From NCBI GenBank assembly GCA_013813765.1, contig JACCRC010000491.1, positions 1 through 50,921 on the forward strand: a DNA stretch of 50,921 nt, read 5' to 3'. The notes under the pieces were generated by a model. It worked only from the letters and a program-made list of their open reading frames with translations. It was not told the DNA's origin and did no database searches. The stretch comes from Deltaproteobacteria bacterium (GTDB lineage Bacteria; Myxococcota_A; Polyangia; Haliangiales; Haliangiaceae). The position numbers and the translations under genes are program-made. Of the stretch, positions 1 through 50,921 are shown piece by piece. Within the stretch, counting starts at the first letter, position 1, and each line of letters starts with the position of its first letter.

Positions 1-634
1 GATCGGCGCCGGCACCACGTGGCACGAGGTCGAGCGCCATCCGGCGATCCGCGACAAGCTGCTGCCGCTCGCGCTCGCCGCGCGGGAGATCGGCGCGCTC
101 CAGATCCAGTCGCGCGGCACGCTCGGCGGCAATGTCGGCACCTCGTCGCCCGTGGGTGACAGCTTGCCGGTGCTACTGGCACTCGATGCGACGATCGAGG
201 TCGTCTCGGTGCGCGGGTCACGCTCGATCCCGTACAGCACGTACTGCACCGGCTACCGCAAGACGCTGCTCGCGGCCGACGAGCTGATCGTCGCCGCGCA
301 CATCCCGTTGCCGGCGGCAGGTACGCGCACGACGTGGCGCAAGGTGGGCACGCGGCGCGCGCAATCGATCTCCAAGGTGATGGGCGCTGCGGCGATCACG
401 CTCGACGGCGACCTCGTGGTTTCCGCGCGGCTCGCGCTCGGCGCGGTCGCCGATCGTCCGATCCGGATCGGTGCCGTCGAGGCCGCCGTGCGGGGGCTGC
501 CGCTCGCGCAGGCAGCCGAGGCCGCGCGCGTGGCGCTGCGCACTGCGATCAACCCGATCGACGACATCCGCTCGACCGCCGAGTATCGCAGCGGCGTCGC
601 GGAGAACCTGGTCGCTCGGTTCTTCACGGCGTGA
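1..634 (+). CDS. FAD-binding subunit of a xanthine dehydrogenase/CO dehydrogenase-type molybdenum hydroxylase (5' truncated)
   Basis: The gene enters from the left edge and is read from base 2 to the stop at 632-634, giving about 210 C-terminal residues. The visible part opens with G-A-G-T-T-W-H-E-V and soon has R-G-T-L-G-G-N-V-G-T-S-S-P-V-G-D, the Gly-rich FAD/pyrophosphate-binding segment of the CoxM/XdhB FAD_binding_5 family. The GYRKT segment and the C-terminal CO_deh_flav_C-like region (ARLALGAVADRPIR) follow. Proteins of this family pass electrons from the Mo/Fe-S subunits to FAD during hydroxylation of purines or other small molecules. The Mo and Fe-S subunits are not in the window, so the substrate cannot be named. 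The following gene begins 24 bp downstream and looks unrelated. Confidence 0.85.
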   Translation, partial: IGAGTTWHEVERHPAIRDKLLPLALAAREIGALQIQSRGTLGGNVGTSSPVGDSLPVLLALDATIEVVSVRGSRSIPYSTYCTGYRKTLLAADELIVAAHIPLPAAGTRTTWRKVGTRRAQSISKVMGAAAITLDGDLVVSARLALGAVADRPIRIGAVEAAVRGLPLAQAAEAARVALRTAINPIDDIRSTAEYRSGVAENLVARFFTA

Positions 635-658
635 CCGCGCGTGTCATGATCTGGCTCG

Positions 659-2185
659 GTGTCGGCGCCTGACGAACCAGACGACAAGAAACCGGACCCG
701 GGAGATTCGGGGTCGGTCGATGTCGCGCTGAGCTCGACCACGATCCCGCAGTCGGAATCCGAGGCGGTGCCGACGCCGGTCGGCGAGCTCGAGTCGCAGC
801 CGGTGTCGACCGGAAAGGTCCGCACCGCGGTCGCGGGCGAGCAGACGAATCGCACGACGCGTCTACGCACCGCCACGCGCGATGCGATCGACGCCGGCGT
901 CGAGAAGCTCGGCACCGGCATCGGTTCGATCGGTGCCGGCGTGGAGAAGCTCGGCGAGAAGTCGCGCAAGGTGCCGATCGTCGGCTCGAGCATGACCCGG
1001 CTCGGCGAGGGCATCACGCAGATGGGCGAGTCGCTGCACGGGTTGCCCCGGGCGGCGAAGACCCGGAGAGGCCGCCTGCTCGTGCGCAGCCTGTTCGTCG
1101 GGTTCGTACTCGTCGCGTCATGGATCACGGTGATCGTCGCGCTGCAGCTGCACGGTAACGTGACGCCGGACTTCCGGCCCACCGCGGAGAGCATCCTCGT
1201 CGAGCTCAGCAAGGATCAGTCGGCGATCGAGGCGGCCTATGACAAGGCGTCGCCGCGGTTCCACGAGATGGTGAACAAGGAGAAGTTCGTCGACGAGATG
1301 AAGGACCTCCGCATCACCGTCGGGACGTTTCGCGAGATCACCGCCGTCAACGACTCGCTCGTGACGTCGGGACCGACCGGGCGGATCGGCCGGGTGTCGC
1401 TCACCGTCGCGTACGAGAGGGCGACGTGCAAGGCATCGGTCAGCCTCCACGAGCACGAGGGAGCGTGGAAGCTGCTCGGCATCGGTGTCGAGCTTCCCAA
1501 GGAGCTGACGATCACGCAGGCGCAGCGCGAGGAGCGCGTGCAGGCGTGCAAGGACCCGATGGCGAAGAGCTGCGACCTGTACGTCGCGGCGAATGGCATC
1601 CTCCACCAGCTGCGCGACGGCGAGGCAGCGAAGGTCTGGGACGCCGCCTCGCAGGTGTTCCAGAAGCAGGAGGAGCGCACGCGGTTCATCGCGCTGCAGG
1701 AGGAGCACCGCACGCTGCTCGGACCGTACTCGCGCATCCTGCGCGTCACCGAAGCCAAGGTCATCGGCGGGTCCATCGCCGCGTTCGACGTGATCACCGA
1801 GTACGAGCGCTCGTCGGGCGTCGCGGTGACATTCGGCTTCTATCGCGAATCGCGCTCGGAGCCGTGGAAGCTTCGCAGCCTCAAGGTCGTGCTGCCGATG
1901 CCGCGCGCTGGAGATACGGGCCCGGTCGCGGGGACGCACAGCCGATCCGCCGCGGGCTCGGGCTCGGGGTCGGGCTCGGCGGAGTCCGCTGGATCCGGAT
2001 CGGCCGTTGGATCCGGCGGTCGCGGCTCGTCGAGCACACGACCTACGCCGAGGCCGCCGCGCGCGGCGTCAGGATCCGCTGACGGATCGGGAACGGGACC
2101 CGGCTCGGGCTCGGGCTCGGGCTCGAGCGCGCTCGACGTCGTGATTCCCGATCCGGCCGGCTCTGGATCGGCCGCGACGCCGTGA
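659..2185 (+). CDS. Single-pass membrane protein with Gly/Ser-rich C-terminal tail, function unknown
   Basis: A 508-residue protein with a GTG start, chosen because it opens the frame 24 bp after the preceding stop and gives a charged cytoplasmic N terminus. Residues 1-135 are hydrophilic and include Gly-rich amphipathic stretches with a repeated GVEKLG pattern. Residues about 142-164 form one membrane segment. The rest is presumably periplasmic, with two similar alpha/beta segments (about 170-280 and 290-415) that each read like a small extracellular domain and contain a few Cys. The last about 85 residues are a low-complexity G/S/A/P tail. I do not recognise the family; the paired extracellular domains could be DUF4864-like, but this is a guess. 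No operon partner is evident. Confidence 0.75.
   Translation: MSAPDEPDDKKPDPGDSGSVDVALSSTTIPQSESEAVPTPVGELESQPVSTGKVRTAVAGEQTNRTTRLRTATRDAIDAGVEKLGTGIGSIGAGVEKLGEKSRKVPIVGSSMTRLGEGITQMGESLHGLPRAAKTRRGRLLVRSLFVGFVLVASWITVIVALQLHGNVTPDFRPTAESILVELSKDQSAIEAAYDKASPRFHEMVNKEKFVDEMKDLRITVGTFREITAVNDSLVTSGPTGRIGRVSLTVAYERATCKASVSLHEHEGAWKLLGIGVELPKELTITQAQREERVQACKDPMAKSCDLYVAANGILHQLRDGEAAKVWDAASQVFQKQEERTRFIALQEEHRTLLGPYSRILRVTEAKVIGGSIAAFDVITEYERSSGVAVTFGFYRESRSEPWKLRSLKVVLPMPRAGDTGPVAGTHSRSAAGSGSGSGSAESAGSGSAVGSGGRGSSSTRPTPRPPRAASGSADGSGTGPGSGSGSGSSALDVVIPDPAGSGSAATP
1951..2140 (+). repeat. Low-complexity GGCTCG-type repeat encoding a Gly-Ser tail
   Basis: This stretch inside the 3' end of the preceding gene is built from degenerate GGCTCG/GGATCC-like hexamers, including four exact GGCTCG copies at 2102-2125. 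It encodes alternating Gly-Ser. Such runs expand and contract easily by slippage, so tail length may vary between strains. Confidence 0.6.
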
Positions 2186-2268
2186 GCACGTGGCTCCGGA
2201 TCCGCGGCCCGCGCTGATCCTCCCGCCGCGAGCTGGAGTATCGTAGCCGCTCACGTAAGGGGTGCACG

Positions 2269-3162
2269 ATGAGCTTTCTGCGCAAGATGTTCAGCGGCAA
2301 GGTCAGCGCCGAGGATCCGCGTCGGTTCGTGGTCGAAGCGATGCTCGGAGCGATGGAGGCCGATGGCGATGTGACCGAGGAGGAGATGGCAACCCTCGAG
2401 TCGAACCTCGGCGGCCACGCGATGTTCGAGGGGCTCTCCGGTGAAGAGCTCGGTCGCCTCGTCGATCAGGCCGCGGATGCGATCCGCACCGGCGGTGGTG
2501 GCCGCAATCGCCTCCCCGCGATCGCGGCCGGCTTGCCGTCGCGCAACCAGCGCCTCGCGGCCTACGCGATGGCCTGCGAGATCTGTGTCGCCGACAGGCA
2601 GCTCGCGGAGTCCGAGATCGAGTTCCTCGATGGTCTGCAGAAGGAGCTCGCGCTCGAGGAAGGTGAGGCCAAGGAGCTGTTCGAGGGCGCGCGCGCGCAC
2701 TCCGGCCTGATGACGCTCGAGGAGCGGTCGTCGCACGTGCGCGAGCTGCTGCCCGCGTTCGTGCAGTGCATGGCGATGATGGCCGCCGCCGACGAGGAGG
2801 TCCATCACGAGGAGCGCATCGGCATGCGCGCGGTGCTCGCCAACATCCCCGACATGGCGGTGCTCACCGCGGCCGAGCTCGACGAGGCGATCGATGTCGC
2901 GCTCGAGCGGATCGCCGGCAAGGACCTGAGCTCCGAGCTCGCGGGCGTCGCGAACGAGATCACGAAGCCGTCCGATCGCTACTGGACCGCGGTCTACGTG
3001 ATGATCGTCGCGCTCGCCGACGGCAAGAGCGACTGGCGCGAGGTGGAGTTCCTGGAGAGCCTGAAGATCACGTTCGATCTCACCGAGAACCAGATGGACG
3101 TCGCGATGAAGACCGCGGCGCAGTTCCCCGCCGTCGACCTCGGCGGCCACGCGCCGTCGTAA
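2269..3162 (+). CDS. TerB-like (tellurite-resistance B fold) double-domain protein
   Basis: A 297-residue soluble protein. It contains four repeats of a helical motif that ends in an acidic turn: A-M-E-A-D-G-D-V-T-E-E-E near residue 25, V-A-D-R-Q-L-A-E-S-E-I near 108, A-A-A-D-E-E-V-H-H-E-E near 175, and A-L-A-D-G-K-S-D-W-R-E near 250. This is the TerB/DjlA-N pattern in which an acidic cluster between helices can bind metal. Two TerB-like domains in tandem are implied. TerB proteins are linked to stress or phage defence with Ter partners, but no ter gene lies nearby, so the role here is open. The start is supported by AAGGGG at 2257-2262, and TATCGT at 2239-2244 is a plausible -10 element. Confidence 0.75.
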   Translation: MSFLRKMFSGKVSAEDPRRFVVEAMLGAMEADGDVTEEEMATLESNLGGHAMFEGLSGEELGRLVDQAADAIRTGGGGRNRLPAIAAGLPSRNQRLAAYAMACEICVADRQLAESEIEFLDGLQKELALEEGEAKELFEGARAHSGLMTLEERSSHVRELLPAFVQCMAMMAAADEEVHHEERIGMRAVLANIPDMAVLTAAELDEAIDVALERIAGKDLSSELAGVANEITKPSDRYWTAVYVMIVALADGKSDWREVEFLESLKITFDLTENQMDVAMKTAAQFPAVDLGGHAPS

Positions 3163-3519
3163 CGCTCCTCCCGCCGCCGCCCAGCGCGTACGATGGGGTC
3201 ATTAAGCCCCGCGATGGCGCGCTGGAAGAGACGCTCACCCCGGCGCAGGCCGAGGGAGATCCGGCGCTCTCCGACACCGCGTACGAAGTACCGACCGGCC
3301 GGGCGACCGAGCCACGCACGGTGGGCAGCTCGAGTGCGTCGGTCGCCGGCTACGCGATCGGGGCCGCGGCGCAAAGCCCATCGGGCCCTGGAGATTCACG
3401 CCTGGCACCTCGGTCACCTCCTCCCGGCTGACGCCCCGCGCCCCGGCACGCTTCCGGACCCCCGCTGCGTCATCTAGAGAATCCCGCAATCCTTCCCCCT
3501 CGCCGGGTGTCTAACCCGC
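3163..3519. other. 357 bp gap with no confident gene
   Basis: The stretch between the TerB-like gene and the coiled-coil membrane gene has no frame with a normal start and a recognisable product. It holds one protein-like frame, 3201-3431, listed separately, and TACGAT at 3189-3194, which resembles the -10 hexamers seen before other genes here. I see no terminator hairpin followed by a T-run. Confidence 0.5.
3201..3431 (+). pseudogene. Possible start-lost small gene (76 codons)
   Basis: The frame ending at TGA 3429-3431 reads as a plausible hydrophilic protein (K-P-R-D-G-A-L-E-E-T-L-T-P-A-Q-A, then acidic and Ser/Gly-rich). By my count about 80% of its third positions are G or C, as in coding sequence here. 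The frame lacks ATG, GTG or TTG near its beginning. However, TACGAT at 3189-3194 followed by 6 nt leads exactly to ATT at 3201, in frame. It may be a gene whose ATG mutated to ATT, a gene using a rare ATT start, or chance. No family is recognised. Confidence 0.2.
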
Positions 3520-4056
3520 ATGGTCTACCGCAATGACGTCGACGCCCTCGAGGCGCGGCTATCGAACATCCAGTCCGAGCTCGATGCGAAGACCCGTGCC
3601 CGCGATGAAGCCCGGCAGCTCGTCGCCGAGGCCCGCGCCCGTGCCGAATCCGACCGCATCGCGCATGACTCGGCCACCGGTGGTCCGCAGCGCCGACGTA
3701 GCAAGCGGATCCAGATCGCGATCGGCGCCGCGCTCATGATCGCGACGGCGGTGATCGGCATCGCGCTGAAGGTGCGCTCGCAGGGCAGCGTGACCGCGAG
3801 GCTAGATCAGACGATCGAGAAGTTCGCCGAGTTCACCGACGAGGTATGCGGCTGCAAGGACAAGGCGTGCGTGCAGCACGTCAGCGACAAGATGACGAAG
3901 TGGGCCTCGGAGATGGCGAAGGACGCCGAGCAGTTCCAGGAGATGACGCCCGAGCAGACGAAGCGCGTCACGCAGCTCGGCGAGCGGATCTCGACGTGCA
4001 TGACGATGTCGAGCGACCAGCTCTCCCGGTACTCGTCGCAGGCCGGTAGCCCGTAG
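3520..4056 (+). CDS. Coiled-coil, single-pass membrane protein with periplasmic Cys cluster
   Basis: A 178-residue protein. Residues about 6-48 are a charged, heptad-like coiled coil rich in Glu, Arg and Ala. A basic stretch (R-R-R-S-K-R) precedes one membrane segment at about 64-85. The C-terminal domain is helical and probably periplasmic, with C-G-C-K-D-K-A-C at 110-117 and another Cys near 159. A similar V-C-x-C-K-D-x-x-C signature occurs, to my recollection, in other unassigned deltaproteobacterial proteins; the Cys could form disulfides or bind metal. The gene stands alone, with a convergent neighbour 3 bp beyond its stop. Function unknown. Confidence 0.7.
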   Translation: MVYRNDVDALEARLSNIQSELDAKTRARDEARQLVAEARARAESDRIAHDSATGGPQRRRSKRIQIAIGAALMIATAVIGIALKVRSQGSVTARLDQTIEKFAEFTDEVCGCKDKACVQHVSDKMTKWASEMAKDAEQFQEMTPEQTKRVTQLGERISTCMTMSSDQLSRYSSQAGSP

Positions 4057-4059
4057 CGC

Positions 4060-6369
4060 TCAGCTCGCGATGCGCGCTTCGGGGATGCGCGCGCGCTCCC
4101 TGTTGCGGCGAGACCGGCGCAGACCGAACAACGCGGTGAGCGGCCACGCGAGGTAGCTGGCGCTCGCCCACCACGGACGCTCGAAGCGGAACTGCACGAG
4201 GTGGCGGCCCTGCGGCACGTCGACCGCGATGAAGTCGGGCGTCACGCGTCGAACCTTCGCCTCGACGCCGTCGACGTAGGCGTGCCAGCGCGGGTGCCAT
4301 GACTCGCGCGCCATGAACGTGGTGGTCGCGGTCGCATCGACCTCGGCGACGATGTCTGCGTCCTCACCGGGCGAGTCCTGCCGCCACGAGCGCAGGACGG
4401 TGCCCATCGGTGCGGTCCCGGGAAGCCCGAAGCCGGGATAGACGAGGTGCCGGTTCTTCATCGGCATGTCGGTCTTCAGCCACGCGATGGCGGCCTTGCG
4501 CGGCTCGGACTTCGCCTTCATCGGACCTTCGGGGAGCGTGCCGGTGATGTGGATCGGCGACACGAGGCCGGGGGAGGGCAGGCGGCGCACGATGTAGCCG
4601 GCGGTCTCGATCACGACGTCGCCGATCGGCATCGTCGCCGCGCGGTCCTTGCCGAACTGGAGGTAGGGCGCGTCGTAGAGCCACGCGTTCTTCGTGAAGT
4701 CGCGCACCGACCACAGGTAGTCGTAGTTCGGCGAGGCCTGCAGACCACCACCGCCCATCTGCAGCAGCGACGGCACGCGATTCCACACGTAGCTCGTGAG
4801 GTTCCACCAGTGGTTCTCGGCGCCGGGCCCGGCCTGCTTGCGGCCCTGCGGTGCGGCCGCGAGCGCCTTCGCCATCTCGACCATCTGCGGCCGCGGATTG
4901 TTCGCCTGCGCCGCGAGCACGTGCACGCGCGCCTGCTGCACGCGCGCACCGGGCACGGCCACGAGCACGATCAGCGCGGCGGCGACGGCAGCGACGCCGG
5001 TACGCAGGCCGTACTGCAGCGGCTGCTTCTCGACCCACGAGCCGGTGAGACGGAGCGCCGCACGCAGCGAGCGGATGATCAGCCCGTCCTCCGGAGAGTT
5101 CCACAGGTACAGCGCGATCGAGTAGCAAGCCGTGCCGATCGCGAGCGCGAACATGATCTGCATCGCGCCGAGAAAGCGCACGGCGGGGATCAGATCGTCG
5201 GCGGTCTTCGGCATGTGCGGGCCGAGAGCGAGGAGCAGCGCGAACGCGATGCCGGGCACCCAGAGCCAGCGCAGCTGCTTGCCGCGGCCGAGGATCAGCG
5301 CGATGGGGAGCGCCCAGGTGAGGACGGTGACGCGGCCGTGGTCGAGGATCAGTCCCTTCCAGTGCCACGCGGCGAGCAGCTTGAACCCGGGACCGACCTC
5401 GTCGTCGACGCGGTGCGGGAAGCCGCCGAAGCCCTCGGCGTCGACGAGCATCGTGATCCAGCCGGGCATCGTCGCGATCGCGAGCGCGCCGCCGAGGATC
5501 ACGACCCGCAGCGGCTCGGCGCGCAGCGACTCGGGGATCGAGCGCTGCTTCACGATGTCGACGACAAAGCCCGCGGCCACGCCGAGCGCCAGCGAGAGTG
5601 CGAGCGACACACCGCCGAACGGATGGCAGAGGCCGACGAACGTGCCCCACGCGATCGCCGGCGCGAGCTTCTCGCCCTCGCGCAGCCAGTGGATGCAGTA
5701 GCCAAGCGCGAGCGGGAACGCGGCGAGCGACCAGGTCTGCGTGTAGAGGCCGACCGAGAACGTGCCGTCAGCCGAGAAGCCCCAGCGCGACTGGCCGATC
5801 GTGAACGCGAGCACGAACGCTGCGGTGAGGGCCTGCCACGGCACCGCGCCCATGAGGCGCATGCCGCGATATGCGGCGGCGGGCGCGAGCACGAGCGGCA
5901 AGACGACGCTGAGCTGGAAGAAGAACGTGTGATGCCCGAACAGCGCCGCGGGCAGCGCGGACGCCAGCTGCGGGATGACCTGGTAGTAGTACGCCGACGC
6001 GTAGCCGCCGTTCGCCGACGGATTCCAGAAGTCCCAGTCGCCGACGGCGATGCAGTCCGCGATGCGGCGACTCTCCGCCATGTGGAACGTCAGATCATCG
6101 CCGGCGACCTCGCCGCGGAAGACGCCGCCGTAGATGAAGCACATCGCGAGCGTCAGGATGCTCAGCGCCGGCAATGCGCCGTGTTGATCGAGCCAGGCGA
6201 CGCTGCGGTCCCAGACATCCGGGCCGTCGTCCGCGGGCTTCTTTTGTTTCGCGCCGAACCGCCGCCGCGCGATCGCCGCGAGACCGGGCTTCTCCGGCGC
6301 CGCGGTCTTCTCCGTCGGGTCGGTCTTCGCCGTCGCTTCGTTCGTGTCGGGCTTGGTGTCGTCGCTCAC
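4060..6369 (-). CDS. Polytopic membrane protein of the PTPS-related/YfhO-like type
   Basis: A 769-residue protein with a hydrophilic N terminus (about 60 residues rich in Lys, Thr, Glu) followed by roughly a dozen membrane segments. After the first segment comes G-D-D-L-T-F-H-M-A, resembling the Asp-x-x-x-His first-loop motif of membrane glycosyltransferase-like families, and later the G-L-C-H-P-F-G-G loop. The C-terminal soluble part (H-P-R-W-H-A-Y-V-D-G-V-E near residue 690, then a final membrane helix) resembles the YfhO/PTPS-related C-terminal domain. Such proteins are thought to act in surface polysaccharide or lipid glycosylation; the specific reaction is unknown. Its GTG start overlaps the stop of the upstream pfkB-type gene by 4 bp, so the two are translationally coupled. 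Confidence 0.75.
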   Translation of the reverse strand: MSDDTKPDTNEATAKTDPTEKTAAPEKPGLAAIARRRFGAKQKKPADDGPDVWDRSVAWLDQHGALPALSILTLAMCFIYGGVFRGEVAGDDLTFHMAESRRIADCIAVGDWDFWNPSANGGYASAYYYQVIPQLASALPAALFGHHTFFFQLSVVLPLVLAPAAAYRGMRLMGAVPWQALTAAFVLAFTIGQSRWGFSADGTFSVGLYTQTWSLAAFPLALGYCIHWLREGEKLAPAIAWGTFVGLCHPFGGVSLALSLALGVAAGFVVDIVKQRSIPESLRAEPLRVVILGGALAIATMPGWITMLVDAEGFGGFPHRVDDEVGPGFKLLAAWHWKGLILDHGRVTVLTWALPIALILGRGKQLRWLWVPGIAFALLLALGPHMPKTADDLIPAVRFLGAMQIMFALAIGTACYSIALYLWNSPEDGLIIRSLRAALRLTGSWVEKQPLQYGLRTGVAAVAAALIVLVAVPGARVQQARVHVLAAQANNPRPQMVEMAKALAAAPQGRKQAGPGAENHWWNLTSYVWNRVPSLLQMGGGGLQASPNYDYLWSVRDFTKNAWLYDAPYLQFGKDRAATMPIGDVVIETAGYIVRRLPSPGLVSPIHITGTLPEGPMKAKSEPRKAAIAWLKTDMPMKNRHLVYPGFGLPGTAPMGTVLRSWRQDSPGEDADIVAEVDATATTTFMARESWHPRWHAYVDGVEAKVRRVTPDFIAVDVPQGRHLVQFRFERPWWASASYLAWPLTALFGLRRSRRNRERARIPEARIAS

Positions 6370-7256
6370 TCGTCGTCTCCGAGCAGCTCGGCGATCCGCG
6401 CGTCATCGAACATCGGCGTCGCACCGCGTGCCTCGGCGACAGCGGCAGCGTAGCGGCTCGCGGCGTGGCCGGATGCGGAGAGGTCCCAGCCCATCGTCAT
6501 GCCGAGCACGAGGATCGCGAGGTACGCATCGCCACACCCGACGTTGTCACCTCCAGGCCGCGCGTGCACGCCCGGGATGTGGATCGGCGCGGCATCGCCG
6601 TAGAGCGTCGAGCCGCCGGCACCGTGCGTGACCGCGAGGACCTTCGTGCTCGCGCGCAGCGCGGCGATCGGATCGGCCCAGCCGTACCAGCCGGCGAGGA
6701 TGCCGAGCTCGCGATCGTTGACCTTGATCACATCCGCAGCGTCGAGCGCCTCTCGCACCTCGGGCGTGGCGGGCAGGCCGGGGACGCGGCGGAGGTTGAT
6801 GTCGCAGACCTTGAGGCAGGTGTCGGTCGCGGCGGCGATCGCCTGCCGCCAGCCCGCGAGACCTTCGCCCGTGCGCTGCGAGAGCGTGCCGAAGATCAGC
6901 ACGCCGGCCTCGGCGATCGCGGTGGCAGTCGACGGCGTGCACGCGATCCGCTCCCACGCGCGGTCGGCGTGCAGCGTGTAGCGAGGCTCGCCCGCTTCGA
7001 TGCTGACGCCGACCTCGCCGGTCGGGCGCTCGGCATCGACCTGGATCAGCGAGGTGTCGACGTACGCGCCCAGCCGCTCGAGCGCACGCTTGCCGAGCTC
7101 GTCGTTACCGACCCGGCTGACCAGGCGTGCCCATCCGCCGGCCTGCCCGAGGTGGTAGGCGACATTCGCCGGAGCTCCGCCGAGCTGATCACCTTCGGGA
7201 AAGCGGTCCCAGAGGACCTCCCCCCAGATGACCACGGCTTCGTCGCTGCTTGACAT
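6366..7256 (-). CDS. PfkB-family sugar kinase (fructokinase/ribokinase-like)
   Basis: A 296-residue protein, about the usual family length. The N-terminal signature is G-E-V-L-W-D-R-F-P then L-G-G-A-P-A-N-V-A-Y-H-L, characteristic of fructokinase-like PfkB kinases that phosphorylate a sugar with ATP. The C-terminal signature, normally D-T-T-G-A-G-D, is present as D-N-V-G-C-G-D-A-Y, keeping the catalytic Asp but changing the anion-hole residues. The gene overlaps the membrane-protein gene by 4 bp. It starts 33 bp from the divergent pncB, and the palindrome at 7267-7283 lies in that gap. A link to NAD metabolism through ribose 5-phosphate for PRPP is possible but unproven; the substrate is unknown. 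Confidence 0.85.
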   Translation of the reverse strand: MSSSDEAVVIWGEVLWDRFPEGDQLGGAPANVAYHLGQAGGWARLVSRVGNDELGKRALERLGAYVDTSLIQVDAERPTGEVGVSIEAGEPRYTLHADRAWERIACTPSTATAIAEAGVLIFGTLSQRTGEGLAGWRQAIAAATDTCLKVCDINLRRVPGLPATPEVREALDAADVIKVNDRELGILAGWYGWADPIAALRASTKVLAVTHGAGGSTLYGDAAPIHIPGVHARPGGDNVGCGDAYLAILVLGMTMGWDLSASGHAASRYAAAVAEARGATPMFDDARIAELLGDDE

Positions 7257-7266
7257 CGATCAAGTT

Positions 7267-7283
7267 AGTGTACAAATTACACT
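7267..7283. promoter_or_regulatory. Perfect palindrome AGTGTA-N5-TACACT, candidate NrtR operator
   Basis: Two perfect 6-bp arms separated by CAAAT lie in the 33-bp space between divergent pfkB and pncB. The right arm TACACT (7278-7283) ends 6 nt before the pncB start and can serve as its -10 element. The left arm read on the minus strand is also TACACT, 10 nt before the pfkB start. A repressor bound here would cover both promoters. The nrtR gene in the same cluster is the obvious candidate regulator; a GTGTA/TACAC-like half-site agrees with my recollection of NrtR sites but was not checked. TTGACA at 7250-7255 matches a -35 consensus, but only with -10 choices inside the palindrome. Confidence 0.7.
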
Positions 7284-7289
7284 CTAAAC

Positions 7290-8773
7290 GTGCCCGAACA
7301 ACGCTCGACCGATGGACTCGAACTCTACGGCGGTTCGCTCGCCCTGCTGACCGACTTGTACCAGTTGACGATGGCCTGCGGCTACTGGAAGGGCGGCCAT
7401 GCCGAGACCGAGGCGGTGTTTCACCTGACCTATCGCCGGGCCCCGTTCGGCGGCGCCTATGCGATCGCCGCGGGTCTCGCGCCGGCACTCGCGTACATGA
7501 AACGCCTGCGGTTCACCGAGGAGGACCTCGCGTACCTCGCGACACTCCTCGACTCGACGCAGCGACCGCTGTTTCCCAAAGGCTTCCTCGACTACCTCGG
7601 CGCGATGAAGTTCACGTGCACCGTCGACGCGGTGCCGGAGGGCACGCTGGTGTTCCCGCACGAGCCGATCGTGCGCGTGCGCGGACCGATCCTACAGGCG
7701 CAGCTGGTCGAGACCGCGCTACTCGACATCATCAACTTCCAGACGCTGATCGCGACGAAGGCCTCGCGGGTCGTGACGGCCGCACGCGGCGCGCCAGTGC
7801 TCGAGTTCGGCCTGCGCCGCGCGCAAGGCATCGACGGCGGTCTCGCCGCGTCGCGCGCGTCGTACATCGGCGGCGTGTCGCGAACCTCGAACGTCCTCGC
7901 GGGAAAGCTGTTTGGCATCCCGGTCGGCGGCACGCACGCGCACAGCTGGGTGATGTTCCATGGGGACGAGCTCGCATCGTTCCGCGCGTATGCGGATGCG
8001 CTGCCGGGCAACTGCACGTTCCTCGTCGACACCTACGACACGCTAGACGGCGTCGCGAATGCGATCGAGGTCGGCCGCGAGCTGCGCGCGAAGGGCTATC
8101 CGCTCCTCGGCGTGCGCCTCGACTCCGGGGACCTCGCACACCTGTCGAGCGAAGCGCGCCGCATGCTCGACGAAGCCGGCTTCAGCGATACGAAGGTGGT
8201 GGTGTCGAATGATCTCGACGAGCACGTGATCGGCAGCCTGCTCGAACAGGGCGCGAAGATCGACGTGTATGGCGTCGGCACGCGGCTCGTCACTGCGTAC
8301 GATCAGCCCGCACTCGGCGGCGTGTACAAGCTCGGAGCGACTCGCCGCGCCGACGGCACGTGGCACGAGGCGATCAAGCTCAGCGAGCAGCCGATCAAGA
8401 TCTCGAACCCGGGCAACCTCCAGGTCCGCCGCCTGCGCGGCGCATCGGGAGAGCTCGCCGGCGACGTGATCTACGATTCCGAGGTCGGCTTCTCCGGACC
8501 GCAGCTCTACGATATCGAGGATCCCGCGCGCCCGGTGCTCTCGCCGTCCTTCGATCGCGACGAGGACTTGCTCGTCACGGCGATGAAGAGCGGTTCGATC
8601 GTGTACCCGGCCGAGGATCTGGAGACCTGCCGCGCGCGTGCCGCTGCCGAGCTCGCCGCGCTGTCGCCGCGCTCGCGCCGGTTCCTGAACCCGCAGCCGT
8701 ATCCGGTGGGACTCGATCGCCACGTGAACACGCGCAAGCAGCAGCTGATCGCCGCTGCGAGAGGAAAGCAGCC

Positions 8774-8777
<4 letters not shown>
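7290..8777 (+). CDS. pncB: Nicotinate phosphoribosyltransferase
   Basis: A 495-residue cytosolic enzyme that joins nicotinate and PRPP, with ATP hydrolysis, to make nicotinate mononucleotide in NAD salvage. Family marks are [11 protein letters not shown] near the N terminus, [38 protein letters not shown] and the GVGT loop near residue 328. The length fits the long bacterial form. The GTG start has no ribosome binding site; a -10-like TACACT sits 6 nt upstream, suggesting a nearly leaderless message. Its stop overlaps the prs start (ATGA), making it the first gene of the pncB-prs-nadE-nrtR run and probably NrtR-controlled. Confidence 0.93.
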
Positions 8778-9697
<920 letters not shown>

Positions 9698-9705
9698 GTC
9701 CTCCC

Positions 9706-11745
9706 ATGAGACTCGTCAAAGTCGCCGTCGCCTGCGTCAACCAGACCCCGTTCGCGTGGGATGAAAACTTCGCGCACCTCAAGATGGCGGTCGAGCACGC
9801 CCGGGCGGAGGGCGCGACGCTGCTCTGCTTGCCCGAGCTCGCGATCACCGGCTACGGCTGCGAGGACGCGTTCTTCATGGACGGCCTGCAGGACACCGCG
9901 TTCGAGCAGCTCGAGCAGCTCGCCGCGATGACCCACGGCATGGCCGTCTCGGTCGGCTTGCCCGTCTATCACGAGAAGGCGCTCTACAACGCCGCCGCAC
10001 TGCTCGCCGACGGCCAGATCGTCGGCTTCGCCGCGAAGCAGTTCCTCGCGGGCGACGGCATCCACTACGAGCCGCGCTGGTTCAAGGCGTGGCCCGCCGG
10101 CGAGGTCGACGTGCTCGAGCGCACGCAGCCCGATGGCTCGATCAAGCGCTATCCGATCGGCGACCTCCTGTTCGATCTCGGCGACGTCCGCGTCGGCTTC
10201 GAGATCTGCGAGGACGCGTGGGTCGCGAATCGCCCCGGCACGGATCTGTCGCTGCGCGGCGCGGACATCCTGTGCAACCCGTCGGCGAGCCACTTCGCAT
10301 TCGACAAGTTCACCGTGCGCCAGCGGTTCGTGATCGAGGGCTCGCGCGCGTACGGCGTCGCGTACCTCTACGCGAACCTCATGGGGAACGAGGCCGGCCG
10401 GATCATCTACGACGGCGGCGGCATGATCGCGTCGGGTGGCGAGCTGCTCGCACGCGGGCGCCGGTTCTCGTTTCACGACGTCGAGCTGTCGACCGCGATC
10501 ATCGACATCGACGGCAATCGCCGCGAGCAGGCGCGTCGCGGCAGTCACCGGCCTCGCCACGACGCCGAGGATCAAGTCATCGAGTTCCCGTTCGTGTGGC
10601 CCGCGCGCAAGCCGGAGCAGCCGCAGAAGATCGCACTGTCGTGGGAGGACCGCGCGAGCGTGCGCGAGGAGGAGTTCGCCCGCGCCGTCGCGCTCGGCCT
10701 CTGGGACTACCTGCGGAAGAGCCGCGCGCAGGGTTACGTCGTGTCGCTGTCCGGCGGTGCGGATTCCGCTGCGTGTGCCGTGCTCGTCGCGCTCGCCGTG
10801 CAGATGGCGTTCGCGGAGCTCGGTCCCGGCGGCGTGCGCCAGCACCTACCGACGTGCCGCCGGCTCGCCGAGATCATCGAGCGCGGCGGCGGTGCGACCG
10901 AGGCGGTCGGCGCGCTGCTCGCGTGCGCATATCAGCCCACCGAGAACTCGGGGCCGGTCACGCGCAACGCGGCGGAGCAGGTCGCGAAGGCGGTCGGCTC
11001 CGAGTTCCACATCATCGACATCGACGCGCAGTACAAGCAGTACATCAAGTCGCTCGAGACGGCGCTCGGCCGCAAGCTGAGCTGGGAGCAGGACGACATC
11101 GCGCTGCAGAACATCCAGGCGCGCGTGCGGTCCCCGTCGATCTGGATGCTCGCAAATCTGAAGGGCGCGGTCCTCATCACCACGTCGAACCGCTCCGAGG
11201 CGGCCGTCGGCTACGCGACGATGGACGGCGATACGTCCGGTGGGCTCGCGCCGCTGGGCGGTATCGACAAGACGTATCTGCGCCAGTGGTTGGTGTGGAT
11301 GGAGACGAAGGGTCCCGTCGGTCACGAGCCGGTTGCCGCGCTTCGCTTCATTAACCAGCAGCAGCCGACCGCCGAGCTGCGGCCTGCCGCCCAGAACAAG
11401 GGTGTCGCGCAGACCGACGAGGCGGACCTCATGCCGTACGACTTCCTCGAGGCGGTCGAGGACTCCTCGATCCGCGACAAGCACACGCCTCTTCAGGTGC
11501 TCCAGGAGCTCCTGCCGCGCTACCCGCAGCACTCGCCGGTGCAGATCGCCCAGTGGATCGAGCGGTTCTTCCGGCTGTGGTGTCGCAACCAGTGGAAGCG
11601 CGAGCGGCTAGCGCCCGCGTTTCACCTCGACGATCGCAACGTCGATCCGCGCTCGTGGTGCCGCTTCCCGATCGTGTCTGGCAACTTCGAGCGCGAGCTC
11701 GCCGAGCTCCGCAGCTATGTCGCATCGGGGGCCGCCGACCGATGA
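9706..11745 (+). CDS. nadE: Glutamine-dependent NAD+ synthetase
   Basis: A 679-residue two-domain enzyme that converts nicotinate adenine dinucleotide to NAD+ using ATP and ammonia from glutamine. Residues 1 to about 290 are the CN-hydrolase glutaminase domain with the triad Glu44 (L-P-E-L-A-I-T-G-Y), Lys111 (K-Q-F-L-A-G-D) and Cys168 (E-I-C-E-D-A-W). The C-terminal synthetase domain has the ATP-pyrophosphatase loop S-G-G-A-D-S at 349-354 and T-T-S-N-R-S-E near 490. Length matches the long glutamine-dependent class. The gene begins 8 bp after prs with AGG upstream, and its stop overlaps the nrtR start. Confidence 0.94.
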
Positions 11746-12431
11746 GCCACACGTACGAGTATCCACGCGCTGCGCTCGCCGTGGACTGCGTCGTGTTCGG
11801 GCTCGACGAGACCGATCTGAAGGTGCTCCTGATCCAGCGCAAGCTGCAGCCGTTCCAGCACGCGTGGGCTCTTCCCGGCGGCTTCGTGCGCATGGACGAG
11901 ACGATCGATAACGCCGCGCGCCGCGAGCTCGAGGAAGAGGCCGGCGTCAGCGACGTGTACCTCGAGCAGCTCTACACGTTCGGCGCGATGCATCGTGATC
12001 CGCGAGAGCGCGTCGTGACCGTGGCGTATTATGCGCTCGCGAAGCTCAGTGACCATCGAATCCGCGCCGCGACCGACGCCATGGGAGTCGGCTGGTTCGC
12101 GCTCGATGCGCTCCCGAAGCTCGCGTTCGATCACTCCGAGATTGTCTCGCGTGCTCACGAGCGCCTGCGCGGCAAGGTGCGTTATGCGCCCGTGGGCTTC
12201 GAGCTGCTCCCGCCGCGGTTCTCGCTCACCCAGCTGCAGCGTCTGTACGAGATCATCCTCGGCACGGAGCTCGACAAGCGGAACTTCCGGAAGAAGATCC
12301 TGTCCCTCGACCTCATCGTCGAGACCGACGAGGTGGAGCAGGGTGTGCGACATCGCGCCGCGCGCCTGTATCGCTTCGATCGGCGCAAGTACGACCGTCT
12401 GGCCAAGCAAGGCTTCGAGCTCTCGATCTAA
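11742..12431 (+). CDS. nrtR: NrtR-type Nudix-domain transcriptional regulator of NAD metabolism
   Basis: A 229-residue protein with an N-terminal Nudix domain (about 8-145) and a C-terminal winged-helix region (about 150-229), the architecture of the NrtR repressor family, which responds to ADP-ribose-type ligands and controls NAD biosynthesis genes. The Nudix box G-x5-E-x7-R-E-L-x-E-E-x-G-V is fully intact at 47-69, although several characterised NrtR proteins have lost catalysis. The C-terminal part has [11 protein letters not shown] and F-R-K-K-I-L, typical of the family's DNA-binding half. The ATG overlaps the nadE stop (ATGA). Its likely target is the palindrome at 7267-7283, giving autoregulation of the operon. 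Confidence 0.9.
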
Positions 12432-12434
12432 GAT
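12429..12434 (+). promoter_or_regulatory. -10-like TAAGAT before pncA
   Basis: The hexamer overlaps the nrtR stop and lies 6 nt before the pncA ATG. No ribosome binding site is present, so pncA may have its own, leaderless transcript in addition to read-through from the operon. Confidence 0.4.
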
Positions 12435-12440
12435 GCGTGT

Positions 12441-13058
12441 ATGCGCGCGCTAGTCCTCGTCGACCTGCAGTACGACTTCTGCCCGGGCGGTGCGCTAGCG
12501 GTGGCGCGTGGTGATGAGACCATTCCGATCGCGAGCCGGCTGATGCCGCACTTCTCGACGATCGTCGCGACGCAGGACTGGCACCCGCCGGGTCACAAGA
12601 GCTTCGCGATGAACAACCCGGGCACGAAAGAGGGCGACGTCATCGACCTCGGCAACACACGGCAGGTGATGTGGCCCGCGCACTGCGTGCAGAACACCCA
12701 CGGCGCGGAGCTGCACGCCGGCCTCGACCGCAGCAAGATCACCGAGGTGTTTCAGAAGGGCACCGATCCGCAGCTCGACAGCTACAGCGGGTTCTTCGAC
12801 AACGGCCACACCAAGGCAACGGGCCTCGCGCAATGGCTCAGCGAGCGCTGGGTCAAGCAGCTCTATATCCTCGGCCTCGCGACCGACTTCTGCGTGAAGG
12901 CCACCGCGCTCGACGCTCGCCAGCTCGGGTTCGACGTGTTCCTCGTCGAGGACGGCTGCCGAGGCGTGGAGCTAAGGCCAGGCGATAGCGAGCGGGCGGT
13001 CGCGGAGATGAGGGGGAGGGGCGTGGCGATCGTCGAGAGCGGCGCGATCGGCGCGTGA
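12441..13058 (+). CDS. pncA: Nicotinamidase
   Basis: A 205-residue cytosolic hydrolase of the isochorismatase-like fold that deamidates nicotinamide to nicotinate, the substrate of PncB. The catalytic triad is visible: Asp8 (V-D-L-Q-Y-D-F), Lys106 (F-Q-K-G) and Cys151 (T-D-F-C-V-K). The metal site is represented by the D-W-H-P-P-G-H segment near residue 50. Length is normal. It begins 9 bp after nrtR with no ribosome binding site; TAAGAT lies 6 nt before the ATG. Together with pncB, prs and nadE it gives the deamidating salvage route; nadD is missing locally and must be elsewhere. Confidence 0.93.
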   Translation: MRALVLVDLQYDFCPGGALAVARGDETIPIASRLMPHFSTIVATQDWHPPGHKSFAMNNPGTKEGDVIDLGNTRQVMWPAHCVQNTHGAELHAGLDRSKITEVFQKGTDPQLDSYSGFFDNGHTKATGLAQWLSERWVKQLYILGLATDFCVKATALDARQLGFDVFLVEDGCRGVELRPGDSERAVAEMRGRGVAIVESGAIGA

Positions 13059-13159
13059 TCTCGACTGATTCTCGCCGTTAACGCTCGGCCGCCTGTACCG
13101 TCTTTGTAAGGGATGCGGCAGCCACGCGCCACTCGCGCAGCGAGACCCGTTACCGGGCC

Positions 13160-13741
13160 ATGCTGAGCTTCGTCCGCCTCATCGCTGCCGTCGCGTTCGT
13201 TCCTCCTCCGGTGCAAGAGCTTGCGGCGGTGGTGACCGCGGCGCGTCGCGGTGATCGCGCGGCGTTCGCGGAGCTGTATCGGCGATTCTCGCGGGCGGTC
13301 CACGGCGTGGTGCTCGCGCGCGTCCAGTATCGCGATGCTGCCGACCTCGTGCAGGAGACGTTCGCGATCGCGCTCGAGCGGTTACCTCAGCTCGGCGACG
13401 TCGCCGCGTTCCCGGGCTGGCTGCTCGCGATCGCTCGCAACCGATCGATCGATCACGTGCGCGGGCAGAAGCCGACCGACGAGCTCTCGGATCTGCCGGT
13501 CGAGGCATCGCGCTCTGCAGAGGTCGCGCAGGTCCTGACCGCGCTTCGTACGCTCCCCGATGCGTACCAGGAGACGATGATCCTCCGCCTGATCGAGGGC
13601 ATGTCGGGTCCGGAGATCGCGGAGCAGACCGGACTGTCGCCGGGCTCGGTGCGTGTCAATCTGCATCGCGGGATGAAGCTGTTGCGCGAGCGCCTCGGCA
13701 TCGTCCCGAGCGGAGAGGAGGCCGATGAGCAAGCCGGATGA
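13160..13741 (+). CDS. ECF-type RNA polymerase sigma factor
   Basis: A 193-residue sigma-70 family protein with region 2 (D-R-A-A-F-A-E-L-Y to S-I-D-H-V-R-G) and region 4 (L-P-D-A-Y-Q-E-T-M-I-L-R to R-G-M-K-L-L-R-E-R-L) but no regions 1 or 3, as expected for the extracytoplasmic-function group. The hydrophobic first 17 residues are unusual; GTG at 13211-13213 is an equally good start and would give a more typical N terminus. It overlaps the next gene by 17 bp, and that gene encodes a membrane FecR-domain protein, the likely regulator of this sigma factor. The target genes are unknown. Confidence 0.88.
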   Translation: MLSFVRLIAAVAFVPPPVQELAAVVTAARRGDRAAFAELYRRFSRAVHGVVLARVQYRDAADLVQETFAIALERLPQLGDVAAFPGWLLAIARNRSIDHVRGQKPTDELSDLPVEASRSAEVAQVLTALRTLPDAYQETMILRLIEGMSGPEIAEQTGLSPGSVRVNLHRGMKLLRERLGIVPSGEEADEQAG

Positions 13742-14720
13742 CTATCTGTGGGATCGATCGGGTCCCGCCGATCCGGACGTGCAGCGGCTCGAAGAGCTGA
13801 TGTCACCGCTCGCGCACGATCGCCCGCTCGACGAGCTGCGGATGAAGCGGCCGAAGCGGCGTGCTCCCTGGATCGCGGGCATCGCGGTCGCGGTCGCGGC
13901 GGCGGCCGTGCTCGTGCTGTGGCTCCGCACGCGGTCCTCGGCTCCTTGCAGTGGCGACGACGGCTTCGCGTTCACCGCGAAGGGCGGCACGGTGGGCTGT
14001 AACGATGGCACGGTGGCGAGCGGGAGGCTGCCGGTCGGTGGAACGCTCGACACCGGCACCGCGTCCGCGCAGATCGTGATCGCGGCGATCGGGACCGCAG
14101 AGCTCGCGCCGGGCACCCGGATCCGGCTCGATGTCAGCGTGGAGAACAAGCGACAGCAGCTGCATCTCGAGCACGGGCGCATGCACGCGCGTGTGACCGC
14201 GCCGCCGCGGATCTTCGCGATCACCACACCGAGCACCGGCGTCACCGATCTCGGGTGCGAGTACACGGTCGAGATCGACGCGAAGGGGAAGGGCTGGATC
14301 GAAGTCCAGTCGGGACGCGTCGAGCTCGAGACCTCGGCGCCTGCGGTGATCGTCGCTCCCGCGTGCACCACCGCGCGGATGCGGGAGGGGAAGCAGCCAA
14401 GCGTGCCGACATACACCGGCGCGACGCCCGCGCTGCGCGCCGCAGTCATCGACTTCGAGGACGGCAAGGCCGGTGCGCTTGCGCGCGTGCTCGAGCTCGC
14501 CACCAAGGATGATGCGATCACGCTCGCAACGCTCGCCGTGCTGGGCGCTGACCGCGAGCTCGTGCTGAGCCGCCTCGCCGTGCTCAGCCCCCCGCCCGGC
14601 GGGATCACCATCCGCGATGCCGTGGCGAATGCCGCCGTGCTCGAGAAGTGGCGCGAGGACATCATCTTGGGGATGGTCGTCGCGAGCCTCGAGTACGACG
14701 GGAAGTGCCCCCAGAACTAG
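13725..14720 (+). CDS. FecR-domain membrane protein, probable anti-sigma partner
   Basis: A 331-residue protein. The cytoplasmic N terminus begins D-Y-L-W-D-R-S-G and continues with D-x-x-V-x-x-L-E-x-L-M, a short pattern I associate with myxobacterial anti-sigma proteins. One membrane segment lies at about 46-66. The periplasmic part (about 100-220) is a FecR-like beta domain (G-T-R-I-R-L-D-V, H-L-E-H-G-R-M-H-A, T-P-S-T-G-V-T-D-L-G-C-E-Y). The last 100 residues are helical. The 17-bp overlap with the ECF gene implies coupled translation and a sigma/anti-sigma pair that senses an envelope signal. No TonB receptor lies directly downstream, so a classic iron-citrate system is not indicated. Confidence 0.8.
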   Translation: MSKPDDYLWDRSGPADPDVQRLEELMSPLAHDRPLDELRMKRPKRRAPWIAGIAVAVAAAAVLVLWLRTRSSAPCSGDDGFAFTAKGGTVGCNDGTVASGRLPVGGTLDTGTASAQIVIAAIGTAELAPGTRIRLDVSVENKRQQLHLEHGRMHARVTAPPRIFAITTPSTGVTDLGCEYTVEIDAKGKGWIEVQSGRVELETSAPAVIVAPACTTARMREGKQPSVPTYTGATPALRAAVIDFEDGKAGALARVLELATKDDAITLATLAVLGADRELVLSRLAVLSPPPGGITIRDAVANAAVLEKWREDIILGMVVASLEYDGKCPQN

Positions 14721-14821
14721 GCGGCGCCGCACAGCGTGCACGGGCGCACGGAGAACGTGGAGAAACCTGCGTTGTTGTGCGGATCTGGGTGATGGCACGC
14801 GCAGTGCTGGTAAGTCTGGGC

Positions 14822-15133
14822 ATGAAGCCCCAAGACCCGAGCAAGGACCCGAACCAGGGCGAAGGAGACAAGCTCTCCGCACGCCACTACAACTCGGAGG
14901 TCCACGACTTCGTCGCTGAAGGCAAGGTCGAGGACGCCGCGCGCGAAGCCGCGGAGTTCGTCGAAGCCGAGCCTGCAGAGGCGAAGCGCGCCGAGCAACG
15001 CGCGAAGCGTGGACCCAACCCGACCAAGGTCTCGGTCGACGAGCTCGTCGCGAAGGGCCGATCGGTCATCGACCGCGTGCGTCCGATCGTCGAGCGTGCC
15101 GTTGACCGCGTCAAATCTCGTTTTTCCAAGTAA
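14822..15133 (+). CDS. Small charged protein of unknown function, stress-type
   Basis: A 103-residue hydrophilic protein. The N terminus (D-P-N-Q-G-E-G-D-K-L-S-A-R-H-Y-N, then F-V-A-E-G-K-V-E-D-A-A-R-E-A-A) matches a pattern I know from small unassigned proteobacterial proteins often found near stress genes. The C-terminal half is basic and helical. ATG at 14822 is preferred over upstream in-frame starts because the family pattern begins just after it. It is followed 24 bp later by a GlsB/YeaQ-type gene, which supports a stress or envelope role. Function unproven. Confidence 0.65.
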   Translation: MKPQDPSKDPNQGEGDKLSARHYNSEVHDFVAEGKVEDAAREAAEFVEAEPAEAKRAEQRAKRGPNPTKVSVDELVAKGRSVIDRVRPIVERAVDRVKSRFSK

Positions 15134-15157
15134 CTCCAGCCTACAGGAACAAGAACC

Positions 15158-15418
15158 ATGTCGATTCTCATGACTCTCATCGTTGGTCTCGTCGTCGGTG
15201 CGCTCGCGAAGCTCGTCATGCCGGGTAAGGACCCGGGCGGCGCGATCGTCACCATCCTCCTTGGTGTCGCCGGTGCGTTCATCGCCGGAGTCCTCGGCAA
15301 GGCGCTGGGCTGGTACGAGGTCGGTGATGGCCCGGGCATCATCGCTTCCGTGATCGGCGCCGTGATCCTGCTGGCGATTTACCGCGCCGTGATCGGGCGG
15401 AATCGCCGGTTCGCGTGA
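15158..15418 (+). CDS. GlsB/YeaQ/YmgE-family stress response membrane protein
   Basis: An 86-residue, very hydrophobic protein with three membrane segments separated by Gly-rich turns. The pattern G-L-V-V-G-A-L-A-K-L-V-M-P-G-K-D-P-G-G near residues 11-29 is the hallmark of the transglycosylase-associated (GlsB) family, whose members are induced by stress but have no proven biochemical activity. Length is exactly typical. The gene lies between two small unknown genes with short gaps, forming a three-gene run. Confidence 0.88.
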   Translation: MSILMTLIVGLVVGALAKLVMPGKDPGGAIVTILLGVAGAFIAGVLGKALGWYEVGDGPGIIASVIGAVILLAIYRAVIGRNRRFA

Positions 15419-15429
15419 GGCAGGGCCCC

Positions 15430-15732
15430 ATGGCCACCGCCACACAGTCTGGCGTGGGGCACGAGCCCCACAACCCGGTTCGCGACGATCGAAAGCTCGC
15501 GCCGACCGAGGATCTGGATCGCGAGCCCGATGGGGTTCCCCACAACGTGGTGGGCCTCACCGCTTTGTTTTCTGTGATGCTCGCGCTGCTCGTCGGATTC
15601 ATGTTCGTGGCGGGCGGCACGATGGTGAAAGTGGCCGCGGTCGTTCTGGTGTTGATCGCAGTGCCCGTTCTCGTCGGTACGCTCCGCCGCAAAGCGGAGC
15701 GGGATCGCGACCACGCGCACCCGTCCCGGTGA
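15430..15732 (+). CDS. Small membrane protein with two transmembrane segments, unknown
   Basis: A 100-residue protein. Residues 1-40 are hydrophilic (H-N-P-V-R-D-D-R-K-L-A-P-T-E-D); two membrane segments follow at about 42-62 and 66-84, and the C terminus is basic. ATG 15430 has GAGG 9 nt upstream; a GTG at 15415 overlapping the previous stop is less likely. It belongs to the run with the GlsB-type gene and may share its stress regulation. No family recognised. Confidence 0.6.
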   Translation: MATATQSGVGHEPHNPVRDDRKLAPTEDLDREPDGVPHNVVGLTALFSVMLALLVGFMFVAGGTMVKVAAVVLVLIAVPVLVGTLRRKAERDRDHAHPSR

Positions 15733-15844
15733 TAGCGTGGGCGTTACGCGGCGCATCGAGCGCCTGCGCACGCCTTCCCCCTAAGCCTTCCGCCTAGTTG
15801 GCGATGTCGGCGTAGGTACTGTTCTTGCGGAGGAGAGCGTCTCG

Positions 15845-17731
15845 ATGTTTGCGGCCCGGACTCTTCTCCTCCTCGCAACAGCCGGGCTCGTGGCCGGCTG
15901 TTCGAGCAGCAACTCGAGCTCCAGGCCCCGGCGGCCGGGAGACGAGAGGCTGAAGGCGATCCATTTCGAGGGCAACAAGCACCTCCGGGAGAAGACGCTC
16001 GTGACCGGCCTCGCCCTCCACCGCACCCTGAAGTACGGACGTGCTCCGGATCCGTACCTGATGTCGGTCGACGCGGAGCGCATCCGTGGCGAGTACCTAC
16101 GGCGCGGCTTCCTCGATGCCGACGTTCGGTCGCGTACCGATCGCAAGGGCGACGACACCACGGTGACCTACACCGTGGAAGAAGGCGTGCGCGCCACCAC
16201 GCGCGTGGTGATCAAGGGTTTGCCGCAGGACGTCCCGCCGGAGAACGTCCGCGCGGTCCTCGCGCTGAAGGATGGCGACCCGTTCAACTACGCCACGTAC
16301 GAGCTCGCGAAGGACCCGCTGAGGATCGTGGTCGAGGATGCGGGCTACGCGCACGTGCAGCTCGAGGCCGAGGTGATCGCCGATCGCGCGAATCACACCG
16401 CGGTGATCGCGCTCACGTACACGCCGGGTCCAAAGTCCGTGTTCGGAAAGGTCGAGATCACCGGCGTCGACGGCAAGCTCCGCGATGCGGTCGAGAGCCG
16501 CATGCAGCTCGCCCCGGGCCAGCCGTATTCCACCTCCGCGCTCGTGGCCTCGCAACAGCAGCTCTACGGGCTCGGGCGGTTCTCCACCGTGCGCGTCCAG
16601 CCGGTGAAGGAAGGCGGCCACTCGGTCATCGACGTGAAGGTCGATGTCGCGGAGGGCTCGAAGCGCGAGATCAAGCTTGGCATCGGCGCCGGTATGGACT
16701 CCGCGAGCTACGAGGCTCGTGCCCGCGCCGGCTACACGATCGTGGGCTGGCCGTTCCAGATGCACACGTTCTCGCTCGACCTGCGGCCCGCGTACGCGCG
16801 GCTCCGCGATACCGGCGAGTACGAGCCGCGCATCCGCGCCATCGCGCGCGACGAGCGCCAGGACCTGTTCTGGACGTACGCGCGAGGCATCGTCGAGGGC
16901 GGGTGGAACTACCTCGCGGTCGAGGCCTACACGAGCTACGGCCCGCGCGCGAAGCTCGGCTTCGAGACCCCGGTCAAGACCGACAAGGTCAAGCTGCGCC
17001 TCGGATGGAGCATCGAGCGTCTCCGCTTCCGTCGGATCAGCCCGCTGATCGACGAGGATCTGCAGGCGCGCATCGGCATCGGCCTCGACGAGATCCAGCA
17101 GGTCGGCGCGTACGAGCAGTCGGTGATCGTTGACCTCCGCGACCATCCGACCAACACGCGCTATGGCGTGTATGGCGAGGTCCGCGTCGCCGAGGGCACT
17201 CCTGCCGCCGGCGGCAAGTACAGCTACATTCAGCTCGTCCCCGAGCTCCGCGGGTACGTGCCGCTCGGTCCCGTGGTGTTCGCGGCGCGGGCGCGCTGGG
17301 GCCGGTTCTTCGGTCAGGACGTGCCGGCGACGGAGCGGTTCTTCTCTGGCGGATCCGTCAGCCAGCGTGGCTTCTCCGAGCGCCGGCTCGCGCCGCAGGT
17401 GCGCGGTGACGTGATGGGCACGACCACCGAGGTGCCGTATGGCGGCACATCGATGTTCGAGAGCGGCGTCGAGACGAGGTTCCCGATCATGAAGATCAAG
17501 GACATGCCGCTCGGCGGCGTGGTGTTCCTCGACGGCGCGGATGTCGTCGAGGAGCCCGCACGGCTCTCGCTCAGCAAGCTCCACCTGGCGTTGGGCTTCG
17601 GCCTTCGCCTGCACACGATCGTTGGACCGCTTCGCTTCGACTTCGGCTACCGCCTCAATCGCACGGGCGGGATGGAGCCCGCGCCCGACGACAAGTTTGC
17701 GTTTCACCTGAGCCTCGGTGAGGCGTTCTGA
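15845..17731 (+). CDS. tamA: TamA/BamA-like outer-membrane barrel protein with lipobox (copy 1)
   Basis: A 628-residue Omp85-family protein. The signal peptide ends L-V-A-G-C (Cys19), a good lipobox, followed by a Ser/Arg-rich linker. Residues about 35-280 form POTRA-like repeats (I-H-F-E-G-N-K-H-L, V-V-I-K-G-L-P, V-E-I-T-G-V-D-G, each followed by helices and an R-G-F or G-R-F turn). The C-terminal half is a beta barrel with the conserved loop-6 motif Q-R-G-F-S-E-R-R-L and the ending G-E-A-F. Together with the TamB gene that overlaps its stop (TGATG), it should help insert proteins or move lipid at the outer membrane. The start follows GGAGGAG. An Omp85 barrel that is also a lipoprotein is unusual. 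Confidence 0.85.
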   Translation: MFAARTLLLLATAGLVAGCSSSNSSSRPRRPGDERLKAIHFEGNKHLREKTLVTGLALHRTLKYGRAPDPYLMSVDAERIRGEYLRRGFLDADVRSRTDRKGDDTTVTYTVEEGVRATTRVVIKGLPQDVPPENVRAVLALKDGDPFNYATYELAKDPLRIVVEDAGYAHVQLEAEVIADRANHTAVIALTYTPGPKSVFGKVEITGVDGKLRDAVESRMQLAPGQPYSTSALVASQQQLYGLGRFSTVRVQPVKEGGHSVIDVKVDVAEGSKREIKLGIGAGMDSASYEARARAGYTIVGWPFQMHTFSLDLRPAYARLRDTGEYEPRIRAIARDERQDLFWTYARGIVEGGWNYLAVEAYTSYGPRAKLGFETPVKTDKVKLRLGWSIERLRFRRISPLIDEDLQARIGIGLDEIQQVGAYEQSVIVDLRDHPTNTRYGVYGEVRVAEGTPAAGGKYSYIQLVPELRGYVPLGPVVFAARARWGRFFGQDVPATERFFSGGSVSQRGFSERRLAPQVRGDVMGTTTEVPYGGTSMFESGVETRFPIMKIKDMPLGGVVFLDGADVVEEPARLSLSKLHLALGFGLRLHTIVGPLRFDFGYRLNRTGGMEPAPDDKFAFHLSLGEAF

Positions 17732-20700
17732 TGTCGGCCCGGAAGTGGATCAAGCGGATCCTCCTCGGTCTCCTGCTGTTCATCGTGGTTGCTGTCGGCG
17801 TCGTGCTCGTGGTCATCCACACGAACTTCGGCCGGGAGCTCATTCGCAAGCAGGTGGAAGCTCGCCTCGACGCCATGTTCCTCGGCGGCGGTACGGTTGG
17901 AAAGATCGAAGGCAGCCCGTTCAACGAGCTGACGATCAAGGACCTCGTGATCAACGGCCCGGATGGTGCGCCGGCGATCACGGCGAAGAAGGTCAAGCTC
18001 GGCATCGGCATCCTGCCGCTGATCTCGAAGAAGGCGATCCTCAGCTCGGTCATCGTCGAGGACCTCGACGTGAGGCTCGCGCGCGATCAGGACGGCAACC
18101 TCCAGTTCGAATACCTGTTGAGGCCCACACCCGACGAGCCGGCATGGAGCGTGTCGATTCCCACGGTCGAGATCCATCGCGCGCACGTCGCGTACGACAC
18201 CGGCACCGAGTGGCTGAACTTCGACAACCTCGAGATCATCGGCGGCGCGAGCATGATGTTCGGCAGGCCGCTCACCGTGAACCTGTCGGTGCGCGGCGCG
18301 TTGCGCGAGCGTGCCGTGGGTCTCTCCCTCGATGCGGTCGTCAAGGTCGACCACAACGTGATCACCGTTCCGTCGCTGATCGCGCAGGCCGGCATCGTTG
18401 TCATCGCCGGCGTGGCGCTCCGCGTGGAGCTCCCGGTGGAGCCGACGGCGATGACCGCGCCGATGACAACGCAGCGCGTCCCGCCGCACCCCTTGATCTC
18501 CGGCACGCTGATCGTCAACGCGCCGGCGCTCGGCGTCGAGCTCCTCGTTCCGGGTACGAGGCCACCGACCGATATCGCCCTCGCGATGAACGTCGACGCG
18601 GTCGCGCCGTTCACGAAGGTGTCCTTGCTGGGGCAGCTCGGCGTCACCCCCGTCCGCGCGCTCGTCGACGTGAACCTCGGGATGAAGTCCGCGAAGGGCA
18701 TGGTCTCGTCGGGTCTGCTCGACCTGACGCTGCTCACCGGCGGGCGGATCACGGGCACCGGCGCAGGCGTCGTGCTGTTCGAGGCAGGGATGCCCGAGGA
18801 CGACGGGCTCCCGAAGGCGGCCGGCATCGCGACGGTCTGGGGCGACATCGCGGATGTCCCCGATGCCCGCGCGTCGATCGCGTTTCACACCGGCGGAGAC
18901 AAGCTCCGCACGGTGGTCAGCGCGGTCGGCAAGGGCATGAAGGCGACGGTCGAGGGTCAGATCACGATGGCCGGCGATCGGTTGAACCTCGACCGCAGCA
19001 CGATCGTCGCCTCGTCGTCCGATCCGGCGAGATCGACCAATGGCAAGGCGCCCGTGCATGGCGCGGTGTCGATGCGGTTCGCTGCGAGCGGCGTGCTCCT
19101 CCCGCAGCCGAACCTCGCGGTCTCCGGCCGGATGGATGGCCAGAGGCTGCGCTTCCAGGACCTGCAGGCCTCGAAGATGAAGCTCGCGATCGAGGCGCGT
19201 GGCTTGCCGCGGCAGCCGAGCGGGAAGGCGGAGCTCGAGCTCGACGGGATCGTGCGCGGCAACATGCACCTCGGTCAGCTCCGGGTGACCGCGGGCAGCC
19301 GCAGCGACGGTAGGATCGCGGTCTCCGCGCGTTCGAAGCCGAAGCAGAACCCATGGCTGTTCGACGTGGACGCGCTCGTCACGCCGCCCGGTCGCGGCGA
19401 GATCATCGCGATCGACCTCGTCAACCACCACATCCGCGCAGGTGCAGGCGGGGATTGGTACGGAACGACGGGGCACATCGAGATCGGGCCGCGCAAGATC
19501 ACCGTGCGCGACCTGTCGACCAAGAGCCAGGCGGGCGCGGTGTCGCTCGCCGGTCAGCTCGATCGACTCAACGGCGACTTCGCCGCGAAGGTCGACACCA
19601 CGTCCCTCACGCTCGACAACATCACTCCGCTGTACCGCGGCACGATCGACGCTCATGTCGACATCGTGCGCAAGCGCGGCCAGCTCTCAGGCACCGCCGA
19701 CGTGAAGGCCTCGGCGTTCGCGGTCGGCACGTCGATCCACACGTTCGATCTGGCCGCGAAGGTAACGGCCGGCGTCGACAAGCTGGTCGTCGACGCGAGC
19801 GCGTCGAGCGCGGACTTCGGCAGCGCGAAGATCGCGCTCGACGTCGATCCTCCAAAGGACATCACGAACGTTGACCAGTGGAAACGGCTCCACCGCAAGG
19901 TGATCCGGACCGGCCAGGTCTCGTTCGAGGGGCTGAACGTCGGCAAGCTCGCGAAGCTCGCCGGCCTCGAGGAGCAGATCCAGAGCGGCGTGGTCGACGG
20001 TGACCTGCAGTTCTCCACGGATGGCACCGACGGGACGATCCAGTTCAAGGACCTCATGGTCCCCGCGCTCAAGGGCACGGGGCTAGTCCAGGGCGAGCTC
20101 CGGATCGTGCAGACCGCGCCCGACGAGGTGCAGCCCACGCTGACCGGCCGCATCGACACGGTCGGTAACTTCGCGGTCACCGCCAAGCTCGGCATGCCCG
20201 ACCACCTGTTCGACCCGGCGGCGTGGCAGGCGCTCGGTCCGAAGGCGATGCGCGGCGCGACCGCTCGCATCGACAACGTCGCGGTCGATCCTGCGCAGCT
20301 CGAGCGGTTCGGCATCGTGACGACGATGCGCGGCTCCTTGAACGTCGCGGCCGAGATCACCGAGGCGTTCCGCAGCGTGCAGGTCGCCGTCGACGTGAGG
20401 GACCTGCGCGGCTCGCCGATCGCGCAACCGGTGCAGGCGCACTTCGCGGCAGCGTTCGACGAGAAGGGTGGCAACACCACGCTCGCGATCCGCTCCGGGA
20501 AGATCACGCTGCTCGACATGAAGGGCGCGATCCCGATGACACTCACGGAGGTGCGCAAGAATCCGAGGGGGCTCGGCGCCGCTCCGCTACACATCATGGC
20601 GACGCTGCCGCAGGCGCCTGCGCCGCAGCTGCTCGCGCTGTTCGGCCGCAGCGAGATCACCGGCGGCACGATCAGCGGCACCGTCAACATCACCGGTACG

Positions 20701-22200
20701 ATCGACAAGCCATTGGTGGTCGGGAAGATCACCGGCACGAACCTCTCGGTCCCGCCGGGGCCGAGAAACCGGCCGGTCAAGACGATCGAGTCGCTGGTCA
20801 TCGACGGGTCGTACGACGGCGTGTACGTGAAGCTGAAAGTCGATGGTGTCCAGAAGGGCGGCACGCTGAAGCTCGTCGCCGAGGCGAATCCCGACGAGCT
20901 TGGCAAGGCGACCGTGTCGATCGACGCGAAGGACTTCGACCTCGCGCCGCTGCTCGCGTTCGCACCCGGCCCGGCCGGCGGCGGCGCGGGTCGCCTCGAC
21001 GCGAAGATCCAGGTCAACGGGCTCGATCCCGGGTCGATGCGGATCGCGGGCGACTTGCATCTGGACAACGCCCGCATCCCGCTGACGCCCGAGCTCGGTA
21101 CGCTGCGACGCGCAAAGATCGACATCGCGATCGACGACCGCGTGATGAAGATCAACATGACCGGCCGGCTCGGCGGCGGTGATGTCAACCTGGTGTCGAC
21201 GTTCCAGCTCGACGGCAGCGCGATGCCCGTGAGCGGCGACGTCGCTCTCAAGCTGCGCAAGGTCTCGCCGATCGGAACGATCGAACCGGACATCACCGCC
21301 GACGTCACCGCGAAGCTGAAGCACAGCGGCGATCAGTGGTACGCCGACGTGTTCATCAAGAACGGTCAGGTCAACATCCCGAAAGGCCGCACGGACGCGC
21401 TGGATCCGATCGGCGCGCCGAACGACATGGTGTTCATGTCACCGGACGGCCACGTCATCCGCAAGCTGGAGAAGTCGGAGGGGGCCCCGCGGCACGCGTC
21501 GCTGATCGCGAACATCACGCTGTACTCGACGCACGTCATCTCCGAGGACATGCGCACGCTGATCAAGGGAAAGGTCACGGTCCGCGCCGATGCCCACAAC
21601 GTCGGCATCGTCGGCAGCATCCACGCGGATCGCGGCGACCTCGATCTGTTCGGGCGTCGCTACCGGGTCGAGCAGGCAGCCGTGCACTTCGACGGCACGA
21701 CGGATCCCTTGCTCGACATCCGGATCACGCATGACTTCTCCGAGGTCTCGACGATCACCGTTGTACGCGGCCGGCTGAGCAAGCCCGAGCTGATCATGTC
21801 GAGCGACCCGGGCATCTACTCCCAGGGCCAGCTGCTCGGCTTCCTCCTCGGCGGAGAGCCGGGCGGCGACCCCCGGAACGCTCGCGACACGGCCACCTCG
21901 GTCGGCGCCTCGTTCGTGGCGAACAGGATCGGTGGCTACGTCAAGAAGGCGCTGCCGCTCGACATCGACGTGCTGCGCTACGAGGCCGCGAGCGCCTCCA
22001 GCGGCTCCGCCGTGCTGATCGGCAAGTGGCTGACGCGGTCGCTGTTCGTCGCGTACCGGCAGCACCTCGAGGCCCGCGTCGACGAGAACCGCGTCGAGGG
22101 CGAGCTGGAGTACTGGCTGTCTCGCCGGGTGTCGGTGGAGGCCATGGCCGGCGACCGCGGCCATAACGGCGTCGACCTCCTCTGGCGCAAGCGGTACTAA
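17731..22200 (+). CDS. tamB: TamB-like translocation/assembly module protein (copy 1)
   Basis: A 1489-residue AsmA-like protein. An N-terminal membrane anchor (about 7-30) leads into a very long beta-rich periplasmic region, consistent with the hydrophobic-groove bridge structure of TamB/YhdP proteins. The C terminus carries the TamB (DUF490) domain: D-L-F-G-R-R-Y-R-V near 1307, then D-P-G-I-Y-S-Q-G-Q-L-L-G-F-L-L-G-G-E-P-G-G-D. The last residues resemble a strand that pairs with TamA. The start overlaps the tamA stop by one base, so the pair is translationally coupled. Known TamB proteins help deliver outer-membrane proteins and move phospholipid between membranes. Confidence 0.88.
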   Translation: MSARKWIKRILLGLLLFIVVAVGVVLVVIHTNFGRELIRKQVEARLDAMFLGGGTVGKIEGSPFNELTIKDLVINGPDGAPAITAKKVKLGIGILPLISKKAILSSVIVEDLDVRLARDQDGNLQFEYLLRPTPDEPAWSVSIPTVEIHRAHVAYDTGTEWLNFDNLEIIGGASMMFGRPLTVNLSVRGALRERAVGLSLDAVVKVDHNVITVPSLIAQAGIVVIAGVALRVELPVEPTAMTAPMTTQRVPPHPLISGTLIVNAPALGVELLVPGTRPPTDIALAMNVDAVAPFTKVSLLGQLGVTPVRALVDVNLGMKSAKGMVSSGLLDLTLLTGGRITGTGAGVVLFEAGMPEDDGLPKAAGIATVWGDIADVPDARASIAFHTGGDKLRTVVSAVGKGMKATVEGQITMAGDRLNLDRSTIVASSSDPARSTNGKAPVHGAVSMRFAASGVLLPQPNLAVSGRMDGQRLRFQDLQASKMKLAIEARGLPRQPSGKAELELDGIVRGNMHLGQLRVTAGSRSDGRIAVSARSKPKQNPWLFDVDALVTPPGRGEIIAIDLVNHHIRAGAGGDWYGTTGHIEIGPRKITVRDLSTKSQAGAVSLAGQLDRLNGDFAAKVDTTSLTLDNITPLYRGTIDAHVDIVRKRGQLSGTADVKASAFAVGTSIHTFDLAAKVTAGVDKLVVDASASSADFGSAKIALDVDPPKDITNVDQWKRLHRKVIRTGQVSFEGLNVGKLAKLAGLEEQIQSGVVDGDLQFSTDGTDGTIQFKDLMVPALKGTGLVQGELRIVQTAPDEVQPTLTGRIDTVGNFAVTAKLGMPDHLFDPAAWQALGPKAMRGATARIDNVAVDPAQLERFGIVTTMRGSLNVAAEITEAFRSVQVAVDVRDLRGSPIAQPVQAHFAAAFDEKGGNTTLAIRSGKITLLDMKGAIPMTLTEVRKNPRGLGAAPLHIMATLPQAPAPQLLALFGRSEITGGTISGTVNITGTIDKPLVVGKITGTNLSVPPGPRNRPVKTIESLVIDGSYDGVYVKLKVDGVQKGGTLKLVAEANPDELGKATVSIDAKDFDLAPLLAFAPGPAGGGAGRLDAKIQVNGLDPGSMRIAGDLHLDNARIPLTPELGTLRRAKIDIAIDDRVMKINMTGRLGGGDVNLVSTFQLDGSAMPVSGDVALKLRKVSPIGTIEPDITADVTAKLKHSGDQWYADVFIKNGQVNIPKGRTDALDPIGAPNDMVFMSPDGHVIRKLEKSEGAPRHASLIANITLYSTHVISEDMRTLIKGKVTVRADAHNVGIVGSIHADRGDLDLFGRRYRVEQAAVHFDGTTDPLLDIRITHDFSEVSTITVVRGRLSKPELIMSSDPGIYSQGQLLGFLLGGEPGGDPRNARDTATSVGASFVANRIGGYVKKALPLDIDVLRYEAASASSGSAVLIGKWLTRSLFVAYRQHLEARVDENRVEGELEYWLSRRVSVEAMAGDRGHNGVDLLWRKRY

Positions 22201-22224
22201 GCGCGTGATCATCCCCGCTGGGGG

Positions 22225-24066
22225 ATGTTCTCGAGGCTCGTAATCTGCGCGTTGCTGGCGGCCTTGCTCGGCTGCGGGACGAAGCCGCGCGTGCACAAGC
22301 CGGGCGAGGAGTGGCTCGCGTCCGTGAAGCTCGAGGGCAACGCCTCGATCGATAGCGACGACCTCGTGCCGGGGCTCGCGCTCAGGCGGACCCTCGCCGC
22401 GGGGCGGGCGCTCGACCCGTATCAGCTCACGGTAGATCGCGACCGGTTGCGCGCGGCGTACCTGAAGCGCGGCTTCTTCGAGGCGACCGTCACGCCGCGT
22501 GTCGAGCTGAAGAGCGGTGCGCAGCACGTGGTGTTCGTGATCGTCGAGGGCAAGCGTGCGCGGCTCCAGGTCGTGATCCAGGGGCTGCCGCCGGAGGTCC
22601 CCGTCGCCAAGGCGAGGAAGCTGATCCCGATCAAGGATGGTGCAGCGTTCGACTACGACGTGTATGACGCCGCGAAGCTCCCGCTGGTCTCGATGGTCGA
22701 GAACGCGGGCTACCCGCATGTGCGGATGGACGCGGCGGTGCTCGCCGACAAGGCGCGCGGGGTGGCGACGGCGCGGTTCGCGATCGAGCCCGGTGTGCGC
22801 GCTGCGTTCGGGCCGATCTCGATCGCCGGCACCGAGGGTCAGCTCGCGGATGCGATCGCGAATCGCCTCACGTTCCGGAGCGGCGACGTGTACTCCGCGG
22901 AGGCGCTCGCCGAGTCGCAGAGCTCGATCTACGAGCTGGGGCGCTTCTCGACGGTGCGGATCGAGCCCGACCGGAACGCGGGCGACACGGTCCCGGTGAA
23001 GGTCTCGGTCTCGCTCGCCAACCGTCACGAGCTCAAGCTCGGCGGCGGCCTCGGCTACGATCCGATCAACCTCGAGGTCCGCGGGCGCGCCGGCGGCTCG
23101 TACGTCAGCGCGAACTACCCACTGTGGACGTTCTCCGCGGACCTGCGTCCCGCGATCACCGTGGAGCACGACCTCAGCAACCCGCAGGAGAAGATCCGCG
23201 CGCTGGTCAGTGCACACCGGCTCGACATGTTTCGGCCGCGGATCCGCGGCGAGCTCGAGGTGTCGGCCGACTACCTCACCATCGAGGCGTACACATCGAA
23301 GGGCCCGCGGTTTCGCGCGGGTGTCAGCGCGCCCCTCGGTGCACCGTGGTTGCAGCTCCGCACCGGCTGGCTGATCGAGTACATCTTCTTCACGCAGATC
23401 GAGGTGCTCCAGCCAACGCGGGGCCAGCTCGGCCTCGACGAGAATCAGCGGCGCGGTGCTTACGAGCTCTCGCTCTCCGCCGACAAGCGGGACAACTCGC
23501 TCGAGCCGCACCGTGGCATCTACGGGCAGCTCCGCGCGACCTACGGAACGCGATACGCCGGCGGCGCGCTCGATTACATCCAGCTCACGCCCGAGCTACG
23601 CGGCTACGTGCCGCTGCCGCGCAACATCGTGCTCGCCGCACGCGCACGCGTGGGTGCGATCATCGGCAAGGTCCCGGTCACCGAGCGGTACTTCGCGGGC
23701 GGGGCGAACAGCCACCGCGGGTTCCCCGAGCGCCGCCTCGCCCCGACCGCGCCTGGCATAGATGGGCAAGTCGTGATCGGAGGCGCCGGCTCGGTCGAGA
23801 CCGGCCTCGAGCTGCGAATTCCGCTGGGCAACATCGGAGCTCCGTTCGGAACCGAGCTGTTCCTCGACGGTGGCGACGTCGTGCGGACGCCGAAAGTCCT
23901 CGATCCCACGAACCTCCACTGGGCCGTCGGGGTCGGACTGTGGGTGAAGTTCTTCGGACTCAAGCTGCGCGGTGACGTCGGGTTCCGGCTGAACCGGACC
24001 GGCACGGGCGAGCCCGGGGCCGGGGAGAATTTCGCGTACCACCTCGGCGTCGGAGATGCGTACTGA
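22225..24066 (+). CDS. tamA: TamA/BamA-like outer-membrane barrel protein with lipobox (copy 2)
   Basis: A 613-residue paralogue of the 15845 gene. It has a signal peptide ending A-L-L-G-C (Cys17), POTRA-like repeats to about residue 265, and a barrel with H-R-G-F-P-E-R-R-L and the terminus G-D-A-Y. The two copies share runs such as R-T-L-x-x-G-R-A-x-D-P-Y and G-x-L-x-D-A but differ along most of their length, so the duplication is old. GGGG just before the ATG is the likely ribosome binding site. It starts 24 bp after the first tamB and overlaps the second tamB (TGATG). Confidence 0.85.
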   Translation: MFSRLVICALLAALLGCGTKPRVHKPGEEWLASVKLEGNASIDSDDLVPGLALRRTLAAGRALDPYQLTVDRDRLRAAYLKRGFFEATVTPRVELKSGAQHVVFVIVEGKRARLQVVIQGLPPEVPVAKARKLIPIKDGAAFDYDVYDAAKLPLVSMVENAGYPHVRMDAAVLADKARGVATARFAIEPGVRAAFGPISIAGTEGQLADAIANRLTFRSGDVYSAEALAESQSSIYELGRFSTVRIEPDRNAGDTVPVKVSVSLANRHELKLGGGLGYDPINLEVRGRAGGSYVSANYPLWTFSADLRPAITVEHDLSNPQEKIRALVSAHRLDMFRPRIRGELEVSADYLTIEAYTSKGPRFRAGVSAPLGAPWLQLRTGWLIEYIFFTQIEVLQPTRGQLGLDENQRRGAYELSLSADKRDNSLEPHRGIYGQLRATYGTRYAGGALDYIQLTPELRGYVPLPRNIVLAARARVGAIIGKVPVTERYFAGGANSHRGFPERRLAPTAPGIDGQVVIGGAGSVETGLELRIPLGNIGAPFGTELFLDGGDVVRTPKVLDPTNLHWAVGVGLWVKFFGLKLRGDVGFRLNRTGTGEPGAGENFAYHLGVGDAY

Positions 24067-27000
24067 TGCGGCGCACGTGGCGATGGATCCGGCGAATCGT
24101 CGTCGGGCTCCTCGCGACCGTGATCGTCGCGGTCGCGGTGGTGCTCATCCTGCTGCACACCGCGTGGGGGCGGAACTTTCTGCGCGGCCGGATCGAGGCC
24201 GCATTGCAGGCGCCGTTCCCCGGCTCGTCGATCGGCTCGCTGAGCGGCAGCGTGCTCGGCACGGTCACGCTGCACGACATCTCGCTCGTCGCGGCCGATG
24301 GACATCCGATCGCGACGGTCGACGCGCTCGACGTCGATCTCGCGCTGCTGCCTCTGTTCGGCCGGACCGCACGCATCGAGCACCTGGTGGCCACCGGCGT
24401 GACGGTGCACGCGCACCCGGCGCCACCGCCACGCGACGATGGGAAGCCACCGCCGGCGTGGACGGTGGAGATCGTGAACGCGGAGATCCACGACGCCACC
24501 GTGATCGACGAGCACGACGGCGTCACGCTGAGCAATGTCGACGTCTCGGCCTCCGCTCGCATCGACGTGCGCGGTCCGATCATCGCGATCGCAACGCTCG
24601 GAGGAGACTGGAAGGGCCGCCCGTTCGGTGGCCTGGCGAGCCTCACGATCCGTCGAGACCTCGCCTTCGACGTGGGCGCCGGCTTCCCGAAACCGCAGTT
24701 CCGCGATGTCGCGGGCTTCGTGGCCGCCGGTAGCGGCGGCGCGTCACTCGTCGGAAGCCTGGGCTCGATGGAGGCGCGCACGGGCTCATTGGTCGCGCGC
24801 CTGCCGGCGTCGGATGTCCTGCGGCTCCCACTCGAGGGGCGCGTGGGCGGGGATGCGATCGTGTTGGTGTCGGCCGACGGGGATCGACTCAGCGCGACCG
24901 TCACGATCGGCGGCACGCGTGTCGATTCGGTCGCGATCATCGACGTCCAGAAGCAATCCGTGCGTGGTGTCCTGGCGACCAACGAGGTCGACTTGGGAGT
25001 TGCGACGGGCCAGCGAGTCAGCGGCAGGGGGCGCGTCATGATCGCCGGCGTGCTCGAGCGGGATCGAGTGCGCGCGACGGTACTGACGTCGGGTGCGATT
25101 CCGAACTATCCGGCAGGCGATTCGCTGATCGCGATCGATGCACCGCTGGACCGCTCGCAGAGCGGAATCGAGATGTTCAGCGGCGGCGACGTCATGCTGT
25201 TTTCTCGCGGCGAAGGCGAGCTGCTGCTCTCTGCCGTGGGCTCCGTGAAGCGTGTCGAGAGGACGTTCCTCGTCGAGAGAGCGCATGTTGGTATCGCGAT
25301 CGGCGATCCGGTCGCGGCGAGCGGTGGGCGCGCTCCGGTGCGCGGCACGTTCACCGCGGAGGTCTCCGCGAGCGGGCCGCTCACGGCGCTCGTGCTGCAG
25401 GGCAACGTGCGCGGTACGCGACTCAGCTTCGAGCGGGCCAGCGCGCGTGCACTGACCGGCACGTTCCGCGTCACGATCGACAAGGTCCCGATGTACACGG
25501 CGCACGTCGCGCTCGACGGCGTCGTCAACGCCGGCAAACCGATCGGGTCGGTAGTCGCCGACGCGCGCAACCGCGCAAATGGAAGTATCGAGATCCGCGC
25601 GCGTGCACGCTCGGCCACGATGCCGGTCACGGCCACGATCAGTGGCGTCGTCACTCCGGGCGCGACGACGACCGACGCCGTGCTCGGATCACACAGCTTC
25701 GAGACCCCGGCGGGGGTGTGGGCAGGCACTGGTGGGCGCGTGCGCATCGGGAAGCGAGACATCGTCGTCACCGGCATCCGGACCACGCAGGGCGAGGCGT
25801 GGGCGAAGGTCGGCGCCACGGTCGGTCGCGGAACCGGCGCCCTCGCCGCGGACATCGAGGCGCATGCGCTGCCGCTGCGCGCGATCGATCCGGCGTACTC
25901 GGGCACGGTCAGCGGTGCGCTGACGCTCGCGCGCAAGCGCGGACGCTGGTCTGGCAGCGGCATGCTGAGCGGGCAGGGCGTCGTCGTGTCGCCCGAGGCT
26001 CCGCCGGTCGATGCCGGCATCACGCTCGGCGTCGACGGGCGGCGGGTGGCGATCGCGATCAACGCCTCGAACGCCGAGCTCGGCGGCGCACGCGTCGCGA
26101 TCGAGGTGGACAGTCCCGTGGATCTGCTGGACGTGCCGGCGTGGATGCGCGTCGCGCGAAGCGACCTGCACGCCGTGGTGATCGGCGTGGACCACGTCGA
26201 CCTCGCCGCCGTCAGCAAGGGCAAGACCACGGGCTTCCTCGACGGCACCCTCGAGATCCGTGAGGGCGTTCCGAGCGGGACGCTGTCCGTGCGCGGGGTG
26301 CCGACGCCTCTTGGCCAGGCCGACGCGGACATGACGCTGTCGCTCACCGATGTCGGGTTTGTCGATGCGACCGCGAAGGCGACCGTCGGCACCGTCGGTG
26401 CCGCCACGCTCGGCGCGCGGATCGCGATCCCGGATCGCATCTTCGATCCCGCGGCTTGGAAGGCGCTCGGCACGCGCGTCGTCGATCGCGCGATCGCCGA
26501 GGCGAAGGACATCGCGATCGGCCCGGAGCTGTTCGCCGCGCTGAAGATCGATGCGCCGTACCGCGGTAAAGCGAGCATCAAGGTCGACGTCGGCGCGGGC
26601 GGAAGCTCGGCGACGGTCGGCGTCGACGTGCACGGAGTGACCGGTGGGGCGATCGTCCGCGGCGTCGACGCCCATCTTCAGGCGACCGTCGACTCGAGCG
26701 GGACCCGCGCAGAGCTGGGGATCGCGGAAGGCGGTGTCGTCCTCGCGTCGCTGCCGGATGCACGAACGCCGGTGACGCTCGCCGGCTGGATCGCCGATCC
26801 ACGCGCGGCAATCGCGGCTCCGGTGTCGGGCACGCTGTCGATCGGCAAGCTCGATGTCGCGCGCGTGCTCGCGATCGTGGGTCGCACCGATGTTCGCGCG
26901 GGCACGATCGCTGGCGCGGTCACGGTCGGCGGTACGATCGGAAGGCCGACGGCGAAAGGCTCGCTGGAGCTCCAGAACGTACAGGTCGCCCCGCGGTACT

Positions 27001-28433
27001 CGGCCAAGACACCGCCCGAGCTGACCGCGCTCCATATCGATGCGAGCTGGGACGGCGCGGCGGGGCAGATCAAGGTCAAGGGTGACGAGGCGGGGAAGGG
27101 AACGCTCGAGGTCGAGGTGCGAGGGCGCCCGGATGATCTGATGTCGGTGGTCGCTCGCGTCGACATCAAGAAGTTCGATGTCGCGCCGATCGTCGTGTTC
27201 CTCCCGGGCCGGCTCGCCGGTGCGAGCGGTCGCGTCGAGGCGGACCTCACGTTCACCGGCATCGATCCCGTGAACGGCAAGGTCCGCGGCTCGCTCGAGC
27301 TCATCGAGGCGCGCGTTCCGATCACACCGACGATCGGCACGCTGCGCAGGGCGAACGCGAAGCTCGAGCTGCGCGACGACGGCATCACCGCGAAGCTCGA
27401 CGGCCGGCTCGGCGCGGGCGCGGTGAAGCTGACGGCAACGTCGGATTCCGGCGGGCTGGACACGATCGTCGACGCGACGCTTTCGAAGATCTCGCCGATC
27501 GGCGCGCTGCAGCCGATCATCAGCTCCACGCTGCACGCGACGCTGCGCCGCGACGGCTTCGTGTGGACCGGCAAGGCTACGGTCTCGCGGACGTCGGTCG
27601 TGATGCCGGCGCAGGGCGGGAACGCACTGCTCGATGCCGATGCACCACCGGATCTGATCTTCGTCGACCTTCCGATCCCGCGCATCCCGATCGCGCCCGG
27701 CGCGCCCGAGAACCCATTCCTGATCGTCGCGGTGGACATCCGGCCGGTCGAGATCCGCGTGCCCGAGTTTGCGGTCGATGCGGTTGCCGCCGGCCGGGTC
27801 ACGCTGAAGGTCGGTGAAACCGTCGGTCTCGACGGCCAGATCTTCGTCGAGCGCGGCAGTGCGGATCTCTTCGGCCACCGCTACCGCGTGGAGCTCGGCC
27901 AGGTCATGTTCGACGGCACGCTCAACGGCATCCTCGACCTCAAGCTGGCGCACGACTTCCCCGACGTCACGACCTTCGTGCGGTTCTCCGGCCGGCTCAA
28001 CGAGCTAGCGAACCGAGAGCCGGAGTTCACGAGCTCGCCCGGCATCTACACACCGGGCCAGCTGCTCGGGTTCTTCCTCGGAGGCGAGCCCGGCGGCGAT
28101 CCGTCGAAGCAGACGCGCGAGGCCGCGGCCGGATTCGGCGCATCGTTCGCGTCGAGCGCGATCGGCAAGCGGCTGAAGAAGTACCTCCCGCTGAACCTCG
28201 ACGTGTTGCGCTGCGACCCGGGCGCGGGCACGAGTGGGGCGAGCTGCACGCTCGGCAAGTGGCTCACGCACAAGGTGTTCCTCTCGTACAAGCAGCGTCT
28301 CGAGTCGCGCTACGACCAGAACACCGGCGAGGGCTCGTTCGAGTGGCACTTCAAGCCGAGCTGGGTGCTCGAGGTGACCGGCGGCGATCGCAACTACTGG
28401 GGCACCGACGCGCTGTGGCGCCGACGCTGGTGA
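24066..28433 (+). CDS. tamB: TamB-like translocation/assembly module protein (copy 2)
   Basis: A 1455-residue paralogue of the 17731 gene. It has a membrane anchor (about 10-31), a long AsmA-like beta-rich body, and the DUF490 C-terminal domain with D-L-F-G-H-R-Y-R-V and S-P-G-I-Y-T-P-G-Q-L-L-G-F-F-L-G-G-E-P-G-G-D. Like copy 1 it ends in a W/Y-rich segment with G-D-R. The first base of its ATG is the last base of the tamA stop. The tail differs from copy 1 by two Cys (R-C-D-P-G and S-C-T-L) that could form a disulfide. It closes the 12.6-kb tamA-tamB-tamA-tamB block; the next gene is convergent, 5 bp away. Confidence 0.88.
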   Translation: MRRTWRWIRRIVVGLLATVIVAVAVVLILLHTAWGRNFLRGRIEAALQAPFPGSSIGSLSGSVLGTVTLHDISLVAADGHPIATVDALDVDLALLPLFGRTARIEHLVATGVTVHAHPAPPPRDDGKPPPAWTVEIVNAEIHDATVIDEHDGVTLSNVDVSASARIDVRGPIIAIATLGGDWKGRPFGGLASLTIRRDLAFDVGAGFPKPQFRDVAGFVAAGSGGASLVGSLGSMEARTGSLVARLPASDVLRLPLEGRVGGDAIVLVSADGDRLSATVTIGGTRVDSVAIIDVQKQSVRGVLATNEVDLGVATGQRVSGRGRVMIAGVLERDRVRATVLTSGAIPNYPAGDSLIAIDAPLDRSQSGIEMFSGGDVMLFSRGEGELLLSAVGSVKRVERTFLVERAHVGIAIGDPVAASGGRAPVRGTFTAEVSASGPLTALVLQGNVRGTRLSFERASARALTGTFRVTIDKVPMYTAHVALDGVVNAGKPIGSVVADARNRANGSIEIRARARSATMPVTATISGVVTPGATTTDAVLGSHSFETPAGVWAGTGGRVRIGKRDIVVTGIRTTQGEAWAKVGATVGRGTGALAADIEAHALPLRAIDPAYSGTVSGALTLARKRGRWSGSGMLSGQGVVVSPEAPPVDAGITLGVDGRRVAIAINASNAELGGARVAIEVDSPVDLLDVPAWMRVARSDLHAVVIGVDHVDLAAVSKGKTTGFLDGTLEIREGVPSGTLSVRGVPTPLGQADADMTLSLTDVGFVDATAKATVGTVGAATLGARIAIPDRIFDPAAWKALGTRVVDRAIAEAKDIAIGPELFAALKIDAPYRGKASIKVDVGAGGSSATVGVDVHGVTGGAIVRGVDAHLQATVDSSGTRAELGIAEGGVVLASLPDARTPVTLAGWIADPRAAIAAPVSGTLSIGKLDVARVLAIVGRTDVRAGTIAGAVTVGGTIGRPTAKGSLELQNVQVAPRYSAKTPPELTALHIDASWDGAAGQIKVKGDEAGKGTLEVEVRGRPDDLMSVVARVDIKKFDVAPIVVFLPGRLAGASGRVEADLTFTGIDPVNGKVRGSLELIEARVPITPTIGTLRRANAKLELRDDGITAKLDGRLGAGAVKLTATSDSGGLDTIVDATLSKISPIGALQPIISSTLHATLRRDGFVWTGKATVSRTSVVMPAQGGNALLDADAPPDLIFVDLPIPRIPIAPGAPENPFLIVAVDIRPVEIRVPEFAVDAVAAGRVTLKVGETVGLDGQIFVERGSADLFGHRYRVELGQVMFDGTLNGILDLKLAHDFPDVTTFVRFSGRLNELANREPEFTSSPGIYTPGQLLGFFLGGEPGGDPSKQTREAAAGFGASFASSAIGKRLKKYLPLNLDVLRCDPGAGTSGASCTLGKWLTHKVFLSYKQRLESRYDQNTGEGSFEWHFKPSWVLEVTGGDRNYWGTDALWRRRW

Positions 28434-28438
28434 CCTGG

Positions 28439-28711
28439 TCAGTTCTCGAGGATCGCGTCGAGTGCCGTGACGAGCGAGACGAGGTCCTTGTGCAGCGCGA
28501 TCTGGTCGATCGTCGCATTGGGCTCCTCGCAATCGGAGGCGGCTGCAGCGACCGCCTCGCTCATCGCATTGCGGAACTGCGCATGATCCGGGCGCTCGCT
28601 GCTCGTCGTGAACCACATCGTCTCGTGAGGGGAAACCAGCGTGTCATCGCGCCACACCCACCCCTCCCCGACGAGGATCTCTCGGAGCTGAAACCAGCGG
28701 GCGTCCATCAT
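28439..28711 (-). CDS. Small protein of unknown function
   Basis: A 90-residue acidic protein with the pattern W-F-Q-L-R-E-I-L-V-G-E-G-W-V-W-R-D-D near the N terminus and a helical C-terminal half. Composition and length look like a real soluble protein. It starts with two Met codons. It lies 37 bp downstream of another small gene on the same strand and ends 5 bp from the convergent tamB. No family recognised. Confidence 0.55.
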   Translation of the reverse strand: MMDARWFQLREILVGEGWVWRDDTLVSPHETMWFTTSSERPDHAQFRNAMSEAVAAAASDCEEPNATIDQIALHKDLVSLVTALDAILEN

Positions 28712-28748
28712 GGACGCTCGCAGCTGCAGGCCGCGTGCCTCGGGAGGC

Positions 28749-29054
28749 CTAGGGCTTGTTGGACTTATCGCGACGGAAACCGAGGAGCCCGCGCACGGCG
28801 GACCGTGCGCCGAGGCGCGGTAGCTGGGTGAGCACGCGTGCGAGCTGTAGGGCGAGCTGAAGGGGTGAATTTCCCCGGGCCTCGATCGTCGTCTGCTGCC
28901 CGTTGACGACGTCCTCGACCGCCCCCCGGGCGATCGTGCGGGATCCGTCGCTGCGGATCTCCACGACGAGGCGGGCGACGACGGGCGGCTCGTTCGCGGC
29001 CTCGACCTCCGCGGGCGCTTCCTTGACGAGCTCGGCCTTGGGAGGCTCCTTCAC
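28749..29054 (-). CDS. Small protein of unknown function
   Basis: A 101-residue protein. The N terminus is Lys/Glu/Pro-rich, the middle reads like a beta-rich strand set (V-A-R-L-V-V-E-I-R-S-D-G-S-R-T-I-A-R-G), and the basic C terminus is helical. The GTG start is 25 bp from the divergent pheA ATG. TAAGCT lies 6 nt before the GTG and there is no ribosome binding site, suggesting a leaderless transcript that also carries the following 90-residue gene. Confidence 0.6.
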   Translation of the reverse strand: MKEPPKAELVKEAPAEVEAANEPPVVARLVVEIRSDGSRTIARGAVEDVVNGQQTTIEARGNSPLQLALQLARVLTQLPRLGARSAVRGLLGFRRDKSNKP

Positions 29055-29060
29055 TCTCGT

Positions 29061-29066
29061 AGCTTA
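29061..29066 (-). promoter_or_regulatory. -10-like TAAGCT for the minus-strand small gene
   Basis: Read on the minus strand, TAAGCT ends 6 nt before the GTG at 29054. It lies one base from the -10-like hexamer of pheA on the other strand, so both promoters share the 25-bp intergenic space. Confidence 0.45.
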
Positions 29067-29067
29067 G

Positions 29068-29073
29068 TACGAT
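29068..29073 (+). promoter_or_regulatory. -10-like TACGAT before pheA
   Basis: TACGAT lies 6 nt before the pheA ATG, which would put the transcription start at or next to the A of ATG. No ribosome binding site is seen. Confidence 0.45.
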
Positions 29074-29079
29074 ACGGCC

Positions 29080-30204
29080 ATGTCGGCTCCTGATCTCTCG
29101 TCTCTCCGCGACCGCATCGAAGCCGTCGACCGCCAGATCATCGCCCTGCTCGCGGAGCGACTGAAGATCGTCGAGGAGGTTGCCGCTGCGAAGCTCGCGA
29201 GCGCGTCGCCGTTTCGCGACAAGCAGCGCGAGGAGCTGCTGCTGCAGCGGCTGCGCGCGCAGGCGACGGCGGCCGGCCTCGATCCCCACCAGGTGGAGCG
29301 GATGTACCGCGTGGTGATGGACATGTCCGTCGCGCACCAGGAGGCGACCGTGCGCAGCCGCGAGGACGCACCGCTGCGGATCACGTACCAGGGCGTCGAG
29401 GGTAGCTACAGCCACCTCGCCGCGCAGAAGCGGTATGCGGGCCGCACCGGCGGCGCACTGCTCAGCGGCCATGACACGTTTCGCGGTGCGGCGGAGGCGG
29501 TGCTCGCGGGCACCGCGGACCTCGCGCTTCTGCCGATCGAGAACACCACGGCCGGCAGCATCAACGAGACCTACGACCTGCTCGCCGGCGGCGGGCTCCA
29601 CATCACCGGCGAGGTGGTCAGCGCCATCGAGCACTGCTTGCTCGCGTTGCCGGGTGTCACGCTCGACGAGCTCCGCGTCGTGATGTCGCATCCGCAGGCG
29701 CTCGCGCAATGCGCGGGCTTCTTCTCCACGCACCCGCAGCTCAAGCCGCGCGCGGAGGTCGACACCGCCGGGAGCGCGCGCAAGGTGGGCGAGGGCAACG
29801 ACCGTACGCACGCGGCGATCGCGAGCTCGGCGGCTGCGAAGCGCTACGGGCTCGCGGTGCTCGCGACCGGCATCCAGACGACCGCGGGCAATGCGACGCG
29901 GTTCGTGGAGATCGGCCTCCGCCCGGCACCGGTGCCCGAGGGCTCGTCGGTGAAGACGTCGCTCGTACTCTCGCTCGCGGATCGTCCCGGTGCGCTCGGC
30001 GAGATCCTGATGCGGTTCGCGGGGCGCGGGCTGTCGCTCACGAAGCTCGAGTCGCGCCCGATCCCCGACGCGCCGTTCACGTACCGGTTCTACGCCGACG
30101 TGCTCGGCCACGTCGCGAGCGAGCCGTTTCACGCCGCGCTGGATGACATCCGTCCGCTGACCACCGAGCTGCGGATCCTCGGCACCTATCCAGCAGCGCA
30201 GTAG
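29080..30204 (+). CDS. pheA: Bifunctional chorismate mutase/prephenate dehydratase
   Basis: A 374-residue cytosolic enzyme of phenylalanine synthesis: chorismate to prephenate to phenylpyruvate. Residues 1-90 are an AroQ-type chorismate mutase (L-R-D-R-I-E-A-V-D-R-Q-I-I-A-L-L). Residues about 95-275 are prephenate dehydratase, with G-V-E-G-S-Y-S-H-L-A-A, P-I-E-N-T-T-A-G-S-I and the catalytic G-N-A-T-R-F motif. Residues about 285-370 are an ACT regulatory domain with the L-E-S-R-P phenylalanine-binding motif, implying feedback inhibition. Length is normal. The start is leaderless-looking, and a TonB receptor gene follows after 23 bp. Confidence 0.94.
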   Translation: MSAPDLSSLRDRIEAVDRQIIALLAERLKIVEEVAAAKLASASPFRDKQREELLLQRLRAQATAAGLDPHQVERMYRVVMDMSVAHQEATVRSREDAPLRITYQGVEGSYSHLAAQKRYAGRTGGALLSGHDTFRGAAEAVLAGTADLALLPIENTTAGSINETYDLLAGGGLHITGEVVSAIEHCLLALPGVTLDELRVVMSHPQALAQCAGFFSTHPQLKPRAEVDTAGSARKVGEGNDRTHAAIASSAAAKRYGLAVLATGIQTTAGNATRFVEIGLRPAPVPEGSSVKTSLVLSLADRPGALGEILMRFAGRGLSLTKLESRPIPDAPFTYRFYADVLGHVASEPFHAALDDIRPLTTELRILGTYPAAQ

Positions 30205-30214
30205 CCTTCTCTGC

Positions 30215-30220
30215 GATACT
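30215..30220 (+). promoter_or_regulatory. -10-like GATACT before the TonB-dependent receptor
   Basis: GATACT (preceded by TGC, an extended -10-like arrangement) lies 7 nt before the GTG start of the receptor gene, with no ribosome binding site. This suggests the receptor has its own promoter although pheA ends only 23 bp upstream. Confidence 0.4.
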
Positions 30221-30227
30221 GGGCCTC

Positions 30228-32975
30228 GTGCGGGTGACACGGCTCTGTTGGGCGCTCGTCCTCGCGACTGCGACGGCATCCGCGCAGCCGACGGAAGGCG
30301 AGGAGACGCCCGTGGAGCCGCCCGCCGAGCCGGCTCCTGCACCGCCGGCGGCGACGACCGGCACGATCAGCGGCACCGTCGAGTCGCCGGATCTCGATGC
30401 ACCGCTCGCCGGCGCGACGGTCACCGTCGTGGGAACGAAGCTGTCGACGCTCACCGATGACGAGGGCAAGTACGAGCTCGCAGTGCCGCCGGGCACCTTC
30501 AAGCTGAAGGTGGAGCTCCAGGGCTTCACGCCCGACCTCCGGAACGTGATCGTGACGCTCGGCGAGACCACGAAGGTCAACGTCCCGTTGACCACGATCC
30601 CGCTCATGAACGAGACGATCGTCGTGGTCGGCTCGCGCACGCCGCGCACGAACGTCGACTCACCGGTGCCCGTGGACGTGGTGACGTCCGAGGAGATCGC
30701 GCGCAGCGGCCGCACCGAGACCGGCCGCGTCCTCCACACGCTCGCGCCGTCGTTCATCTCGACGCCGCAGACGATCGCCGACGGCACCGACCACGTCGAC
30801 CCGGCGAGCCTGCGCGGGCTCGGACCGGATCAGGTCTTGATCCTGATCAACGGCAAGCGCCGCCATCGCAGTGCGCTGTTGCACCTCAACGGTACCTTCG
30901 GCCGCGGCACCGTCGGCACGGACCTCAACGCGATCCCGTCGGGCTCGATCAAGCGGATCGAGATCCTGCGCGATGGCGCCGGCTCGCAGTACGGCTCCGA
31001 CGCGATCGCCGGCGTGATCAACATCGTCACGAAGGACATCACCGATCTCGTCGATGTCTCCACCACGACCGGCATCACCGCACGGCGCGACGGTGCGCAG
31101 CTGAAGACGTCCGCGAACTACGGCTTCAAGGTCGGGCAGAAGGGGTTCGTCAACGTCACTGGCGAGTTCCTCCAGCGCCAGGCGACGAACCGCGCGGGGA
31201 CGTACACGGGCACGGTCTACAGCGACGACCGCACGATCGACGACCAGATGCTCGCGGCGAATCAGCTGACTCGCGAGGACTTCCAGATGAAGATCGGCGA
31301 GGCATCGGTCACCGCCGGCATGGGGCAGTACAACCTGATGCTGCCGGTCTCCGACGTCGCGCAGTTCTACAGCTTCGGCGACGTCTCGCACCGCCGCGGC
31401 GCTGCAGCGGGGTTCTACCGGTTCCCGAAGCAGACCTCGCAGAACGTCGCCGAGTTCTATCCCAACGGTTTTCTCCCCGAGATCCGACCGACGATCGACG
31501 ACAGCGCGTTCACGATCGGTCTGCGCCGCAAGGGCAAGTGGACCGTCGACGCGAGCCTGACGCATGGCACGAGCGCGTTCCAGTTCGATATCGAGAACTC
31601 GGTCAACGCATCCCTTGGCACCGCGAGCCCGACGACCTTCGATGCGGGCACGCTGCGCTCGACCCAGAGCGTCGCGAACCTCGATCTCCTCCACAAGCTC
31701 GAGCTGAAGGAGGTCAAGTCGGTCTCGTTCGTGCTCGGTAGCGAGCTGCGGATCGAGAACTACCAGATCCACGCGGGCGACGAGGCGAGCTACACGCTTG
31801 GCGGCGCGACGTTTGGTACCCCGCCGCAGCCGAAGCTCCCCGGTGCGCAGGTGTTCCCCGGCTATCAGCCGAGCAACGAGGTCGATCGCACGCGCGATTC
31901 GATCGGCGTCTACACCGGTCTCGAGAGCGAGCTGAACAAGGTCTTCGCGCTCGACATCGGCGGCCGGTTCGAGAACTACTCCGACTTCGGCCGCTCGTTG
32001 ATCGGCAAGATCGCCACGCGCGCGAAGCTCGGCGGCGGCCTGTCGCTGCGCGGCGCCGCGGGCACTGGCTTCCGCGCGCCGTCGCTGCAGCAGCTGTGGT
32101 TCTCGAACGTCTCGACGCTGTTCCTCCCCGACGCGACCGGGCAGCTGCAGCCGGCGCAGGTGCTCACGAGCAACAACGAGAGCCCGGTGACGAAGGCGTT
32201 CGGCATCCCGAAGCTGCGCGAGGAGCGCTCGATCAACTTCTCGGGCGGTCTGTCGTTTCGGCCGACGGAGAACCTCCTCATCACCACGGACGGCTACTTC
32301 ATCCGGCTGCGCGATCGGATCGTGCTGACGAGTCAGTTCACGAACGCGAACAGCGTCGTTCGCGACATCCTCGCTCCGTTTCCCGGCGTCAGCCAGGCAC
32401 AGTTCTTCGCGAACGCTGTCGATACCGATACCCGCGGCGTCGATGTCGTCATCGATTACTCGCACGAGGTGGGCGACGGCACGCTGGCGCTCACCGCGTC
32501 CGCGAACTTCACGACCACGCAGGTGAAGCAGGTGAACATCCCGCGCTCGCTCGAGCAGCGGTTCGGCGCGAATCCGGACCAGCTGAAGACGTTCTTCTTC
32601 GGCCGCCTCGCGACGAACCGTCTCGAGGACTCGGTGCCACATCAGAAGGGGACCGCCGCGGTGCGCTACTCGCTCGCCGGTCTGTCGGCGCTCGTGCGCG
32701 CGAACTACTACGGCCGCGTTCGTTATCGCGCCGACGATCCCGCCGCCGACGAGGTCTTCGGCGCGAAGGTCCTGTTCGACGTCGACGTCGGCTACCAGAT
32801 CACGAAGAACGTGCTGTTCTCGATCGGCGCCGACAACGTGCTGAACACGTATCCGGACCCGGTGGAGAAGGACGTCAACTCGAGCTTCGGCCGCTTCGTC
32901 TACAGCCGGAACGTCAGCCAGTTTGGTGAGAATGGTGGTTTCTATTACGTAAAGCTGGGCCTGACGCTATTCTGA
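30228..32975 (+). CDS. TonB-dependent outer-membrane receptor with carboxypeptidase-regulatory-like N-terminal domain
   Basis: A 915-residue outer-membrane protein. A short signal peptide (cleavage after A-S-A near 18-20) is followed by an acidic Pro-rich linker and a CarboxypepD_reg-like beta domain at about 43-120. A TonB-box-like E-T-I-V-V-V-G follows near 128-134. The plug (V-V-T-S-E-E-I-A-R-S-G, L-R-G-L-G-P-D-Q-V-L-I-L-I-N-G-K-R) covers about 140-280. The barrel ends in the classic aromatic terminus L-G-L-T-L-F. Such receptors import siderophores, vitamins or glycans using force from TonB. The substrate cannot be named. The next gene, 12 bp on, encodes a kinase that ends in a TonB C-terminal domain. 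Confidence 0.9.
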   Translation: MRVTRLCWALVLATATASAQPTEGEETPVEPPAEPAPAPPAATTGTISGTVESPDLDAPLAGATVTVVGTKLSTLTDDEGKYELAVPPGTFKLKVELQGFTPDLRNVIVTLGETTKVNVPLTTIPLMNETIVVVGSRTPRTNVDSPVPVDVVTSEEIARSGRTETGRVLHTLAPSFISTPQTIADGTDHVDPASLRGLGPDQVLILINGKRRHRSALLHLNGTFGRGTVGTDLNAIPSGSIKRIEILRDGAGSQYGSDAIAGVINIVTKDITDLVDVSTTTGITARRDGAQLKTSANYGFKVGQKGFVNVTGEFLQRQATNRAGTYTGTVYSDDRTIDDQMLAANQLTREDFQMKIGEASVTAGMGQYNLMLPVSDVAQFYSFGDVSHRRGAAAGFYRFPKQTSQNVAEFYPNGFLPEIRPTIDDSAFTIGLRRKGKWTVDASLTHGTSAFQFDIENSVNASLGTASPTTFDAGTLRSTQSVANLDLLHKLELKEVKSVSFVLGSELRIENYQIHAGDEASYTLGGATFGTPPQPKLPGAQVFPGYQPSNEVDRTRDSIGVYTGLESELNKVFALDIGGRFENYSDFGRSLIGKIATRAKLGGGLSLRGAAGTGFRAPSLQQLWFSNVSTLFLPDATGQLQPAQVLTSNNESPVTKAFGIPKLREERSINFSGGLSFRPTENLLITTDGYFIRLRDRIVLTSQFTNANSVVRDILAPFPGVSQAQFFANAVDTDTRGVDVVIDYSHEVGDGTLALTASANFTTTQVKQVNIPRSLEQRFGANPDQLKTFFFGRLATNRLEDSVPHQKGTAAVRYSLAGLSALVRANYYGRVRYRADDPAADEVFGAKVLFDVDVGYQITKNVLFSIGADNVLNTYPDPVEKDVNSSFGRFVYSRNVSQFGENGGFYYVKLGLTLF

Positions 32976-32987
32976 GCGAGCGCGTTC

Positions 32988-35177
32988 ATGCCCGCTGCTC
33001 CTGATCACAAGCCGAGCGATGTGTTCGGCCCGTACGAGCTCTACGAGAGGCTCGGGCTCGGCGGCATGGCGACCGTCCATCGCGCGAAGAAGCACGGCAT
33101 CGAAGGCTTCGAGCGAAGCGTCGCGCTGAAGCGCATGCTCTCGCACCTCGCGGAGGATCACTCGTTCGTGGAGTCGTTCATCCGCGAGGCGAAGGTCGCA
33201 TCGCTGTTGCAGCACCCGAACATCGCGCAGGTCTACGACTTCGGGCGGATCAACGGCGTCTACTACATCGCCATGGAGCTGGTGAGCGGCTTTGATGTCC
33301 GCAAGCTCCTCCGCTACGCGAACCGGGCGAATGAATCGATCCCGCTGCCGGTCGTGCTGTCGATCCTCGGCGAGCTGTGCGACGCGCTCGAGTACGCACA
33401 CGGCTTTGTCGACGAGCACGGCACGCAGCTCAACATCGTCCACCGCGACATCTCGCCATCGAACCTGATCGTCGCTCACACCGGGCACCTGAAGATCATC
33501 GACTTCGGCATCGCGAAGGCGTCGAGCCACCAGCTCCACACCGAGAGCGGGCTCGTGAAGGGCAAGCTCGGCTACATGTCTCCCGAGGCTGCACTCGGGA
33601 TGCAGCTCACGCCGGTCGCCGACATCTTCTCCGTCGGAGTCGTCGCGTGGGAGCTGGTCACCGCGTCGCCGCTGTTCTCGTCGCGCACCGACTTCGAGAC
33701 GATGCGCCGGATCCGCGAGGCGGACATCGTGCCGCCGTCGCGCAACAACCCGGCGTGCCCGCCGGATCTCGATCGGGTGATCCTGAACGCGCTCGAACGC
33801 GATCCCGCGCGGCGGTTACCGTCGGCGCACGCGTTCCGTACCGCACTCGACAACATCGCGCTGCGCGCCGGCGTGCAGGCCTCCGCGCGCAGTGTCGCGG
33901 AGTGGTGCGCGCAGTACACGCAGCCAAGCGATTCGTGGGCCGGCTCGTCGCATCCGTCGGGACGCAAGCTTCCGCTGCCGCCCGCCGCAGAGCCCCCAAC
34001 GGAGATGCGCAGGCAGCACACGCGCAGCTCGTCGCGGCTCAAGCGCTCGACCGCGGACATCGCGCTCGCGAACGCGATCTGGGGCGACGAGATCGCGACC
34101 TCCGCTGCGATGGCGCCGCTGCCCGACTTCAGTCACGAGGCGCAGACCGGGACGCCGAGCGTGCAGCAACCGGCTGTGCCACCGCGGTCGTCGCAGCCGA
34201 CGGTCGCGATACCCAAAGGGACGACGCCGACGCGGCCCCCGCCGATCGTCGAGTACTCGCCGCCGGTGCCGGTGGCAATGCCGTCGCGGGTCGAGCCGAA
34301 GTCGCGCCGCACGCCGATCGCGCTCCTGACGGCGCTCGCGCTCGTCGCGGCGGGCCTCGCGACGTATCTGATCCTCGCGCGGAAGTCCGAGCCCGCTTCC
34401 ACGCCGCCGGTGACGACCGCGACAATCACGTTCGAGATCGTTCCCGCCGGCGCCGTGGTCTCCGCAGGTGACAAGGAGCTCGGCCGCGTGTCACCGCTCG
34501 TCGTCGAGCTTCCCGATGGCGTGCACTCGGTCTCTGCAAGGCACGAGGGGCACCGCAACTGGGCCGGCTCGGTGTCCGTACGCGCCGGCGAGCCACAGCA
34601 GATCAAGATCGCGCTCGACAAGGAGCGCGAGCCCGAGCCAATCGCGGTCGCGACACCACCGCCGATCGAGCCGACGCCACAGATCAAGCCGCCGCCGCCG
34701 AAGGCGAACCCGCCGCCGCAGATCAAGACGTCGCCGAAGAAGGGCAATGCGAAGAATCTGCCGGAACCGAAGCGCATCGAGCCCGAGCCGCCGCCGGTGG
34801 AGACACCCGTCGTGACGAAGGTCGAGCCTCCAAAGGTCGAGCCGCCGAAAGTGGAGCCTCCGAAGGTCGAGCCGCCGAAGCCGCCCGCGCGCACGCCGGT
34901 CGTGGCCGCAACCGCGGTGCAGAAGCTCTCCGGCGAGGTCCCGACGATCCGCGCGAAGGGTGAAGCGTCGAATGGCGACGTGCTCGTGAAGGTGTGCATC
35001 GACGAGCGCGGCAGCGTGACGTCGGTGAAGATCGTGCGCTCGACGGCGGATGTCGCCGGCGAGCTTCAAGCCGCGCTCGGCACGTGGCGCTACAAGCCCT
35101 ACCTGAACGCACAGCAACAGCCGTCTCCGGTGTGCTTCGCGCTGAACCTGCGTCTCGTGTTCAAGCGCGCGGACTGA
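32988..35177 (+). CDS. Membrane Ser/Thr protein kinase fused to PEGA-like and TonB C-terminal domains
   Basis: A 729-residue protein in one frame. The cytoplasmic Hanks kinase domain spans about 14-285: Gly loop L-G-L-G-G-M-A-T-V (22-30), Lys48, Glu67, H-R-D at 152-154 with Asn159, D-F-G at 172-174 and M-S-P-E. The usual HRDxK Lys is Ser, common in myxobacterial kinases. A linker of 150 residues leads to one membrane segment at about 443-463. Outside are a PEGA-like beta domain (about 478-545), a Pro/Lys-rich rod (548-640) with four VEPPK repeats, and a TonB_C-like domain (about 645-729; G-S-V-T-S-V-K-I-V-R-S, W-R-Y-K-P-Y). It starts 12 bp after the TonB receptor, so the pair is probably co-transcribed. 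Confidence 0.85.
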   Translation: MPAAPDHKPSDVFGPYELYERLGLGGMATVHRAKKHGIEGFERSVALKRMLSHLAEDHSFVESFIREAKVASLLQHPNIAQVYDFGRINGVYYIAMELVSGFDVRKLLRYANRANESIPLPVVLSILGELCDALEYAHGFVDEHGTQLNIVHRDISPSNLIVAHTGHLKIIDFGIAKASSHQLHTESGLVKGKLGYMSPEAALGMQLTPVADIFSVGVVAWELVTASPLFSSRTDFETMRRIREADIVPPSRNNPACPPDLDRVILNALERDPARRLPSAHAFRTALDNIALRAGVQASARSVAEWCAQYTQPSDSWAGSSHPSGRKLPLPPAAEPPTEMRRQHTRSSSRLKRSTADIALANAIWGDEIATSAAMAPLPDFSHEAQTGTPSVQQPAVPPRSSQPTVAIPKGTTPTRPPPIVEYSPPVPVAMPSRVEPKSRRTPIALLTALALVAAGLATYLILARKSEPASTPPVTTATITFEIVPAGAVVSAGDKELGRVSPLVVELPDGVHSVSARHEGHRNWAGSVSVRAGEPQQIKIALDKEREPEPIAVATPPPIEPTPQIKPPPPKANPPPQIKTSPKKGNAKNLPEPKRIEPEPPPVETPVVTKVEPPKVEPPKVEPPKVEPPKPPARTPVVAATAVQKLSGEVPTIRAKGEASNGDVLVKVCIDERGSVTSVKIVRSTADVAGELQAALGTWRYKPYLNAQQQPSPVCFALNLRLVFKRAD
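34821..34880 (+). repeat. Four tandem 15-bp repeats encoding V-E-P-P-K
   Basis: Four adjacent near-identical 15-bp units lie in the Pro-rich segment of the kinase-TonB gene. They differ only at synonymous third positions, so selection has kept the protein repeat. It resembles the stiff X-Pro spacer that lets TonB span the periplasm. Confidence 0.85.
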
Positions 35178-35179
35178 AG

Positions 35180-35185
35180 TACTCT
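35180..35185 (+). promoter_or_regulatory. -10-like TACTCT before the quinone oxidoreductase gene
   Basis: TACTCT lies 7 nt before ATG 35193 with no ribosome binding site between, and 3 nt after the kinase-TonB stop codon. It is a weak match to a -10 element but is placed as in other genes of the window. Confidence 0.3.
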
Positions 35186-35192
35186 GCGCGGC

Positions 35193-36170
35193 ATGCGCGC
35201 AGTCCGCGTCCACGAGCTCTCCGGTCCGTCCGCTCTTCGCGTCGACGATGACGTGCCCGATCCGGTCGCCGGTGCCGGGCAGGTCGTGATCGACGTGAAG
35301 GCAGCCGGCGTGAACTTCCCCGACATCCTGCTGACACGCGGCATGTACCAGTTCAAGCCGTCGCCACCGTTCTCGCCCGGCGGCGAGTGCGCGGGCATCG
35401 TCAGCGCCGTCGGCGGCGGCGTCACCACGCTCGCCGTCGGTGATCGCGTCGCGTGCACGCTGCTCTACGGCGCCTTCGCCGAGAAGGTCGTCGCGCCCGA
35501 GCTCGCGGTGGTGAAGCTGCCCGACGCGATCGGATTCGAGATCGGTGCCGCGACGCTGCTCACCTACGCGACGACGTATCACGCACTCCATGATCGCGCC
35601 GCGCTGAAGTCCGGCGAGCGGCTGCTCGTGCTCGGAGCCGCCGGCGGTGTGGGCATCGCAGCCGTCGAGCTCGGCGCGCTGATGGGCGCGCACGTGATCG
35701 CCGCGGCCTCCACCGACGACAAGCTGCTGTTCTGCAAGCAGCACGGTGCGCTCGACACGATCAACTACGCGAGCGAGGATCTGAAGGATCGGATCAAGGC
35801 GCTGACCGGCGGCAACGGCGTCGACGTTGTCTACGATCCCGTCGGTGGCTCGCTCGCCGAGGCCGCGCTGCGCGGCACCGCGTGGCAGGGCAGGTTCCTC
35901 GTCGTCGGCTTCGCCTCGGGCGACATCCCGAAGATCCCGCTGAACCTCGTGCTGCTGAAGGGCTGCCAGATCGTCGGCGTGTTCTGGGGCTCGTTTGCGA
36001 TGCGGGATCCCAAACAGAACCGTGCTCACGCCGAGCAGATCTTTCGCTGGGTAGCCGAAGGGAAGTTGCGTCCCGCGATCGACGCCACGCTGCCCTTCGA
36101 CAAGGCTGCGGAAGCACTGGGCCGCCTCGACGCGCGAAAAGTGAAGGGCAAGTTGGTGCTCGTGCCGTGA
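35193..36170 (+). CDS. NADPH:quinone oxidoreductase-like medium-chain dehydrogenase
   Basis: A 325-residue cytosolic protein of the zinc-independent quinone oxidoreductase group of the MDR family. It has a GroES-like N-terminal domain with A-A-G-V-N-F-P-D and the G-x-E-C-A-G-x-V pattern, and a Rossmann domain whose NAD(P)-binding loop is L-G-A-A-G-G-V-G (about 148-155). Zinc ligands of alcohol dehydrogenases are absent. It probably reduces quinones or acts as an enoyl reductase with NADPH; the natural substrate is unknown. Length is typical. It begins 15 bp after the kinase-TonB gene, probably from its own promoter. Confidence 0.88.
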   Translation: MRAVRVHELSGPSALRVDDDVPDPVAGAGQVVIDVKAAGVNFPDILLTRGMYQFKPSPPFSPGGECAGIVSAVGGGVTTLAVGDRVACTLLYGAFAEKVVAPELAVVKLPDAIGFEIGAATLLTYATTYHALHDRAALKSGERLLVLGAAGGVGIAAVELGALMGAHVIAAASTDDKLLFCKQHGALDTINYASEDLKDRIKALTGGNGVDVVYDPVGGSLAEAALRGTAWQGRFLVVGFASGDIPKIPLNLVLLKGCQIVGVFWGSFAMRDPKQNRAHAEQIFRWVAEGKLRPAIDATLPFDKAAEALGRLDARKVKGKLVLVP

Positions 36171-36176
36171 GATAGT
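36171..36176 (+). promoter_or_regulatory. -10-like GATAGT before the Gly-rich lipoprotein gene
   Basis: GATAGT begins directly after the stop of the oxidoreductase gene and ends 6 nt before the ATG of the next gene, which has no ribosome binding site. I see no good -35 element. Confidence 0.35.
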
Positions 36177-36182
36177 CCGCGG

Positions 36183-37322
36183 ATGCGCGCAGTCCTGGCG
36201 CTTGCGCTCGTCGGTTGCGGCTTCTCCGTACCGGCGAACGGCTCCGATGACGAACCGTCGCGTGATGGCTCGATCGATCAGCCACTCGATGCGTGCGTGT
36301 CGTTCTCCTCGCAGCTCGACACGTGCGGCAAGACTGGCGTGCCGCTGACGATCAGCGGCGTGAACACGCTGGACACCGACACCGGCGTGATGATGAACGG
36401 CAACGCGACGGTCGCGCTCACCAGTGCGGTCGTCGTCGCGTCGACGAACCAGATCGAGCTGCGCGTGATCTACGCCAGCACCGTGATGTTCGCGGCGAAC
36501 GCGCAGCTGCGCGCCGTCGGTTCGCGCCCGCTCGCGATCATCGCGTTCGGCAACGTCTCGCTCGCCGCGGGTGCGCTGATCGATGTCGGCGCAGGCGGGG
36601 CGGGCGCGTTCACGATGTGCCCGAACGGCGCGGCACGAGGAGAGAACGACAGTGGCGGCGGTGGTGGCGGAGGCGGCGGCAGCTTTGCGGCCCTCGGCGG
36701 CAAGGGCGGCGATGGCAACAGCGACGGCGGCGGCAGCACCGGCGGTACCGCCGGCGCGGTCGTCGCGCTCCCTGCAGGTCCGCGCGGCGGGTGCCCCGGT
36801 TCGGGCGGTGGCAATGGAGATCAAGACGGCGGTGAAGGCGGTCCCGCAGGCGGCGCGCTCTACATCGCGAGTGCGACGCAGATCGAGCTGCTCGGGACCG
36901 CGGCGATCACCGCCGGCGGCGGCGGTGGCGGCGGTGGTCGGCAGTCCGGATTCAGCAACGGCGACGCGGGCGGCGGCGGTGGGGGCAGCGGCGGATTGAT
37001 TCTGCTCGAGGCGCCGAAGGTCCGCAGCACCGGCGTGCTCGCCGCGAACGGCGGCGGCGGTGGCGAAGGCTCCGGCAACGGAGACGCCGGCAATCCCGGT
37101 GCGCGTGGTCCTGCGAGCACGCTGCGTGCGGAGGGCGGCAAGATGGGCTCGCCAACCGGAACCGACGGCGGTAGGGGCGGTGCGGTGGCGGCAGTCACCG
37201 GCGAATCGCCCGGCGCGGCCCAGGCCGGCGGGGCGGGTGGCGGCGGTGGCGGTGCGGGCTACATCAAGGTGGCGTCGCCGGATCGCGTGCTCGGCACGGT
37301 GTCACCGGCGGTCACGCCGTGA
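36183..37322 (+). CDS. Gly-rich surface lipoprotein
   Basis: A 379-residue protein with a short signal ending A-L-V-G-C (Cys12) that predicts lipid anchoring. Residues 30-125 form a beta-rich domain of short repeats, and from about 140 the chain is dominated by poly-Gly runs (up to nine Gly in a row) broken by short hydrophobic strands such as A-L-Y-I-A-S-A-T-Q-I-E-L-L-G. That alternation suggests a repetitive beta-helix or glycine sandwich on the cell surface. I associate such lipoproteins with myxobacterial genomes, but the function is unknown. A strong terminator hairpin begins 6 bp after the stop. Confidence 0.75.
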   Translation: MRAVLALALVGCGFSVPANGSDDEPSRDGSIDQPLDACVSFSSQLDTCGKTGVPLTISGVNTLDTDTGVMMNGNATVALTSAVVVASTNQIELRVIYASTVMFAANAQLRAVGSRPLAIIAFGNVSLAAGALIDVGAGGAGAFTMCPNGAARGENDSGGGGGGGGGSFAALGGKGGDGNSDGGGSTGGTAGAVVALPAGPRGGCPGSGGGNGDQDGGEGGPAGGALYIASATQIELLGTAAITAGGGGGGGGRQSGFSNGDAGGGGGGSGGLILLEAPKVRSTGVLAANGGGGGEGSGNGDAGNPGARGPASTLRAEGGKMGSPTGTDGGRGGAVAAVTGESPGAAQAGGAGGGGGGAGYIKVASPDRVLGTVSPAVTP

Positions 37323-37327
37323 ATGCG

Positions 37328-37353
37328 AAGAGCCGCCCGGTGGGGCGGCTCTT
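37328..37353. terminator. Bidirectional hairpin terminator
   Basis: AAGAGCCGCCC and GGGCGGCTCTT form a perfect 11-bp stem around a 4-nt loop. It lies between convergent genes ending at 37322 (plus) and 37379 (minus), and the A/T-flanked stem can work in both directions. There is no long T-run. Confidence 0.85.
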
Positions 37354-37378
37354 CCGACGTCACGTCGAAGCGTTGCGC

Positions 37379-38215
37379 TCAGATACCGCAGGAAGCGACG
37401 CCGCCCTCGAGACCCTTCTTGAAGGCCGCCGAGCGCTGCGCGGCCGAGCCGTGCGTCCAGGTCTCTGGCTGAACGCGGCCGGTGGTCTTGCGCTGGATCG
37501 TGTCGTCGCCGATCGCGGACGCGGCGTTCAGCGCCTCGTCGACATCGCCGACCTCGAGGAGGCCGCGTGCGTTCGCGTCCTTCGCCCATGCACCGGCGAG
37601 GCAGTCCGCCTGCAGCTCGGTCTCGATCTGGTTGACCTCACCGCGACCGAGGCGGCCCTTGATGTTCTGCACGTGATGACCGACCTCGTGTGCGATCACG
37701 TACGCCTGTGCGAAATCGCCGGGCGCTCCGAACCGCTCCCGCAGCTGGTCGTAGAACGTGAGGTCGATGTACACGCGCCGATCGAGCGGGCAGTAGAACG
37801 GACCGACCGCGGACGATGCCGACCCGCAGGCCGAGTCGATGCCCTGGCGGAACAGCGTGAGCCGCGTGGTCTGGTAACCCGGGATATCGCGCGTGAACGA
37901 CTTCTGAACATCGTCGAGCACGTAGCCCACGAAGCGCGCGGTGTCGTCCTTCGTCGCGGTCTCCGTCGGCGCGTTCTTCACCGCGCCCTGGCGATCGGGA
38001 TCGCCACTGCCGCTGCACATGCCCAGACTGCCGCCGCCAAACGTCATCACACCGATCACGACCAGCGCGACGAGGATGCCTTTCCAGCCAAACCTCGAGG
38101 CGAGGGCGAGAATGTTGAGGCCGCCGCCCATTCCGCCACCTCCAAACCCTCGGGAGCGTCCTTCGCTGCGGCGGTCGTCGACGTTGTTGCTTTGATGTCC
38201 TCTATCCCAGCGCAT
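37379..38215 (-). CDS. YpfJ/KPN_02809-type neutral zinc metallopeptidase
   Basis: A 278-residue membrane-anchored protein. I chose ATG 38215 because the family characteristically begins M-R-W; the open frame extends upstream to 38314 without support. A Gly-rich, Arg/Asp-rich N terminus is followed by one membrane segment (about 45-62) and a peptidase domain with the zinc motif H-E-V-G-H-H (His176, Glu177, His180). Downstream are E-L-Q-A-D-C-L-A-G-A-W, the presumed third ligand and family signature, and H-G-S-A-A-Q-R. Members are widespread, usually of unknown target. The gene is convergent with the Gly-rich lipoprotein and shares its terminator. Confidence 0.88.
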   Translation of the reverse strand: MRWDRGHQSNNVDDRRSEGRSRGFGGGGMGGGLNILALASRFGWKGILVALVVIGVMTFGGGSLGMCSGSGDPDRQGAVKNAPTETATKDDTARFVGYVLDDVQKSFTRDIPGYQTTRLTLFRQGIDSACGSASSAVGPFYCPLDRRVYIDLTFYDQLRERFGAPGDFAQAYVIAHEVGHHVQNIKGRLGRGEVNQIETELQADCLAGAWAKDANARGLLEVGDVDEALNAASAIGDDTIQRKTTGRVQPETWTHGSAAQRSAAFKKGLEGGVASCGI

Positions 38216-38283
38216 ATCGCAGATGGAATGCAGACAGCAGGCCACGGGGACTCCGAATCTCTCGTACGTGCGCTGATGCGCAC

Positions 38284-39030
38284 TCAGGACCCGAGCGTCG
38301 CGCGATCGAGCCACTCGAGGATCGCATGGGCCTTATCGCGATCGAGTGCCTTCGCCTCGGCGCCGTGACCCGCGCCCGGGAGCAGATCCCACGAGAGCTC
38401 CTCGCCGCATTTCTCGAGATAGCTCTTCAGGCGAACCGCCGCGGGATGCGCCGGGTTTCCGTCGCCGACAAGGAAGTACGCGGGCAGCGAACCGCTCGGA
38501 CACTCGTCGACACCGCCGCGCGGAGGCTGACCGCCGCCGTGAAACACGACGGCCGCGAAGCCGCTCAGCCGGTGCGCGTTCATGCCGATGTACGACGCGC
38601 CTCCGGACCACCCGGCGAGGTAGCGCTTCGAGCGATCGATCGGAAGCTGCCGCGCGACCGCGTCGACCTTGTCCTGGATCCAGTCCGGCGCAGGATTCCA
38701 CTCGTACCACTTGCCGTCCTCGCAGCCCTCGGCGCGCGGACACTCGAGCGCGAGCACGACCCAACCGCGTTCGAGCGCGGCATCGCGCCAGCGAGCAGCG
38801 GCATGCTTCGCGTGCTCCTTGTTGCCGTGGAGCACGACGAGGAGCGGGAGATCGCCCTTCCGAGTGGGCGGCGTGTCGATCGTGCAACCGCGGCAGGGCG
38901 GCACGGGCTCCGCTACCGCCACGTCCGTCGGTGCGCCACTGTAGGTGACGCGCTCGGACGCGAGCGAGGTTCCCTCGCGGCATGCGACGAGACCAACCAG
39001 AAAGAGAAGCTTGGCGAACCGAGTCGACAT
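38284..39030 (-). CDS. Alpha/beta-hydrolase lipoprotein (esterase/depolymerase-like)
   Basis: A 248-residue protein. ATG 39030 is chosen because it gives a clean lipoprotein signal, L-V-G-L-V-A-C (Cys17). The hydrolase fold shows the oxyanion H-G-N-K near 68, the nucleophile elbow G-W-S-G-G (Ser142), an Asp in V-G-D-G-N-P-A-H and the catalytic His in G-A-G-H-G. Four Cys in the N-terminal third (C-R-G-C, E-C-P, G-C-E) may form disulfides. It resembles esterases related to poly(3-hydroxybutyrate) depolymerase or feruloyl esterase; the substrate is unknown. It is divergent from the L,D-transpeptidase gene, 167 bp away. Confidence 0.8.
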   Translation of the reverse strand: MSTRFAKLLFLVGLVACREGTSLASERVTYSGAPTDVAVAEPVPPCRGCTIDTPPTRKGDLPLLVVLHGNKEHAKHAAARWRDAALERGWVVLALECPRAEGCEDGKWYEWNPAPDWIQDKVDAVARQLPIDRSKRYLAGWSGGASYIGMNAHRLSGFAAVVFHGGGQPPRGGVDECPSGSLPAYFLVGDGNPAHPAAVRLKSYLEKCGEELSWDLLPGAGHGAEAKALDRDKAHAILEWLDRATLGS

Positions 39031-39197
39031 GCCCACATGGGGCAGCAAACGATGTGCCGCGAGGCCACCGTGCTGCGCTGTCCCTGAGCTCCGAGCGATG
39101 TGCGCGAGCGCCGCACCTCACGCGCGCTCACGTGGCAAGGGTCACCCGGAAGCACTTCGATAATGCTGTTCTCCGACGAGAGCGTCATCATGGACAG

Positions 39198-41099
39198 ATG
39201 AGATGGCAGCTGTTCGCCGTGACGCTGATCGGATGCGCGGCATCAACGACTCCGCGCACTGCACGCACCACTGAAGCGATGTCGCCCAGCGCGCAAGCCA
39301 GCTCCGAGATTCGCTTCGCGCGAAGTGAGCTGACGACGCAGGTCACTTGTCCCGACGCTGCGAAGCGCGCTGATGGCGTGATGATCTGCCCGAACGAAGC
39401 AAAGGCGCAGGGTTTGACGATCGTGGATCTCGGAGAGAACTGGACGCCGCGACTGTTCGCGCAGCAGCCGGATGGCACCGCTCCGAACTTCCGCGCGAGT
39501 TATCTCGCGCTCGCGAACGACCGTAGCCTCGACGGGAAACCGCTCGATCATGCGCAGGAGCTCGCGGAGCTCTACGGCGTCGTTCCGTCGCTCGCGATCG
39601 CACGCGCGCGGCTCGCCGATGAAGCGCGTCACGCGTGTCACGATGCGATCGATCCCGCACCGATCCTCGTGCTCGACAAGCCGTACGCGCAGGATCACAA
39701 GGATGCGATCGCCGCGTCCAACATGCGGCGCGTCGCGCTCGCGAAGCAGCTCGAGCAGATGCGTGTGGCGAAGAACCTGCCCGACCTGATCGCGCTCGCC
39801 GACACCGACCAGTACAAGAAGTGGAAGAAGGCCGACGACCTCTATCGCGGTCTGCTCGCCGCGCAACAGCGCCTGGTCTGCGAGACCTTCCTCCCGGCGA
39901 AGGACGCCGATGGCTCGATGACGTGGCGCACGTCGAACGCCGTCGAGCTATTCCAGCGCCGCAACTTCCTCATGCCGAACGAGCGGCTCGATCCGGAGAC
40001 GCGCGAGGCCATGCAGCTCGACAGCCGCGAGCTGGACTTCCGGCTCGCGCTGCGCATCCTGCGCGAGCGCGTCGTCGATGCGAGCGGCCTGATCGAGGAC
40101 GGCACCGCGAGCGGCGGCCCGCAGCCGATCCTCGGCCGCCTCCTGGATCCCGCGCCGATGCGCGCGGCTCGCGGCGGTGAAGCACCGCTCCCCGATGGCG
40201 CCCCGGATCTGATCGGCGCCGCGACCGAGGCTGCCGCGAAGGAACTCGGCTGGACGGATCCCGCGGCGCTGCGCACGTTCTTCGAGGCGCACCCCAAGGG
40301 CATCCGCGTCGCGCTCAAGCTGCCGGCGCCGCCAGCGTACCACTCCGCGCACATGGATCTGTCCGCCGTGATCGATCGCGGCGACGTCTGGTACGACGAG
40401 GTCCCGATCGCGCGGAAGATCAAGCGCCGCCCGACGCTCACCCTGTTCGTCAACGACGGCGGCAAGCAGCGCCCGCTGATCCGTTGGCCCACGACGATCG
40501 GTGGCTGGTCCGACGTGCGTGTCGGCGCGGGCTATGTCGTGCAGAAGTGGAAGGAGTCCGACGTCGGTCCGCGCGTGTGGCGCAACCTCTTCGCGGCGCC
40601 GACCTGGCTGCCGCCGCCGAGCACGCCCGATCGCGATCTCGTGAAGAACAACTACAACGGTACGTACTCGCTGAAGACCGACATCATGGGACCCGGCCCG
40701 CACGCCGCGTTCGGCATGACCCTGCTCGTCCACGACAAGGTCGTGAAGGCGAAGGACGGCACCGATACCTACTACGACAACGGCATCGGCACGCACGGCT
40801 CCGCCAGCGTGACCTCGATCGTCAACGGCACGAGCCACGGCTGCCACCGCCTCTACAACCAGCTCGCGGTCCGCCTCTCGGACTTCCTGCTCGCGCACCG
40901 CGAGCACATCGTCAAGGGCGAGACCCCCGAGTACTATCGCCGCATCGTCCGCCACAAGGGCACGTTCGTCGCGAAGATCTCGACGCGCGGCTACGGCTAC
41001 GAGATGACGCCGCCGGTTCCGGTCAACGTGAAGGCCGGCAACATCAAGACGAGCCGGAAGGTCCCGCCCCGCGACTCGGCGCCTGCTCGCCCGGACTGA
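39198..41099 (+). CDS. L,D-transpeptidase (YkuD) lipoprotein
   Basis: A 633-residue protein. ATG 39198 is chosen because it gives a lipoprotein signal with L-I-G-C (Cys13); the open frame extends upstream without support. A long N-terminal region (about 40-400), mostly helical, precedes the YkuD catalytic domain, which has G-I-G-T-H-G and S-H-G-C-H-R (nucleophile Cys549). The family norm after the Cys is Val-Arg; here it is His-Arg. Such enzymes make 3-3 crosslinks in peptidoglycan or attach proteins to it in the periplasm. GATAAT at 39157-39162 is a plausible -10. The 3' end overlaps the minus-strand small gene by 56 bp. Confidence 0.85.
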   Translation: MRWQLFAVTLIGCAASTTPRTARTTEAMSPSAQASSEIRFARSELTTQVTCPDAAKRADGVMICPNEAKAQGLTIVDLGENWTPRLFAQQPDGTAPNFRASYLALANDRSLDGKPLDHAQELAELYGVVPSLAIARARLADEARHACHDAIDPAPILVLDKPYAQDHKDAIAASNMRRVALAKQLEQMRVAKNLPDLIALADTDQYKKWKKADDLYRGLLAAQQRLVCETFLPAKDADGSMTWRTSNAVELFQRRNFLMPNERLDPETREAMQLDSRELDFRLALRILRERVVDASGLIEDGTASGGPQPILGRLLDPAPMRAARGGEAPLPDGAPDLIGAATEAAAKELGWTDPAALRTFFEAHPKGIRVALKLPAPPAYHSAHMDLSAVIDRGDVWYDEVPIARKIKRRPTLTLFVNDGGKQRPLIRWPTTIGGWSDVRVGAGYVVQKWKESDVGPRVWRNLFAAPTWLPPPSTPDRDLVKNNYNGTYSLKTDIMGPGPHAAFGMTLLVHDKVVKAKDGTDTYYDNGIGTHGSASVTSIVNGTSHGCHRLYNQLAVRLSDFLLAHREHIVKGETPEYYRRIVRHKGTFVAKISTRGYGYEMTPPVPVNVKAGNIKTSRKVPPRDSAPARPD

Positions 41100-41250
41100 G
41101 CTCTCCCAGCTCGAGGCAGAGCGACGACAGCTCGCACAGATCGCGCAGGCGCGCCGTGATCGCCTCTGCCGACATGTCCACGCCGTCACGCGCAGATGGC
41201 TCGAGCGTCAGCGCTGCACGCAGGCGTTCTTCCAGCTCACGGCTTGTCAC
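41044..41250 (-). CDS. Small helical protein paired with a nucleotidyltransferase
   Basis: A 68-residue protein with a GTG start that overlaps the 3' end of the nucleotidyltransferase gene by 14 bp, so translation is coupled. The sequence is helical (T-S-R-E-L-E-E-R-L-R-A-A-L, then I-T-A-R-L-R-D-L-C-E-L-S-S-L-C-L-E-L-G) with a disordered Ser/Pro tail. The last 56 bp are antisense to the L,D-transpeptidase 3' end. Being short and coupled to a nucleotidyltransferase suggests a partner or antidote protein; no family is recognised. Confidence 0.55.
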   Translation of the reverse strand: MTSRELEERLRAALTLEPSARDGVDMSAEAITARLRDLCELSSLCLELGELSPGEQAPSRGAGPSGSS

Positions 41251-41707
41251 GGTTGCCCTCCGCCGCCGTGAGGCTCTGGATGTCGACGAGGTCCTGAGGC
41301 CGACCTGCCGTGAGCTTCAGCGTGATCAATCCATCGCGCGACACGACCGAGAGCGTGCCCTCTCGCCATGCGAGACGGACGCGGTCGTTCCATACGGTCT
41401 CGAGCTTCGCGTTGAGCCACAATAGATCGAGCATCAGCGGCCGCCCGTCGACCAGCTTCGAGTAGCGCTGCACCTCGATGCCACTGCCAGAAAACTCCAT
41501 CGGCAACGCCTCGAACACGTAGCCGAGGCGCTTCGCGATCTCGCGGATTCCTGCGTGATCTTCTTTGCGCGCGATCAGGTCGATGTCCTTGGTCGCTCGT
41601 GGTGCGCCATGAACGGCCAGCGCCAATGCGCCGCAAAGGGCGTACTCGACCTTCGCCTCGTCGAGCGCCGACAGCAGCGCCACGAGCTCACCGTAGAGGT
41701 CCGCCAC
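41237..41707 (-). CDS. Nucleotidyltransferase-fold protein (MNT/AbiEii-like)
   Basis: A 156-residue soluble protein. The segment G-A-L-A-L-A-V-H-G-A-P-R-A-T-K-D-I-D-L-I (about 26-45) is the glycine-rich helix and the D-I-D metal-binding strand of the nucleotidyltransferase fold, in the variant seen in AbiEii-like and related proteins. A third carboxylate may be D in L-M-L-D-L-L-W. The C-terminal part has L-K-L-x-A-G-R-P-Q-D-L-x-D, also typical of this group. Some members are toxins that transfer nucleotides to RNA or proteins, others are housekeeping. TATGAT lies 6 nt before the GTG start. A small gene overlaps its end. Confidence 0.8.
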   Translation of the reverse strand: MADLYGELVALLSALDEAKVEYALCGALALAVHGAPRATKDIDLIARKEDHAGIREIAKRLGYVFEALPMEFSGSGIEVQRYSKLVDGRPLMLDLLWLNAKLETVWNDRVRLAWREGTLSVVSRDGLITLKLTAGRPQDLVDIQSLTAAEGNRDKP

Positions 41708-41713
41708 GACGCC

Positions 41714-41719
41714 ATCATA
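41714..41719 (-). promoter_or_regulatory. -10-like TATGAT before the nucleotidyltransferase gene
   Basis: On the minus strand TATGAT (5 of 6 matches to TATAAT) ends 6 nt before the GTG at 41707, with no ribosome binding site. It is the best example in this window of a -10 hexamer that would give a leaderless message. Confidence 0.5.
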
Positions 41720-41767
41720 GCTCGCTCCGGCGTCCGGTGCCCCGCGTTGCCCCGTTCCTGACGCTGC

Positions 41768-42721
41768 TCAACCAGTGGTGGCGCTCTGACCTGGACCCAT
41801 AGCGATCGCCGGTGCATCGCCGAGCCGCGCGACGATGAATGCGTAAAGGCCGAGCGCGTCGAACGTGTTGCCCATCGAGAACCGCCAGCCGACCTGCGCG
41901 AAGTGATCGGCTTCGATGTCGGCGAGTGTCTCGCCCCAGTACTGCGAGCTGATCGGTACAAGCCCGTCGTTCGGTCCGGCGACCTTCCTCATGTACGCGT
42001 GCGCGGCCTTGAGCGCGAGCGGCACGGACGTCCTCGCATCGCGGATGCCGCCGACCACGCTCGCGTAGCGCACGCCGGGGACGTCGCGGACCTCGTCGTT
42101 GAACTTCGCGAGCGACTGCGACGACAACCACTCGACCGCATCCATCGGAATGCCGAGCGTGTGGACGAGCCGACGCGGCCAGTCGAGTGGGCCCTTCAGC
42201 ATGAGATCGGCGATCGGTGATCCGCGGTGCGGCGTGCCGATCGTCACGAGCGAGCGCACGTGCTTCGACAGCCCGAGCTTCGCGATCGCGTAGCGCGCAT
42301 CCAGCCCGCCGAGGCTGTGCGCGATCAGATCGATCCGCTCGTGCTTGAGCGCGAGGATCGCCGCCATCAGCTTCTCCGCGCGCACCGGCACGCTCGCCGC
42401 GATCGGCAGGTTCACGGCGTGCGCGTGACAGCCGAGCGACTCGAGGTGCTTCGCGATGCCGCGGAAGTAATCGAATCGCGCACCGGGCACGCCGATCCGA
42501 TCGAAGCCGAACAGGCCGTGCACGAGGATGACAGGCAGGGGAGTGCGGCGCGGCTCATCGGCCGGCGCGGGCACCGCCACGATGCCCTCCATCGTCGGCA
42601 CCGAGTCGCGCCCGCCAGGCTCGATCACCACCGGTCGAGGCCCTGCCTCGCGGCGACGCACGACGATCAGCGCCGACACGAACAGCGCGATGACGAGCGC
42701 GATGACGATGATCGTCAGCAC
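41768..42721 (-). CDS. Membrane-anchored triacylglycerol lipase/esterase
   Basis: A 317-residue protein with GTG 42721 chosen as start, giving an N-terminal membrane anchor (about 2-21) followed by R-R-R and a periplasmic or surface domain. The hydrolase shows L-V-H-G-L-F-G-F-D (oxyanion), A-H-S-L-G-G with Ser136 as nucleophile, and an Asp in G-P-N-D-G-L-V-P. The likely catalytic His is in A-D-H-F-A-Q-V-G-W. This matches family I bacterial lipases (LipA/Pseudomonas type), although no Lif foldase is nearby. An alternative upstream start would overlap the neighbouring lipoprotein gene. The two may be co-transcribed with a 40-bp gap. Confidence 0.82.
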   Translation of the reverse strand: MLTIIVIALVIALFVSALIVVRRREAGPRPVVIEPGGRDSVPTMEGIVAVPAPADEPRRTPLPVILVHGLFGFDRIGVPGARFDYFRGIAKHLESLGCHAHAVNLPIAASVPVRAEKLMAAILALKHERIDLIAHSLGGLDARYAIAKLGLSKHVRSLVTIGTPHRGSPIADLMLKGPLDWPRRLVHTLGIPMDAVEWLSSQSLAKFNDEVRDVPGVRYASVVGGIRDARTSVPLALKAAHAYMRKVAGPNDGLVPISSQYWGETLADIEADHFAQVGWRFSMGNTFDALGLYAFIVARLGDAPAIAMGPGQSATTG

Positions 42722-42761
42722 GAGATGACTAGCGTGCCACGCCGGAGGCCGCGAGGGAGCG

Positions 42762-43505
42762 TCACGGTGGGAGCGGCACGCGCACGAGGCCGGCACCGAT
42801 CGTGCCGATCACGAGCTCGCCCGTGCCGCGATCGTAGATCGCCGAGGGCACCGTGTAGGTCTCGCTCCCCGGCGCGAGCGCCCACGTCAGGCCGCGGTCG
42901 CGCGAGACGAATGCGCCGTCCTCCGTCGCGGCGACCAGTCCCCCGGGGATCAGCGCGTGTTTGTAGGTGTACTCGGCAGGACCGCGCAGCGCCCACGTCG
43001 CGGTGGCTGCATCGCTGAGCCACGTGCCGCCGCCGGTGGCGGCCGCGAGTCCGCCGTCGGGCAGCACGAGTAGCGCCTCGACGAGCACGCTGACCTGAGG
43101 CACGGCCTGAAACGTCATTGCCTGGTCCGCCGACACGAACAGACCATCCTCGGTGCCGGCCCACAGCTTGCCGCCCGTCACCGCGACCGCGAACACCTCG
43201 CGATTCGCTCCCATGATCTGGTGCGGGGTCCACGTCGTGTACGGCGGATCCGCGACGAGCACGCGGCGATACGTGCCGACGAACGCACGCGCGCCGATGA
43301 ACGCGATCGACGAAGCGAAGTAGCCATCCTCCGCGGGGAGGACGTTCAGCCCGATCCAGGTCCTGCCGCCGGCGGGGAGCTCCAACGAGATCGGCGGGGT
43401 GCTGTCGCCGCTGTCTCCGCCGGCGTCGCCCGCGATGGGGGCGAACCCGAGCCGACCGCAGCCAGACGCGACCGCGAGTAGCGCGGCAACCGCGCGAACC
43501 GACAT
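42762..43505 (-). CDS. C-G-R-L-G-F-type lipoprotein with beta-propeller-like repeats
   Basis: A 247-residue protein (a GTG one codon upstream is possible). The signal peptide ends A-S-G-C followed by G-R-L-G-F, a pattern I associate with many lipoproteins of Haliangium/Kofleria-type genomes. After an acidic Gly/Asp/Ser linker the chain has repeats such as A-G-T-E-D-G-L-F-V-S-A-D and A-T-E-D-G-A-F-V-S-R-D-R-G-L-T-W, which are Asp-box (BNR) motifs of beta-propellers. It is probably exposed on the outer membrane and binds a ligand. TAAGCT lies 7 nt before the ATG. Lipase gene downstream. Confidence 0.75.
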   Translation of the reverse strand: MSVRAVAALLAVASGCGRLGFAPIAGDAGGDSGDSTPPISLELPAGGRTWIGLNVLPAEDGYFASSIAFIGARAFVGTYRRVLVADPPYTTWTPHQIMGANREVFAVAVTGGKLWAGTEDGLFVSADQAMTFQAVPQVSVLVEALLVLPDGGLAAATGGGTWLSDAATATWALRGPAEYTYKHALIPGGLVAATEDGAFVSRDRGLTWALAPGSETYTVPSAIYDRGTGELVIGTIGAGLVRVPLPP

Positions 43506-43512
43506 CACATCG

Positions 43513-43518
43513 AGCTTA
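43513..43518 (-). promoter_or_regulatory. -10-like TAAGCT before the C-G-R-L-G-F lipoprotein gene
   Basis: On the minus strand TAAGCT ends 7 nt before ATG 43505. The same hexamer stands at the same distance before the minus-strand gene at 29054. Confidence 0.4.
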
Positions 43519-43569
43519 CGCCGACCCCTCCTCGGTGCGGCAGTTTGTCGCGCAGATCGGCGCGCGCTC

Positions 43570-43598
43570 TTGCCGCATCCGCATCGTCGACGGATGCG
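43570..43598. repeat. Perfect 9-bp inverted repeat upstream of the act operon
   Basis: GCCGCATCC and GGATGCGGC are separated by 11 nt. The element lies in the 248-bp space between the minus-strand lipoprotein gene and actA. No T-run follows, so it is more likely an operator or an RNA structure in the actA leader than a terminator. Nothing else in this space is recognised except AGGA at 43744-43747 before actA. Confidence 0.5.
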
Positions 43599-43753
43599 GC
43601 GATAACGGCATCGGAGAGATCAGCCGGATGCTCGCTGCTGCGACGGAACGCCACCCCAAGAACCCACCGCCCAACCTTGCGAAATGGTGTCGGGTAGTGG
43701 TTCAACGCTCTCGCGTGCGCGGCTGCTTTGCGCGCGTCAACGCAGGAACCTAA

Positions 43754-44395
43754 ATGCCGCGTTTCACATTCCCTGAATGGACCGAGACACTCAAGAAGTG
43801 GATCAGCCTCCTGGTCATGGGAGCACCAGTCTACCTGGTCGCTCTTGTCGCCTACGGCGTGACCCCCGAAGCTATCCGGATCGGCTACCAACCGGACCAG
43901 CCCGTCCCGTATAGCCACGCGCTACACGCCGGCGAGCTCGGCATGGACTGCCGCTACTGCCACTCCACCGTGGAGCGCGCAGCTGAGGCGGCGATTCCTC
44001 CGGCGAGCGTCTGCATGAACTGCCACGCGACGGTGAAGCGCGAGTCCGACGCGCTGCAGCCGATCCGCGCGGCGTACGCGGAGAACCAGCCGGTGCGCTG
44101 GACGCGCGTCAACGACGTGCCGGACTACGTGTACTTCGACCACTCGGCGCACGTGAACGCGACCATCGGTTGCGAGTCGTGCCACGGCCGCGTCGATCAG
44201 ATGGTCAAGGTCTTCCAGGCCAAGTCCCTGACGATGGAGTGGTGTCTCGACTGCCACCGCAACCCGGAGCCGCACCTGCGCAAGCACGAAGCGCTCACGG
44301 CGATGGGCTACGAGCCCGGCAAGGACGAAGGCGCCGCTGTCTTGAAGGCGAACAACGTCAACCCGCCCACCAACTGCTCGACCTGCCACCGCTAG
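43754..44395 (+). CDS. actA: Alternative complex III subunit ActA, pentaheme cytochrome c
   Basis: A 213-residue protein with an N-terminal membrane segment (about 17-36) and five C-x-x-C-H heme sites beginning at Cys66, 87, 140, 164 and 208, the number expected for ActA. It belongs to the membrane-bound quinol:electron acceptor oxidoreductase that replaces the cytochrome bc1 complex in many bacteria, and it carries electrons on the periplasmic side. AGGA lies 6 nt before the ATG. It is the first gene of a tight operon, with actB starting 9 bp later. Confidence 0.93.
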   Translation: MPRFTFPEWTETLKKWISLLVMGAPVYLVALVAYGVTPEAIRIGYQPDQPVPYSHALHAGELGMDCRYCHSTVERAAEAAIPPASVCMNCHATVKRESDALQPIRAAYAENQPVRWTRVNDVPDYVYFDHSAHVNATIGCESCHGRVDQMVKVFQAKSLTMEWCLDCHRNPEPHLRKHEALTAMGYEPGKDEGAAVLKANNVNPPTNCSTCHR

Positions 44396-44404
44396 GAGTC
44401 AAGG

Positions 44405-47400
44405 ATGTCCGCCAAAGAACCTGACCACGCCCACGACGACCACGATCACCACCACCACGGTCACGATGACCATGACGAGGTGATCCAGCCGATCGCTCCC
44501 ACGGAGCACGGCTACTGGCGCTCGCTCAAGGAGCTCGAGGGGAAGGCGAGCTATCAGCTCGATCCCGTCGCTGCTCGCAACGAGTTCGCGACCGCACCGG
44601 ACCGGACGATCGATCCGATGCACCGCCGAAGCTTCTTCCAGCTGATGGGCGCATCGATGGCGCTCGCCGGCGTCGGCGCCTGCCGCTACGAGAAGGAAGA
44701 GATCGTGCCGCTGGCGCGCCGTCCCGAGGACCAGGTCCCGGGTCAGACGCAGCAGTACTCGACGGCGTTCGACCTCGGCGGCGTCGGTCACGCGCTCGTG
44801 GCCACGACGTTTGAAGGTCGCCCGATCCACCTCGACGGTAACCCGGAGCACCCGTTCGCCTCGGGCGGCGCGGTTCCTGGCACGGTCCGTCACGCGGGCG
44901 TCACCACGTTCGCGCAGGCCTCCATCCTCCACTGCTACGATCCGGATCGCTCGCAGAACCCGATGAACGCGGGCAAGGGCGCGTCGATGGAGGCGTTCAA
45001 GAACGCGCTCCCCGAGATCCGCAAGAACCTCGCGGGCACGCGCGTCCTCGCCGAGGCCTCGTCCTCGCCGACGCTCGCGGCGCTCCGCGATCGCCTCGTG
45101 CAGATGAACCCGGGCCTGGTCTGGCACGAGTACGAGCCGATCAGCTGGGACAACGAGCGCGAGGGTACGCGCAAGGCGTTCGGTCAGCCGATGCGCGCGA
45201 TCGCGCGGCTCGACAAGTGCGAGACGATCGTCACGATCGATTGCGACCTGTTCGTCGAGCACCCGGCTGCGATGAAGTACAGCCGCGACTACGCGCGCAG
45301 CCGTCGCATGAACGGCTCGCTCGGCATCGGCAAGATGAACCGGCTGTGGTCGGTCGAGAGCACGTTCTCGAACACCGGCGCGATGGCGGATCACCGCCTC
45401 GGCCTGCGCTCGGAGCTCGGCCTTCCGCTCGCGATGGCGCTCGACGCCGCGCTCGGCGGCGGTGGTACGCCCCCCGCGGAGTTCCTCAAGGAGAAGAAGG
45501 TCGCCGAGTTCGTGAAGGTGCTCGCCGACGAGCTCCGCGCGAACCGCGGCAAGGCGGTCGTCGTCGCCGGTCGCCGGCAGTCGCCCGACGTCCACGCGGT
45601 CGTCGCGAAGATCAACGCGGCGATCGGCGCGCCCGGCGCGACGCTGGACTACTACTTCGCGCCCGACGCGAACCGCCGCCCGCATGTCGAGTCGATCAAG
45701 GAGCTGACGGCCGCGCTCGCCGGCGGCCGCGTGCAGCAGCTGATCATCCTCGGCGGCAACCCGGTCTATGACGCGCCGGCGGACCTCGACTTCGCCGCAG
45801 CGCTCGCGCAGGCGAAGACGTCGATCCACCTGCACGAGTACCAGAACGAGACCTCGCTCAAGTCGACCTGGCACGTGCCGAAGTCGCACTTCCTCGAGGC
45901 GTGGGGCGATGCCCGCACCTGGGACGGCACGATCACGATCGCGCAGCCGCTGATCGCCCCGCTCTACGGCGGGCTCTCGTCGATCGAGCTCGTCGGCATG
46001 CTGCTCGGCGAGGCGAAGGTCGGCGACGCACTGATCCAGGAAGCGCACGCCGCGCTCGGCGTCACCGCGTCCTGGCGCCAGAGCGTGCACGACGGCTTCG
46101 TCCCGAACACCGCACTGCCGGCGGCGACGAACCTCGCGGCGAACGCCGGCGCACCGCAGCTCTCGCAGAGCCAGCTCGGCTCGACGAAGCGCGCGCAGGG
46201 CGACGTCGAGGTCGTGTTCGCGGTCTCGCCGTTCTCGTACGACGGTCGCTTCGCGAACAACGCGTGGCTCCAGGAGACGCCGGACTTCCTCACGAAGGTC
46301 ACCTGGGACAACTACGCACTCGTCGGACCCGAGACGGCCGCCGCGCTGAAGCTCGAGAACGACACGATGATCCGCGTGAAGATCGAGGGTCGCTCGATCG
46401 AGGTGCCTTGCCACACCATCCCCGGTCAGGCGCGCTACTCGATTGGCCTTGTCCTCGGCGGCGGTCGCACGGCCGCGGGCCGCGTCGGCGGCACGGCTGA
46501 CCGCACGGTCGGCTTCGACACGAACAAGGTCCGCACGACCGCCGGCTTCGACATCGCGCTCAAGGCGACGGTCGAGCCCGTCGGCAGGAAGTTCGAGCTC
46601 GCGAGCGTGCAGGAGCACTGGGACATCCGGGCCGGCATCGTTCCGTCGGTCAATAGCGAGGGCCTGCAGCAGCGCCTGCCCGAGCTGATCCGCGAGGTCA
46701 CGGGCAAGACGCTCGCCGAGAACAAGCAGTACGTCGCCGAGAAGCCCGACACGTTCTTCACGGATCCGCGCCGCGCTTCCAACACCGACCTGCCGACCCG
46801 CCAGGGCGGTCAGTCGCTGTTCAAGGAGCACGACTACCTCGGTCACCGCTGGGGCATGACGATCGATCTCAACACCTGCACGGGCTGCAACTCGTGCATG
46901 GTGGCCTGCCAGTCGGAGAACAACGTTCCGGTGGTCGGCAAGCAGGAGGTCAAGAACAACCGCGAGATGCACTGGATCCGCATCGACCGCTACTTCAAGG
47001 GCGGTCCCGAGGAGCCGGAGGTCGTGCATCAGCCCATCGCCTGCCAGCATTGCGAGCTGGCGCCGTGCGAGCAGGTCTGCCCGGTCGGTGCCACTACGCA
47101 CTCCGACGAAGGCCTGAACGACATGGCCTACAACCGCTGCATCGGCACGCGGTACTGCGCGAACAACTGCCCGTACAAGGTCCGCAAGTTCAACTTCCTC
47201 GACTGGAACAAGGAGTGGCGCGACGCGCGGAATCGCGTTCGCCAGCTCCTGTTCAACCCGGACGTCACCGTGCGCATGCGCGGCGTGATGGAGAAGTGCA
47301 CGTTCTGCGTGCAGCGGATTCAGAACGGCAAGATCCGGGCGAAGGCGCAGGTCCGCAGCGGGATGCGTCCCGGCACCGTGCTCGGCGCGATTCCCGACGG

Positions 47401-47628
47401 TGAGATCCAGACGGCATGCCAGGACGCCTGCCCGACCGAGGCGATCACGTTCGGCGACCTGTCGGATACGACGAGCCGCGTCGCGAAGCTGTTCGACGAC
47501 AACCGGGCGTACTCGCTGCTGCCCGAGCTCTACACCAAGCCGCGCAACCGGTTCCTGTCCCGCGTGCGCAACCCGAACCCGGCGATGCCATCGGCCGCCA
47601 GCGCCGCTTCCAAGGAAGGGCATCACTG

Positions 47629-47629
<1 letters not shown>
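44405..47629 (+). CDS. actB: Alternative complex III subunit ActB, Fe-S protein fused to molybdopterin-oxidoreductase-like domain
   Basis: A 1074-residue protein. After a His-rich N terminus (H-D-D-H-D-H-H-H-H) comes a Tat-like signal M-H-R-R-S-F-F near residue 72, as usual for ActB. The middle 650 residues resemble molybdopterin oxidoreductases but lack visible cofactor ligands. The C-terminal ferredoxin-like domain has four Cys clusters: C-T-G-C-N-S-C (from Cys825), [20 protein letters not shown], and C-T-F-C with C-Q-D-A-C-P, fitting three 4Fe-4S and one 3Fe-4S centre. ActB is the large periplasmic electron-transfer subunit. Its stop overlaps the actC start by one base. Confidence 0.94.
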
Positions 47630-49029
<1,400 letters not shown>

Positions 49030-49037
49030 AGGACGTC

Positions 49038-50294
49038 ATGGCAAACACACACCACGACGAACATCACGACGATCACGAGCCGGTGGTTTACCCGGACGGG
49101 GCGCTCTACGGCGTTCTCGCCGAGTACGACACCCCCGGTGAGCTGATGGACGCGGCCCGCAAGGTCCGCGACGCCGGCTACACGGAGTTCGACTGCTATA
49201 GCCCGTTCCCCGTCCACGGGATGGACGAGGCGATGGGCATCAAGCGCACCATTCTCCCGCTGATCGTCTTCGGCGGCGGCGTGACCGGCCTGCTCGGCGG
49301 CATCTTCCTCCAGTGGTGGATGAACGCTTATGACTGGCCGTGGAACATCGCCGGCAAGCCGACCTGGTCGATCCCCGCGAACGTGCCGATCGCGTTCGAG
49401 GCGACGATTCTGTTCTCGGTCTTCGCAGCGTTCTTCGGGATGTGGATCCTGAACAAGCTGCCGCAGGTCTGGCACCCGTTCTTCCGCAGCGACCGGTTCG
49501 CGCGCGTCACCGATGACGCGTTCATCCTCGGCATCGAGGCCAAGGACCGCCGGTTCGATCACGCGGCGACGACGAAGCTGCTCACGGATGCCGGCGCGAT
49601 CGCCATCGAGGACGTCCACTACGAGGGCGACCCGGCGCGCAAGACGATGCCGAAGTGGATCATCGCGTTCATCGTCGGGAGCACGGCGTTCGCCCTGATC
49701 CCGTTCGCGATCGCGGCCAAGGCGCGCAACTCGCACTCGAACCAGCCGCACATCCACCTCTTCCCCGACATGGACTTCCAGCCCAAGTTCAAGTCTGACA
49801 CCGCGATAGATCTCTTTGCGGATGGCCGCGCGAACCGCGGCGAGATCACGGGCACGGTCGCGCGCGGTTCTCTCAACGCGGACGACACGTTCTACCGGGG
49901 CATCGAGAACGGCGCGTGGACCACGGGCTTCCCGAAGCAGCTCGAGATCAACGACGCGCTCGTGAAGCGCGGCCAGAATCGCTACAACATCTACTGCTCC
50001 TCGTGCCACGGCTTCGATGGCCGCGGCAGCGGCTCGGTCCCGCAGCGCGTGCAGGCTGCCGGCGGCGCGTGGCAGGCGCGGAACCTCGTCGAGACCGGAG
50101 GCGTGAGCGTCAGCATGCCGAACGGTCAGCTGTTCAACACGATCACGAACGGCTTCAACACGATGATGGGCTACGCCCAGCAGATTCCGCACGCCGACCG
50201 CTGGGCGATCGTCCTCTACGTGCGCGCGCTGCAGCGCTCGCAGAACGCGAACCTCGATGACGTTCCCCCGAACCAGCGTGGCTCGATCCGCTAG
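49038..50294 (+). CDS. Fused alternative complex III subunits ActD-ActE
   Basis: A 418-residue protein that joins two usually separate subunits. Residues 1-200 are ActD-like (DUF3341): a His-rich start, Y-G-V-L-A-E-Y-D-T-P-G-E-L, S-P-F-P-V-H-G-M-D, and two membrane segments. A third membrane segment at about 213-232 leads into a periplasmic ActE-like monoheme cytochrome c with C-S-S-C-H-G (Cys320, His324) and a likely distal Met in the M-M-G-Y segment. GAGGACGTC before the ATG supplies a ribosome binding site. Fused ActDE forms are known to me from the family but should be checked. Confidence 0.88.
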   Translation: MANTHHDEHHDDHEPVVYPDGALYGVLAEYDTPGELMDAARKVRDAGYTEFDCYSPFPVHGMDEAMGIKRTILPLIVFGGGVTGLLGGIFLQWWMNAYDWPWNIAGKPTWSIPANVPIAFEATILFSVFAAFFGMWILNKLPQVWHPFFRSDRFARVTDDAFILGIEAKDRRFDHAATTKLLTDAGAIAIEDVHYEGDPARKTMPKWIIAFIVGSTAFALIPFAIAAKARNSHSNQPHIHLFPDMDFQPKFKSDTAIDLFADGRANRGEITGTVARGSLNADDTFYRGIENGAWTTGFPKQLEINDALVKRGQNRYNIYCSSCHGFDGRGSGSVPQRVQAAGGAWQARNLVETGGVSVSMPNGQLFNTITNGFNTMMGYAQQIPHADRWAIVLYVRALQRSQNANLDDVPPNQRGSIR

Positions 50295-50306
50295 GCGGAA
50301 GGACTT

Positions 50307-50921
50307 ATGAGCACCCTACAAAAGACGCTCCACCCCGACGAGAAGATCAAGGCCGGCAAGCTCGGCAAGAAGCTTGTCGTCGCTGGTCTCGGAATCGCGG
50401 TCCTGTTCCTCGGCCTCTCGATCATCTTCACGCTCATCACCGGTACCGCGAACAGCGGCCACGCGAGCAAGTGGTCGCGGTTCCTGCACTCGTACGTGAT
50501 CGGCTGGAGCTACATCTTCTCGCTGTCGGTCGGCATGCTCTGGCTGATCATCCTGCACTTCCTGGTGCGTGGCCGCTGGGTCACCGCGGTCCGCCGGATC
50601 TGCGAGGCGATGGCGACCGCGATGCCGATCATCTTCATCGCGGGCCTCGGCTTCATCATCCCGCTGCTCGCGGGGTACGAAGACCTCTACTACTGGGCAC
50701 ATCCCCACGCGAAGACCGACCACCACCTCGCCTTCAAGCTCGGCTGGCTGTCATCCGAGTTCTTCGCCGCTCGCTTCGTGATCTACGGCATCGGCTTCAC
50801 CGCGCTGGCGGCGTACTTCGCGAAGAAGTCACGCCAGCAGGACGAGACCGGCGACCCGAAGATCTCGGAGACCCTGCGCATCGCGTCAGGCCCGGCGATG
50901 ATCCTGTTCGCGGTCCTCACC
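50307..50921 (+). CDS. actF: Alternative complex III subunit ActF (3' truncated)
   Basis: The first 205 residues of a polytopic membrane protein; the window ends in frame. It shows a hydrophilic N terminus, then membrane segments at about 25-45, 60-85, 98-118 and 150-170. Between them are the typical ActF features S-Y-I-F-S-L-S-V-G-M, R-G-R-W and W-A-H-P-H-A. ActF is a quinol-binding partner related to ActC. GGAAGGAC lies upstream of the ATG. The order actA-B-C-DE-F matches known complex III operons, so the missing remainder is probably followed by further respiratory genes outside the window. Confidence 0.9.
   Translation, partial: MSTLQKTLHPDEKIKAGKLGKKLVVAGLGIAVLFLGLSIIFTLITGTANSGHASKWSRFLHSYVIGWSYIFSLSVGMLWLIILHFLVRGRWVTAVRRICEAMATAMPIIFIAGLGFIIPLLAGYEDLYYWAHPHAKTDHHLAFKLGWLSSEFFAARFVIYGIGFTALAAYFAKKSRQQDETGDPKISETLRIASGPAMILFAVLT

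Follow-up and report, generated by a model that had tools for sequence, protein, structure and literature searches.

Lipid-anchored TamA proteins have been described from Bacteroidota as TamL, which often occurs in two copies (PMC12045153, PMC4494059, PMC4104836), and tethering of the POTRA domains by the lipid anchor was already proposed for TamL in 2014. Published surveys place TamL almost exclusively in Bacteroidetes/Chlorobi and account for this distribution by a single transfer event out of the Beta/Gammaproteobacteria line (PMC4494059). Lipidation of TamL seems crucial in F. johnsoniae, in which attempts at a C21G variant failed (PMC12045153). Here we describe a locus from a soil myxobacterium in which two tamA–tamB pairs lie directly in tandem and both TamAs carry a predicted lipoprotein signal. 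With TamL as a precedent, the lipid anchor on a TamA is not in itself a novelty; what looks new is the spread of lipidated TamA in a phylum outside the reported range of TamL, together with the tandem duplication of the pair. Literature searches, with supplements and subscription papers outside their reach, listed no study of lipidated Myxococcota TamA.

Two tamA–tamB modules in tandem

Positions 15845–28433 of the window (the whole stretch of DNA analysed, 50,921 nucleotides) hold four open frames on the + strand in the order tamA1-tamB1-tamA2-tamB2. Both tamA/tamB junctions read TGATG, a one-base stop/start overlap, which confirms the tandem order and the overlaps given in the original prediction. 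The features are:

12441–13058, + strand: isochorismatase-family gene, left flank of the locus, conserved among relatives
15845–17731, + strand: tamA1, TamA-like Omp85 protein of 628 aa, predicted lipoprotein (open reading frame, Pfam, AlphaFold2 model)
15845–15898, + strand: predicted signal peptide of TamA1, residues 1–18
15899–15901, + strand: codon of the TamA1 lipobox cysteine C19 (LVAG|C19)
15944–16660, + strand: three POTRA domains of TamA1, residues 34–272 (AlphaFold2 model, pLDDT 94.3)
16661–17728, + strand: 16-strand barrel of TamA1, residues 273–628 (Pfam and predicted structure)
17731–22200, + strand: tamB1, 1489 aa, with an N-terminal membrane anchor and the TamB domain at 21550–22197
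22201–22224, no strand: 24-bp gap separating the two modules
22225–24066, + strand: tamA2, 613 aa, predicted lipoprotein with three POTRA domains and a barrel
22225–22272, + strand: predicted signal peptide of TamA2, residues 1–16
22273–22275, + strand: codon of the TamA2 lipobox cysteine C17 (ALLG|C17)
24066–28433, + strand: tamB2, 1455 aa, with the TamB domain at 27519–28427
29080–30204, + strand: pheA (chorismate mutase-prephenate dehydratase), right flank of the locus, conserved among relatives

A consensus scan for sigma-70 promoters, uninformative for this group, found 0 against 0.9 expected.

Proteobacteria usually have one TamA–TamB pair. Each module in the window resembles the proteobacterial TAM: tamA comes first and is coupled to tamB, and the products share the barrel, the three POTRA domains and the TamB domain, whereas proteobacterial TamA has a signal peptidase I (SPase I) signal and the TamAs in the window have a lipobox.

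Family assignment and predicted fold

Pfam matches to Omp85 (108.6 bits for TamA1 and 98 bits for TamA2) and to POTRA all exceed the curated cut-offs, and the C-terminal TamB domain scores 104.7 bits in TamB1 and 86.8 bits in TamB2 (cut-off, 22.4). As in TAM, each tamA adjoins a tamB, as judged from the TGATG junctions and the Pfam TamB matches. In contrast to proteobacterial TAM, the sequences score far below the NCBIfam cut-offs for ATportTamA (TamA1, 90.3 bits; TamA2, 73.5 bits; cut-off, 625) and ATportTamB (TamB1, 63.4 bits; TamB2, 54 bits; cut-off, 825). The TamAs also score below the BamA model OM_YaeT (163.4 and 141.9 bits; cut-off, 297).

The AlphaFold2 models give both TamA1 and TamA2 a barrel of 16 strands (counted by hand from the listed elements) together with three POTRA domains; the prediction for TamA2 is a good fold (pLDDT 93.7). 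Structure comparison returned Pseudomonas aeruginosa TamA (8us2) as a full-length match (TM 0.66/0.74), likewise BamA, and a structure search did not rank TamA above BamA, with Z values within about 2. In that search BamA was matched from residue ~174 onward, through its later POTRAs. No solved structure matched the TamB1 sequence at E ≤ 0.1. The Omp85 barrel is shared with BamA proteins, among them the three groups known from myxobacteria (PMC4104836), and the POTRAs of the window align to the later POTRAs of BamA; however, BamA has five POTRAs, an arrangement found in neither model, and the TamAs in the window have a lipobox and lie next to tamB.

Conserved lipoprotein signals

The lipoboxes of TamA1, in which C19 is the sole cysteine, and TamA2 both satisfy the PROSITE-type lipoprotein rule, and on this rule-based prediction neither N terminus is an SPase I signal of the proteobacterial TamA type. 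To assess conservation, we collected 25 TamA genes from 14 of 16 genomes of the genus; two (L062 and L068) are cut by contig ends and were left out. The lipobox cysteine is kept in all 23 readable N termini, counting L069, in which the start codon is cut off. The lipobox that had been proposed for both TamAs is thus borne out, and loss of the cysteine in homologues, which would have spoken against it, is not seen in the genus. More widely, a cysteine occupies the C19 column in 76 of the 83 rows of alignment A3. By reading, 52 of 60 Myxococcota TamA loci have a lipobox cysteine, which is not an unbiased frequency because the loci were hand-picked from a listing and BamA-like matches were excluded; not all 60 have a TamB-profile match next door. 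Two cut loci outside the genus (L042 and L044) are also omitted from the N-terminal counts.

These cysteines could be chance residues in ordinary SPase I signals, as in four BamA signals of the phylum (L183, L185, L186 and L188) that match a loose pattern. In those signals, however, the cysteine lies inside the hydrophobic stretch, whereas in TamA it closes the stretch, 8–19 residues ahead of POTRA1, in 76 of 76 measured rows. The strict PROSITE rule accepts 20 of 23 genus rows and 35 of 60 phylum rows, compared with 1 of 19 BamA controls, all of which read as ordinary secreted proteins, and with none of the 9 rows whose signals were judged to be of the SPase I type; it fails on 21 of the 79 rows read as lipidated. 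We therefore regard a chance cysteine as very unlikely. The evidence supports a real and conserved lipoprotein signal in both TamAs, with lipidation itself predicted, and lipid-anchored TamA is apparently common in Myxococcota. SPase I signals in nine Myxococcota TamA rows, including the order-level relative L071, and, by reading, in the same-family TamA L040 indicate that lipidation is not universally needed.

The residue at +2 is Ser in TamA1 and Gly in TamA2, the linkers to POTRA1 are 16 and 13 residues long, and Asp at +2 is absent from all 76 rows examined. The suggestion that the two pairs serve different membranes finds no support, given the similar linkers and the lack of Asp at +2.

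Relation to TamL

The two modules share with TamL–TamB and TamL2–TamB2 of Bacteroidota a lipoprotein signal, three POTRAs, a 16-strand barrel and a TamB partner. This common architecture would be expected if the TamAs in the window were true TamL acquired from Bacteroidota, and the best tree places TamL as sister to the lipidated Myxococcota clade, with support of only 56/66. Yet the lipidated Myxococcota TamAs form one clade (98/93) and the seven TamL rows form their own (100/100). TamA1 and TamA2 score 50.1 and 54.2 bits against the lipo_TamL model, far below its cut-off of 400, whereas Prevotella TamLs used as positive controls reach 820 and 773 bits; the best match in a scan of 59 rows has an E value of only 1.1e-33. 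Gene order also differs, being tamB–tamL in two Bacteroidota loci (L220 and L223) and tamA–tamB in the window, which further differs from TamL systems in its phylum and in having two pairs directly in tandem. Acquisition of TamL is thus already disfavoured and, in our view, highly improbable. Constraining TamL to group with gammaproteobacterial TamA gives p-AU values of 0.373 (two TamLs) and 0.451 (seven), and placing the two TamLs together with the full set of six proteobacterial TamAs gives 0.238. None of these constraints is rejected, and the trees are compatible with one origin of lipidation or with two.

We give about even weight to a broader reading: that lipid-anchored TamA is the rule in Myxococcota and forms a third lineage beside proteobacterial TamA and TamL, with two bridges in Kofleriaceae that divide outer-membrane feeding between them. 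Anchoring of POTRA1 would therefore have arisen more than once, or Proteobacteria would have lost an ancestral trait. The presence of another lineage of lipidated TamAs, spread through Myxococcota, is relevant to the single-transfer history of TamL (PMC4494059) and to why its lipidation seems crucial in F. johnsoniae (PMC12045153).

Evolutionary history of the locus

The pairs differ greatly, as had been noted: TamA1 and TamA2 share 44% identity, and TamB1 and TamB2 share 31%. Because of this divergence, and because five further assemblies show the same arrangement, a recent tandem copy or an assembly artefact is ruled out. The TamA tree, from which L040 was omitted because its C terminus is cut, shows a single duplication into A1 and A2 groups, and the TamB tree splits B1 from B2 at 98* with subgroups that match those of TamA. 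Phylogeny, proposed as a means to date the duplication, thus indicates a single duplication of the whole tamA–tamB module that copied both genes together and predates the divergence of two genera of the family. Those close relatives that carry names are MAGs of Myxococcota, several of them titled Kofleriaceae. Synteny among relatives leaves the ancestral site, isochorismatase-[A1B1A2B2]-pheA, still recognizable, and in some relatives whole pairs later moved or were lost. Two genomes of the same genus (G009, 86% complete; G011, 97% complete) have no TamA match at E ≤ 1e-30, so the system is dispensable.

Copy 2 evolves faster than copy 1. Between the window and L053, copy 1 is 60% (TamA) and 53% (TamB) identical, compared with 58% and 44% for copy 2; against L054 the values are 57% and 47% for copy 1 and 48% and 35% for copy 2. 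This lower conservation is consistent with redundant pairs, in which a dosage duplication is kept without specialization while copy 2 slowly decays, as is G008, a genome whose sole pair of this type is A1–B1, flanked by NAD synthase and pheA. However, the split is old, five genomes (G000, G004, G006, G010 and G013) have open, nearly full-length frames for both copies, the predicted fold of TamA2 is good, and in three (G001, G002 and G014) A2 and B2 have stayed together even though their pair was separated from the other. We consider redundancy rather unlikely.

Proposed mechanism

Beside the genes, domains, predicted fold, conserved lipobox, paired duplication and locus history, which are computational results, we think it likely that the locus encodes two paralogous TAM-like envelope bridges that stem from one old duplication, with lipidated TamAs and a probably specialized copy 2. 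The N-terminal helix of each TamB would anchor the protein in the inner membrane, and TamB would span the periplasm and dock through its C-terminal TamB domain on its own TamA. Each TamA would form a 16-strand barrel in the outer membrane, with an N terminus that is lipidated and processed by signal peptidase II, and we infer that the short linker may pin POTRA1 near the inner leaflet of that membrane. By analogy with known TAMs, from which the topology, a hybrid barrel and transport are drawn, the bridge may move phospholipids outward and/or aid the folding of some outer-membrane proteins; a cryo-EM structure of the TamAB hybrid barrel has been described (PMC12800296). The more constrained copy 1 probably retains the original role, and the faster-evolving copy 2 has probably specialized; the two pairs may, as originally suggested, serve different clients. 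Lipidated and unlipidated TamAs within one phylum are natural pairs for probing the role of the anchor, and the duplicated, separately inherited pairs are a test case for TAM specialization.

Elsewhere in the genome, an 802-aa frame on contig C22 encodes a separate BamA-like protein.

Two tandem TamA–TamB pairs

The window carries two adjacent TamA–TamB gene pairs:

15845-28433, all on one strand: tamA1-tamB1-tamA2-tamB2, open frames

The encoded proteins are 628 (TamA1), 1489 (TamB1), 613 (TamA2) and 1455 (TamB2) amino acids in length. At each tamA/tamB junction, TGATG makes the tamA stop and the tamB start overlap by one base, and only 24 bp separate tamB1 from tamA2. Pfam identifies, above cut-off, Omp85 and POTRA domains in both TamAs and a TamB domain in both TamBs; open frames, junctions and domains thus bear out the order and one-base overlaps of the original prediction. 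AlphaFold2 models, with alignments of relatives as input, have mean pLDDT values of 94.3 (TamA1) and 93.7 (TamA2), and in each, a count of the listed elements gives three POTRAs and a barrel of sixteen strands. Pseudomonas aeruginosa TamA matches the entire TamA1 model, and BamA matches it from about BamA residue 174 onward (Foldseek, VIA-align). Neither TamA scores above the cut-off for any curated NCBIfam family (TamA1 and TamA2, respectively: BamA model, 163 and 142 bits, cut-off 297; TamA, 90 and 74 bits, cut-off 625; TamL, the lipidated TamA of Bacteroidota, 50 and 54 bits, cut-off 400).

The host assembly, 8.1 Mb in 562 contigs and 88% complete, encodes three TamB-domain proteins, two of them in the quartet; its remaining Omp85 proteins are one BamA-like protein and more distant relatives. 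A third Omp85/TamB-domain neighbourhood (L047, contig C48, about 4500-8900) has a tamB-first order, with a TamB-domain frame of 1733 aa followed by an Omp85 frame of 1140 aa whose profile score (126 bits) sets it well apart from TamA.

Conservation of the lipobox

Both TamAs have the predicted lipobox (LVAG-C19 in TamA1, where this is the single cysteine, and ALLG-C17 in TamA2), preceded by a short hydrophobic stretch and an early arginine. We sampled 16 genomes of the genus, including the window's own; 14 gave a match, yielding 25 TamA genes with 23 readable N termini. A cysteine closes the hydrophobic stretch in all 23, which answers in the affirmative whether this residue is conserved in homologues. 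Among 60 TamA-like loci from the phylum, hand-picked from the best matches, 52 were read by eye as lipoprotein signals and 8 as ordinary SPase I signals (L147-L151, L154, L162 and L172). By the same reading, the 19 BamA control loci from this phylum have SPase I signals; a loose pattern matched inside 4 of these signals. A stricter PROSITE-type rule was satisfied by 20 of the 23 genus rows and 35 of the 60 phylum rows; one of the 19 BamAs satisfied it, and none of the nine rows assigned to SPase I by eye. The signal was also present in all four distant TamA-like proteins of the same family that were read (L226-L229). A further Myxococcota lineage of lipobox TamA-like proteins has PGxT after the linker (L129, L131, L142, L167, L169, L175 and L226-L229), and several of its loci have no adjoining TamB-profile match.

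In enterobacteria, Asp at position +2 is an inner-membrane signal. Cysteine occupies the C19 column in 76 of 83 alignment rows; in the 76 rows with a lipidation signal by reading, the cysteine is never followed by Asp and lies 8–19 residues (median, 13) from POTRA1. Judged from sequence, these features fit a predicted outer-membrane anchor, close to the membrane in which the barrel itself sits. Such an anchor may keep POTRA1 close to the outer membrane and would limit the swing of the POTRA arm.

Duplication and fate of the pairs

Duplication was dated using TamA and TamB trees built by quick searches. In a 91-row Omp85 tree, the 24 rows of the window's TamA type form one group (support 100) that splits into A1 (97) and A2 (84) groups. 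Because L022, from another genus of the family, falls within the A2 group, the duplication is older than the genus split. The TamB tree shows the same B1/B2 division (98 on each side) with matching subgroups (for example, L054 with L060 and L061 with L063), indicating that the pair was copied as one unit; no exchange of partners between pairs was seen on comparing the two trees. Copy 2 is less conserved in the two comparisons made, window versus L053 (A1/A2, 60/58%; B1/B2, 53/44%) and versus L054 (57/48% and 47/35%), and its faster change fits either specialization or relaxed need.

Among the 16 draft genus assemblies, six have A1-B1-A2-B2 on a single contig (G000, G004, G006, G010, G013 and G015), two a partial quartet (G003 and G007), three the pairs apart (G001, G002 and G014) and one A1-B1 alone (G008); contig ends make the layout unassignable in two (G005 and G012), and TamA was not found in two (G009 and G011). 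NAD synthase and isochorismatase border the quartet at one end and pheA at the other; this same site holds only A2-B2 in G001 and only A1-B1 in G014 and G008. In G011 (97% complete), the pheA match is also missing at E<=1e-60; in G009, pheA lies on a short contig with no adjoining tamB. In L055 (G015; 4144-9047 and 10723-17123), each TamB frame is broken across two reading frames, reflecting either sequencing errors or decaying genes.

Relation to TamL and proposed function

The name TamL, for the lipidated TamA found in Bacteroidetes/Chlorobi, was introduced in PMC4494059; the protein was earlier called 'Omp85 lipoprotein' (PMC4104836). Flavobacterium johnsoniae TamL and TamL2 are described as predicted lipoproteins, TamL being essential, and TamL2-TamB2 is reported in 20 of 30 Bacteroidota (PMC12045153). 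Neither TamA lipidation nor TamA–TamB duplication is therefore new in kind. In a tree with seven TamLs from Bacteroidota replicons, the lipidated Myxococcota TamAs form a 30-row clade (98/93) and the TamLs a separate one (100/100). L071, inside the Myxococcota clade, carries an SPase I signal, and L140, a lipobox row, lies outside it among SPase I rows. A sister relationship of the two clades is weak (56/66), the backbone of the Omp85 tree lacks resolution, and grouping TamL with gammaproteobacterial TamA was not rejected (p-AU 0.451). The window TamAs fell outside TamL on two of the membership criteria tested, the profile cut-off and the clade, and their tamA-tamB order is opposite to the tamB-tamL order of Bacteroidota loci L220 and L223. 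By analogy, the window proteins probably work like TamL and TamA, and we refer to them as the lipidated TamA of Myxococcota.

In TamAB cryo-EM structures described in PMC12800296, the last TamB strand pairs with the first strand of the TamA barrel; the same work reports phospholipid movement by the complex. Both TamB1 and TamB2 retain an N-terminal hydrophobic helix and the C-terminal TamB domain, so each pair could form a TamAB-type bridge, which by homology would span the envelope with similar topology and transport. Both pairs have persisted, and in each the two partners have been passed down together, which suggests two bridges whose tasks differ in part.

Neighbouring genes

Upstream of the quartet, 13160-14720 encodes an ECF-type sigma factor and a FecR-domain protein, possible candidate regulators of the operon. 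FecR is also upstream in L054, L056, L058 and L067, and L053 seems to have no room for it. Elsewhere in the window, a TonB-dependent receptor (30228-32975) directly precedes a serine/threonine kinase (32988-35177) in which PEGA and a weak TonB_C-like match were found.

Follow-up and report, generated by a model that had tools for sequence, protein, structure and literature searches.

What does a Ser/Thr kinase that ends in a TonB-like domain do directly downstream of the gene for a TonB-dependent receptor? We addressed this question in a contig of 50,921 nucleotides (hereafter, the window) from a member of the Haliangiaceae, in which both genes lie on the forward strand. The number of kinases, the genome size, and an AgmX-type domain suggest a myxobacterial (Myxococcota) origin. 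The receptor gene (30228 to 32975) encodes 915 amino acids, starts with a stretch resembling an N-terminal signal peptide, and has orthologs in eight other genomes of the genus. The kinase gene (32988 to 35177) encodes 729 amino acids between an ATG at 32988 and a stop at 35177. An earlier note on this DNA placed the kinase gene 12 bp after the receptor gene, which is correct: the receptor stop codon ends at 32975, and the spacer occupies 32976 to 32987. According to Pfam, the direct neighbors of the pair are a chorismate mutase/prephenate dehydratase gene and a quinone oxidoreductase-like gene. Elsewhere in the window, two tandem TamB-like genes (17731 to 22197 and 24066 to 28430) share 31% identity and have another gene between them (22225 to 24063), and the genes from 43754 to 50921, which run off the contig end, look by eye like an alternative complex III/quinol oxidoreductase operon.

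The window receptor has the Plug domain, barrel, and TonB box that characterize TonB-dependent receptors. Pfam matches were obtained to Plug (3.3e-18; 30654 to 31016) and TonB_dep_Rec_b-barrel (4e-30; residues 397 to 871, 31416 to 32840). The TonB box, ETIVVVG (residues 129 to 135; 30612 to 30632), is conserved in all eight receptors that we aligned, with E129, V132, V133, V134, and G135 invariant. The N terminus carries a CarboxypepD_reg-like extension (residues 46 to 122, 30363 to 30593; PF13620, 3e-16), and the Pfam scan found no STN signaling domain on the receptor. As cited in PMC12204202, Pollet 2021 implicated an extension of this type in TonB contact in Bacteroides. Relatives of the window receptor are mostly Bacteroidota receptors with 34 to 52% identity and no common neighbor gene, and a similar kinase was found at 0 of 80 loci of these relatives. 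The best PDB matches, the colicin I and enterobactin receptors, cover only the plug region. Neither the relatives, nor their neighbor genes, nor the PDB matches allowed us to infer a substrate.

Pfam, AF2, and Foldseek bear out the earlier description of the 729-residue frame as an intact Hanks kinase with one membrane helix, a PEGA domain, and a TonB C-terminal domain. The kinase domain (residues 16 to 282, 33033 to 33833; Pfam Pkinase, 2.9e-37) has intact VALK, HRD, DFG, and PE motifs, and K48, H152-R153-D154, and D172-F173-G174 are invariant in an alignment with 20 relatives. Judged by its catalytic Lys, HRD, and DFG residues, the protein is predicted to be a Hanks-type Ser/Thr kinase. The full-length model contains the kinase (residues 11 to 308), one helix (444 to 466), a PEGA beta fold (477 to 542, pLDDT about 91), a disordered linker (549 to 640), and TonB_C (646 to 723). 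The helix is seen in both the sequence and the model (34317 to 34385), and it contains neither a His nor an SxxxH motif. Pfam places the PEGA domain at residues 480 to 546 (34425 to 34625; 1.5e-6), and the linker (34632 to 34907) contains VEPPK repeats, has a proline fraction of 0.33, and is modeled mostly with pLDDT <50. The TonB C-terminal domain (residues 646 to 729, 34923 to 35174) has an SGxxP motif and conserved cysteines at positions 670 and 716. This arrangement suggests a cytoplasmic catalytic domain and a periplasmic TonB end.

A TonB C-terminal domain is predicted for the C terminus of the kinase by the sequence profile, the structure model, and Foldseek alike. The Pfam TonB_C match at residues 655 to 712 scored 22.6 bits in the protein scan, just under the cutoff of 24.6 bits, and the same site scored 26.4 bits in the genome-wide search, above the cutoff. 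Structure prediction, which the earlier note had proposed as a check, gave a TonB_C model: AF2 applied to residues 615 to 729 with 37 relatives yielded a mean pLDDT of 85.9, with strands and helix arranged in the order seen in TonB. When this domain was compared to the PDB with Foldseek, ranks 1 to 17 were all TonB C-terminal domains, the best match being TonB bound to FoxA (6i97_D), and a profile search with the kinase TonB domain matched E. coli TonB (1xx3) at 2.2e-8. The Pfam cutoff is a poor judge in this lineage and undercounts TonB domains, because it entirely misses a TonB encoded by a TonB-ExbB-ExbD-ExbD operon in the same genome. That canonical cluster (L193, G000:C37, 5042 to 12522) also includes a large CarboxypepD_reg receptor.

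We searched 95 genomes for the TonB domain, recovering close relatives from within the genus as well as weaker ones from the family, and then called genes on 40 fetched stretches. The close kinases, here referred to as group A (the window plus L055 to L062), come from nine genomes. In all nine genomes that have the orthologous receptor, among the 16 genomes of the genus, a group A kinase lies directly 3′ of it, the kind of neighborhood link for which the earlier note had proposed a search; the other seven genomes have neither the receptor nor a group A kinase. No other genome of the family was found to have the receptor. In each of the nine pairs, 3 to 35 bp separate the receptor stop from the closest start codon plausible for the kinase; in one pair (G012), the receptor is split across two contigs (L056, L198). 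Group A kinases are 45 to 72% identical overall to the window kinase, indicating that the genomes represent distinct species. The genes flanking the pair (PheA and quinone oxidoreductase) are common to the window and G003 only and differ in the other seven genomes, and no conserved third gene was found beside the pair in the nine loci. Because the flanking genes change while the pair stays, the receptor and the kinase are maintained as one unit.

Distances among the kinases correlate with those among the receptors (Pearson r of 0.89), although codivergence of this kind is also expected from simple coinheritance. Co-occurrence and adjacency are not independent lines of evidence, since the gain or loss of one locus as a unit gives both. 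In addition to its pair, G015 has a second, diverged receptor (48% identity; contig C20, L197, 10784 to 13612) and a second group A kinase (contig C223, L073, 3342 to 5432; the sequence includes a run of N), which are on different contigs and are not paired. Within the group A kinases, the membrane helix and the TonB domain are separated by 137 to 265 residues, which include a proline-rich spacer predicted to span the periplasm. The VEPPK-repeat rod of the earlier note survives as a proline-rich linker, but the repeat itself is not conserved; we dropped it as a specific element because proline richness alone is conserved. The genome of the window also has a second receptor near a PEGA kinase (L185, G000:C90, 5691 to 12027), with a 309-amino-acid gene lacking a Pfam match between them. 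We rejected contig C90 as a second receptor-kinase neighborhood because the intervening gene is unrelated and the PEGA kinase has no TonB_C.

TonB proteins contact their motor via an SxxxH motif in the membrane helix (SHLS motif, PMC12204202). Neither this motif nor any His is present in the membrane helices of 24 of 24 kinases. In other TonB proteins encoded by the genome of the window, an S or T lies four residues before the helix His ([S/T]xxxH), most clearly in L194, L195, and L196. No ExbB or ExbD homolog was found in the stretches fetched for the nine pair loci, and true TonBs at L085, L086, and L091 are linked to ExbB-ExbD. With the motor motif missing and no ExbB/ExbD nearby, the kinase is probably not powered in the way that TonB is. 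On two defining properties, the motor motif and the linkage to ExbB-ExbD, it does not qualify as a TonB energy transducer.

The same TonB domain is found in a second set of kinases, group B, which are longer (mostly 760 to 1,150 amino acids) and occur across the family and in the genome of the window. Most of them lie between threonine dehydrogenase/glycine C-acetyltransferase/BolA-like genes and small-lipoprotein genes, names that come from sequence recognition rather than a profile scan. No receptor was found beside a group B kinase among the fetched loci. The paralog in the same genome (L067, G000:C445, 7129 to 10071, reverse strand) is a 981-amino-acid kinase in which the same TonB domain is combined with two PEGA domains; it adjoins genes resembling BolA, glycine C-acetyltransferase, and threonine dehydrogenase, a neighborhood that recurs across the family. 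Given these unrelated neighbors, the domain is not tied to a neighboring receptor in general. A tree of the kinase domains places group B on one side, with one or two changes required for group A, and the fusion of kinase and TonB domain is likely older than the partnership with the receptor. In another family of the class, a kinase of a different subtype (HRDLKP; L230, 8895 to 10529, G036:C23) has no PEGA domain and matches TonB_C weakly at its C terminus (E value of 0.006). It has no evident receptor-like neighbor among the called genes, and it looks like a separate TonB_C fusion.

We favor the reading that the motorless TonB domain of the kinase reads the state of the partner receptor and passes it to the cytoplasmic kinase domain, and we give this a probability of roughly 55%. 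It is favored because the kinase has no motor motif, retains a domain of the type that pairs with TonB boxes, and neighbors a receptor with a conserved TonB box. The receptor would sit in the outer membrane; the kinase would be an inner-membrane protein whose catalytic domain is cytoplasmic. The PEGA domain and the proline-rich rod would span the periplasm and bring the TonB C-terminal domain, a predicted fold that pairs with TonB boxes, minus the ExbB-ExbD coupling motif, to the periplasmic face of the receptor. Binding of substrate would expose the TonB box of the receptor, and the TonB domain of the kinase would engage it. This engagement would alter the clustering or conformation of the kinase and in this way control its activity, leading to phosphorylation of a presumed downstream target in the cytoplasm. 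Transport would still be powered by a canonical TonB encoded elsewhere in the genome. There is a precedent for ligand-dependent binding: an isolated TonB C-terminal domain binds FoxA with 17-fold higher affinity when ligand is present, and ferrichrome increases the affinity of TonB for FhuA (PMC11658791). By analogy, a motorless TonB domain could in principle read occupancy. That the pair represents a new class of transmembrane signaling, in which a Ser/Thr kinase uses a motorless TonB domain of its own to read the TonB box on a dedicated outer-membrane receptor and so reports occupancy directly to a cytoplasmic phosphorylation network, without involving an anti-sigma factor or an STN domain, is more tentative, and we put it at slightly worse than even odds.

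Several other explanations compete with this reading. The group B neighborhoods count against it, as a TonB domain beside unrelated genes may bind something else, and so do the unpaired extra receptor and kinase in G015. The TonB domain might instead be a general envelope-binding module, with peptidoglycan, lipoproteins, or any receptor as its ligand, that anchors a periplasm-spanning kinase or senses the state of the envelope, in which case the neighboring receptor would reflect shared expression only. We consider this rather unlikely. Group B kinases carry the same domain across the family without a receptor neighbor, and the G036 kinase, from another family, has a weak TonB_C match and no evident receptor-like neighbor among the called genes; however, a general module leaves unexplained why group A kinases lie within 3 to 35 bp of one particular receptor in nine genomes with differing surroundings. 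The same persistence, at 45 to 72% kinase identity while the flanks change, makes it extremely improbable that the two genes are neighbors by an accident of genome organization and have no joint function, even though some such neighbors are expected in a genome where approximately 150 matches to kinases and 12 to the Plug domain were found. The receptor-kinase circuit proposed in the earlier note is partly supported. Neither of the outcomes that the note had named as refuting it was observed: the C terminus models as TonB_C, and the true orthologs are linked to a receptor gene in all nine genomes that have one. The paralogs with TonB domains beside kbl/BolA-type genes narrow the wider claim.

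Two further alternatives give the kinase a role in transport. It could compete with or regulate transport if its TonB domain blocks the TonB box against canonical TonB until phosphorylation or a change in disulfide state frees it. A canonical TonB fold without a motor motif, two conserved cysteines in that fold, and a kinase gene in an operon with the receptor are all compatible with such a role, yet the kinase domain is across the inner membrane, there is no known route by which it would control a distal periplasmic domain, and no data favor competition over sensing; we regard it as quite improbable. We consider it very improbable that the kinase acts as an energy transducer in its own right, working on an ExbB-ExbD-type motor and reporting force to its kinase domain. 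The putative TonB-like membrane orientation and the TonB_C domain would suit that role, but His and SxxxH occur in 0 of 24 membrane helices, and ExbB/ExbD genes occur near 0 of 9 pairs in the fetched stretches. The same two observations weaken the force-reading and energy-transfer versions of the circuit that the earlier note had raised.

The occupancy-sensor reading, in which the kinase monitors its partner receptor, can be set against known systems. Like TonB energy transducers (PF03544/TIGR01352), the window protein has a C-terminal TonB fold, as predicted, a proline-rich periplasmic spacer, and one membrane helix; unlike them, it has a Hanks kinase in place of the short N terminus, a PEGA domain, no SxxxH motif, and no ExbB-ExbD linkage. 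The layout of FecA-FecR-FecI is similar in that a TonB-dependent receptor is in an operon with an inner-membrane signaling protein that reaches across the periplasm (PMC9249621), a reach that would apply here as well. In our case, however, the partner is a kinase with a TonB-type domain rather than an anti-sigma factor, the receptor has CarboxypepD_reg and no STN domain, and no anti-sigma or ECF sigma factor genes are among the receptor's direct neighbors. Membrane Ser/Thr kinases of the PknB type, which carry PASTA or other outer sensor domains, share the cytoplasmic Hanks kinase, juxtamembrane stretch, single helix, and extracytoplasmic sensor, whereas here the sensor region consists of PEGA and TonB_C and an outer-membrane receptor is co-encoded. 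Oar, a receptor of Myxococcus xanthus, also has a TonB box and a CarboxypepD_reg extension at its N terminus (PMC6434023), but it is linked to TonB-ExbB-ExbD genes and required for protease secretion, and its Ton(oar) system includes no kinase. In MxcH-type receptors (NF038079), a TonB_C domain is likewise dedicated to one receptor and has no motor of its own, although there it is fused to the receptor itself and not to a kinase. Among the genomes searched, L218 (G246:C269) has a TonB_C-like domain at the N terminus of a protein resembling a TonB-dependent receptor, as in MxcH. Within the open-access PMC literature, which makes for a weak negative, we found neither a kinase-TonB fusion nor a receptor-kinase pair of this kind.

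If the favored reading is true, outer-membrane receptors would have a second signaling principle beside FecA-FecR, with the TonB box as the readout and protein phosphorylation as the output. It would also assign a defined input to one orphan kinase among the roughly 150 in a genome like this and would mean that TonB domains, when freed of the motor, can be reused as sensors. The nine orthologous receptor-kinase pairs, set against the paralogous kinases without receptors, offer a clean test set for these ideas.
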